Below are positions 1-64,000 of a stretch of 64,000 nucleotides of DNA, one piece after another. The notes beneath the pieces were generated by a model. The model did no database searches, had not been told where the DNA came from, and saw only the letters and a list, made by a program, of their open reading frames with translations. The DNA is taken from positions 10,352,182 to 10,416,181 of the forward strand of contig OY848920.1 in assembly GCA_963693285.1 (NCBI GenBank), written 5' to 3'. Origin of the DNA: Xestospongia muta (lineage: Eukaryota > Porifera > Demospongiae > Haplosclerida > Petrosiidae). The stretch's first letter is position 1. Each line of letters starts with the position of its first letter. The translations under genes and the position numbers were made by a program.

Positions 1-3000
1 TGATTGAATCAATGGACAGACAGATAGATGGATGGACAAAAGGACAGATAGATGGATGGACAGACGGAAAGATGGATGGATAAACAGACGGAAAGATGGA
101 TGGATAGATAGATAGATAGATAGATGGATACCTTCACTAGTTTGCCCCAGTGCAGTAATCTTCTAGATCCCATAAAATTAGTTTGTGAATTAAACACTAA
201 TTTCTAGAAAGGAACAAACTCAAGTCTCATTCTCAAACCACCTAATTCTCATACTTCATTAAGTGTGACACTAACATGAGTCTGAAGCCATTCTAACTTC
301 TCAGAGTTCTCCTGTTCTCTCACTCCTTCATTAACTTGACTGCAAAGTCTCTCAGACTCTTGTAGTGCCATTAACAGCGGCTCATAGTCAGGATTATCAC
401 TAGGTGTGTACTCTAATATCTGAGGGTGTGGCAACAAGTAAATACATAGCCCATCCCTCTATCAATCCATTATCCATCCATCCATCCATTTATCCATCCA
501 TTTATCCATCCATCCATCCATCCATCCATCCATCCATCCATCCATCCATCCATCCATCCATCCATTTATCCATCCATCCATTCATCCATCCATCCATCCA
601 TCCATCCATCTATTCCTCAAAACCTTTCCAATAAGTAAAGGGTACTTAGTGACACGTTGCATTGGTTTAAGTAAAAAAGATGATAAAGGAAGTCCACCTG
701 TTCTTGGGTCCTTCAAACAAACTTGTTCAAACTCTTTAAACTGTGGGTCAGTACTCTTAGATTGTAACAATGTACATGCATTGAGTTGACATGAGCACCA
801 TCGGATATGTGGAGTTAGATTAGGGATGTGTTCCTGGAGCACATCTCCTATATATCGTACTATTGCACCTGATGTTCTCAGACGTATGAACAATGCACTG
901 TAAAATGGATGAATAATTGAGTAAATGGATCAATAGGTTAACTTATAAATCAACAATGGATGAATACACTATAGATGAATGGATGCATGAATTATGAACA
1001 ATAATGATAAACTTGTACTTGGAAAATGCTGAGTTGCACTCTATTAGCTCCTCCCAGTTAACGATGACATGACTTCTCTCTATGTCACTTAATACCGAGG
1101 AGTTCTCCATTGGAATAAAGAAAACCTAACAAACAGACCACACCTACATTAACGAACCATCTTAATTCCACCCACCTCTTTAACGAGGTTAAGACTGTGA
1201 ACATATGATTTTTCAGTTTGAATTAATTCAAATATGGCTTCTTGTCTCTTTCTTTGTTGAACAGGTAACTTCTCAATAAGGTCTGATTGAACAGCTTCAC
1301 TCCCTATAGGAATCATCATGAAACAGTTACCATAGCAACAACATCTTACATCGTGAGGCGTCTGATGTTTTCAAGGTGTCTAAAGCTTGTACGTAGTTGC
1401 TAGGAAACAGACCCGTCCTTCCATTCATCTCTCCTTTCCACCAGTCTCCCTCCTCTTTACTCAATACGTTAATAACTGATCCTTTATGGAAAGTAAGTTC
1501 ATCTGGTGATGTCGACTGATAAGTATATAGCGCTAACACTAGTCCACCAGAACTTGGTGTAGGCTAGAGTATTAGACAATATAATAGATACACTTTAATA
1601 AGGATACTTGTTCTAGTCCCATATTAACTTTAGTGTATTACACGACCTCTATATTGAGGACACTTGTTCTAGTCCCATACTAATACTTTACTGTATTATA
1701 CAACCTCTATATTGAGGACACTTGTTCTAGTCCCATACTAATACTTTACTGTATTATACAACCTCTATATTGAGGACACTTGTTCTAGTCCCATACTAAT
1801 ACTTTAGTCTATTATACAACCTCTATATTGAGGACACTTGTTCTAGTCCCATACTAATACTTTAGTCTATTATACAACCTCTATATTCAGGACACTTGTT
1901 CTAGTCCCATACTAATACTTTACTGTATTATACAACCTCTATATTGAGGACACTTGTTCTAGTCCCATACTAATACTTTAGTCTATTATACAACCTCTAT
2001 ATTGAGGACACTTGTTCTAGTCCCATACTAATACTTTAGTGTATTATACAACCTCTATATTGAGGACACTTGTTCTAGTCCCATACTAATACTTTAGTGT
2101 ATTATACAACCTCTATATTGAGGACACTTGTTCTAGTCCCATACTAATACTTTAGTGTATTATACAACCTCTATATTGAGGACACTTCTATACTAATGAC
2201 AGTATTCAAGCTCTCAAAGTGTCCATTATGAAGAGGTCCATTATCAGGAACATTACTCAATTGAGAAAACTAAAGTCAATATATACATATATATATACAT
2301 ATGTGTGTGTGCTTACAGAAGAAACTATTGATGCACTAGGGCTTTGACCAGGAGTAAGTAATTCAATACGATTAGAAGGGAACCACCCACATTTCCGCTG
2401 GACTCCTCGAGTTTGTAACTGTCCCTCCCACCATCCATTAGATTCTTGTCTTCGTACAAGTACTAATTGTCCAGGGGTTAAATTCAATTGTCCCTCTTGT
2501 TCAGCAATAAACCCAACAATAACACGACCAACTAACTGTCGTTTATGTGTACCAGAAGGTGTGGTTTCGCTTGGTACATCCAATGAAGACGTCTGAGGGA
2601 CAGGAATAACATAAGTCGAAGGAAACAATCCTTTGTTGCCATTAGTTTCCCCAAACCACCATTCTCCATCTTTCTTTAATACTGTAATTATATCACCTTC
2701 CATAAAAGGAAGGTCTCCATCATGTTGTCCCTCAAAAGTATAAACTGCTTTATATTGGTCAGACGAGGAAAGAAGAGACTCAACATTTTCATCATTCACT
2801 ATTTCCTGGACATATTTCCCTGGGAACCAACCTACCTGTAAAGAGAACAACACATCAATATGTTATAGAGGAAGAAAGTCTCTTTACCTTGCCATCTTTT
2901 TCTCCCATCCACCAGCCTTCTCCCTTCTGTTTGACAGTGACAATTTCTCCTTTATTAATTGATAAGTGGTTAGGCTGTGTGCCCTCCCACGTGTATAGTA

Positions 3001-4414
3001 CTTCAGCTGACATACAGAGATCTACAACAATACATGTTATATAAATTACATATGAATTTAAATTAAGATGTAATTACTAAGATAATTACTAGGGTTACAG
3101 GGTTGCCAAGGTTACATGTACATGTACAGGTTACCATGGTGATACAGTTACCGTGAGAACATACCTGATATAGAAGACGATGTGATAGGTTGAAGATAAT
3201 CAATAGGAGCCCACCCTTCTTTGTCGTTATGTTTTATCCTCACCCAACCATCTTGAGCACTCTGGCTCTCTTGACAAGCGTATACTCTGTCTCCTTGTGT
3301 AAATGATACCTCTTCATCACAGGTAGCGGAGAAACTAAACTTGGCACGATAACTTACGGCAGGTATAGGTGACGTGGGAACAACCTCTGGATCATATGAA
3401 ATGTTCCCATAAAATGTTCCATCTTCAAAAGTAGATACTTCATGAGAGTTTTCTAGTGGAGGTGGAAGATCATATAAAGGCTCAAGATTAGGGTTTCCTT
3501 CTTGGGGTGTGTCTGACGGAGGTGGGAGATCATATAAGGGTTCCAAATTAGGAATAGATTTGGGTTCTGGGTCCTCTAAAGGAGGTGGTAGGTCATAGAG
3601 TGGTTCAGGTACAGTGGTACTATGTGGAGCTGGAGACGGAGTTGGTTTGGGTCCCAGGGTTTCAAGAGGTGGAGGAACATCATTGTTTTCATTAAGTTCA
3701 TAAAGTGGTTCTTTAGTAATTTGTTGAGTGGGTGGGGCTACTGGTGTTTTAAAAGGCTGATCAAATTTTGGGATTTCATAAATATATACCTCAGCTTCAG
3801 TAGTGTCAGTTGGTGGGTGTGGTTTAGGTGCAAAAGGATTTGGTGGGCGTGGCTTAAGTGTAGTTGGATTTAGAAGGGATGGTTTAGGTGTAATTGGATT
3901 TGGTGGGCGTGGCTTGGGTTTAATTGGCTCTGGTGGGGGTAGTTTTGGCACAATTGTGTCATTTGGGGTTGATTTCTCATCAGGTGTGTGTGGCTTTGGT
4001 GGAAGAGGAGGTTTTTCAGCAGAAGGTGGAGATTTACTTAAAACCCCTGAGCCATGCTTTAAAAAGGTAGGTTTCGGAGGTAAGGCTGGCTTCTGAACAG
4101 GCTCTTGTACTGATACTTTACGAGCTTGTACATCTTCAAGTGATTCGTATATTGGAACAGCTGGAGTCTCATTTTTCCCTGAAAATATAATGAAAATTTA
4201 TAATTAAGCATGTGACCACACCCACTTACCGACACTAGAGAGATCAATGTCTTTCAAGTCATTCACTGCAGAAGCTGATGTTGCTTTTTTAACAAAAGGA
4301 GGAGTCATTTCTTCCTTCTTTTGTTTTTGTAGTTCCCTCCTTCTTTGCTGAAGTTCAGCCACTTTCTTTTTCATTTCTGATGCTTCTTTACGATTAGGAG
4401 GCTACCAGAGAGAG

Positions 4415-4481
<67 letters not shown>

Positions 4482-5043
4482 GTAGATCTTACATCAACTT
4501 ACTGTATTATTTGGTTTTACCAATAATGGTGAACTACTTGGACTGCTACCTTTTAACAATTCCCTCGACTTTTCAAGCGCTGCCTTTGCCTGTAAATATA
4601 GTCACATGACCAGTTCATAAAATCATGTGATAAGTCACATGATATCATGTGACTACATACAAAACATTTACTTACTTTCCTTTGAGCTTCTTCCAGCGAT
4701 TTCTAAAGAGGAAAGGAGTAGAACTGATCATTGACTACTTTATTTTTACTTGTTCATCTTCTGCAGTCTTTTTCTTCTTCTCAACTTTCTTTTTGGTCTC
4801 ATTCTCTGCTGCTTTCTGACGTTTTAGCTCTTCTTCCATAGCTTCTTGTTCTTTACGAGCTTGTTCTATAGCCTTCATTCTGCGATCAGCTTCAATTAAC
4901 TTCTTTTTCTCTAGTTCTTCTTGTTGTCTTTGTAATTCTTTCTGTCTTTCAAGCTCCTGCTTTATTTTTAATGCTTGTTGTTTCTTAAGTTGTAGCTGTT
5001 TATTTGTATCAGCTATCTTAATGGTTTCTGCTTGCAGATTCTG

Positions 5044-5108
<65 letters not shown>

Positions 5109-6689
5109 TGTACACATTAACTCCTCTTGATATACACTTACAGATAATCGAATCTTCTTCTCTTTCACAGTATTCTTCAATTGTTCACGCTGACCAACAT
5201 ACTGAGCTAAACTGATTTTTAGACTCATGACATTACCAGACAATATACGACATTGGTCCATCAGTTTTAGCACCTCCTGTCCTCCTTCACTCGTCATTTT
5301 CTGTGAAAGACGTTGTTGTAAGTCCTTTCTCTCAGACTCTAAGTGTCCAAGATCTTGACGATATGACTATAGAAAACATCAATGAATTGATAGTGAACAG
5401 AGAGACTTACTGTTACACTTGCTGTTAAAGTCACTAACTGTGAGTGCTGTGTAGAATAAGATTGTCTTAAAGGATCCAAGCTTTGAGCTATCTCTACACA
5501 ACGTGTTCTGTGTTGATCTGCTCTTAACTTAACAGTACGTTTTTCTAACTCAACTTTAGTTAATTGTTCTAGCAGTTCCTGATGGTAATGTTTTAGAGTT
5601 AACATGGACTCTCTCTCTTTATTCTTCTCTGCTTCAATTTCAGCTTTTCTCCTTTTAGCCCACTCTTCTTTTCTCTTTCTTTCAGCTTCACGAGCCTCAG
5701 CTTCTCTCTGCAAAGCAGCTTGTTGTAAAGCTTTTTCTCGTGCTCGCTCAATTTCTAAAGCCTTTTGACGCTGTTTTTCTAATTCTGCTTGTTTGAGTGC
5801 TTCAATTCGTAACATTTCTTGTCGTTGACGTTCTTCTTCAGCTCTTCTCTTTTGTTCCTTTTCTTCCTGTTAATGTAAAGAATACATGATATAGTCAACT
5901 ATATTGGAGAACATGTTAACAATATATTAACATTATATGAGATAACTGGTAGAAATACAATACACAGAATGGACATGAGGTCAATTACAATAGAACATAA
6001 TGTACTAGTTTACTTAACCTTCTTGTATCATCTAACACGTTGTGTAATGTTATCATTACATTCTTATTACCCTGTATTAGTTCAGTTGAGATTAGTTGAG
6101 AAACTAACATTAAGTACGTTAAACTTCATAGTAAACAACAATGAACTAGCAGTCATTTCACTCTTTATTAAATAAGTTGTAAACTTAATTAATTTAGTAT
6201 ATACAAATATAAACAAGTACATTAGCTCTATTATATCAGACACCTAGTAATGCTACATTTACTCCATCAATTATAGTAACATTTACTATATAGAGTTCCT
6301 GTCTATATCCAGTACATATATTGTATGTAATTTACAAATACTCCATTGAATAACAGAGCTGTCTTAAGATCAATGCAGTGTATATATATAGATCTATTTT
6401 AATAGTTTTTTACTTTAATTCTCTTTTCTTCTTCCAGTAAAGCTCGTCGACGTCTTTCTAGTTCAGCTTTTCCCAAATCAAAGTTTTCTTTCTTTTTGTC
6501 TTCAAAATTACTTGCAGATCGTAGACCTGGTGATGGAGGAGGTGCATCCTTTGACATCAACCCTGGAGGTAGAGAAGTGGGTGGAGCTATTCCTTTTTGT
6601 GCTCTCTCTATTAAATGCATAGCAATTGCAAATTCATCAGAATTAAGACGACCATCTTTATCAACATCAGCTAGCTCCCTGTGTGTGTG

Positions 6690-6775
<86 letters not shown>

Positions 6776-7781
6776 GGAGAGATTAGTGTACTCCTTGTAT
6801 ATTGTACTTACCATATTTTACGCAAGGTATCCTTATCAAGGTCTGATCTAGTAAGTGCTTTTCTGGCGTCTTCTCCAGTAAGATGTCCAGAGCGAGATTT
6901 ATCATAATTGTTAAATATTAAATTGTAACGCCTCCGAGCATCAGAGGTTATTGTTGAGGGCATTTGAAGAGAAGTAAGAGACACACCCCTTCCCACACCA
7001 CCTGAACCTAAAGAAGGGGAAGACCCTTTTCCAATGCCTCCAGAACCTAATAAAGAGGAAGTCCCTAAGCCAATTGCTGGATTAGGTTGTAACGATGTTC
7101 CTCCTTTAGCTAGCGTCAGACCACTCATCGGAGATATCTCAGGCTGTAATAGACATCGTTAGTGGGTGTGCTTAATAAGGGCCACACCTACTTTTACAAA
7201 ACTATATTTAGCCTGTCTTATTAGAGCCATTGCTGTTAAGAATTCTTGTAAATTAACTTTACCATCTTTGTCTCTATCAACTTGTTCCCATATCTGTGCT
7301 AACTTTTCCGTGGGAAGACCTGACTGTTGTAGTGTGGGACGAACTTGAGCACCTGAATATTAATGGATGAATAAGTAAGTAAATGGATGAATAAATAAAT
7401 GTATGGATGGACAAATAGATAGATGAATGGATGAATGGACTAATGGAGTTATGTTCATGTACATATGTACATGTACATATGTAGATATACATGTAATTGT
7501 ATTAACCTGTAAGTAGGCCATTGACAGGTCCCAAAGAATAAAATGTCTGTTCATCAATGGACCCTCCAGTTGACCATGTGGTACCTAGTGAAGAAGATGG
7601 ATATAGAGGAGGGGAGGAGATCAGTGGTTAGGTGACTTGTTACACTTATCACGGGCTAACAAGTCGCTCAAACTTGTCAAACCAGTTAAACGAGTTTAAT
7701 ACACTACAATAAAATATCTACGCCCTTACTTTGAGCCATAGATCGTGTTCTAGCAGGCAAAGTCCAACTATTGTATTCCAT
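1..7781 (-). CDS. ITSN: Intersectin, endocytic scaffold with RhoGEF module (3' end off window)
   Basis: Scaffold linking clathrin endocytosis, dynamin/WASP binding and Cdc42 activation. Twenty exons chain in frame for 1591 codons: 7781-7730, 7584-7507, 7352-7192, 7143-6812, 6678-6414, 5866-5411, 5366-5142, 5040-4750, 4702-4676, 4589-4503, 4401-4230, 4178-3165, 3021-2888, 2835-2317, 1563-1350, 1303-1176, 1125-1019, 897-624, 419-255 and 203-132. In order they encode EH1 (EF-loop [13 protein letters not shown]), EH2 ([13 protein letters not shown]), a long KLERQ-rich coiled coil, a Pro-rich linker with repeated PPLPPKP-type motifs, five SH3 domains ([21 protein letters not shown] types), and a DH domain ([25 protein letters not shown]). 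The last exon seen begins the PH domain (HWGKLVK). The rest of PH and any C2 domain lie outside. The layout matches the long, GEF-containing intersectin isoform of animals. The ATG at 7781 is the first Met of the frame. It is divergent from CHMP2B. Confidence 0.95.
20..130. repeat. GATG/GACA-type simple repeat in an intersectin intron
   Basis: Degenerate tetranucleotide repeats (gatg, gaca, gata units) fill the intron that follows the first PH-domain exon of intersectin. They generate spurious Ser/Leu/Ile/His-rich reading frames on the minus strand. Confidence 0.85.
458..612. repeat. (CATC)n microsatellite in an intersectin intron
   Basis: About 150 bp of near-pure CATC tetranucleotide repeat, with occasional TTTATC and TTCATC interruptions. 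It fills the intron between the DH-domain exons 897-624 and 419-255 of intersectin. The long HPSI-type reading frame on the plus strand here is a repeat artefact. Confidence 0.95.
1588..2190. repeat. 58-bp tandem minisatellite, about ten copies, in an intersectin intron
   Basis: The block cctctatattgagg recurs at exact 58-bp spacing, with its first base at 1646, 1704, 1762, 1820, 1878, 1936, 1994, 2052, 2110 and 2168. The copies differ by only a few bases (ctgt, gtct and gtgt variants before attatacaac). Each unit holds the near-palindrome cctctatattgagg. The array lies in the intron between SH3-D and SH3-E (exons 2835-2317 and 1563-1350). Confidence 0.95.
4407..4476. repeat. (GA)n microsatellite forming a polypyrimidine tract
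   Basis: About 70 bp of GA dinucleotides on the plus strand, which is (CT)n on the intersectin sense strand. It ends four bases before the AG that opens exon 4401-4230, so it forms that intron's polypyrimidine tract. Confidence 0.95.
5047..5108. repeat. (GA)n microsatellite forming a polypyrimidine tract
   Basis: About 62 bp of GA repeat, read as CT on the intersectin sense strand. It is followed directly by gtccag and the coiled-coil exon starting at 5040. Confidence 0.95.
6681..6782. repeat. (GT)n/(GA)n microsatellite at an intersectin 3' splice site
   Basis: A short GT run (6681-6690) followed by about 90 bp of GA. On the intersectin sense strand this reads (CT)n-(CA)n-cag and abuts the second EH exon at 6678. 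Confidence 0.95.
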
Positions 7782-7970
7782 GTTTACCAGAGGTGGGCAT
7801 TATTTAGAATAATTATAATGACGTCATGATGTGCTGTGCAAATGACTGTGTACACCTTTCTTAATTTCACTGTCTTATGTTAGTCATGTGAGAGAGAGTA
7901 CCTACATTTAACAGATAGATAAGGAGATATTTTAGTATCAAGAAGCGAGAGAGGAGATAATTTATTCGTC
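7782..7970. promoter_or_regulatory. Bidirectional intergenic region between intersectin and CHMP2B
   Basis: Only 189 bp separate the start codons of the divergent intersectin (minus) and CHMP2B (plus) genes, so both 5' UTRs and promoters must share or overlap this interval. No clear TATA box is visible. A CRE-like tgacgtca lies at about 7819-7826, and a tcatgtga E-box palindrome at about 7884. Promoter function is inferred from position only. Confidence 0.55.
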
Positions 7971-9241
<1,271 letters not shown>

Positions 9242-9420
9242 ATAATTAATTAGTTAATTTATAATTAATTGATTTGTTCGTTTTAGTTAAAACATTTTTA
9301 ACCCATACACTGTTATTAATTTATTAACCATTAACAATAATAATTAATTAACTATATTGAATGATTGGGGGTGTGGTTTCTTGTAAGCCACGCCCCAGAA
9401 AGCATGCTCATTGATACAAA

Positions 9421-12783
<3,363 letters not shown>

Positions 12784-13170
12784 TCCTATTATGTAACAAC
12801 TGTCTTCCTCAATATCTCAAATTGATTTCTAAAATAAAAATATAAATAATTCTTATTGATATCTTATTGTTAAATGAACAGTTGATGTTACTATATATAG
12901 AGTCAGTGATCTATTAGATATTAGATTAAATGAATAGCCTCATACCCAGACCTATGATGAGAGGGAAATGTACTTACCCTCGTTTTAGGTCTCGGTACGA
13001 GACTATGAAGTCAATAGATCAGGAGGTGTATTATTGATATCGTTGTCTACGTAATTAGATTACCAAAATACCTAATGACGTCATCAATGATCTCATTAAT
13101 TAATGGTAATCGCTATAACAAATATTTTATAACTACATGTACCTTCGCCCAAAGATTCGACAAACAAGCA
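12784..13170. promoter_or_regulatory. Intergenic region upstream of gene A
   Basis: 387 bp hold the PAXBP1 3' UTR and the gene A promoter. An aataaa-type signal (aaaataaaaatataaata) lies near 12830. A tatatag element lies near 12893-12900. The same block recurs upstream of gene F (58118-58431), so genes A and F share this promoter type, with indels. Function is inferred from position. Confidence 0.45.
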
Positions 13171-16100
13171 ATGGCTTCAAGAAATCTTTCTTTTGAGAAA
13201 TTATTAGAAGAGAAACCAACTCTTGATGAATTACGTAAACATATTCGTATTGGTAGTAAATGGTATCAGTTAGGAATTCAGCTGAAACTGAACGCTAAGA
13301 AGTTGGAAGATATTCACAAACTACCAGATGACTCCACATACAAAACAACAAAAATGTTTGAGTTGTGGTTAGATACCAAACCTAATGCTACCAGAAGACA
13401 AGTAGTAGATGTTTTGAGGAAGGAATCAATGAGTGTTGCCCATGAGTATGAACAGATATTGTGGAAATCCTGTACTAGTAAGTACAAGAACCTTTTACAT
13501 GTACATCTAGTTATAAATGTTATATTACTAGTTTGTTTAGTGGATTGTGTACTGTTCTTATTATAGGAATGGATACCCCAGGTACAGGAACAAGTCCTAT
13601 TCTTCAACCGCATACACACATACTGCCTCAAACTCAACAACTAGGTAAGTTACATGACTTGATATAACAGTTGTTCCTTTTATTGTCTTACTTCATTTAG
13701 ATATTTCAGATCTTTTGAAGAAGGTTCCCACTGAACATGAACTACTCAATCTATTAGCTGATATTAGTAACTTGTGGCGTGAGATTGGGTTAAGTGTCAA
13801 AGTTCCTTACAATATTTTGGATCGTTTAAAACGTAGCCAAGAGAGTGATGCTATCAAACTATCTGAAGTCATTCATAGCTGGTTAACTACTACTGAGTCA
13901 CATCTTGTTACCTGGGAAACAGTGATTTCTACCATCAAGGGTCCTATTGTTAATAATATCAAGAAAGCTAATGAATTACGTCAATACTTAAATAAAGGTA
14001 AGTTGATATAATATTTATTAATACAGTCATTGGATATCTGTTTGTTCCTTAGTGAAGGAAGATGCTCTCCAAAGTTTTATTGGAGAAATGTCACAATCTC
14101 TGATCAATCCTGTAAAAGTGTCCCAGCTCTTATTTAGTGAGAGATGTATCAGTGAAGAAACACTTGATGTAATGGAGACAATGGAGGGTATTCTGAATGA
14201 GAAGAAGACAACTCTGTTATCTGCTATACATACAGCAGTATCTTCAGATCACAAGAAATTGAAAGTGGTAGCTACAGTACTGTCCAAATTTGAAGAGACT
14301 AAAATTCTATCTGAGAGAATTACCAATGAATACAGTGAGAGAACACTTTCATATTACCTGGTTTAATAGTGGTATTTTTTCTCTTAAAATTGAATGTCTA
14401 TAGCTCAGATATATGACCAGATGAAGACTGATATTACTCAAGAGATAGGAACAACAAGTCATAATGATACAATGGAGGTTACAGAATCTGGAAATTGTAT
14501 TACATGTACACCTGAGGTCAGTATTTATTATTGTATAATAATCTACTACTAGATGTTACTATGGTTTCATAGGAATCTAATGTGATGACAAAGTGGGATA
14601 TGTTGAATCCAAGTGGTAAGCGACCACTAGAAGATAAAGAGATATCAGATGAGGACTTAAAAAGGAAGAGGGAGAGACATGATTTAGAACCAACATCTGA
14701 TTATAATGGTACATGTATATTGTTGACTAACTAAACTGTATTTATAAATTTTATTTATTTTATTATAGTTCATGCCAGTGACATTTTACGTTGTCATTAT
14801 GGTACTCTCTCTCAATCTCTTCAATATCCAGTTCAAGTAGCAGAACTACTTCATGGAGAGGGAGTCATTTCAGATGATATACTAACTATATCTACTCAGC
14901 CATTAATGTCACTACTAAAAGCTGTACGTGGTGCTGTCCATAGCAACTATCATAACCTAAAAGTGTTTGCCAGTGTACTTCAAAGATTCACTGATAATAT
15001 ACAATTAGGTGATGTCATAATGAATGACTACAGTAAGTTATAAAGTTGATTACATAATGTAATTTTAAAATATTACTAAAATTATAGAGCAATCATTTGA
15101 AGACAGAACAACACACACTAAACCATTACTCAGTGAAGGTATAGTTTGTTAGTATTAATATTATTATCCTGTTATATCTCTTATTGTAGTATCTTCTCAT
15201 AGTCTATCTCATGTAAGCAATGAGTCTGTTCAAGGTAATATCCTGTATATTCATGTAATAATATTTACTATGTCATAGATGGGATTTTTGTTCCACGAAG
15301 TATGAGTCCTATGTTTAATTCAATGAGAGTAAAATTTGGAACAACTTTCAACAAAATTCGAAATTTTATTAAAGAGATGTCTGTAACTTGTGAAAACTTG
15401 AAAACATTTCTCCAAGATTGTTATCCTGACCTCACCCCTCAATTATCACGTACCAGCACTAACACACTTGATGGTGTACTAGAAATTGTCAAAGTTAAAT
15501 GTACATTGATTGATATTAACATTTTAAAAGCCATTGCTGACCAATTTAATGTTAAAGAAGCTGATGTTCCCATTAAAGCTTATGAAGATGCTATTGAGGA
15601 GTTTTGTCACAATGTAACAACTCGTCTAAGTCTCCAGGAATCTCTTGTGGTGTCCAACAGTTCTCCTCTCAAATGTGAGACTGCTAAGTTTGTTCTCGAA
15701 TGGGATCCTGACAAGACTTCGCTGACTGACATTAAAAACCTTTTGTCAGTTGCCTTTGAAAGATTAAATAAAAGAGTTAAAGTAATTATTGTGACTGAGG
15801 GTAACTCCATCATTGTGACCTGTACCTTTCCACTCAGTCTGACAACTTTACTTATTGCCAAAGCTCAGGAGACTCTTGAATCATTGAAGAGGAAAGGATT
15901 TCTACAACTTACAGTTGGTCACTGTACCATTTATGATCATAGAAGAGACAAGGTAAGAGATGAGTAGTATTAGACAACAGTTACTACATGTGTTGTTTAT
16001 TGATATATAGGAGGTTAGAACTATTGTAGAAGAGAACACAAAGGAGTTGAGAAGTCAACTGGAACTAGAACAAACCATGCGGAAAAAGATGACTATACAA

Positions 16101-17771
16101 ATGTCATCTATTGTCAGACAAAATGAAGGTATATTGTGTACAACTACTGTTTTATTTAATAGCTGTCTATTATATGATATATCTGATTAATAACTTAATG
16201 TTCCTTTATATAGAAACAAAAGAAATGAAAGAAAAAACAATTGAAAATTTGACGTCACTTGTGAAAACAAAGGAAGGTAAATTAATACAACAGCAATCAC
16301 AAGTCCAATATTGTCAGTATTTTACATAATATATTAGTGATCAATTTTCTTCTCATTTTATATAAAGCTTTTGAGAAGAATATACAGTCAGTGTCTGCTG
16401 AGAGACAGAAAGAGCTAGAGACACTACAAGAAATAATAACGTCATTGACTTTACAACTAAGGGAGAGTGACCAACAGATTAAGGAGTTAAAGCAGAGCTT
16501 GAAAGGTAACTGGTATTAGTCACTTCTCATTATATGACATTGTTACTAGATCTAGCATTCATACTGAAGACTCGTAAACCAGTAACAGTCTAGTCTAGTC
16601 ACTAGTGTCCTTAAAGGATATTATAATACTCTATGAGAAAGAGTCTAGTCAATAACAATTATATACAATATAGATTTGGTGAAACAAGGACTGATTTAAA
16701 AGGATATGAGCACATGATGACCACGCCTTTTTGAATAATTAATTGTTGTAAAGTTTTAAAATGTGCTTCACATTGGCACCAAGCCACTAATCAGCTCACC
16801 AATGAGAATATTGTAGGACATTATTGCAAATATCATAGTCAGAATGGAGAACAAATAACTTGTTGCCATAGTAATGGCTTCCTTTCTTCTTCAGTGTGTT
16901 GTCTGTGTATTGTAGTGTGTTATAGTATATGTTACTATGTGTGTACTATACTATATACTAACTCTGTTTTATAACAGGAGACACTGGAAGTGTTCAGTGG
17001 AGAGATGATGACAATATTGTTAGTCTCACTAGACCAAGTGTAGTACAAAGTGAAGATGTTATAAGTAAATTAATAAAAGAACAAAAAACAGGAAAAGAAT
17101 GGAGTATTCGTCTCTCCTCGTCATCTCCTGAAAGTACTGCAGTTATTATAAACAATCTTAATAAGTGTACAGTGTGGAAACTTTATATAGAGGACACTTC
17201 ATTGGACAGTAAGTGTGTATCGACATTATCAGAGATACTAAAAACTAATAAAACAATAAGGACACTACAGCTGTACTTCTCTTCACTTACTGGTGGTATC
17301 AAACAAGTCAGTGATAGTCTCTGTAATAATGAAACACTTGAAGAGTTAGTGTTGTGGGATGTTACTGGTATCACAGATGAAGATATGACTCATTTATCTA
17401 CTATGTTAGCAACTAATACAACTTTAAAAGAACTACGTCTCACCAAATGTAACATCACTGACAATGGAGTCCGATATATCTGTGAAGGACTTACTAAAAA
17501 CCAAACATTGACTTTGTTGAACATCGGAAGTAATCATCAGATCACTTCATTTAGTACCAGTACAATAGCAGATCTAATACAAACTACTACATCACTGACA
17601 AGACTAGATCTCGACAATGCTTCACTGAACAATGATGATATCAAGACAATATGCACATCACTAACTAAAAATATTACAATATGGAAACTATACTTATCAA
17701 GTCGACATTACGAGTATTGTAAGAAGTTAGACAGTTATCAAGTTATTAAAGACAGACTTGAGTTCTGGTAA
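13171..17771 (+). CDS. Gene A: Death-Death-CARD-like-CARD-like-X-coiled coil-LRR protein
   Basis: Probable cytosolic recognition/signalling protein without a NACHT domain. Fourteen exons sum to 3360 nt (1119 residues): 13171-13477, 13567-13644, 13701-13997, 14053-14334, 14404-14516, 14573-14708, 14769-15032, 15088-15138, 15190-15234, 15279-15952, 16011-16128, 16214-16276, 16368-16505 and 16978-17771. Exon 1 is a Death domain (GSKWYQLGIQL, MFELWLDT). Exon 3 is a second Death domain (WREIGLSVKVP, VIHSWLTT) seen only in this copy. Exons 4 and 7 are CARD/DED-like (VSQLLFSERCISEETLD; VAELLHGEGVISDDIL). Exons 5-6 give a basic linker with KRKRER. Exon 10 is unrecognised domain X. Exons 11-13 form a coiled coil. 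Exon 14 is RNI/NLR-type LRRs. The start was chosen because all paralogues begin MAxRNLSFE; an upstream in-frame ATG at 13075 has no counterpart. The exons found in other copies after the coiled coil are missing here through an intron deletion. Confidence 0.85.
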
Positions 17772-19277
17772 TAGTAAGTAGTTTGTTGTTTATTCTTAAT
17801 CTGTCTTCTCGCTCACTTTTATTTTATCTTTAAATTTCTCTTGACATTATCTTCTCTTCTTTTATTAACAATTTCTTTCCCTAACAAAACTAATAGACAA
17901 TAAAAATAGAGCAGTTTTGCTCAACACTTACTTCTCTAACGTCGCACTTTTTTGCTCTCTGACAGCTGGTCATTTGGCGCTTGTGAGTTAATTATTTATG
18001 GGTGTGGTCTCATTTTTAACCCCTTGGTGGAGATTTTGTTTGAGTTTCTGAAGAGTGTTTGAAAAAAACATACTTTAGCAATTTTCTTAACTGAAAGCAG
18101 AGAAGTCAACACGTCCTTTCTTATTTTCAGTGGAGGTAGAAGACTACACATTATTAATATAACTAGACTATTGAAGTCAGTTCAGTTGATCAAGTTATAT
18201 ATAGATATTTCTGATATAGAGAAGTTTGCTCACTAACACAATAAATGATGGGATGATGTTAATTGACCTCAACTTACTCTATATTCTATGAACAATGTAC
18301 ATATCACTATTGTAAAGGAGATTCTATTGAGGACAAGAGAGGAACAATTTGTATATAAACCTTTAACCTTAAACTGGATACAGTATATTAAATGTGGAAT
18401 ATTATGTGAAGTGAGTTAAAGTAATTGGAAGCAATTATTACCCTCTCTCTCCCTCCATATATCAGTCATTAAGGTAATGACATCATATATTATTATATTG
18501 AGGTAATAATGACATCATTAATATCACAATGTCTCTTAAGATAGAGTGTAGAAATTATCTCATTTTAATATTATCTGTTATATTTTAGAATGTTCTGTTT
18601 TATCTGATTTCTTAACATGTAATTTATCTTACCTATAAAGTAGTACCAGCTGTTACTATATATTTTAAATTTGAGGTAGACTAATAAAATATACTACTTG
18701 ATCATACAGGAAGGATTGATGTACAATTTTAACAGATTATCATGCATAATTTTAAAACATCTATAATTAATTTTATTACACACCTTGTCTCATTATAGAC
18801 TAAAGGTTCAGTTGTGTTATCTACCATCAGTTGTACTATAGCTTCTTTTGTACTTGGAAAGATAGCAGTGGAGTACCTCCTGGTCTTCTCTCACATGAAC
18901 ACATTAATGACAATAATTTAAAGTACCAACAAACTCATTGATCAGGTCTTGATACTCAATCACTTGATGACTCCAGTATTAGTTCAAAGTACTGGATATA
19001 ATCCTGTTATTAACACCTGATATTATCATACTGATAACAGTATTAACTATTGTGTGTGTATACAATTAAAACAATGTAGAAAATGTAAAGGAAAATAAAC
19101 AAAGATAATTAACAATGAATAATTAATTATTATTACATAATAAAAGTATTCACCTAACAATAGTAACAAATCATTAACAATAGAGTCGGGGACTTAACAA
19201 TAAACAAAAAGATAAACAATTGATAATTACTACAATGTAACAATGTATAGTAGACAATACACTATTATCATGTGATG
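17772..19277. repeat. Duplicated non-coding 3' flank of LRR gene (copy 1)
   Basis: About 1.5 kb of AT-rich non-coding DNA after the LRR stop codon. It is repeated almost unchanged after genes B (25974-27468) and C (38240-39720), and in part after D and E. It contains a likely poly(A) signal (aataaa at about 17900) and a conserved stretch (tgatcaagttatatatagat). I see no coding exon. Confidence 0.8.
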
Positions 19278-21200
19278 TTAGGATTGAACTGGTTCCTCTT
19301 GTTTGGTTTCTTCTTCCTCCATTGTTTGTGCTATAGCATCTTTCTCTGGTGATCCACTTTGTGCTGTATCCTCCATTGGTTCAACTTCTGATGGCTCTCT
19401 ATAATATGTTAAGTTATATGTATCTATCTGTCCATTAATCTCTTTCATCTGTCCATTTCATTCATTCATCTATTTGTCAATCAACCTATCCATCCATTTT
19501 ACTATCTATCCATCCATTATATCCTGACCTTTTGCCAAGGTTCTTAAACATATTTGCGTACAACCTTTTATCTTTCTCTAATTGTTGTCATACCTTCTGT
19601 CGACAAACCTGAATCTGTTGAAGAGCTGAACGATTTCCAGACTCTAGTTTGACAACTTCTTGAAAACATAACATAGCTTCATCATAGTCCTGCATTTTTT
19701 GATATGCCTACATTGTACAAGAGAGAGATGAAAGGAACAAGTGATTACATAAAGATGACATACTCACTTGTCCCTTTCTGAAGTGAGCCTTAACATTAGC
19801 AGTGTCTTCTTCTAAAACCTGTTGTTTGTAAGAGAAACAATTGGACATTACTAGTTGTAAAATCTATGTCATTTAAGATCAGGCACAGTGATGTCACACT
19901 GGGTCCTAGATTTTCTCTACTGGGTTCTATCAATACTTACTTTATCACATTGTTCTCTAGCTTCTATAGCCTCATCTAACTTGAGATGACAGGCAGCCAT
20001 GTTAAGGAGAAGTAAAAGACGGACATTTTTAGTTTGTTCCTTTTCTTCATCTTTATAAATGGAGACTTTATCTACTAGACCATATCCTCGTTTATAAACC
20101 TTTAGTGCTAACTTGTATTTTCCTGCTTTAAAATAAACAGTGCCTTTCTCTTTAATAGTTGTAGCATCAGTAACTCTGTCTTCTATTTCATCATGTTCAT
20201 ATGAACTCTTGGCCTATAATGTAAAAGAGGATGACCCTTTTAATTAGAGCAATATCTTGGACACAATAAGTAGTAGTCAGATAACAGTAGACACTGAAAA
20301 CCATCTATTTATAAAGAGATATCTACAATATTGTAGTTGATATAGAGCTAGTTAGTGGGTGTCTACAATATAATGATATTCATGACCTAATTACTTATCA
20401 CTCATAGATTTACCTTAACAAAACTGTCTAGTCTAACAAAATAGGTGACCTCAGTATTAGGAGGGACACCTTTTTCTGTATCTCCTGTTGCTCCAAATGC
20501 ATAACCAGGTTGTATTATTAACATGACCTCTTCTTTCTCCTTCATTTTCTCCACCCCCTCAATTACATTGACCTCTGAACCTATAGGAGAGGTGTTACCC
20601 ACGTCATGTCTGTGGTGACTCACCTTCTCCTACAATAAACTCCACTCCCTATCCTCAATGACATGGTCACCAATAGTACCCTTTATATATACTGGAATGA
20701 GGAAAATATTTTAACATAATTATATTAGAATATTGGACTAAATTTAAGAGCCACACCCATTGCTCACTAGTACAGTGGATACATCTATTACCAGTACTAC
20801 TGTAGTTGCTATAGTAACTTGAGTTGTTATAGTAACCACATATTATTAATAGTAGTCTTAATACAGTAACATAATACATTAACAATACAAGCTATAATCT
20901 ATTCCTATTACTTCAGTCAGTATATAACATGATATATGTACATTATTATGTAATATGATAGTTAGTATATTATACCATTGACTGTTGATCCCTCCGAGGG
21001 TTTCTTGTATCCTGTTCCCTTGGTAACCACACTCATTATTACGCCTCCATCATTGGTAATATCCTCTCCAGCCCAACAAAAGAGTTCAACCTCAAATTGA
21101 AGTGTAGAATTAGGAGGGATCTTGTCACCTGAACTACTTTCACCATAACTAAATTCTGGTGAACAAGTCAATAAACATTTCTCTCTTCATTGTAGCCACG
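19278..21200 (-). pseudogene. FKBP51/52-like immunophilin remnant, copy 1
   Basis: Reads as the 3' part of a large TPR immunophilin (peptidyl-prolyl isomerase, Hsp90 co-chaperone). In order: the end of the FK1 domain (TCSPEFSYG, IPPNSTLQFEVELF), the FK2 domain (YIKGTIGDHVIED; LIIQPGYAFGATG), TPR exons (TDATTIKEKGTVYFKAGKYK; LLLNMAACHLKLDEA), the calmodulin-region helix (LYANMFKNLGK) and a short acidic tail ending at 19278. The first roughly 70 residues of FK1 are missing; RABL3-like exons lie there instead. Two disabling changes are visible. One base is missing near 20651 compared with copy 3, which shifts the frame in FK2. An in-frame TGA (complement of 19588-19590) replaces the Arg codon kept in copy 2. 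Confidence 0.85.
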
Positions 21201-21269
21201 CCCACATCCCATCCTTTGATAACTATGATATCATAATGATGTAATATATTAAACAGCTGTTCAACTTAC

Positions 21270-21757
21270 CTGTCCTTGTTCAAGTTTAAATTAGAAGAGT
21301 TCATTTCTCTTAATACTAGAGTCAATACTGTTCCATCTAATAGTCTTCTAAGAGACTACAAATGTACAATGATATTTCACTGTGACTTTAATACATACTA
21401 TTTATCTGTTGATAAAAGATGCCACACCCCTTCTCATGTGACACAGTCCCTCCCATATCCCATAATTCTACAAAGAAACTGGTTGGAGTTGATGATAAAG
21501 ATCTTGTACATTCATGTAACTAAAACAATAGAATAATGTGGGTGTGGTCAATAATGGATGGATGTGGTACCTTGACTTCTACTGAACATCCTACAGTTGA
21601 CGTGGGATTAGTGAGGACTTCCCCTTCAGATATTAGACTCACTAAAGAACTATTACCTACTCCTAATGGCGGCAATATACAATATTAACGTGTGTTTTAT
21701 AATACCTGTGTCTCCTAGAACAATAACTTTAACTTTCCTGATATTGTCTGAAGACAT
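21270..21757 (-). pseudogene. RABL3-like small GTPase 5' fragment, copy 1
   Basis: Four minus-strand exons (about 21757-21706, 21662-21571, 21519-21408 and 21335-21270) match the N-terminal half of Rab-like 3. Visible features are KVKVIVLGDTGVG, NPTSTVGCSVEV, the switch-II region FFVELWDMGGT and a DLT-type beta strand. The P-loop Lys is replaced by Asn (complement of 21652-21654), which should abolish nucleotide binding. The rest of the GTPase (NKxD region) is absent, and FKBP exons follow on the same strand. A plus-strand 86-codon frame here is its antisense. Confidence 0.8.
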
Positions 21758-21883
21758 TGCAGCTTGACATAAAGGGTTAAAAGTACCAGAAGGTGTGGTG
21801 CTAGATGAGCCCCACCTAAAAGGTCACCAGTGGTTGTGTTGTCTCTGACGAAACTCTGCTGAAGTCAGCAACACGTGTTAGCA
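21758..21883. promoter_or_regulatory. Shared 126-bp head-to-head spacer upstream of gene B
   Basis: Separates the divergent RABL3-like start (minus) from the gene B start (plus). The same spacer lies upstream of gene C (29947-30072) and, with changes, gene D (42213-42313). Genes B-D therefore appear to have acquired a RABL3-side promoter, unlike A and F. Promoter function is inferred from position. Confidence 0.45.
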
Positions 21884-24800
21884 ATGGCTGCAAGAAATCT
21901 TTCTTTTGAGAAACTAATGGAAGAGAAACCAGCTCTTGATGAATTATGTGAACATATTCGTATTGGTAGTAAATGGTATCAGTTAGGAATCCAGTTAAAA
22001 TTAGATCCTAAGAAGTTGCGAGATGATATTCAAAAGTTACCAGAAGATTCTACTTACAAAACATCAAGAATGTTTGAGTTGTGGTTAGATACCAACCCTA
22101 ATGCTACCAGAAGACAAGTTATAGATACTTTAAGGAAGGAAGTCATTGAAGAAAACACTGTTGCTCATAAATATGAGCTGGTCTTGTTAAGAAAATGTTG
22201 TATCTCTGATGGTGGGTGAATCTGGTTGATAAGATAGTGTGTGTGTTGTTATTTTTATTATAGGAATGAATTCCTCAGCTACTAAAGCAATTGATATTCT
22301 TTGGTGCCATGCTGACACCTTACTGCAGTCTCTGTTTAATCCTGTAAAGGTGTCCTAGCTCCTATTTAGTGAGAGATGTATCAGTGAAGCAACACTTGAT
22401 AGTATGGAGGGACTAAAAGGTTCCTCAGATGAGAAGAAGACAACTCTGTTATCTGCTATACATACAGCAGTATCTTCAGATCACAAGAAGTTGAAAGTAG
22501 TAGCTACAGTACTGTCCAGGTTTGAGGAGATGAAAGTTCTATCTGAGAGAATTATCAGTGAATATAGTGAGATATCATTAATTTTTAATAATTTATTTTG
22601 ACATTTCATTATTAAAAGGTCAAAAATTTCCAGAAGACCAGACAACAATAGCTAATGTTCAAGAGGTAGTCATGACAGGTCATAGTAGTTGTGAAGATCA
22701 TGCCAGTGACATTTTACGTTGTCATTATGGTACTCTCTCTCAATCTCTTCAATATCCTATTAGAGTAGCAGAAATGCTCTGTGGAGAGAAAGTTATTTCA
22801 AAATTAACATTGTCTACAGTAAAAAGTATTGCAGAATCTCAATCTGAAGCAGAAGCATTGTTTGTCCTGTTAAGAGCTATACGTCATGCTATACATAGTA
22901 ACCATAGTAACCTGCTAATATTTGCTAGTGTGCTGTTAAAATTTACTAGCAATGTACCATGTGGTAAGGATATGTTGAAAGATTATGGTAAGTACATATG
23001 ATTTATAATCATAACACTAATATTGACATAGAGAAGGCATTTCCTAATAATGAAATATTGGATGAACACTCAATTAATACTGTAGTTAGTGAAGGTATAA
23101 TATGATATATTAAGATCATAATATCATTGAGTCAAATTAGATAATTCATCAACTACTACATCAGTAGCTTCAGTTGATAGCAGTTTAAGTCAAGGTAATA
23201 ATTTATATTGATAAATTGTCATTGAAAGATCACTTATTAGACCTAACATTATCTACAGTTTCAAATGAAAACAGTTCAGCTTCAAGTCAAGGTTAGTATT
23301 ACAAGAATATAGTAGAACTATTTATTGTTACTAATTGTAGATAATGTATTAAAGGAAGTTAGAATTCCTCGAAAGTTTGGGCCTATTTTTGGATCAATTA
23401 AAAGAGAATATGCAATAGCCTTCAGTAATATCCGAAAAGCTATCAACAAAACGCCTCCACCTCTGGATGAATTGAAACGATTTCTTAGAGATGGTTATTC
23501 TCACCTCAAATCTCAAATAGCTCATTCTAACTCCATTGATGATGTTCTAGATGTTGTTAATGATCATTGTACACTGATCAATATCGGTTGTTTGGAGGGT
23601 ATTGTGAAGCGCTTCGAACTCAAAGAAGCTGAGACACATATACAAACATACAAAGATGTTGTTAAATCATCTTGTAAAGAAACCAAAGCTTCTCTTTGTC
23701 TAAACAAAAGTTTTAAAGTTACAAACACTCCTGCTCTTCTCCAATGTGAGACAGCTGTCTTTGTTTTGAACTGGAATCCTAAAGATTGTACATTAGAAGA
23801 TATTGAGGATATCCTTTCAGAGTCATTTGAAAGAGATGTGGAGATTCGTTACTTAGCAAAAGGCAACTCCATCATTGTCACTTGTTTTTTTCCACTCAGT
23901 CTAACAATTGTACTTATTGCCAAAGCTCAGGAGACTCTTGAATCATTGAAGAGGAGAGGATTACTACAACTTACAATTGGTCACTGTACCATTTATGATC
24001 ATAGAAGAGACAAGGTAAGAGATGAGTAGTATTAGACAACAGTTACTACATGTGTTATTTATTGATATATAGGAGGTTAGAACTATTGTAGAAGAGAACA
24101 CAAAGGAGTTGAGAAGTCGACTAGAACTAGAACAAACCATGCGGAAAAAGGTGACTATACAAATGTCATCTATTGTCAGACAAAATGAAGGTATATTGTG
24201 TACAACTACTGTTTTATTTAATAGCTGTCTATTATATGATATATCTGATTAATAACTTAATGTTCCTTTATATAGAAACAAGAGAAATGAAAGAAAAAAC
24301 AATTGAAGATTTGACGTCACTTGTGAAAACAAAGGAAGGTAAATTAATACAACAGCAATCACAAGTCCAATGTTGTCAGTATTTTACATAATATATTAGT
24401 GATCAATTTTCTTCTCATTTTATTATAAAGTTTTTGAGAAGAATATACTGTCAGTGTCTGCTGAGAGACAGAAAGAGCTAGAGACACTACAAGAAATAAT
24501 AACGTCAATGACTTTACAACTAAGGGAGAGAGACCAACAGATTGAGGAGTTAAAGCAGAGCTTGAAAGGTAACTGGTATTAGTCACTTCTCATTATATGA
24601 CATTGTTACTAGATCTAGCATTCATACCAAAGACTCATAAACCAGTAACTGATCAAGGACTTGAGGAGACTCAAACACAGTCCAGTCAGGAAGAGACATC
24701 ACTTATCACTGAAACTACAGGTAGTACTATTCAATATATATAAATAGTCTTATATTACTCTTGTAGAATCTCTACCAATATCAGAGTTAAAAGATCAGTT

Positions 24801-25973
24801 AAAGGGTTCAGTTGATGATAAAGAAGACAGTTCATTACCTCATCCAAGTAGGTTATATTGTAATTTGTATTATTATAACAAAGTAAAAATAATGTTTATT
24901 GATGTAATATACTAATACAATCCTTTAGTCAATATGATAGCAATGATAGAATTATATTTATTGTTCTTCTATAGCAATATCAACACTCAGTAGTCTCTTC
25001 CTGTTAGCAAAATTTAATAATAAGCCCCGCCTCCTATTAGCTCGTTGCCATAGTAACCATATTTAGTAAACAGTAATGGCTTCCTTTCTTCTTCAGAGTG
25101 TTGTTTGTGTATTGTAGTGTGTTATAGTATATATTACTATGTGTGTACTATACTATATACTAACTCTGTTTTATAACAGGAGACACTGGAAGTGTTATGT
25201 GGAGAGATGATGTCAATAGTGTATGGCTCAATAGTCCAAGTGTAGTAGAAAGTGAAGATGTTATAAGTAAATTAATAAAAGAACAACAAACAGGAAAAGA
25301 ATGGAGTATTAATCTCTCCTCATCATCTCCTGAAAGTACTGCAGTTATTATAAACAATCTTAATAAGTGTACAGTGTCGAGTCTTGATATATTGAACACT
25401 TCATTGGACAGTAAGTGTGTATCGATATTATCAGAGATACTAAAAACTAATAAAACAATAAAGAAACTAGTGCTGGTGTCCTCTTCACTTACTGGTGGTA
25501 TCAAACAAGTCAGTGATAGTCTCTGTAATAATGAAACACTTGAACAGTTAGTGTTGGCTAATGTAACTGATATCACAGATGAAGATATGACTCACTTATC
25601 TACTATATTAGCAACTAATACAACTTTAGAAAATCTACTTCTCTTCAACTGTAACATCACTAATAATGGAGTCCGATATATCTGTGAAGGACTTACTAAA
25701 AACCAAACATTGACTAAGTTGGACATCGGACGTAATCATCAGATCACTTCAGTTAGTACCAGTACAATAGCAGATCTAATACAAACTACTACATCACTGA
25801 CAAGACTAGATCTCGACAATACTTCACTGAACAATGATGATATCAAGACAATATGCACATCACTAACTAAAAATACTACAATAACGGAACTATACTTATC
25901 AAGAGAACATAAAGAGTATTGTACGAAGTTAGACAGTTATCAAGTTATTAAAGACAGACTTATGTTCGTGTAA
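21884..25973 (+). pseudogene. Gene B: Death/CARD-like/X/coiled coil/LRR paralogue with premature stop
   Basis: Same exon order as gene D. Main exons are Death 21884-22211, CARD-like-1 22264-22566, linker plus CARD-like-2 22619-22987, X 23341-24014, a coiled coil at about 24072-24570 and LRR 25180-25973. In exon 2 the codon CAG of the other copies is TAG (22356-22358), in frame by codon counting from the ATG. The product should end after about 140 residues, essentially a lone Death domain with half of the next fold. Frames downstream look open through the LRRs, so the stop is recent, bypassed by exon skipping, or functional. Exon 2 has phase-1 ends and 303 nt, so skipping it would keep the frame. 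The promoter side is the RABL3/FKBP remnant. Confidence 0.75.
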
Positions 25974-27468
25974 TAGTAAGTAGTTTGTTGTTTATTCTTA
26001 ATCTGTCTTCTCGCTCACTTTTATTTTCTTTTAAATTTCTCTTGACATTATTTTCTCTTCTTTTAATAACAATTTCTTTCCCTAACAAAACTAATAGACA
26101 ATAAAAATAGAGCAGTTTTGCTCAACACTTACTTCTCTAACGTCGCACTTTTTTGCTCTCTGACAGCTGGTCATTTGGCGCTTGTCAGATTAATTATTTA
26201 TGGGTGTGGTCTCATTTTTAACCCCTTTGTTTGACTTTCTGAAGAGAGTTTGAAAAAAACATACTTTAACAATTTTCTTAACTGAATATAGAGAAGTCAA
26301 CAACTCCTTTCTTATATTCAGAGGAGGTAGAAGACTACACATTATTAATATAACTAGACTATTGAAGTCAGTTCAATTGATCAAGTTATATATAGATATT
26401 TCTGATATAGAGAAGTTTGTTCACTAACATAATAAATGATGGGATGATGTTAATTGACCTCAACTTACTTTATATTCTATGAACAATGTACATATCACTA
26501 TTGTAAAGGAGATTCTATTGAGGACAAGAGAGGAACAATTTGTATATAAACCTTTAACCTTAAACTGGATACAGTATATTAAATGTGGAATATTATGTGA
26601 AGTGAGTTAAAGTAATTGGAAGCAATTATTACCCTCTCTCTCCCTCCATATATCAGTCATTAAGGTAATGACATCATATATTATTATATTGAGGTAATAA
26701 TGACATCATTAATATCACAATATCTCTTAAGATAGAGTGTAAGAATTATCTCATTTTAATATATCTGTTATATTTTAGAATGTTCTGTTTTATCTGATTT
26801 CTTAACATGTAATTTATCTTACCTATAAAGTAGTACCAGCTGTTACTATATATTTTAAATTTGAGGTAGACTAATAAAATATACTACTTGATCATACAGG
26901 AAGGATTAATTTACAATTTTAATAGATTATCATGCATAATTTTAAACATCTATAATTAATTTTATTACATACCTTGTCTCTTTATAGACTAAAGGTTCAG
27001 TTGTGTTATCTACCATCAGTTGTACTATAGCTTCATTTGTACTTGGAAAGATAGCAGTGGAGTACCTCCTGGTCTTCTCTCACATGAACACATTAATGAC
27101 AATAATTTAAAGTACCAACAAACTCATTGATCAGGTCTTAATACTCAATCACTTGATGACTCCAGTATTAGTTCAAAGTACTGGATATAATCCTGTTATT
27201 AACACCTGATATTATCATACTGATACCAGTATTAACTATTGTGTGTGTATACAATTAAAACAATGTAGAAAATGTAAAGGAAAATAAACAAAGATAATTA
27301 ACAATGAATAATTAATTATTATTACATAATAAAAGTATTCACCTAACAATAGTAACAAATCATTAACAATAGAGTCGGGGACTTAACAATAAACAAAAAG
27401 ATAAACAATTGATAATTACTACAATGTAACAATGTATAGTAGACAATACACTATTATCATGTGATGTT
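25974..27468. repeat. Duplicated non-coding 3' flank of LRR gene (copy 2)
   Basis: Near-identical to 17772-19277, at an offset of about 8.2 kb. No coding exon seen. Confidence 0.8.
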
Positions 27469-29389
27469 AGGATTGAACTGGTTCCTCTTGTTTGGTTTCT
27501 TCTTCCTCCATTGTTTGTGCTATAGCATCTTTCTCTGGTGATCCACTCTGTGCTATATCCTCCATTGGTTCAACTTCTGATGGCTCTCTATAATATGTTA
27601 AGTTATATGTATCTATCTGTCCATTAATCTCTTTCATCTGTCCATTTCATTCATTCATCTATTTGGCAATCAACCTATCCATCCATTTTACTGTCTATCC
27701 ATCCATTATTTCCTGACCTTTTGCCAAGGTTCTTAAACATATTTGCGTACAACCTTTTATCTTTCTCTAATTGTTGTCGTACCTTCTGTCGACAAACCTG
27801 AATCTGTTGAAGAGCTGAACGATTTCCAGACTCTAGTTTGACAACTTCTTGAAAACATAACATAGCTTCATCATAGTCCTGCATTTTTTGATATGCCTAC
27901 ATTGTACAAGAGAGAGATGAAAGGAACAAGTGATTACATAAAGATGACATACTCACTTGTCCCTTTCTGAAGTGAGCCTTAACATTAGCAGTGTCTTCTT
28001 CTAAAACCTGTTGTTTGTAAGAGAAACAATTGGACGTTACTAGTTGTAAAATCTATGTCATTTAAGATCAGTCACAGTGATGTCACACTGGGTCCTAGAT
28101 TTTCTCTACTGGGTTCTATCAATAGTTACTTTATCACATTGTTCTCTAGCTTCTATAGCCTCATCTAACTTGAGATGACAGGTAGCCATGTTAAGGAGAA
28201 GTAAAAGACGGACATTTTTAGTTTGTTCCTTTTCTTCATCTTTATAAATGGAGACTTTATCTACTAGACCATATCCTCGTTTATAAACCTTTAGTGCTAA
28301 CTTGTATTTTCCTGCTTTAAAATAAACAGTGCCTTTCTCTTTAATAGTTGTAGCATCAGTAACTCTGTCTTCTATTTCATCATGTTCATATGAACTCTTG
28401 GCCTATAATGTAAAAGAGGATGACCCTTTTAATTAGAGCAATATCTTGGACACAATAAGTAGTAGTCAGATAACAGTAGACACTGAAAACCATCTATTTA
28501 TAAAGAGATATCTACAATATTGTAGTTGATATAGAGCTAGTTAGTGGGTGTCTACAATATAATGATATTCATGACCTAATTACTTATCACTCATAGATTT
28601 ACCTTAACAAAACTGTCTAGTCTAACAAAATAGGTGACCTCAGTATTAGGAGGGACACCTTTTTCTGTATCTCCTGTTGCTCCAAATGGATAACCAGGTT
28701 GTATTATTAACATGACCTCTTCTTTCTCCTTCATTTTCTCCACCCCCTCAATTACATTGACCTCTGAACCTATAGGAGAGGTGTTACCCACGTCATGTCT
28801 GTGGTGACTCACCTTCTCCTACAATAAACTCCACTCCCTATCCTCAATGACATGGTCACCAATAGTACCCTTTATATATACTGGAATGAGGAAAATATTT
28901 TAACATAATTATATTAGAATATTGGACTAAATTTAAGAGCCACACCCATTGCTCACTAGTACAGTGGATACATATATTACCAGTACTACTGTAGTTGCTA
29001 TAGTAACTTGAGTTGTTATAGTAACCACATATTATTAATAGTAGTCTTAATACAGTAACATAATACATTAACAATACAAGCTATAATCTATTCCTATTAC
29101 TTCAGTCAGTATATAACATGATATATGTACATTATTATGTAATATGATAGTTAGTATATTATACCATTGACTGTTGATCCCTCCGAGGGTTTCTTGTATC
29201 CTGTTCCCTTGGTAACCACACTCATTATTACGCCTCCATCATTGGTAATATCCTCTCCAGCCCAACAAAAGAGTTCAACCTCAAATTGAAGTGTAGAATT
29301 AGGAGGGATCTTGTCACCTGAACTACTTTCACCATAACTAAATTCTGGTGAACAAGTCAATAAACATTTCTCTCTTCATTGTAGCCACG
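27469..29389 (-). pseudogene. FKBP51/52-like immunophilin remnant, copy 2
   Basis: Nearly identical to copy 1 (19278-21200). It keeps the Arg codon (complement of 27777-27779) that is a stop in copies 1 and 3, so the helix QQLEKDKRLYANMFKNLGKR is open. It carries the same one-base loss in FK2 (near 28840) as copy 1. The FK1 N-terminal part is missing. One FK2 residue differs from copy 1 (YPFG for YAFG). Confidence 0.85.
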
Positions 29390-29458
29390 CCCACATCCCA
29401 TCCTTTGATAACTATGATATCATAATGATGTAATATATTAAACAGCTGTTCAACTTAC

Positions 29459-29946
29459 CTGTCCTTGTTCAAGTTTAAATTAGAAGAGTTCATTTCTCTT
29501 AATACTAGAGTCAATACTGTTCCATCTAATAGTCTTCTAAGAGACTACAAATGTACAATGATATTTCACTGTGACTTTAATACATACTATTTATCTGTTG
29601 ATAAAAGATGCCACACCCCTTCTCATGTGACACAGTCCCTCCCATATCCCATAATTCTACAAAGAAACTGGTTGGAGTTGATGATAAAGATCTTGTACAT
29701 TCATGTAACTAAAACAATAGAATAATGTGGGTGTGGTCAATAATGGATGGATGTGGTACCTTGACTTCTACTGAACATCCTACAGTTGACGTGGGATTAG
29801 TGAGGACTTCCCCTTCAGATATTAGACTCACTAAAGAACTATTACCTACTCCTAATGGCGGCAATATACAATATTAACGTGTGTTTTATAATACCTGTGT
29901 CTCCTAGAACAATAACTTTAACTTTCCTGATATTGTCTGAAGACAT
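29459..29946 (-). pseudogene. RABL3-like small GTPase 5' fragment, copy 2
   Basis: Same four exons as copy 1, with the same Lys-to-Asn change in the P-loop (complement of 29841-29843). It lies head-to-head with gene C. Confidence 0.8.
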
Positions 29947-30072
29947 TGCAGCTTGACATAAAGGGTTAAAAGTACCAGAAGGTGTGGTGCTAGATGAGCC
30001 CCACCTAAAAGGTCACCAGTGGTTGTGTTGTCTCTGACGAAACTCTGCTGAAGTCAGCAACACGTGTTAGCA

Positions 30073-33000
30073 ATGGCTGCAAGAAATCTTTCTTTTGAGA
30101 AACTAATGGAAGAGAAACCAGCTCTTGATGAATTATGTGAACATATTCGTATTGGTAGTAAATGGTATCAGTTAGGAATTCAGCTAAAACTGGATCCTAA
30201 GAAGTTGGAAGATATTCACAAGCTACCAGATGACTCCACATATAAAACAACAAAAATGTTTGAGTTGTGGTTAGATACCAAACCTAATGCTACCAGAAGA
30301 CAAGTGGTAGATGCTTTGAAGAAGAAGGTCATTGAAGAAAACACTATTGCTCATGAATATGAGCTGGTCATATTAAGAAAATGTTGTATCTCTGATGGTG
30401 AGTGAATCTGGTTGATAAGATAGTGTGTGTCATTATTTTTATTACAGGAATGGACTCCTCAGCTACTGAAGCAATTGTTATTCTTTGGCACCATACTGAT
30501 ACACTATCACAGTGTCTGATCAATCCTGTAAAAGTGTCCCAGCTCTTATTTAGTGAGAGATGTATCAGTGAAGAAACACTTGATGTAATGGAGACAATGG
30601 AGGGTATTCTGAATGAGAAGAAGACAACTTTATTATCTGCTATACATACAGCAGTATCTTCAGATCACAAGAAGTTGAAAGTGGTAGCTACAGTACTGTC
30701 CAAGTTTGAGGAGACAAAAGTTCTATCTGAGAAAATTATTAATGAATATAGTGAGAGAACAATTTCGTATTACCTGGTTTAATAATGGTGTTTTCTCTTG
30801 AATGTCTATAGCTCAAATATATGACCAGATGAAGACTGACATTGCTCAAGAGATAGGAACAACAAGTCATAATGATCCAATGGAGGTTACAGAATCTGGA
30901 AATTGGATTCCATCAGAGGGCACTATTTATAAGGTTATTGCGTGTACAATTACTAATACTAGATGTTACTATGGTATCACAGGAATCTAGTTTGACAACA
31001 AAGTGGGATATGTTAAATCCAAGTGGAAAGCGACCACTAGAAGATAAAGATATATCAGATGAGGACTTAAATAGGAAGAGAGAGAGACGTGATTCAGAAC
31101 CAACATCTGATTATAGTGGTACATTTATAAGTGAACTGTATTTATAAATTTTATTTATTTTATTATAGTCCGTGCCAGTGACATTTTACGTTGTCATTAT
31201 GGTACTCTCTCTCAATCTCTTCAATATCCTATTAGAGTAGCAGAAATGCTCTATGGAGAGAGGGTTATTTCAAAAGTAACATTGTCTACAGTAAAAAGTA
31301 CTGCAGAATCTCAATCTGAAACAGAAGCATTGTTTGTCCTGTTAAGAGCTATACGTCATGCTGTACATAGTAACCATAGTAACCTGCTTATATTTGCTAG
31401 TGTACTGTTAAAATTTACTAGCAATGTACCATGTGCTAAGGACATGTTGAAGGATTATGGTAAGTACATATGATTTATAATCATAACACTAATATTGACA
31501 TAGAGAAGGCATTTCCTAATAATGAAATATTGGATGTACACTCAATTAATACTGTAGTTAGTGAAGGTATAATATGATACATTAAGATCATAATATCATT
31601 GAGTTGAATTAGATAATTCATCAACTACTACATCAGTAGCTTCAGTTGATAGCAGTTTAAGTCAAGGTAATAATTTATATTGATAAATTGTCATTGAAAG
31701 ATCACTTATTAGACCTAACATTATCTACAGTTTCAAATGAAAACAGTTCAGCTTCAAGTCAAGGTTAGTATTACAAGAATATAGGAGAACTATTATTGTT
31801 ACTAATTACAGATAATGTATTAAAGGAAGTTAGAATTCCTCGAAAGTTTGGGCCTATTTTTGGATCAATTAAAAGAGAATATGCAATAGCCTTCAGTAAT
31901 ATCCGAAAAGCTATCAACAAAACGCCTCCACCTCTGGATAAATTGAAACGATTTCTTAGAGATGGTTATTCTCACCTCAAATCTCAAATAGCTCATTCAA
32001 ACTCCATTGATGATGTTCTAGATGTTGTTAATGATCATTGTACACTGATCAATATCAGTTGTTTGGAGGGTATTGTGAAGCACTTTGAACTCAAAGAAGC
32101 TGAGACACATATACAAACATACAAAGATGTTGTTAAATCATTTTGTAAAGAAACAAAAGCTTCTCTTTGTCTAAACCAAAGTTTTAAAGTTACAAACACT
32201 CCTGCTCTTCTCCAATGTGAGACAGCTGTCTTTGTCTTGAACTGGAATCCTAAAGATTGTACATTAGAAGATATTGAGGATATCCTTTCAGAGTCATTTG
32301 AAAGAGATGTGGAGATTCGTTACTTAGCAAAAGGCAACTCCATCATTGTCACTTGTTTTTTTCCACTCGGTCTAACAATTGTACTTATTGCCAAAGCTCA
32401 GGAGACTCTTGAATCATTGAAGAGGAGAGGATTACTACAACTTACAATTGGTCACTGTACCATTTATGATCATAGAAGAGACAAGGTAAGAGATGAGTAG
32501 TATTAGACAACAGTTATTACATGTGTTGTTTACAAAGGAGTTGAGAAGTCGACTTGAACTAGAACAAACCATGCGGAAAAAGATGACTATGCAAATGTCA
32601 TCTATTGTCAGACAAAATGAAGGTATATTGTGTACAACTACTGTTTTATTTAATAGCTGTCTATTATATGATATATCTGATTAATAACTTAATGTTCCTT
32701 TATATAGAAACAAGAGAAATGAAAGAAAAGACAATTGAACATTTAACATCACTTGTAAAAACAAAGGAAGGTAAATTAATACAACAGGAATCACAAGTCC
32801 AATGTTGTCAGTATTTTACATAATATATTAGTGATCAATTTTCTTCTCATTTTATATAAAGCTTTTGAGAAGAATATACTGTCAGTGTCAGCTGAGAGAC
32901 AGAAAGAGCTAGAGACACTACAAGAAATAATAACGTCAATGACTTTACAACTAAGGGAGAGAGACCAACAGATTGAGGAGTTAAAGCAGAGCTTGAAAGG

Positions 33001-36000
33001 TAACTGGTATTAGTCACTTCTCATTATATGACATTGTTACTAGATCTAACATTCATACCAAAGACTCGTAAACCAGTAACTGATCAAGGACTTGAGGAGA
33101 CTCAAACACAGTCCAGTCAGGAAGAGACATCACTTATCACTGAAACTACAGGTAGTACCATTCAATATGTATGCAGTCATGCAGTTAAGAAGTTATGATC
33201 TAGTCACTATTCTCCTTAGAGGATATTATAATACTCTCTAAGGAAGAGTCTGGTCAATAACAATTATATACAATATAGGTTTGGTGAAGACAAAGGACAT
33301 AGATATATACATGGTTTATTAGACTCTTCCTCTTTTGTGAGTTAGGAATATTTATTAAAAGAACTACAAACACTCCACAGACACAGGAAAGAGTATATAA
33401 ATGGTTTGATTAAACCCAAAAATAATTATTTATAAAAACACAACATACCAATTATATCAACTATTGAACATGACATGACAGAAATAGAAATAGATACTAT
33501 TAAGAGAACAAGTACTGATTTAAAAGGATATGAACACAAGATGACTAAGCCTTATGAATAATTAATTAGATTGTAATGTTGAGAATAAAGCGTTAATATC
33601 TACACTCAATGCTATAGTTCATTTTTAAATATTTTCAAAAGTAATTAATTTTGTGATACAGAATTAGCAAAGCAACTGATCAATAGAGAGCTGTTTGTGA
33701 GTTTTTATAAGGTAGAGATGTCTTCATTATGTTTTCTTTCATTTGATGTAAAGCTTTATTTTATAATATTCTTTGAAATGAAAAATACAGCTCCTTAATG
33801 TACAACTTGTAATATGACCAGCTATGTTTTCATTCATTGTAATAACACATTTCACTGATGACATCATAGACAAATCCAAGGAATTGGACTAAAGTCACCA
33901 GATGCCTTTTCTTGTATTAAGTGAGTGGGCGTCTGAGGACAATACTAATTGTAATTTACTTTACAAGGAAATAGTTCAAACAAACCACACCCAAAAATTT
34001 AGTTACAAATATTTCATAATTTCAAACTAGTTGTCCTTCAATACAAACTAAAACTTAATTCATAGTCTTTTTAAATAACTGATGATTATAATAGACAAGG
34101 TATTATTTTTCCTTTATTGATTGTCAAAGCAATCTACTTGTCTTTCTTCTATTAGTACCTTAACTAATAAACTACATTAGATCACTTCATTGTTTATAGT
34201 CAGACTCAATATATCTAGTCAACCAGCGAACTCTACAGATCACAAGTATCAAGTTGATATATATTAATACCTGATATCCAGTGATGTGTTCTGTTAATAT
34301 AATAGCAATGATAGAATTATATCTATTTGTTCCTCTGTAGCCATATCAGTACTCAAGAGACTTTTCCTGTTGACAAAATTTAATAAGCCCCGCCTCCTAT
34401 TAGTTCGTTGCCATAGTAACCATATTCAGTAAACAGTAATGGCTTCCTTTCTTCTTCAGTGTGTTGTCTGTGTATTGTAGTGTGTTATAGTATATATTAC
34501 TATGTGTGTACTATACTATATACTAACTCTGTTTTATAATAGGAGACACTGGAAGTGTTCAGCGGAGAGATGATAAAGTATGGCTCAATGAGTAGTATTA
34601 GACAACAGTTACTACATGTGTTGTTTATTGATATATAGGAGGTTAGAGCTATTGTAGAAGAGAACACAAAGGAGTTGAGAACTCAACTGGAACTAGAACA
34701 AACCATGCGGAAAAAGATGACTATACAAATGTCATCTATTGTCAGACAAAATGAAGGTATATTGTGTACAACTACTGTTTTATTTAATAGCTGTCTATTA
34801 TACGATATATCTGATTAATAACTTAATGTTCCTTTATATAGAAACAAGAGAAATGAAAGAAAAAACAATTGAAAATTTGACATCACTTGTGAAAACAAAG
34901 GAAGGTAAATTAATACAACAGCAATCACAAGTCCAATGTTGTCAGTATTTTACATAATATATTAGTGATCAATTGTCTTCTCATTTTATATAAAGCTATT
35001 GAGAAGAATATACTGTCAGTGTCTGCTGAGAGACAGAAAGAACTAGAGACACTACAAGAAATAATAACGTCATTGACTTTACAACTAAGGGAGAGAGACC
35101 AACAGATTGAGGAGTTAAAGCAGAGCTTGAAAGGTAACTGGTATTAGTTACTTCTCATTATATGACATTGTTACTAGGTCTAGCATTCATACCAAAGACT
35201 CGTAAACCAGTAACTGATCAAGGACTTGAGGAGACTCAAACACAGTCCAGTCAGGAAGAGACATCACTTATCACTGAAACTACAGGTAGTACTATTCAAT
35301 ATATATAAATAGTCTTATAATACTCTTGTAGAATCTCTACCAATATCAGAGTTAAAAGATCAGTTAAAGGGTTCAGTTGATGATAAAGAAGACAGTTCAT
35401 TGCCTCATCCAAGTAGGTTATATTGTAATTAGTATTATTATAACAAAGTAAAAAGAATGTTTATTGATGTAATATACTAATACAATCCATTACATTCTTC
35501 AATGTTAGTATCATTACAGTAATTTATTTGTCTACTAGTAATGGTTGTACTGAAATCACAAATATTAAAATTATTAATAATCTTGGTTTATTCTGATGTA
35601 AATGTCTTTATTGATCAATAGAGTCTCCAGATGACATATTGAAAGATTCTGATGATGAAGAGTCAGAGGATGATGAGTCAATCGAAGGTATGTACCTTTG
35701 AATATATGTCATTGTTAGCTGTGATAATGTGAACAAGATCACAATTTTTCTAAAAATGTCATCCTATAATTGTGATGTTAACAGTAGACTTCACACTTAA
35801 AACAATAATCTCTAGTGTTTTCACAAGATGCTCATGGAAAATGGTTGCTTTCTTGTATGCAGTTATGTAGTTAATAAGTTATGATCTAGTCACTAGTCTC
35901 CTTAGAGGACATTATAATACTCTCTAAGGAAGAGTCTGGTCAATAACAATTATATACAATATAGGTTTGGTGAAGACAAAGGACATAGATATATACATGG

Positions 36001-38239
36001 TTTATTAGACCCTTCCTCTTTTGTGAGATTAGAAATATTTATTATAGGAACTACAAACACTCCACAGACCCATAGATAAGCTAGTATATGAATGGTTTGA
36101 TTAAACCCAAAAATAATTATTTATAAAAACACAACATACCAACTATATCAACTATTGAACATGACATGACAGAAATAGAAACAAATACTTTAAGAGAACA
36201 AGTACTGATTTAAAAGGATATGAACAAATGATAATGATGCCTTTATAAATAATTAATTAGATTGTAAAGTTTTAAAGCTTCACATTGATACCAACAACAG
36301 AACATTTTACTACATGTCTGCTCCAACAATATCAGGAGTCAATAAAAGGAAGGGACTATGTTGAATATAATAATAGAACAAACACTATATATTATAATAT
36401 CAATAATACATAATTATACACTGACATTACATGTATACTAATCAGCTCACCAATCAGAATACTTGTAGGACATTATGTTGCAAATGTCATTGTCAAAATG
36501 GAGAACAAAGTGTTAATATCTACACTCAATGTTATAGTTCATTTTTAAATATTTTCAGAAGTAATCAATTTTGACATGTACTAGAATTAGTAAAGCAACT
36601 GCTGATCAAGAGAAAGCTGTTTTTGAGTTTTTAGAAGATAGAGATATCTTCATTATGTTTTTATCATTTGATGCAAAGACTTTATTTTCTAATATTCTTT
36701 GAAACAGAATACAGCTCCTTAGTACACGACTTGTAATATGACTAGCTATCTTTTCATTCATTGTAATAACACATTTCACTGATGACATCACATAGTCTAA
36801 TCTAAGGAATTGGACTAAAGTCATCAGATGCCCTTTCTTGTATTAAGTGAGTGGGTGTCTGGGGACAATAATATTTACTTTACAAGGAAATACTATTATA
36901 GTCTAAACAAACCACACCCAAAAATTTAGTTACAAATATTTCATAATTCCAAACTAGTTGTCCTTCAATACACACTAAAACTTAATTCATAGTCTTTTTA
37001 AATAACTGATGATTATGATAAAACATTTTTTTTCATTTATTGATTATCAAAGCAATCTACTTGTCTTTCTTCTATCAGTACCTTAACTAATAAAGTACAT
37101 CAGATCACTTCATTGTTTATAGTCAGACTCAATATATCTAGTCAACCAGTAAACTCTACAGTTCACAAGTCTCAAGTTGACATATGATATCCAGTGATGT
37201 GTTCTGTTAATATGATAGCAATGATAGAATTATATCTATTGTTACTCTGTAGCATGTCAACACTTAATCTAGTTGGCAAAATGTAATAATAAGCCTGGCC
37301 TCCTATTAGTTCGTTGCCATAGTAACCACATTCAGTAAACAGTAATGGTTTCCTTTCTTCTTCAGTGTGTTGTCTGTGTATTGTAGCACATTATAGTATA
37401 TATTACTATGTGTGTACTATACTATATACTAACTCTGTTTTATAACAGGAGACACTGGAAGTGTTCAGTGGAAAGATGACAATAGTGTTAGTCTCACTAG
37501 ACCAAGTGTAGTAGAAAGTGAAGATGTTATAAGTAAATTAATAAAACAACAACAAACAGGAAAAGAATGGAGTATTGATCTCAACTCATCATCTCCTGAA
37601 AGTACTGCAGTTATTATAAACAATCTTAATAAGTGTACAGTGAGGAGTCTTTATATAGTGAACACTTCATTGGACAGTAACTGTGTATCGATATTATCAG
37701 AGATACTAAAAACTAATAAAACAATAAAGAAACTACACCTGCACTCCTCTTCACTTACTGGTGGTATCAAACAAGTCAGTGATAGTCTATTTAATAATAA
37801 AACACTTGAGAAGTTACTGTTATTAGAAAGTCCTGGTATCACAGATGAAGATATGACTCACTTATCTACTATGTTATCAACTAATACAACTTTAAAAGTA
37901 CTAGAACTCTCCTACTGTAAAATCACCGATAATGGAGTCCGATATATCTGTGAAGGACTTACTAAAAACCAAACATTGACTATGTTGAACATCGGAGGTA
38001 ATCATCAGATCACTTCAGTTAGTACCAGTACAATAGCAGATCTAATACAAACTACTACATCACTGACAAGACTATACCTCTTCCATACTTCACTGAACAA
38101 TGATGATATCAAGACAATATGCACATCACTAACTAAAAATACTACAATAAGGAAACTATACTTATCAAGAGAACATAAAGTGTATTGTATGAAGTTAGAC
38201 AGTTATCAAGTTATTAAAGACAGACTTGAGTTCGTGTAA
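30073..38239 (+). CDS. Gene C: Death/CARD-like/X/LRR paralogue with duplicated coiled coil
   Basis: Twenty-one exons can be joined in frame to 3795 nt (1264 residues). They are Death 30073-30397, CARD-like-1 30448-30750, linker 30812-30933 and 30983-31118, CARD-like-2 31169-31459, mini-exons 31504-31566, 31613-31666 and 31731-31763, and X 31812-32485. The first coiled coil is 32538-32622, 32708-32770, 32862-32999 and 33044-33151. A 35-nt LRR-exon stub (34543-34577) follows. The second coiled coil is 34639-34756, 34842-34904, 34996-35133, 35178-35285 and 35332-35412. The acidic exon is 35622-35687 and the LRR exon 37449-38239. The usual acceptor of the first coiled-coil exon is deleted, so an internal acceptor at 32538 is assumed. 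The stub must use the gtatgg donor at 34578. The frame is therefore possible but depends on two unproven splice sites. Confidence 0.65.
33180..34450. repeat. Long intron block shared by genes C, E and F (C copy 1)
   Basis: AT-rich intronic DNA, about 1.3 kb, recurring at 35850-37400 (C), 51800-52800 (E) and 61970-63450 (F). Landmarks are atatacatggtttattagac, the palindrome tgatgacatca and gtgagtgggtgtctg. It is absent from B and D and largely deleted in A. No coding exon or clear terminal inverted repeats are visible. Confidence 0.75.
35850..37400. repeat. Long intron block shared by genes C, E and F (C copy 2)
   Basis: Second copy inside gene C, between the acidic exon (35622-35687) and the LRR exon. 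It is longer than copy 1 because it retains a segment around 36280-36600 that copy 1 lacks. Confidence 0.75.
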
Positions 38240-39720
38240 TAGTAAGTAGTTTGTTGTTTATTCTTAATCTGTCTTCTCACTCACTTTTATTTTCTTTTTA
38301 AATTTCTTTTGACATTATCTTCTCTTCTTTTATTAACAATTTCTTTCCCTAACAAAACTAATAGACAATAAAAATAGAGCAGTTTTGCTTAACACTTACT
38401 TCTCTAACGTCGCACTTTTTTGCTCTCTGACAGCTTGTCATTTGGCGCTTATGAGATTAATTATTTATGTGTGTGGTCTCATTTTAACCCTTTTGTGGAG
38501 ATTTTGTTTGACTTTTTGAAGTGTTTGAAAAAAACATACTTTAACAATTTTCTTAACTGAAATTTTCTTATTCAGAGGAGTTAGAAGACAACACATTATT
38601 AATATAACTAGACTATTGAAGTCAGTTCAGTTGATCAAGTTATATCTAGATATTTCTGATATAGAGAAGTTTGTTCACTAACATAATAAATGATGGGATG
38701 ATGTTAATTGACCTCAACTTGCTCTATATTCTATGAACAATGTACATATCACTATTGTAAAGGAGATTCTATTGAGGACAAGAGAGGAACAATTTGTATA
38801 TAAACCTTTAACCTTAAACTGGATACAGTATATTAAATGTGGAATATTATGTGAAGTGAGTTAAAGTAATTGGAAGCAATTATTACCCTCTCTCTCCCTC
38901 CATATATCAGTCATTAAGGTAATGACATCATATATTATTATATTGAGGTAATAATGACATCATTAATATCACAATATCTCTTAAGATAGAGTGTAAGAAT
39001 TATCTCATTTTAATATATCTGTTATATTTTAGAATGTTCTGTTTTATCTGATTTCTTAACATGTAATTTATCTTACCTATAAAGTAGTACCAGCTGTAAC
39101 TACATATTTTAAATTTGAGGTAGACTAATAAAATATACTACTTGATCATACAGGAAGGATTGATTTACAATTTTAATAGATTATCGTGCATAATTTTAAA
39201 CATCTATTACTAATTTTACTACATACCTTGTCTCATTATAGACTAAAGGTTCAGTTGTGTTATCTACCATCAGTTGTACTATAGCTTCTTTTGTACTTGG
39301 AAAGATAGCAGTGGAGTACCTCCTGGTCTTCTCTCACATGAACACATTAATGACAATAATTTAAAGTACCAACAAACTCATTGATCAGGTCTTAATACTC
39401 AATCACTTGATGACTCCAGTATTAGTTCAAAGTACTGGATATAATCCTGTTATTAACACCTGATATTATCATACTGATAACAGTATTAACTATTGTGTGT
39501 GTATACAATTAAAACAATGTAGAAAATGTAAAGGAAAATAAACAAAGATAATTAACAATGAATAATTAATTATTATTACATAATAAAAGTATTCACCTAA
39601 CAATAGTAACAAATCATTAACAATAGAGTCGGGGACTTAACAATAAACAAAAAGATAAACAATTGATAATTACTACAATGTAACAATGTATAGTAGACAA
39701 TACACTATTATCATGTGATG
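38240..39720. repeat. Duplicated non-coding 3' flank of LRR gene (copy 3)
   Basis: Third copy of the 3' flank, with small deletions near 38515-38575. No coding exon seen. Confidence 0.8.
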
Positions 39721-41655
39721 TTAGGATTGAACTGGTTCCTCTTGTTTGGTTTCTTCTTCTTCCATTGTTTGTGCTATAGCATCTTTCTCTGGTGATCCAC
39801 TCTGTGCTGTATCCTACATTGGTTCAACTTCTGATGGCTCTCTATAATATGTTAAGTTATATGTATCTATCTGTCCATTAATCTCTTTCATCTGTCCATT
39901 TCATTCATTCATCTATTTGGCAATCAACCTATCCATCCATTTTACTGTCTATCCATCCATTATTTCCTGACCTTTTGCCAAGGTTCTTAAACATATTTGC
40001 GTACAACCTTTTATCTTTCTCTAATTGTTGTCATACCTTTTGTCGACAAACCTGAATCTGTTGAAGAGCCGAATGATTTCCAGACTCTAGTTTGACAACT
40101 TCTTGAAAACATAACATAGCTTCATCATAGTCCTGCATTTTTTGATATGCCTAGATTGTACAAGAGAGAGATGAAAGGAACAAGTGATTACATAAAGATG
40201 ACATACTCACTTGTCCCTTTCTGAAGTGAGCCTTAACATTAGCAGTGTCTTCTTCTAAACCTGTTGTTTGTAAGAGAAACAATTGGACATTACTAGTTGT
40301 AAAATCTATGTCATTTAAGATCAGGCACAGTGATGTCACACTGGGTCCTAGATTTTCTCTACTGGGTTCTATCAATACTTACTTTATCACATTGTTCTCT
40401 AGCTTCTATAGCCTCATCTAACTTGAGATGACAGGTAGCCATGTTAAGGAGAATTAAAAGACGGACATTTTTAGTTTGTTCCTTTTCTTCATCTTTATAA
40501 ATGGAGACTTTATCTACTAGACCATATCCTCGTTTATAAACCTTTAGTGCTAACTTGTATTTTCCTGCTTTAAAATAAACAGTGCCTTTCTCTTTAATAG
40601 TTGTAGCATCAGTAACTCTGTCTTCTATTTCATCATGTTCATATGAACTCTTGGCCTATAATGTAAAAGAGGATGACCCTTTTAATTAGAGCAATATCTT
40701 GGACACAATAAGTAGTAGTCAGACAACAGTAGACACTGAAAACCATCTATTTATAAAGAGATATCTACAATATTGTAGTTGATATAGAACTAGTTAGTGG
40801 GTGTCTACAATATAATAATATTCATGACCTAATTACTTATCACTCACAGATTTACCTTAACAAAACTGTCTAGTCTAACAAAATAGGTGACCTCAGCATT
40901 AGGAGGGACACCTTTTTCTGTATCTCCTGTTGCTCCAAATGCATAACCAGGTTGTATTGTTAACATGACCTCTTCTTTCTCCTTCATTTTCTCCACTCCT
41001 TTCTCCACCCCCTCAATTACATTGACCTCTGAACCTATAGGAGAGGTGTTACCCACGTCGTGTCTGTGGTGACTCACCTTCTCCTACAATAAACTCCACT
41101 TCCCTATCCTCAATGACATGGTCACCAATAGTACCCTTTATATATACTGGAATGAGAAAAATATTATAACATTATTATATTAGAATATTGGACTAAATTT
41201 AAGAGCCACACCCATTGCTCACTAGTACAGTGGATACATCAATTACCAGTATTACTGTAGTTGCTATAGTAACTTGAGTTGCTATAGTAACTACATATAA
41301 TTAATAGTACTCTTAATACAGTAATATAATACATTAACAATACAAGCTATAATCTATTCCTATTACTTCAGTCAGTATATAACATTATATATGTACATTA
41401 TAATGTAATATGATAGTTAGTATATTATACCATTGACTGTTGATCCCTCAGAGGGTTTCTTGTATCCTGTTCCCTTGGTAACCACACTCATTATTACATC
41501 TCCATCATTGGTAATATCCTCTCCAGCCCAACGAAAAAGTTCAACCTCAAATTGAAGTGTAGAATTAGGAGGCATCTTGTCACCTGAACTACTTTCACCA
41601 TAACTAAATTCTGGTGAACAAGTCAATAAACATTTCTCTCTTCATTGTAGCCACG
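39721..41655 (-). pseudogene. FKBP51/52-like immunophilin remnant, copy 3
   Basis: Same exon order as copies 1 and 2 but with different lesions. FK2 is in frame here because it keeps the base near 41101 missing from the other two, and it carries a 12-bp in-frame duplication (GVEKGVEKM). A one-base deletion near 40258 shifts the frame at the start of the exon encoding EDTANVKAHFRKGQ. A TGA (complement of 40031-40033) interrupts the TPR-distal helix as in copy 1, and a TAG (complement of 39814-39816) truncates the acidic tail. Confidence 0.85.
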
Positions 41656-41724
41656 CCCACATTCATCCTTTGATAATCTATGATGTCATAATGATGTAAT
41701 ATATTAAACAGCTGTTCAACTTAC

Positions 41725-42212
41725 CTGTCCTTGTTCAAGTTGAAATTAGAAGAGTTCATTTCTCTTAATACTAGAGTCAATACTGTTCCATCTAATAGTC
41801 TTCTAAGAGACTACAAATGTACAATGATATTTAACTGTGACTTTAATACATACCATTTATCTGTTGATAAAAGATGCCACGCCCCTTCTCATGTGACACA
41901 GTCCCTCCCATATCCCATAATTCTACAAAGAAACTGGTTAGAGTTGATGATAAAGATCTTGTATATTCATGTAACTAAAACAATAGAATAATGTGGGTGT
42001 GGTCAATAATGGATGGATGTGGTACCTTGACTTCTACTGAACATCCTACAGTTGACGTGGGATTAGTGAGGACTTCCCCTTCAGATATTAGACTCACTAA
42101 AGAACTCTTACCTACTCCTAATGGCGGCAATATACAATATTAACGTGTGTTTTATAATACCTGTGTCTCCTAGAACAATAACTTTAACTTTCCTGATATT
42201 GTCTGAAGACAT
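41725..42212 (-). pseudogene. RABL3-like small GTPase 5' fragment, copy 3
   Basis: The most RABL3-like of the three: the P-loop reads GVGKSSL with its Lys intact (complement of 42107-42109), and exon 3 ends QQING. The second half of the GTPase is still absent and FKBP exons follow, so it cannot encode a complete GTPase. It lies head-to-head with gene D. Confidence 0.8.
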
Positions 42213-42313
42213 TGCAGCTTCGCATAAAGGGTTAAAAATATGAGAAGGTGTGGTGCTAGGTGAGTCCCACCTAAAAGGTTACCAGTGGTTGTGTTGTCTT
42301 CTACGGGGAAGCA

Positions 42314-45300
42314 ATGGCTGCAAGAAATCTTTCATTTGAGAAATTATTAAAAGAGAAACCAACTCTTGATGAATTATGTGAACATATTCACATTGGTGGT
42401 AAATGGTATCAGTTTGGAATCCTGCTTAAACTTGATTCCAAGAAGTTGGATGATATTCGTAGACAACCTGATGATTCTACTTACAAGACATTAAAAATGT
42501 TTGAGTTGTGGTTGAACACCAACCCTAATGCTACCAGAAGACAAGTTATAGATACTTTGAAGAAAGAAGTTATTGAAGAAAACACTGTTGCTCATAAATA
42601 CGAGTTGGTCATGTTAAGAAAATGTTGTATCTCTGATGGTGAGTGAATCTGGTTGATAAGATAGTGTGTGTCATTATTTTTATTACAGGAATGGACTCCT
42701 CAGCTATTGAAGCAATTGTTATTCTTTGGCACCATACTGATACACTATCACAGTGTCTGATCAATCCTGTAAAAGTGTCCCAGCTCTTATTTAGTGAGAG
42801 ATGTATCAGTGAAGAAACACTTGATGTAATGGAGACAATGGAGGGTATTCTGAATGAGAAGAAGACAACTCTGTTATCTGCTATACATACAGCAGTATCT
42901 TCAGATCACAAGAAGTTGAAAGTAGTAGCTACAGTACTGTCCAAATTTGAGGAGATGAAAGTTCTATCTGAGAGAATTATCAGTGAATATAGTGAGAGAT
43001 CGTTAATTTTTAATAATTTATTTTGACATTTCATTATTAAAAGGTCAAAAATTTCCAAAAGACCAGACAACAATAGCTAATGTTCAAGAGGTAGTCATGA
43101 CAGACCATAGTAGTTGTGAAGATCATGCCAGTGACATTTTACGTTGTCATTATGGTACTCTCTCTCAATCTCTTCAATATCCTATTAGAGTAGCAGAAAT
43201 GCTCTGTGGAGAGAAAGTTATTTCAAAAGTAACATTGTCTACAGTAAAAAGTATTGCAGAATCTCAATCTGAAGCAGAAGCATTGTTTGTCCTGTTAAGA
43301 GCTATACGCCATGCTGTACATAGTAACCATAGTAACCTGCTAGTATTTGCTAGTGTACTGTTAAAATTTACTAGCAATGTACCATGTGCTAAGGATGTAT
43401 TGACGGATTATGGTAAGTACATATGATTTATAATCATAACACTAATATTGACATAGAGAAGGCATTTCCTAATAATGAAATATTGGACGTACACTCAATT
43501 AATACTGTAGTTAGTGAAGGTATAATATGATACATTAAGATCATAATATCATTGAGTCAAATTAGATAATTCATCAACTACTACATCAGTAGCTTCAGTT
43601 GATAGCAGTTTAAGTCAAGGTAATAATTTATATTGATAAATTGTCATTGAAAGATCACTTATTAGACCTAACATTATCTACAGTTTCAAATGAAAACAGT
43701 TCAGCTTCAAGTCAAGGTTAGTATTACAAGAATATAGTAGAACTATTTATTGTTACTAATTGTAGATAATGTATTAAAGGAAGTTAGAATTCCTCGAAAG
43801 TTTGGGCCTATTTTTGGATCAATTAAAAGAGAATATGCAATAGCCTTCAGTAATATCCGAAAAGCTATCAACAAAACGCCTCCACCTCTGGATGAATTGA
43901 AACGATTTCTTAGAGATGGTTATTCTCACCTCAAATCTCAAATAGCTCATTCTAACTCCATTGATGATGTTCTAGATGTTGTTAATGATCATTGTACACT
44001 GATCAATATCGGTTGTTTGGAGGGTATTGTGAAGCGCTTCGAACTCAAAGAAGCTGAGACACATATACAAACATACAAAGATGTTGTTAAATCATTTTGT
44101 AAAGAAACAAAAGCTTCTCTTTGTCTAAACAAAAGTTTTAAAGTTACAAACACTCCTGCTCTTCTCCAATGTGAGACAGCTGTCTTTGTCTTGAACTGGA
44201 ATCCTAAAGATTGTACATTAGAAGATATTGAGGATATCCTTTCAGAGTCATTTGAAAGAGATGTGGAGATTCGTTACTTAGCAAAAGGCAACTCCATCAT
44301 TGTCACTTGTTTTTTTCCACTCAGTCTAACAACTCTACTTATTGCCAAAGCTCAGGAGACTCTTGAATCAGTGAAGAGGAGAGGATTACTACAACTTACA
44401 ATTGGTCACTGTACCATTTATGATCATAGAAGAGACAAGGTAAGAGATGAGTAGTATTAGACAACAGTTACTACATGTGTTGTTTATTGATATATAGGAG
44501 GTTAGAACTATTGTAGAAGAGAACACAAAGGAGTTGAGAAGTCGACTGGAACTAGAACAAACCATGCGGAAAAAGATGACTATACAAATGTCATCTATTG
44601 TCAGGCAAAATGAAGGTATATTGTGTACAACTACTGTTTTATTTAATAGCTGTCTATTATATGATATATCTGATTAATAACTTAATGTTCCTTTATATAG
44701 AAACAAGAGAAATGAAAGAAAAAACAATTAAAGATTTGACGTCACTTGTGAAAACAAAGGAAGGTAAATTAATACAACAGCACTCACAAGTCCAATGTTG
44801 TCAGTATTTTACATAATATATTAGTGATCAATTTTCTTCTCATTTTATATAAAGCATTTGAGAAGAATATACTGTCAGTGTCTGCTGAGAGACAGAAAGA
44901 GCTAGAGACACTACAAGAAATAATAACGTCAATGACTTTACAACTAAGGGAGAGAGACCAACAGATTGAGGAGTTAAAGCAGAGCTTGAAAGGTAACTGG
45001 TATTAGTCACTTCTCATTATATGACATTGTTACTAGATCTAGCATTCATACCAAAGACTTGTAAACCAGTAACTGATCAAGGACTTGAGGAGACTCAAAC
45101 ACAGTCCAGTCAGGAAGAGACATCACTTATCACTGAAACTACAGGTAGTACTATTCAATATATATAAATAGTCTTATAATACTCTTGTAGAATCTCTACC
45201 AATATCAGAGTTAAAAGATCAGTTAAAGGGTTCAGTTAATGATAAAGAAGACAGTTCATTACCTCATCCAAGTAGGTTATATTGTAATTTGTATTATTAT

Positions 45301-46400
45301 AACAAAGTAAAAAGAATGTTTATTGATGTAATATACTAATACAATCCTTTAGTTAATATGATAGCAATGATAGAATTATATTTATTGTTCTTCTGTAGCA
45401 ATATCAACACTCAGTAGACTCTTCCTGTTAGCAAAATTTAATAATAAGCCCCGCCTCCTATTAGCTCGTTGCCATAGTAACCATATTCAGTAAACAGTAA
45501 TGGCTTCCTTTCTTCTTCAGTGTGTTGTCTATGTATTGTAGTGTGTTATAGTATATATTACTATGTGTGTACTATACTATATACTAACTCTGTTTTATAA
45601 CAGGAGATACTGGAAGTGTTCGGTGGAGAGATGATGACAATAGTGTTAGACTCACTAGACCAAGTGTAGTAGAAAGTGAAGATGTTATAAGTAAATTAAT
45701 GAAAGAACAACAAACAGGAAAAGAATGGAGTATTGATCTCAACTCATCATCTCCTGAAAGTACTGCAGTTATTATAAACAATCTTAATAAGTGTACAGTG
45801 TGGAGACTTGATATATGGGACACTTCATTGGACAGTAAGTGTGTATCGATATTATCAGAGATACTAAAAACTAATAAAACAATAAAGAGACTAGTGCTGT
45901 GGTCCTCTTCACTTACTGGTGGTATCAAACAAGTCAGTGATAATCTCTTTAATAATGAAACACTTGAACAGTTAGTGTTGTATAATGTTACTGATATCAC
46001 AGATGAAGATATGACTCACTTATCTACTATGTTAGCAACTAATACAACTTTAAAAGAACTACATCTCATCAACTGTAACATCACTGATAATGGAGTCCGA
46101 TATATTTGTGAAGGACTTACTAAAAACCAAACATTGACTACGTTGAACATCAGTCATAATCGTCAGATCACTTCAGTTAGTACCAGTACAATAGCAGATC
46201 TAATACAAACTACTACATCACTGACAACACTATTTCTCTACACTACTTCACTGAACAATGATAATATCAAGACAATATGCACATCACTAACTAAAAATTA
46301 TACAATAAGGGAACTACGGTTATCAAGAGAACATGAAGAGTATTGTACGAAGTTAGACAGTTATCAAGTTATTAAAGACAGACTTGTGTTCGTGTATTAG
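42314..46400 (+). CDS. Gene D: Death-CARD-like-CARD-like-X-coiled coil-LRR protein
   Basis: Thirteen exons sum to 3126 nt (1041 residues): 42314-42638, 42689-42991, 43044-43412, 43457-43519, 43566-43619, 43684-43716, 43766-44439, 44498-44615, 44701-44763, 44855-44992, 45037-45144, 45191-45271 and 45604-46400. Order: Death domain, CARD-like-1, a linker of the SQKFPKDQTT type fused to CARD-like-2 (VAEMLCGEKVISKVTL), Ser/Thr mini-exons, X (674 nt), coiled coil, a Gln/Glu-rich spacer and LRRs. It lacks the acidic exon and the long intron of C, E and F. Every internal exon start from exon 2 through the X exon is phase 1. Its LRR exon is 3 nt longer than those of A, B and E, ending in an extra Tyr codon before TAG. 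No disabling change was seen, so it is the cleanest compact copy. Confidence 0.85.
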
Positions 46401-47331
46401 TAAGTAGTTTGTTGTTTATTCTTAATCTGTCTTCTCGCTCACTTTTATTTTCTTTTTAAATTACTCTTGACATTATCTTCTCTTCTTTTATTAACAATTT
46501 ATTTCCCTAACAAAACTAATAGACAATAAAAATAGAGCAGTTTTGCTCAACACTTACTTCTCTAACGTCGCACTTTTTTGCTCTCTGACAGCTGGTCATT
46601 TGGCGCTTGTGAGATTAATTATTTATGGGTGTGGCCTCATTTTAACCCCTTGGTGGAGATTTTGTTTGACTTTTTGAAGAAAGTTTGAAAAAAACATACT
46701 TTAAACAATTTTCTTAACTGAAAGTAGAGAAGTCAACATCTCCTTTTTTATTTTCAGTGGAGGTAGAAGACTACACATTATTAATATAACTAGACTATTG
46801 AAGTCAGTTCAGTTGATCAAGTTATATATAGATATTTCTGATATAGAGAAGTTTGTTCACTAACATAATAAATGATGGGATGATGTTAATTGACCTCAAC
46901 TTGCTCTATATTCTATGAACAATGTACATATCACTATTGTAAAGGAGATTCTATTGAGGACAAGAGAGGAACAGTTTGTATATAAACCTTTAACCTTAAA
47001 CTGGATACAGTATATTAAATGTGGAATATTATGTGAAGTGAGTTAAAGTAATTGGAAGCAATTATTACCCTCTCTCTCCCTCCATATATCAGTCATTAAG
47101 GTAATGACATCATATATTATTATATTGAGGTAATAATGACATCATTAATATCACAATGTCTCTTAAGATAGAGTGTAGGAATTATCTCATTTTAATATAT
47201 CTGTTATATTTTAGATTTTATCTGATTTCTTAACATGTAATTTATCTTACCTATAAAGTAGTACCAGCTGTTACTATATATTTTAAATTTGAGGTAGACT
47301 AATAAAATATACTACTTGATCATACAGGAAG
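46401..47331. repeat. Duplicated non-coding 3' flank of LRR gene (copy 4, truncated)
   Basis: Matches the first 0.9 kb of the flank after genes A-C, then homology stops abruptly near 47332. The FKBP/RABL3 remnant that follows in the other units is missing. Confidence 0.75.
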
Positions 47332-48302
47332 GCATTAATAACTGACATTTCTGATTGCATTATTTCACTTATCTCTGTTTTGGTGTTAACTACTAAATAG
47401 AACAAACTGGAATGGAATGTTTTGTGTTTAACAACTCACAATTAGAGTTAAAGTGTACTGGTGGAAATTCATTATAATCATCACTGTTGCTTTCAGACAT
47501 AGTGTACAAGACTAGTTATAAATAAGAAATGACTTATCTAAGCATTTTGTGTGAATCACTAATTTTCTTGCTTATGAAGATTATTTAGCTCCAACAAGAT
47601 CATTGTTCGAGCTATTCGAGCTTCATTCTATGATTTATGTAACCTGCCTATGCAAGTAGGCATTTTTTACACTTACTTCTTTAAAATTTAATTTTCTCTT
47701 CTCGATGAAACACTTTGCTGCCTGTAAATGTACATGAACATTATACAAGTTAATGAAGTCTTACCATGCAGACAAATACCCCACAATCACAGGCATTACT
47801 CTGTGTTGGACTGTTGCACATCTATGGATGTACAAGTACCATAAAAATGAATTAGTGTAACATACTTTGGAATCACAGTATCTCCACTCACGAATGGATA
47901 GTTTAAACTTTGACAGTCTACACAAATATAGCCTGCTTTTTTCAAATGTTATCTTATTCAATAATTCCTTACCATATGCTATTAATTAAATGTGGTGCTA
48001 GTTTTATTGATTATTTATGCTAACAATTTCATGCTAAAAATTTTGTTCTTAAAATATAAAAAGTAATTTATTACAATTTATTAAACAAAGTATTTTGAAA
48101 GGAATTAATTGGCTATCGTTTATAATATATTAACTAAACGGATGGAATGTTCTGTCTTACACACAATGTGATTGTTGTTGTAAGTTTCAGTATACAGTAA
48201 CTGCAGCTCCACCCTATCAAAAATACTTGAAACCACAAATATTTAATAAGGCGTGGTTATCTAGTACCTGAGGAATGTGCTGCTATCTTCAATAGAGTAG
48301 CA
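47332..48302. other. Unique spacer upstream of gene E
   Basis: About 970 bp without match to the other units. It holds a small inverted repeat (gcctatgcaagtaggc, near 47644-47660) and a 66-codon minus-strand frame (47761-47961) with five Cys, for which I recognise no family and see no intron support. Gene E must take its promoter from here, unlike A/F (PAXBP1-side) and B-D (RABL3-side). Confidence 0.5.
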
Positions 48303-51300
48303 ATGGCTATAAGAAACCTATCTTTCGAGGAGATTCTAGAAGAGAAACCAACACTTGATGAATTATGTGAACATATTCGTATTGGTAGTAAATGGTATCA
48401 GTTAGGAATTCAGCTGAAACTGAACGCTAAGAAGTTGGAAGATATTTACAAGCTACCAGATGACTCCACATATAAAACAACAAAAATGTTTGAGTTGTGG
48501 TTAGATACCAAACCTGATGCTACCAGAAGACAAGTGGTAGATACTTTGAAGAAGAAGATCATAGAAGAAAATACTATTGCTCATGAATATGAACTGGTCA
48601 TGTTAAGAAAATGTTGTATCTCTGATGGTGAGTGAATCTGGTTGATAAGATAGTGTGTGTGTCATTATTTTTATTACAGGAATGGACTCCTCAACTACTG
48701 AAGCAATTGTTATTCTTTGGCACCATACTGATACACTATCACAGTGTCTGATCAATCCTGTAAAAGTGTCCCAGCTCTTATTTAGTGAGAGATGTATCAG
48801 TGAAGAAACACTTGATGTAATGGAGACAATGGAGGGTATTCTGAATGAGAAGAAGACAACTCTGTTATCTGCTATACACACAGCAATATCTTCAGATCAC
48901 AAGAAGTTGAAAGTGGTAGCTACAATACTGTCCAAGTTTGAGGAGATGAAAGTTCTATCTGAGAGAATTATCAGTGAATATAGTGAGAGAACAATTTCAT
49001 ATTACCTGGTTTAATAATGGTATTTTCTCTTGAATGTCTATAGCTCAGATATATGACCAGATGAAGACTGACATTGCTCAAGAGATAGGAACAACAAGTC
49101 ATAATGATCCAATGGAGGTTACAGAATCTGGAAATTGGATTACACCTGAAGGCACTATTTATAAGGTTATTATATGTACAATTACTAATACTAGATGTTA
49201 CTATGGTTTCATAGGAATCTAATGTGATGAAAAAGTGGGATATGTTGAATTCAAGTGGAAAGCGACCACTAGAAGATAAAGATATATCAGATGAGGACTT
49301 AAAAAGGAAGAGAGAGAGACATGATTTAGAACCAACATCTGATTATAGTGGTACATGTATACTGTTGACTAACTAAACTGTATTTATAAATTTTATTTAT
49401 TTTATTATAGTCCGTGCCAGTGACATTTTACGTTGTCATTATGGTACTCTCTCTCAATCTCTTCAATATCCAGTTCAAGTAGCAGAACTACTTCATGGAG
49501 AGGGAGTCATTTCAGATGATATACTAAAAAATATAAAATATACAGCCAAATCTCCATCAGCGGGAAATGCACTATTTGTCCTATTACAAGCTGTACGTCA
49601 TGCTGTACATAGCAACTATCATAATCTGGAGGTCTTTGCAAGTGTACTGATAAAAGAAACTATCAATGTACCATGTGCTAATGCTATCATACAGGATTGT
49701 CGTGAGTACTGACATAGACTTTACTGTTGTTATAAGTCTATTTTAATAGGTAAAGCATTTCCTGACTATGACATACAAGTAGAATATACTGGAAGTAGTG
49801 AAGGGAGTCAAACATTAGGTAAGTACTAGGAGAGAATTATCCACCATTTAAATTCTTTTTAATGTATAGATAAAGTTTTAAAACCTATTCCAATTCCTAG
49901 AAAGTTAGAAGCCACATTTGGGTTTATCCGAAAAGAATTTGGAATAGCCTTCAACAAAGTCCGAGAAGCAATTAATAAAAGTCCTCCACCTCTGAATGAA
50001 TTGACATGCTTTTTTGCTGATAGTTATCCTCACCTTAAAACTGAAACAACTCATTCAAAGTCCATTAATGACATCTTAAATGTTGTGCGTGATCATTGTA
50101 CATTGATTGATATGAGTTGTCTGGAGGGCATCGTGGAGCGATTTGATATCAAAGAAGCTAAGACACATATACAGGTATATAAAGAGGTTGTTCAGTCATT
50201 TCGCAAAGAAACAAAAGCTTGTCTTTGTCTGAATGAAACCTTCAAAGAAAATAAAAGTCATGCTCTTCTCAAATGTGAGACAGCTGACTTTGTCTTAAAC
50301 TGGGATCCTAAAAGTTGCACATTAGAAGATATTAATATCCTTCTTGCTGAATTAGTTGAGGAAAATGTACAAATTCGTGTCATTAGAGAGGGCGACTCCA
50401 TCACTGTCACTGTTTTTTGTCCACTCTGTTTAACAACTCTACTTATTACCAGAGCTCAGGAGACTCTTGAATCATTGAAGATGAGAGGATTACTCCAACT
50501 TACAGTTGGTCACTGTACCATTTATGATCATAGAAGAGACAAGGTAAGAGATGAGTAGTATTAGACAACAGTTACTACATGTGTTGTTTATTGATATATA
50601 GGAGGTTAGAGCTATTGTAGAAGAGAACACAAAGGAGTTGAGAAGTCGACTGGAACTAGAACAAACCATTCGGAAAAAGATGACTATGCAAATATCATCT
50701 ATTGTCAGACAAAATGAAGGTATATTGTGTACAACTACTGTTTTATTTAATAGCTGTCTATTATATGATATATCTGATTAATAACTTAATGTTCCTTTAT
50801 ATAGAAACAAGAGAAATGAAAGAAAAAACAATTGAACATTTAACATCACTTGTGAAAACAAAGGAAGGTAAATTAATACAACAGCAATCACAAGTCCAAT
50901 GTTGTCAGTATTTTACATAATATATTAGTGATCAATTGTCTTCTCATTTTATATAAAGTGTTTGAGAAGAATATAATGTCAGTGTCTGCTGAGAGACAGA
51001 AAGAGCTAGAGACATTACAAGAAATAATAACGTCAATGACTTTACAACTAAGGGAGAGAGACCAACAGATTAAGGAGTTAAAGCAGAGCTTAAAAGGTAA
51101 CTGGTATTAGTCACTTCTCATTATATGACATTGTTACTAGATCTAGCATTCATACCAAAGACTCGTAAACCAGTAACTGATCAAGGACTTGAGGAGACTC
51201 AAACACAGTCCAGTCAGGAAGAGACATCACTTATCACTGAAACTACAGGTAGTACTATTCAATATATATAAATAGTCTTATAATACTCTTGTAGAATCTC

Positions 51301-53730
51301 TACCAATATCAGAGTTAAAAGATCAGTTAAAGGGTTCAGTTAATGATAAAGAAGACAGTTCATTACCTCATCCAAGTAGGTTATATTGTAATTTGTATTA
51401 TTATAACAAAGTAAAAAGAATGTTTATTGATGTAATATACTAATACAATCCATTACATTCTTCAATGTTAGTATCATTACAGTAATTTGTTTGTCTACTA
51501 GTAATGGTTGCACTGAAATCACAAATATTAAAATAATGAATAATCTGGTTTATTCTGATGTAAATGTCTTTATTGATCAATAGAGTCTCCAGATGACATA
51601 TTGAAAGATTCTGATGATGAAGAGTCAGAGGATGATGAGTCAATCAAAGGTATGTATCTTTGAATATATGTCATTGTTAGCTGTGATAATGTGAACAAGA
51701 TCACAATTATTATAAAATGTCATCCTATAATTGTGATGTTAACAGTACACTTCACACTTAAGACAATAATCTCTAAAGATGCTCATGGAAAATGGTTGCT
51801 TTCTTGTATGCAGTCATGTAGTTAAAAAGTTATGATCTAGTCACTAGTCTCCTTAGAGGATATTATAATACTCTCTAAGGAAGAGTCTGGTCAATAACAA
51901 TTATATACAATATAGGTTTGATGAAGACAAAGGACATAGATATATACATGGTTTATTAGACCCTTCCTCTTTTGTGAGTTAGGAATATTTATTAAAGGAA
52001 CTACAAACACTCCACAGACATAGGAAAGGGTGTATGAATGGTTTGATTAAACCCAAAAAATAATTATTTATAAAAATACAACATACCAACTATATCAACT
52101 ATTGAACATGACATGACAGAAATAGAAACAAATACTTTAAGAGAACAAGTACTGATTTAAAAGGATATGAGCAAATGATAATGATACCTTTATAAATAAT
52201 TATTATTACAACTTGTAATATGACCAGCTATCTTTTCATTCATTGTAATAACACATTTCACTGATGACATCATAGTCTAATCTAAGGAATTGGACTAAAG
52301 TCATCAAATGCCCTTTCTTGTATTAAGTGAGTGGGTGTCTGGGGACAATACAATTTACTTTACAAGGAAATAGTCTAAACAAACCACAGCCAAAAATTTA
52401 GTTACAAATATTTCATAACTTCAAACTAGTTGTTCTTCAAAACAAACTAAAACTTAATTCATAGTCTTTTTAAATAACTGATGATTATAATAGACAAGGT
52501 ATTATTTTTCCTTTATTAATTGTCAAAGCAATCTACTTGTCTTTCTTCTATCAGTACCTTAACTAATAAACTACATCAGATCACTTCATTGTTTATAGTC
52601 AGACTCAATATATCTAGTCAACCAGTGAACTCTACAGATCACAAGTCGCCAGTTGATATATTAATACCTGATATCTAGTGATGTGTTCTGTTAATATGAT
52701 AGCGATGATAGAATTATATCTATTGTTCCTTTGTAGCCATATCAATGCTCAATATTCAATTACCAAAAATGTAATAATAATTCAACCTCATTATTAACTT
52801 GTTGCCATAGTAACCATATTCAGTAAACAGTAATGGCTTCCTTTCTTCTTCAGTGTGTTGTCTGTGTATTGTAGTGTGTTATAGTATATATTACTATGTG
52901 TGTACTATACTATATACTAACTCTGTTTTATAATAGGAGACACTGGAAGAGTTCAGTGGAAAGATGATGAAAATAGAGTTATACTCACTAGTCCAAGTGT
53001 AGTAGAAAGTGAAGATGTTATAAGTAAATTAATAAAAGAACAACAAACAGGAAACGAATGGTGTATTGATCTCAAGTTATCATCTCCTGAAAGTACTGCA
53101 GTTATTATAAACAATCTTAATAAGTGTACAGTGTGGAGTCTTCATATATTGAACACTTCATTGGACAGTAAGTGTGTATCGATATTATCAGAGATACTAA
53201 AAACTAATAAAACAATAAAGACACTAGGGCTGCAGTCCTCTTCACTTACTGGTGGTATGAAACAAGTCAGTGATAGTCTCTTTAATAATGAAAAACTTGA
53301 AGTGTTATTGTTGTATTATGTTACTGGTATCACAGATGAAGATATGACTCACTTATCTACTATGTTAGCAACTAATACAACTTTAAAAGAACTATATCTC
53401 CTCAACTGTAACATCACTGATAATGGAGTCCGATATATCTGTGAAGGACTTACTAAAAACCAAACATTGACTACATTGGACATCGGAGGTAATCGTCAGA
53501 TCACTTCAGTTAGTACCAGTACAATAGCAGATCTAATACAAACTACTACATCACTGACAGAAGTACATCTCGACAATACTTCACTGAACAATGATGATAT
53601 CAAGACAATATGTACATCACTAACTAAAAATACTACAATAAGGGAAATATACTTATCAAGAGAACATTACGAGTATTGTATGAAGTTAGACAGTTATCAA
53701 GTTATTAAAGACAAACTTAATTTCTGGTAA
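48303..53730 (+). CDS. Gene E: Death-CARD-like-CARD-like-X-coiled coil-LRR protein
   Basis: Fourteen exons sum to 3288 nt (1095 residues): 48303-48627, 48680-48982, 49044-49165, 49215-49350, 49411-49701, 49750-49818, 49870-50543, 50602-50719, 50805-50867, 50959-51096, 51141-51248, 51295-51375, 51584-51649 and 52937-53730. Order: Death domain (MAIRNLSFEE), CARD-like-1, linker with KRKRER, CARD-like-2 of the A/F type (VAELLHGEGVISDDIL), X of a second type (ATFGFIRKEFGIAF), coiled coil, spacer, acidic exon (SDDEESEDDES) and LRRs. No disabling mutation seen. The last intron is about 1.3 kb and carries the shared long block. Confidence 0.85.
51800..52800. repeat. Long intron block shared by genes C, E and F (E copy)
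   Basis: Shorter version of the shared intronic block, with an internal deletion near 52200 relative to gene F. No coding exon seen. Confidence 0.7.
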
Positions 53731-54371
53731 TAGTAAGTAGTTTGTTGTTTATTCTTAATCTGTCTTCTCACTCACTTTTATTTTATCTTTAAATTTCTCT
53801 TGACATTATCTTCTTTTCTTTTATTAACAATTTTTTTCTCTAACAAAACTAGTAGACAATAAAAATAGAGCAGTTTTACTCAACACTTACTTCTCTAACG
53901 TCGCACTTTTTTGCTCTCTGACAGCTGATCATTTGGCGCTTATGAATTTAATTATTTGTGGGTGTGGCCTCATTTTTAACCCCTTTGTGGAAATTTTGTT
54001 TACTATAGCTTTTAGTTTCCGAAGAGTTTGAAGAAAAACATACTTTAACAATTTTCTTAACTACCTAGAGAAATCAACACCTCCTTCCTTATTTTCAGAT
54101 GAGGTAGAAGACTACACATTATTAATATAACTAGACTATTGAGGTTAGTTCAGTTGATCAAGTTATATTGATTTATATGTCAATTGTTACAGTTCAACAA
54201 TATCTAGATATTTCTGATATAGAGAAGTTTGTTCACTAACATAATAAATGATGGGATGATGTTAATTGACCTCAACTTACTCTATATTCTATGAACAATG
54301 TACATATCACTATTGTAAAGGAGATTCTATTGAGGACAAGAGAGGAACAATTTGTATATAAACCTTTAACC
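53731..54371. repeat. Duplicated non-coding 3' flank of LRR gene (copy 5, truncated)
   Basis: Follows the other flanks up to aacctttaacc at about 54371, with a 40-bp insertion near 54165-54205. Homology in direct orientation then ends. Confidence 0.7.
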
Positions 54372-55583
54372 TATATGACTGACTATACAGAGAAGGAGAG
54401 AATAGAGGATGGCAATTGCTTCCAATTACTTCAACTCACTTTACATAATATTCCACATTTAATATACTGTATCCAGTTATGAGTAGAGGAGATAAGGTTA
54501 TCAAAGCACTACCACAACAACTGGTTTGACTATTTACTAGAAGAGCATTGCAATTCCTTGTAGAGATTGAGCTAAAGACAAAGCTATAGAATCAGTTGTA
54601 CCATTAAAACCAATGGGGATAGAGTGACAGGTAGCCTCAACATAGAGACAGAGGAAAAAGACCAATATTCCTTTAGCCAACATATTTTGTTAGATAGTGG
54701 TATGATGATGACGATGTTAAGTATATTTTGGTAGAGGTTAATTACATCAATTTTTATTTCCTGGCAAGCAAAGTAAAGCAGAAAGTCTTACATATAATTG
54801 TTTGATCATATAGTAATTAACATAACTTGTATTGTTTTATTGTATTGTTGTAATATTGAAAGCAAGTATCCATAACTGCTTAACTGCTGTTAACTGTGCT
54901 TAGTTTAACTGCTGTTGTACATGGCATTGATTGCTTTTACTGGGAGCACTACAGTGATGGGTGTAACTGGTCGAGCTTCTACCTTCTAGCATTCATAGTT
55001 CCTCCACATTTCTCCCATAGCATTATCAAAATTATCATTAAATGATTTTTACTATTATATGGTACTTACACAAACCTGTCAAACTAGTTTAAGAAAGACA
55101 ATCACTATAAAAACATAGGAGTTGTATAAGTTGAGAAGTTATATATATTTCCCAACAGAACACAGGTGAACTGATAAAATACTGAATAGACTTTTACCTG
55201 TGTGAATAGGATCAAATTATGCTATTTCAGTGAGCCTAGATAACTGTTAATGTCAGTAGAGAGGTTATGTAAATTACTTAGTACGTAACTATCCCTCAAA
55301 TTAAAATGGCTTGCTAAATTAATTGCAAATAATAGTATTCTTAAAAATTACTTAACTGAACACACAATAGATCTATATAGTTGTTGTCATTGTTGACAAT
55401 CAGTCCTAGTAAAATATATAGCACATTATCAATATTACTACTGTTCTATTAATATGAAAAGTTAATGGATTACTAAACAAAGTTATATTCAGTAATAACC
55501 AAGTAAACCAAACAAGACATTTCAGCTAAAGAGTATAACATAATATACACATTGTCATCATATAATTTTAAAAGTCATAATGG
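54372..55583. other. Rearranged and unique spacer with an inverted flank fragment
   Basis: 54412-54479 is the reverse complement of the next part of the flank (18372-18437 in copy 1), after about 40 bp of unmatched sequence. The remaining 1.1 kb is AT-rich and I recognise no gene in it. Confidence 0.65.
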
Positions 55584-55672
55584 TTATTTCATATAGATCT
55601 TGTAGTAATTAACAGGGACATCCTCATTGTTTGTACCTTCATCTCCACAAAGTCTCATCTCTAGTAAAGCAA
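55584..55672 (-). pseudogene. C-terminal remnant of a second fibrinogen-like-type gene
   Basis: On the minus strand this reads LLEMRLCGDEG followed by EDVPVNYYKIYMK and a stop, matching the C-terminus of the gene at 55855-57036 (YIELRICADQK, EDVPVNYYEIYVK). Only about 30 codons are recognisable; upstream of them there is no further match. It is a decayed tandem relative. Confidence 0.75.
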
Positions 55673-55854
55673 ACTATAATTTTGCAATAAGAATTGGTGT
55701 GGTCATGAAATTACTAGATAGGTCACAACACTAGAGTAGTTTAAAATTACTAAATTTGCTGCAAATAAACAAATCACATTATTTTTGGATTTTAAGGGAA
55801 ACAACATAATATGAAGTAGTCACTATTAATCCAAATTATAGTCATAATGATGTT

Positions 55855-57036
55855 TTATTTCACATAGATCTCATAGTAATTAACAGGGACATCCTCATCA
55901 GTAGTTTTCTGATCTGCACATATCCTCAACTCAATATAGTCAGTAGTCAGAGACTGTATAGTCTTGTGGAACCATGGGAGACCAGTAACTTGACAACATG
56001 ATCGTTCAATTGTTGAGCATCCCTTCTTGTCCCAGAGAGGATCAGCAGTATAGACTTTAGCTTGCCATTCCCCTTGAGCATCTGGGCTACCAGATTCACA
56101 GAAGTAGTCATTACCAATAAAAGACTGGACAGTTTGTGTACTACCTTTAGTACAGGGACAATTGTCAGATGAAGATTGGTCATTATCGGAATATCCAGCC
56201 ATAAATGTCCAGATATGTTGACGAGGAGAACCACGTGTGAGACTAATACCATCAACATAGTCACTGTTGATATCGTTATGTCCTGTTCCAGGTATATTGC
56301 TTACTGCATCAGGTGATCCATATTGATAACCTACTAACTTACCACACACCTGAGAGTAGTAACCATAAGAAGGGAACTTAACTGACTGACAACCACCACT
56401 GTTTGAAGTCTGTCTTCCACAAGCTCTAATACCTTCTGACTGATACAGTCTAAACCCAGGAGGACACTCCTCTGTAGAGTCAGACATATCCAGATATGCT
56501 ATTCTTGTCCATCCTCCTCCAGAACTACACAACTCCTCCATATGACAATAGACATGTTGTGTCTCTCCATCAGATGTTACTATCAGGTACATACCAGAAG
56601 GAATGTTTGGGTGTTTGTTCTTGATATCTTGACATAATGTAGGAAGAAGAGAGAGAGAGGAGTCATTATGTAATTCCAGGAGGTCTTCCACTAGTAGGAG
56701 GATATCATTGATAGCTCCAGCATTAGTTGTAGTGGTATTTTTGAGACGAGAGAGTGTAGTGACAATGTTGTCCAATTTTTGTACAACATGTTGTATAAGT
56801 TGTGTGTTATTATTTGTAGTACTGATGAGTTTATTAAGTAGATGAGTAGTGTTATCTCCTGGAGTTGTTATTGGTTGTTGTGTATTAGTAATGTACTTGT
56901 TAGTACAGGCTGCAGTACAGGTGTTGTTGTTAGCATCAAAGGTAAGAGCTAGTTTAGTAGTGGAGACATGATGGAACAAGATACTAGTAAGAAGGAGGAG
57001 AACAAGGAGGTAGTAGGTTGGTAATGATATCTTCAT
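55855..57036 (-). CDS. Secreted protein with fibrinogen-like/C-rich C-terminal region
   Basis: Single-exon gene, 393 residues. A hydrophobic signal peptide (YYLLVLLLLTSILF, residues about 8-21) is followed by a Thr/Asn-rich helical stalk (residues about 40-140, many NNT/NTT sequons). The C-terminal region begins with CSSGGGWTRIAYLDM and contains ECPPGFRLY, YSQVCGKLVGYQYGSPDA, DYVDGISLTRGSPRQHIWTF, DNCPCTKG, GNDYFCESG, DPLWDKKGC and IELRICADQ. This block is the pattern of a cnidarian/sponge secreted family related at its start to fibrinogen-like domains (GGGWT). It has about 16 Cys, suggesting disulphides and an extracellular location. Function is unknown; lectin-like recognition would be a guess. 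The start is the first Met, with a TATA box upstream. It is unrelated to the surrounding array. Confidence 0.85.
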   Translation of the reverse strand: MKISLPTYYLLVLLLLTSILFHHVSTTKLALTFDANNNTCTAACTNKYITNTQQPITTPGDNTTHLLNKLISTTNNNTQLIQHVVQKLDNIVTTLSRLKNTTTTNAGAINDILLLVEDLLELHNDSSLSLLPTLCQDIKNKHPNIPSGMYLIVTSDGETQHVYCHMEELCSSGGGWTRIAYLDMSDSTEECPPGFRLYQSEGIRACGRQTSNSGGCQSVKFPSYGYYSQVCGKLVGYQYGSPDAVSNIPGTGHNDINSDYVDGISLTRGSPRQHIWTFMAGYSDNDQSSSDNCPCTKGSTQTVQSFIGNDYFCESGSPDAQGEWQAKVYTADPLWDKKGCSTIERSCCQVTGLPWFHKTIQSLTTDYIELRICADQKTTDEDVPVNYYEIYVK

Positions 57037-57090
57037 GATGAGTGATAGTAGAAGGTAGTAATAATGTTGAGGTTATAGTGATGATGTTGT

Positions 57091-57098
57091 TTATATAC
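57091..57098 (-). promoter_or_regulatory. TATA box of the fibrinogen-like secreted gene
   Basis: On the minus strand gtatataaac lies about 55-60 bp upstream of the ATG at 57036, a suitable position for a TATA-driven gene with a short 5' UTR. Confidence 0.6.
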
Positions 57099-57099
57099 T

Positions 57100-57776
57100 G
57101 TTGAGGGAACATGACTACTGACGTCAGAACTAACTAGAGAGATGTGACTAGTGACATGAGAAATATTCTTGACAAAATGAGAGGTATTTATTTAGTTGTT
57201 TAATTGTTACTATGATTACATTTTGTGGCAAAACATCCTATATTTGTAGTACCATGTACTTTTAGAAATATACACTTCTTTAAGTCAACAAATTTATAAA
57301 CGTTGAGCTGATAATTAGTACATACAGCTGGTATTCTCAAATCAACATTATTACTATTTAATAAAATGTACTTTTAATACTATGTTTGTTAAAATCTCAT
57401 ATTGTCTGAAACAATGTGGCCACTTGATCCTGTTAATACTATTAGTTAGTACTAACTTTGTACTTCTGTTCTCAAATTTAAGAAATAATTTTTCTTTACC
57501 AAATATTATTGTTATAAAGTAGAGAGATAAATGTTAATAGACGGTACAAATGAATCATTATATTAGTAAGTTTTATAATTCAACACATTATTGAACAAAT
57601 GTTACTTGTTCTCCTTCTCTCAAGACATACTCCTTCCAGGAAAACAATTTATAAGGTTGGACTGACACAAGAGATAACAATACATTAGGGAAGTTTCTGT
57701 GACTGACAATTATCTCTTCAATAATTCTATATAGGACAGTCACAAGTTATGCAGAACAGCTCAATAACTCAATAAC
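57100..57776. other. AT-rich spacer, nothing recognised
   Basis: About 680 bp between the secreted gene and the copied PAXBP1 tail. No exon, repeat array or RNA gene could be identified. Confidence 0.5.
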
Positions 57777-58117
57777 ATGACAATCATGTGATGTAATGAT
57801 GAATTGATGTATAGATCATACATCAATTACCACAAGATTGGTCAGTGTCTGAATGTAAAGGACTGATCATTATTACAAGATATCTAACACATTTGTCAGA
57901 GACCCTTGAGAGAACAGTCATGAGTTATAATACTGAACAGAACAAGAAGAATACAATGTAAGTATATCATGTGATATCATGTAATAACTAACAGATACAT
58001 TTCATATTACATGTACATATCATATCTAATATATAATATATTATTATGAGTTGTTTATTAATTTATAGACAATTACAAGAAAGAATTATAAAATTACAGA
58101 AGTTATTAAAAGTTTGA
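57777..58117 (+). pseudogene. Duplicated 3' end of PAXBP1 (last two exons)
   Basis: Nearly identical to 12432-12783. It includes the exon 13 acceptor (exon copy from 57815), the intron with its tcatgtgata repeat (one unit fewer), and the last exon ending at the stop 58115-58117. Upstream exons are absent, so this is a truncated passenger. A few substitutions (LK to NK, S to I) are visible. It marks the left end of the duplication that produced gene F from a gene A-like source. Confidence 0.9.
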
Positions 58118-58431
58118 TCCTATTATGTAACAACTGTCTTCCTCAATATCTCAAATTCATTTCTAAAATAAAAATATAAATAATTCTTATTGATATCTTA
58201 TTGTTAAATGAACAGTTGATGTTACTATATATAGAGTCAGTGATCTATTAGATATTAGATTAAATGAATAGTCTCATACCCAGACCTATGATGAGAGTTT
58301 TAGGTCTCGGTACGATAGGTAATTAGATTATTAGGTAGCTGTGTACGTAATTGATTACCTAAAACGTCATCAATGAATCTCATTAACATGGTGACCTCTA
58401 CATTTAATGACCTTCGATTAGACAAACAAGT
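58118..58431. promoter_or_regulatory. Gene F upstream region, copy of the gene A upstream region
   Basis: Corresponds to 12784-13170 and retains the tatatagagtcagtgatc element and the ggtctcggtacga block, with several deletions and substitutions. Function is inferred from position. Confidence 0.45.
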
Positions 58432-61400
58432 ATGGCTGCAAGAAATCTTTCTTTTGAGAAATTATTAGAAGAGAAACCATCTCTTGATGAATTATGTGAA
58501 CATATTCGTATTGGTAGTAAATGGTATCAGTTAGGAATCCTGTTAAAACTGGATCCTAAGAAGTTGGAAGATATTATTCACAAGCTACCAGATGACTCCA
58601 CCTACAAAACAACAAAAATGTTTGAGTTGTGGTTAGATACCAAACCTGATGCTACCAGAAGACAAGTGGTACATGCTTTGAGGAAGAAGGTCATTGAAGA
58701 AAACACTGTTGCTCATAAATATGAGCTGGTCATGTTAAGAAAATGTTGTATCTCTGACGATGGTGAGTAAATCTGGTTGATAAGATAGTGTGTTGTGTCA
58801 TTATTTTTATTATAGGAATAGACTCCTCAGCTACTAAAGCAATTGATATTCTTTGGTGCCATGCTGACACACTACTGCAGACTCTGTTTAATCCTGTAAA
58901 AGTGTCTCAGATCCTATTTAGTGAGAGATGTATCAGTGAAGCAACACTTGATAGTATGGAGGGACTAAAAGGTTCCCCAGATGAGAAGAAGACAACTCTG
59001 TTATCTGCTATACATACAGCAGTATCTTCAGATCACAAGAAATTGAAAGTGGTAGCTACAGTACTATCCAAATTTGAGGAGACAAAAGTTCTATCTGAGA
59101 GAATTATCAGTGAATATAGTGAGAGAACAATTTCATATTACCTGGTTTAATTGTGGTATTTTCTCTTGAATGTCTATAGCTCAGATATATGACCAGATGA
59201 AGACTGATATTGCTCAAGAGATAGGAACAACAAGTCATAATGATCCAATGGAGGTTACAGAATCTGGAAATTGGATTACACCTGAGGGCACTATTTATAA
59301 GGTTATTGTATGTACAATTACTAATACTATAATATAGATGTTACTATGGTTTCATAGGAATCTAATGTGATGACAAAATGGGATATGTTAAATCCAAGTG
59401 GAAAGCGACCACTAGAAGATAAAGATATATCAGATGAGGACTTAAAAAGGAAGAGAGAAAGACATGATTTAGAACCAACATCTGATTATAGTGGTACATT
59501 TATACTGTTGATTAACTAAACTGTATTTATAAATTTTATTTATTTTATTATAGTCTGTGCCAGTGACATTTTACGTTGTCATTATGGTACTCTCTCTCAA
59601 TCTCTTCAATATCCAGTTCAAGTAGCAGAACTACTTCACGGAGAGGGAGTCATTTCAGGTGATATACTAAAAAATATAAAATATACAGCCAAATCTCCAT
59701 CAGCGGGAAATGCACTATTTGTCTTATTACAAGCTGTACGTCATGCTGTATATACCAACTATCATAATCTGGAGGTCTTTGCTAGTGTACTGATAAAACA
59801 AACTATCAATGTACCATGTGCTAATGCTATCATACAGGATTGTCGTGAGTACTGACATAGACTTTACTATTGTTATAAGTCCTATTTTAACAGGTAAAGT
59901 ATTTCCTGACTATGACATACAAGTAGAATATACTGGAAGTAGTGAAGAGAGTCAAACATTAAGTAAGTACTAGGAGAGAATTATCCATCATTTAAATTCT
60001 TTTTAATGTATAGATAAAGTTTTAAAACCTATTCCAATTCCTCGAAAGTTAGAAGCCACATTTGGGTTTATCCGAAAAGAATTTGGAATAGCCTTCAACA
60101 AAGTCCGAGAAGCAATTAATAAAAGTCCTCCACCTCTGAATGAATTGACATGCTTTTTTGCTGATAGTTATCCTCACCTTAAAACTGAAACAACTCATTG
60201 AAAGTCCATTGACGATGTCTTAAATGTTGTGCGTGATCATTGTACACTGATTGATATGATTTGTCTGGAGGGCATCGTGGAGCGATTTGATATCAAAGAA
60301 GCTAAGACACATATACAGGTATATAAAGAGGTTGTTCAGTCATTTTGCAAAGAAACAAAAGCTTGTCTTTGTCTGAATGAAACCTTCAAAGAAAATAAAA
60401 GTCATGCTCTACTCAAATGTGAGACAGCTGACTTTGTCTTAAACTGGGATCCTAAAAGTTGCACATTAGAAGATATTAATATTCTTCTTGCTGAATTAGT
60501 TGAGGAAAATGTACAAATTCGTGTCATTAGAGAGGGCGACTCCATCACTGTCTCTGTTTTTTGTCCACTCAGTTTAACAATTGTACTTATTGCCAAAGCT
60601 CAGGAGACTCTTGAATCATTGAAGAGGAGAGGATTACTCCAACTTACAATTGGTCACTGTACCATTTATGATCATAGAAGAGACAAGGTAAGAGATGAGT
60701 AGTATTAGACAACAGTTACTACATGTGTTGTTTATTGATATATAGGAGGTTAGAACTATTGTAGAAGAGAACACAAAGGAGTTGAGAAGTCATCTGGAAC
60801 TAGAACAAACCATGCAGAAAAAGATGACTATGCAAATATCATCTATTGTCAGACAAAATGAAGGTATATTGTGTACAACTACTGTTTTATTTAATAGCTG
60901 TCTATTATATGATATATCTGATTAATAACTTAATGTTCCTTTATATAGAAACAAGAGAAATGAAAGAAAAAACAATTGAACATTTAACATCACTTGTGAA
61001 AACAAAGGAAGGTAAATTAATACAACAGCAATCACAAGTCCAATGTTGTCAGTATTTTACATAATATATTAGTGATCAATTTTCTTCTCATTTTATATAA
61101 AGCTATTGAGAAGAATATACTGTCAGTGTCTGCTGAGAGACAGAAAGAGCTAGAGACACTACAAGAAATAATAACGTCATTGACTTTACAACTAAGGGAG
61201 AGAGACCAACAGATTGAGGAGTTAAAGCAGAGCTTGAAAGGTAACTGGTATTAGTCACTTCTCATTATATGACATTGTTACTAGATCTAGCATTCATACC
61301 AAAGACTCGTAAACCAGTAACTGATCAAGGACTTGAGGAGACTCAAACACAGTTCAGTCAGAGATCATTTATCATTGAAACTACAGGTAGTACTATTCAA

Positions 61401-64000
61401 TATATATAAATAGTCTTATAATACTCTTGTAGAATCTCTACCAATATCAGAGTTAAAAGATCAGTTAAAGGGTTCAGTTGATGATAAAGAAGATAGTTCA
61501 TTACCTCATCCAAGTAGGTTATATTGTAATTTGTATTATTATAACAAAGTAAAAAGAACATTTATTGATGTAATATACTAATACAATCCATTACATTCTT
61601 CAATGTTAGTATCATTACAGTAATTTATTTGTCTACTAGTAATCGTTGTACTGAAATCACAAATATTAAAATTATGAATAATCTTGGTTTATTCTAATAT
61701 AAATGTATTTAATGATCAATAGAGTCTCCAGATGACATATTGAAAGATTCTGATGATGAAGAGTCAGAGAATGAAGAGTCAGAGGATGATGAGTCAATCA
61801 AAGGTATGTATCTTTGAATATATGTCATTGTTAGCTGTGATAATGTGAACAAGATCACAATTATAAAAATGTCATCCTATAATTGTGATGTTAACAGTAC
61901 ACTTCACACTTAAGACAATAATCTCCAGTGTTTTCACAAGATGCTTATGGAAAATTGTTGCTTTCTTGTATGCAGTCATGTAGTTAATAAGTTATGATCT
62001 ACTCACTAGTCTCCTTAGAGGATATTATAATACTCTCTAAGGAAGCGTCTGGTCAATAACAATTATATACAATATAGGTTTGGTGAAGACAAAGGACATA
62101 GATATATACATGGTTTATTAGACCCTTCCTCTTTTGTGAGTTAGGAATATTTATCACAGGAACTACAAACACTCCACAGACCCATAGATAAGCTAGTGTA
62201 TGAATGGTTTGATTAAACCTAAAAATAATTATTTATAAAAACACAACATACCAACTATATCAACTATTGAACATGACATGACAGAAATAGAAACAAATAC
62301 TTTAAGAGAACAAGTACTGATTTAAAAGGATATGAACAAATGATAATGATGCCTTTATAAATAATTAATTAGATTGTAAAGTTTTAAAATGTGCTTCACA
62401 TTGATACCAACAACAAAACATTTTACTACATGTTTGTTCCAATAATATCAGGAATCAATAAAAGGAAGGGACTATATGTTGAATGTAATAATAAGAACAA
62501 ACACTATACATTATAATATCAATAATACATAATTTTACACTGACATTACCTGTATACTAATCAGCTCACCAATCAGAATACGTGTAGGACATTATGTTGC
62601 AAATGTCATTGTCAAAATAGAGAACAAATAGTGTTAATATCTACACTCAATGTTATAGTTCATTTTTAAATATATTCAGAACTAATTAATTTTGACATGT
62701 AGAATTAGTAAAGCAACTGCTGATCAAGAGAAAGCTGTTTTTGAGTTTTTAGAAGATAGAGATATCTTCATTATTTTTTTTTTCATTTGATGCAAAGACT
62801 TTATTTTCTAATATTTTTTGAAACAGAATACAGCTCCTTAGTACACAACTTGTAATATGACCAGCTATCTTTTCATTCATTGTAATAACACATTTCACTG
62901 ATGACATCACATAGTCTAATCTAAGGAATTAGACTAAAGTCATCAGATGCCCTTTCTTGTATTAAGTGAGTGGGTGTCTGGGGACAATACAATTTACTTT
63001 ACAAGGAAATAATCTAAACAAACCACACCCAAAAATTTAGTTACCAATATTTCATAATTCCAAACTAGTTGTCCTTCAATACAAACTAAAACTTAATTCA
63101 TTGTCTTTTTAAATAACTGATGATTATAATAGATAAATTTTTTTTTTCATTTATTGATTGTCAAAGCAATCTACTTGTCTTTCTTCTATCAGTACCTTAA
63201 CTAATAAACTACATCAGATCACTTCATTGTTTATAGTCAGACTCAATATATCTAGTCAATCAGTAAACTCTACAGTTCACAAGTCTCAAGTTGATATATT
63301 AATACCTGATATCCAGTGATATGTTCTGTTAATATGATAGCAATGATAGAATTATATCTATTGTTCCTTTGTAGCCATATCAACATTCAATCTAGTTGGC
63401 AAAATGTAATAAGCCCCGCCTCCTATTAGCTCGTTGCCATAGTAACCATATTCAGTAAACAATAATGGCTTACTTTCTTCTTCAGTGTGTTGTCTATGTA
63501 TTGTAGTGTGTTATAGTATATATTACTATGTGTGTACTATACTATATACTAACTCTGTTTTATAACAGGATACACTGGAAGTGTTCTGTGGGAAGATGAT
63601 TACAATAGTGTTAGACTCACTAGACCAAGTGTAGCACAAAGTGAAGATGTTATAAGTAAATTAATAAAAGAAAAACAAACAGGAAAAGAATGGAGTATTC
63701 ATCTCTCCTCATCATCTCCTGAAAGTACTGCAGTTATTATAAACAATCTTAATAAGTGTACAGTGAGGAGTCTTTATATATGGCACACTTCATTGGACAG
63801 TAAGTGTGTATCGATATTATCAGAGATACTAAAAACTAATAAAACAATAAAGACACTATGGCTGGTGTCCTCTTCACTTACTGGTGGTATCAAACAAGTC
63901 AGTGATAGTCTCTGTAATAATGAAACACTTGAAGAGTTAGTGTTGTTAGATGTTACTGGTATCACAGATGAAGATATGACTCACTTATCTACTATATTAG
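58432..64000 (+). pseudogene. Gene F: Death/CARD-like/X/coiled coil/LRR paralogue with stop in X (3' end off window)
   Basis: Exons: Death 58432-58762, CARD-like-1 58816-59118, linker 59180-59301 and 59358-59493, CARD-like-2 59554-59844, mini-exon 59894-59962, X from 60014, a coiled coil at about 60747-61242, an acidic exon near 61724-61803 and LRR from 63569 to beyond 64000. Within X, a Ser codon of gene E (TCA) is TGA at 60199-60201, in frame by codon count, so the product should stop after about 480 residues with both CARD-like domains but no coiled coil or LRRs. The downstream frame is otherwise open. Death exon 1 has a two-codon extension. The acidic exon has a 15-bp internal duplication relative to gene E. 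Confidence 0.75.
61970..63450. repeat. Long intron block shared by genes C, E and F (F copy)
   Basis: The fullest copy of the shared intronic block, between the acidic exon and the LRR exon of gene F. No coding exon seen. Confidence 0.7.

What the first reader, a model, noticed from the sequence alone, without database searches (positions are those of the whole stretch)
16978..17771. LRR exons vary almost only at the solvent-exposed beta-strand positions
Across A, B, C, D, E and F the LRR exons are near-identical between repeats but differ in short codon clusters at the LxxLxLxx strand. First repeat: KLYIED, SLDILN, SLYIVN, RLDIWD, SLHILN, SLYIWH. Second: TLQLYF, KLVLVS, KLHLHS, RLVLWS, TLGLQS, TLWLVS. 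Later repeats (around 17338, 17431, 17513, 17602 and 17683 in A) behave alike, while the flanking sequence (SLDSKCVS, LTGGIKQVSD, DNGVRYICEGLTKNQTLT) is almost fixed. In LRR proteins these x positions form the concave ligand surface. The pattern resembles diversified recognition receptors and may involve positive selection, short-tract gene conversion or a targeted mechanism.
Basis: partly seen in the sequence, partly recalled or inferred. Interest (0 to 1): 0.9.

Follow-up and report, generated by a model that had tools for sequence, protein, structure and literature searches.

The report
Shuffled LRR receptors, variable binding face
A large animal gene family, probably from a sponge and probably used to recognise foreign molecules, keeps the frame of its binding domain nearly identical between copies while the residues on the presumed binding face differ from copy to copy, like a natural library of receptors.

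Summary
Confirmed and widened. The six LRR exons belong to a family with at least 143 scored copies in this 158-Mb genome, 127 on one contig, one with an internal stop. In 79 aligned copies, the 32 LxxLxLxx positions, chosen by motif, include 26 of the 32 most variable of 232 columns; pN is 0.353 against 0.042 in framework, and dN(strand)/dS(framework) is about 7. AlphaFold2 places 21 of the 32 in strands of an RNase-inhibitor/NLR-like LRR. Exon, about 135 bp of upstream intron and 215 bp downstream form a low-divergence island among genes with unlike surroundings, and 24 of 28 synonymous framework SNP pairs fail the four-gamete test. Best reading: ectopic gene conversion homogenises and shuffles the exon while diversifying selection keeps binding-face codons variable. 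Targeted mutagenesis is not required: synonymous diversity near those codons rises only 1.4-2.1-fold. Fifty-one further proteins repeat the pattern with correlated residue frequencies (r = 0.95). No NACHT was found in the exons tested. Immune recognition is inferred; the sponge identity is recalled, not tested.

The parts
16978..17771 (+). LRR exon of gene A (last coding exon, with stop); 8 full LxxLxLxx strands plus N- and C-terminal strands
   Evidence: AF2 model; LRR_6 in Pfam
16840..17987 (+). approximate extent of the low-divergence (gene conversion) island around exon A, set by the median homology ends over 300 locus pairs
25180..25973 (+). LRR exon of gene B
37449..38239 (+). LRR exon of gene C
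45604..46400 (+). LRR exon of gene D
52937..53730 (+). LRR exon of gene E
63569..64000 (+). LRR exon of gene F, cut by the window end; continues to G000:C4:10416537 and is open there
   Evidence: locus L012
13171..13476 (+). Death-domain exon of gene A (approximate exon ends)
   Evidence: Pfam Death 30.1 bits over a cut-off of 22.6; frame
15278..15955 (+). large upstream exon of gene A (helical half plus alpha/beta half; no confident Pfam match). Equivalents: B 23343-24020, C 31811-32491, D 43768-44445, E 49869-50549, F 60202-60693 (partial)
   Evidence: A is 45-52% identical to the other five; AF2 pLDDT 69.9
16367..16507 (+). coiled-coil-like exon of gene A (by sequence appearance; approximate ends)
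   Evidence: only weak Pfam matches below cut-off

Best explanation
These are the last exons of a large, clustered family of Death-domain plus LRR receptor-like genes without a detected NACHT domain. Three processes together explain the pattern. (1) Tandem and dispersed duplication keeps making copies. (2) Frequent ectopic gene conversion, centred on a unit of about 1.1 kb (end of the last intron, LRR exon, start of the 3' region), homogenises the framework and reassorts variants between genes whose other parts are old and different. (3) Diversifying selection favours amino-acid change at the strand x positions, which in the model lie on the parallel strands whose exposed side is the usual ligand face of such LRRs. 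The result behaves like a germline library: each gene carries its own, nearly independently assorted set of residues from a fixed alphabet at each position. Shown: the position-specific diversity, the conversion island, the loss of linkage, the modest synonymous rise. Inferred: that the strand face binds ligands, that the proteins signal through the Death domain, and that the ligands are microbial or non-self.
For: pN at strand positions 0.353 against 0.042 in framework; dN(strand)/dS(framework) 6.9; framework dN/dS 0.63. Variation lies mostly at codon bases 1 and 2 (heterozygosity 0.43 and 0.36) against 0.16 at base 3. Framework divergence stays about 2-3% whether the downstream 1.5 kb differs by 2-3% (6 pairs, mean 0.029) or 15% and more (214 of 231 pairs, mean 0.026). 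Upstream exons of A and B-F are only 45-52% identical. Diversity rises away from the exon, from 0.03-0.04 to 0.41 within 140 bp upstream (79 copies) and to 0.3-0.4 beyond about 220 bp downstream (22 copies). Framework LD is higher within 30 bp than beyond (p = 0.0002), and 24 of 28 synonymous SNP pairs show all four gametes. Strand codons show association mainly between adjacent codons (mean z 2.96, n 8) and almost none at 4 codons or more (mean z 0.24, n 632). Recent duplicates L051/L059, 1 difference in 1,005 flank bases, already have 3 nonsynonymous strand changes. The same pattern appears in 51 further database proteins.
Against: No ligand, expression or allele data. Clear recent conversion donors are rare: runs of 9 or more shared strand codons occur in 12 of 2,775 pairs against 2.6 expected (40 shuffles), so most exchange is inferred from lost linkage, not seen as fresh tracts. 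Pairs with about 1% framework difference already differ at about 60% of strand codons, which needs fast conversion from a pool larger than the copies I sampled. Nonsynonymous third-base transversions are under-used when rare codons are left out (0.17 against 0.33-0.37), a hint of positional bias. The selection test is a tree-free pairwise count; conversion invalidates ordinary site models, and pairs are not independent. The recent duplicate L069/L070 has 5 framework differences and no nonsynonymous strand change. Short flanks of two recent pairs are unexpectedly divergent (10 of 142 and 5 of 88 bases), which I did not explain.
Confidence: 0.74

Rival explanations
1. A targeted mechanism (template-driven or enzyme-driven codon rewriting, or conversion of single strands of 10-20 bp between flanking identical framework) rewrites strand codons faster than the rest of the exon.
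For: Third bases at strand codons are nearly fixed per position while bases 1 and 2 are mixed. Strand codons 6 bp apart are almost unlinked. Strand difference is about 0.62-0.71 of codons at every framework distance from 1% up. Rare-codon-filtered third-base nonsynonymous changes are about half as frequent as those at bases 1 and 2. Synonymous diversity is 1.4-2.1-fold higher next to strand codons.
Against: Synonymous change inside strand codons is close to framework level (5.7% against 4.4%). Third-base nonsynonymous transversions are nearly as common as others when all codons count (0.31 against 0.36-0.37). The five nonsynonymous strand changes in four recent duplicate pairs are all single-base. 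Framework SNPs have lost linkage too, so recombination is exon-wide. Many A-rich framework stretches are invariant, unlike adenine-directed retroelement mutagenesis (recalled rule).
Confidence: 0.15
2. Pure point mutation with extreme positive selection and no conversion: the copies are simply young and strand codons evolve very fast.
For: Strand nonsynonymous excess, also in very recent duplicates (L051/L059: 3 strand changes, 1 of 1,005 flank bases).
Against: The exon is alike across genes whose flanks and upstream exons are far more divergent. Synonymous SNP pairs fail the four-gamete test in 24 of 28 cases, and LD decays with distance. L069/L070 shows no nonsynonymous strand change while 5 framework bases changed.
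Confidence: 0.07
3. Relaxed constraint at exposed positions, without selection for diversity.
For: Exposed strand positions in LRR proteins tolerate many residues (general knowledge).
Against: Relaxation alone gives dN/dS near 1; strand dN is about 7 times framework dS and 3.2 times the path-inflated dS of the same codons.
Confidence: 0.04

Closest known systems
Zebrafish NLR-B30.2 family (PMC4852459; abstract and passages seen)
   Same: Hundreds of intracellular receptor genes, most on one chromosome arm; recognition exon (B30.2) exchanged by gene conversion across groups whose other domains stay distinct; high dN/dS in that exon.
   Different: Zebrafish genes have NACHT, and the B30.2 domain rather than the LRR is the selected module; here no NACHT was found and the LRR is selected.
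Podospora anserina hnwd non-self recognition genes (PMC2873952; abstract and passages seen)
   Same: Near-identical repeats under concerted evolution, with strong diversifying selection on a few interaction-surface codons (4 per WD40 repeat); residues such as W, Y, S, D, H and Q at the variable sites.
   Different: There, whole repeats exchange within and between genes and repeat number changes; here each repeat keeps its own third bases and exchange is position for position between genes.
NLR LRR domains, ribonuclease-inhibitor class
   Same: Fold: best PDB matches are NLRP3, NOD2, NLRP14 and ribonuclease inhibitor.
   Different: Rest of the protein: Death domain and unassigned exons, no NACHT found.
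Lamprey and hagfish variable lymphocyte receptors (recalled; my one paper search returned 0)
   Same: Diversity concentrated on the inner LRR strands.
   Different: VLRs are assembled somatically from cassettes; these exons are complete open frames in the genome. Somatic change here was not tested.
Sponge NLRs (Dysidea avara, PMC12909245, abstract and passages seen; A. queenslandica NLRs, PMC4850255, passages)
   Same: Large families of Death/CARD plus LRR proteins in sponges.
   Different: Those studies define NLRs by NACHT; the passages seen report no strand-specific diversity or gene conversion (the term gene conversion occurs 0 times in PMC12909245).

Membership tests
NLR (NACHT-LRR receptor) | NACHT domain between effector domain and LRR | tested here: not met
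   No NACHT by Pfam in the gene A exons tested singly or in the B, C and E exons tested; none of the 98 listed genome NACHT matches lies in the window interval (102 of 155 candidates scored, and several short exons were not tested).
NLR (NACHT-LRR receptor) | C-terminal ribonuclease-inhibitor-type LRR | tested here: met
   AF2 pLDDT 90.4; PDB matches to NLRP3, NOD2 and ribonuclease inhibitor.
NLR (NACHT-LRR receptor) | N-terminal death-fold effector domain | tested here: met
   Pfam Death in gene A, 30.1 bits. Exons were not joined by transcript evidence; other genes' Death exons were not tested.
Family under concerted evolution with diversified interaction codons (hnwd or NLR-B30.2 mode) | Interlocus gene conversion of the recognition exon | tested here: met
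   Island, flank decoupling, four-gamete failures, LD decay.
Family under concerted evolution with diversified interaction codons (hnwd or NLR-B30.2 mode) | Excess nonsynonymous diversity at predicted interaction positions | tested here: met
Family under concerted evolution with diversified interaction codons (hnwd or NLR-B30.2 mode) | Role in immune or non-self recognition | not testable with these tools
   No functional data.
Variable lymphocyte receptor | Somatic assembly from incomplete germline gene plus cassettes | not testable with these tools
   Germline exons are complete open frames (142 of 143 matches without internal stop); somatic DNA or reads are not available.
Diversity-generating retroelement target | Adenine-specific variation copied from a template repeat by a dedicated reverse transcriptase | not tested
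   No template or reverse transcriptase search was made. Invariant A-rich framework beside variable codons speaks against it.

The most novel reading that the evidence does not exclude
The LRR exon family is a germline combinatorial library that is re-dealt at the scale of single strands: ligand-face codons are exchanged or rewritten nearly independently, codon by codon, across all copies and across haplotypes of the population, by micro-conversion between framework anchors or a codon-directed mutator, so that each haplotype carries a different repertoire drawn from one fixed alphabet per position.
Probability: 0.18. Interest if true: 0.95.

Novelty: new variant of a known kind. Interest (0 to 1): 0.72.

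Why it matters
If the genome is a sponge, as I think, an early-branching animal without adaptive immunity holds a family whose binding face is diversified position by position while the rest of the domain is kept uniform. It would be a natural case of library design: fixed scaffold, variable face, independent assortment. Copy number, intact frames and one main cluster make it possible to test how germline receptor repertoires are generated, and whether haplotypes carry different repertoires, as would be needed for individual-specific recognition.

Tried and rejected
Targeted hypermutation was tested by synonymous change in and beside strand codons and by third-base nonsynonymous use: weak signals only, so kept as a rival. 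A test for clustered identity along strand codons in 10 chosen pairs gave no significant clustering (p 0.08 to 0.96). A search for shared strand-codon runs found a small excess only. The fold of the large upstream exon could not be settled: AF2 pLDDT 69.9 and one PDB match below E 0.001, of poor TM-score. Literature searches for this family or for strand-specific diversity in sponges gave nothing matching (open-licence papers only). Ordinary site models on a tree were not run, because conversion makes a single tree invalid. I considered adenine-directed retroelement mutagenesis and AID-like deamination from memory only and did not search for their genes.

Rows dropped: of 88 tblastn hits 2 partial ones were set aside (one is F cut by the window end; F is present whole from L012) and 1 exact duplicate was removed, leaving 85 exons; 6 more were dropped because my fixed-length extraction read a stop or a broken frame. 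Only one of these, L084, has a stop, so the other five are probably artefacts of my cutting. Four near-identical partners were dropped, leaving 75. Of 143 scored copies I fetched about 85, the closest to gene A, so distant subfamilies are under-sampled. Of 522 database proteins the tool listed 120; one search used 51.

Full report
What was checked. The quoted peptides are correct. A six-frame search of the genome that holds the window (G000, 158 Mb, 28 contigs; the window is contig C4, 10352182-10416181) scored 143 copies of the exon out of 551 first-look candidates; by my count of the listing 127 lie on C4, and one has an internal stop. The number is a lower bound because only the best candidates are scored.

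Data. I fetched about 85 of the copies closest to gene A and aligned 79 by codon after dropping 6 with extraction problems. In most tests four near-identical partners were also left out, giving 75. Copies more distant than about 76% from A are hardly represented.

Position-specific diversity. I fixed the x positions from the motif LxxLxLxx: the residue before the first anchor, the one between the anchors and the two after, for 8 strands, 32 columns. Pairwise Nei-Gojobori values are pN 0.353 and pS 0.134 at strand columns (pS inflated by multi-step paths), and pN 0.042 and pS 0.066 in 200 framework columns; dN(strand)/dS(framework) is 6.9 and framework dN/dS 0.63. Of the 32 most variable of 232 columns, 26 are strand columns. 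Strand columns hold on average 8.8 codons and 7.2 amino acids, the flanking anchor codons 3.3 and 1.8. Summed entropy over the 32 columns is about 62 bits, so apart from recent duplicates every copy has its own combination.

Codon anatomy. At most strand columns the third base is nearly constant (all T, all C or all G) while bases 1 and 2 vary. This could suggest targeted mutation, so I tested it. Codons for the same residue differ in 5.7% of pairs at the variable columns and 4.4% in framework. One-step third-base nonsynonymous transversions are realised at 0.31 of opportunities against 0.37 and 0.36 at bases 1 and 2 when all codons count, but at 0.17 against 0.37 and 0.33 when codons seen once are left out. 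Synonymous diversity is higher in the anchor codons between strand codons (0.085 against 0.041, p = 0.0004; against other Leu/Ile codons 0.052, p = 0.02) and within two codons of a strand position (0.054 against 0.037, p = 0.0008). A modest rise over about 10 bp is what linked variation around selected sites would give where linkage is very short; a mild local mutation effect is not excluded.

Structure. AlphaFold2 on gene A with the five window sisters gives pLDDT 90.4 and pTM 0.88. Best PDB matches are NLRP3, ribonuclease inhibitor, NLRP14 and NOD2. Of the 32 strand columns 21 fall in predicted strands: all 8 before and all 8 between the anchors, 5 of 8 just after, 0 of 8 at the last position. 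That these side chains face the concave side follows from the known geometry of this LRR class; I had no coordinates to measure it.

Gene conversion. Homology between loci runs from a median of 122 bp before the open frame (about 138 bp before the exon) to 216 bp after the stop in 300 pairs of 25 loci. Diversity climbs from 0.03-0.04 beside the exon to 0.41 at about 140 bp upstream, and from mostly 0.01-0.10 to 0.3-0.4 beyond about 220 bp downstream. Framework divergence does not follow flank divergence: 0.029 for 6 pairs with flanks 2-3% apart, 0.026 for 214 of 231 pairs with flanks 15% or more apart; the larger flank values come from forced alignment. The large upstream exon of A is 45-52% identical to those of B-F, and outside the island A and B match only in blocks. 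Framework SNPs are linked within 30 bp more than beyond (p = 0.0002), and 24 of 28 synonymous pairs (280 of 351 of all pairs) show four gametes. Genes A and B, 2% apart in the downstream flank, differ at 72% of strand codons.

Tempo. Strand-codon difference is about 0.62-0.71 at every framework distance from 1% upward; only four recent pairs share their strand codons. L051/L059 differ at 1 of 1,005 flank bases and have 3 nonsynonymous strand changes; L069/L070 differ at 4 of 1,009 and have none, with 5 framework changes. All five nonsynonymous strand changes in the recent pairs are single-base. So mutation with selection alone is moderate, and the full scrambling seen in pairs like A/B is best explained by exchange with other copies. 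Direct donors are rarely seen: runs of 9 or more shared strand codons occur in 12 pairs against 2.6 expected, the longest spanning 87-174 bp, several with 0-1 mismatches. The donor pool must be larger than my sample, for instance other haplotypes.

A second repertoire. The protein database lists 522 relatives, 120 shown. Some equal the fetched exons; 51 are 78-93% identical to the nearest one. Two, P0005 and P0007, were searched against the whole of G000 and have no match above 85%; the other 49 were compared only with the fetched exons. These 51 show entropy 1.86 at strand and 0.36 at framework columns, and their residue frequencies at strand columns correlate 0.95 with those of G000. They are probably from another haplotype, individual or near relative; the records are not named.

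Gene context. Gene A has a Death domain exon at 13171-13476, several helical exons without Pfam matches, the large exon 15278-15955 (AF2 pLDDT 69.9, fold unsettled), coiled-coil-like exons and the LRR exon. No NACHT was found in the exons tested or listed in this interval genome-wide. The gene model rests on open frames and splice-like ends, not transcripts. The genome looks to me like a demosponge such as Amphimedon queenslandica; this is recalled from genome style and protein type and was not tested.

Comparison. The mode matches two described systems: zebrafish NLR-B30.2 genes, where conversion and positive selection act on the recognition exon across groups (PMC4852459, abstract and passages), and Podospora hnwd genes, with concerted evolution plus selection at interaction-surface codons (PMC2873952, abstract and passages). 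It differs in scaffold, in the lack of a detected NACHT, and in near independence of neighbouring strand codons. My searches found no description of this family, but the library lacks most subscription papers, including the main study of A. queenslandica NLRs (recalled).

Verdict. Diversifying selection with exon-wide gene conversion is the best explanation; recognition is the likely function. A new variant of a known kind.

Noticed in passing
window 60031-60699: The large upstream exon of gene F carries one in-frame TGA in the genome search row, so gene F may be damaged upstream of its open LRR exon.
   Followed up: no
window 55855-57072 (-): A 405-aa open frame on the minus strand between genes E and F with a signal-like start; no Pfam match at E 0.001. 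To my eye it resembles fibrinogen-related or intelectin-like proteins (recalled).
   Followed up: partly
G000:C4:9513163-9532374 and 9553979-9563631: Two LRR-exon pairs (L049/L056 and L040/L044) lie about 40.8 kb apart in the same order, suggesting a recent segmental duplication or two haplotypes in the assembly.
   Followed up: partly
alignment column 164 (Met/Ile) of the LRR exon: This framework codon differs in 3 of the 4 recent duplicate pairs and is Met in 42 and Ile in 34 of 79 copies; why a non-strand site turns over so fast is unexplained.
   Followed up: no
G000:C4 2.9-5.2 Mb and 0.6-0.8 Mb: A second, 61-67% identical subfamily of LRR exons lies elsewhere on the same contig; I did not test whether it has its own conversion island.
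   Followed up: no
window 11400-11650: A long TCTCTC microsatellite makes an artificial Ser-Leu open frame.
   Followed up: no
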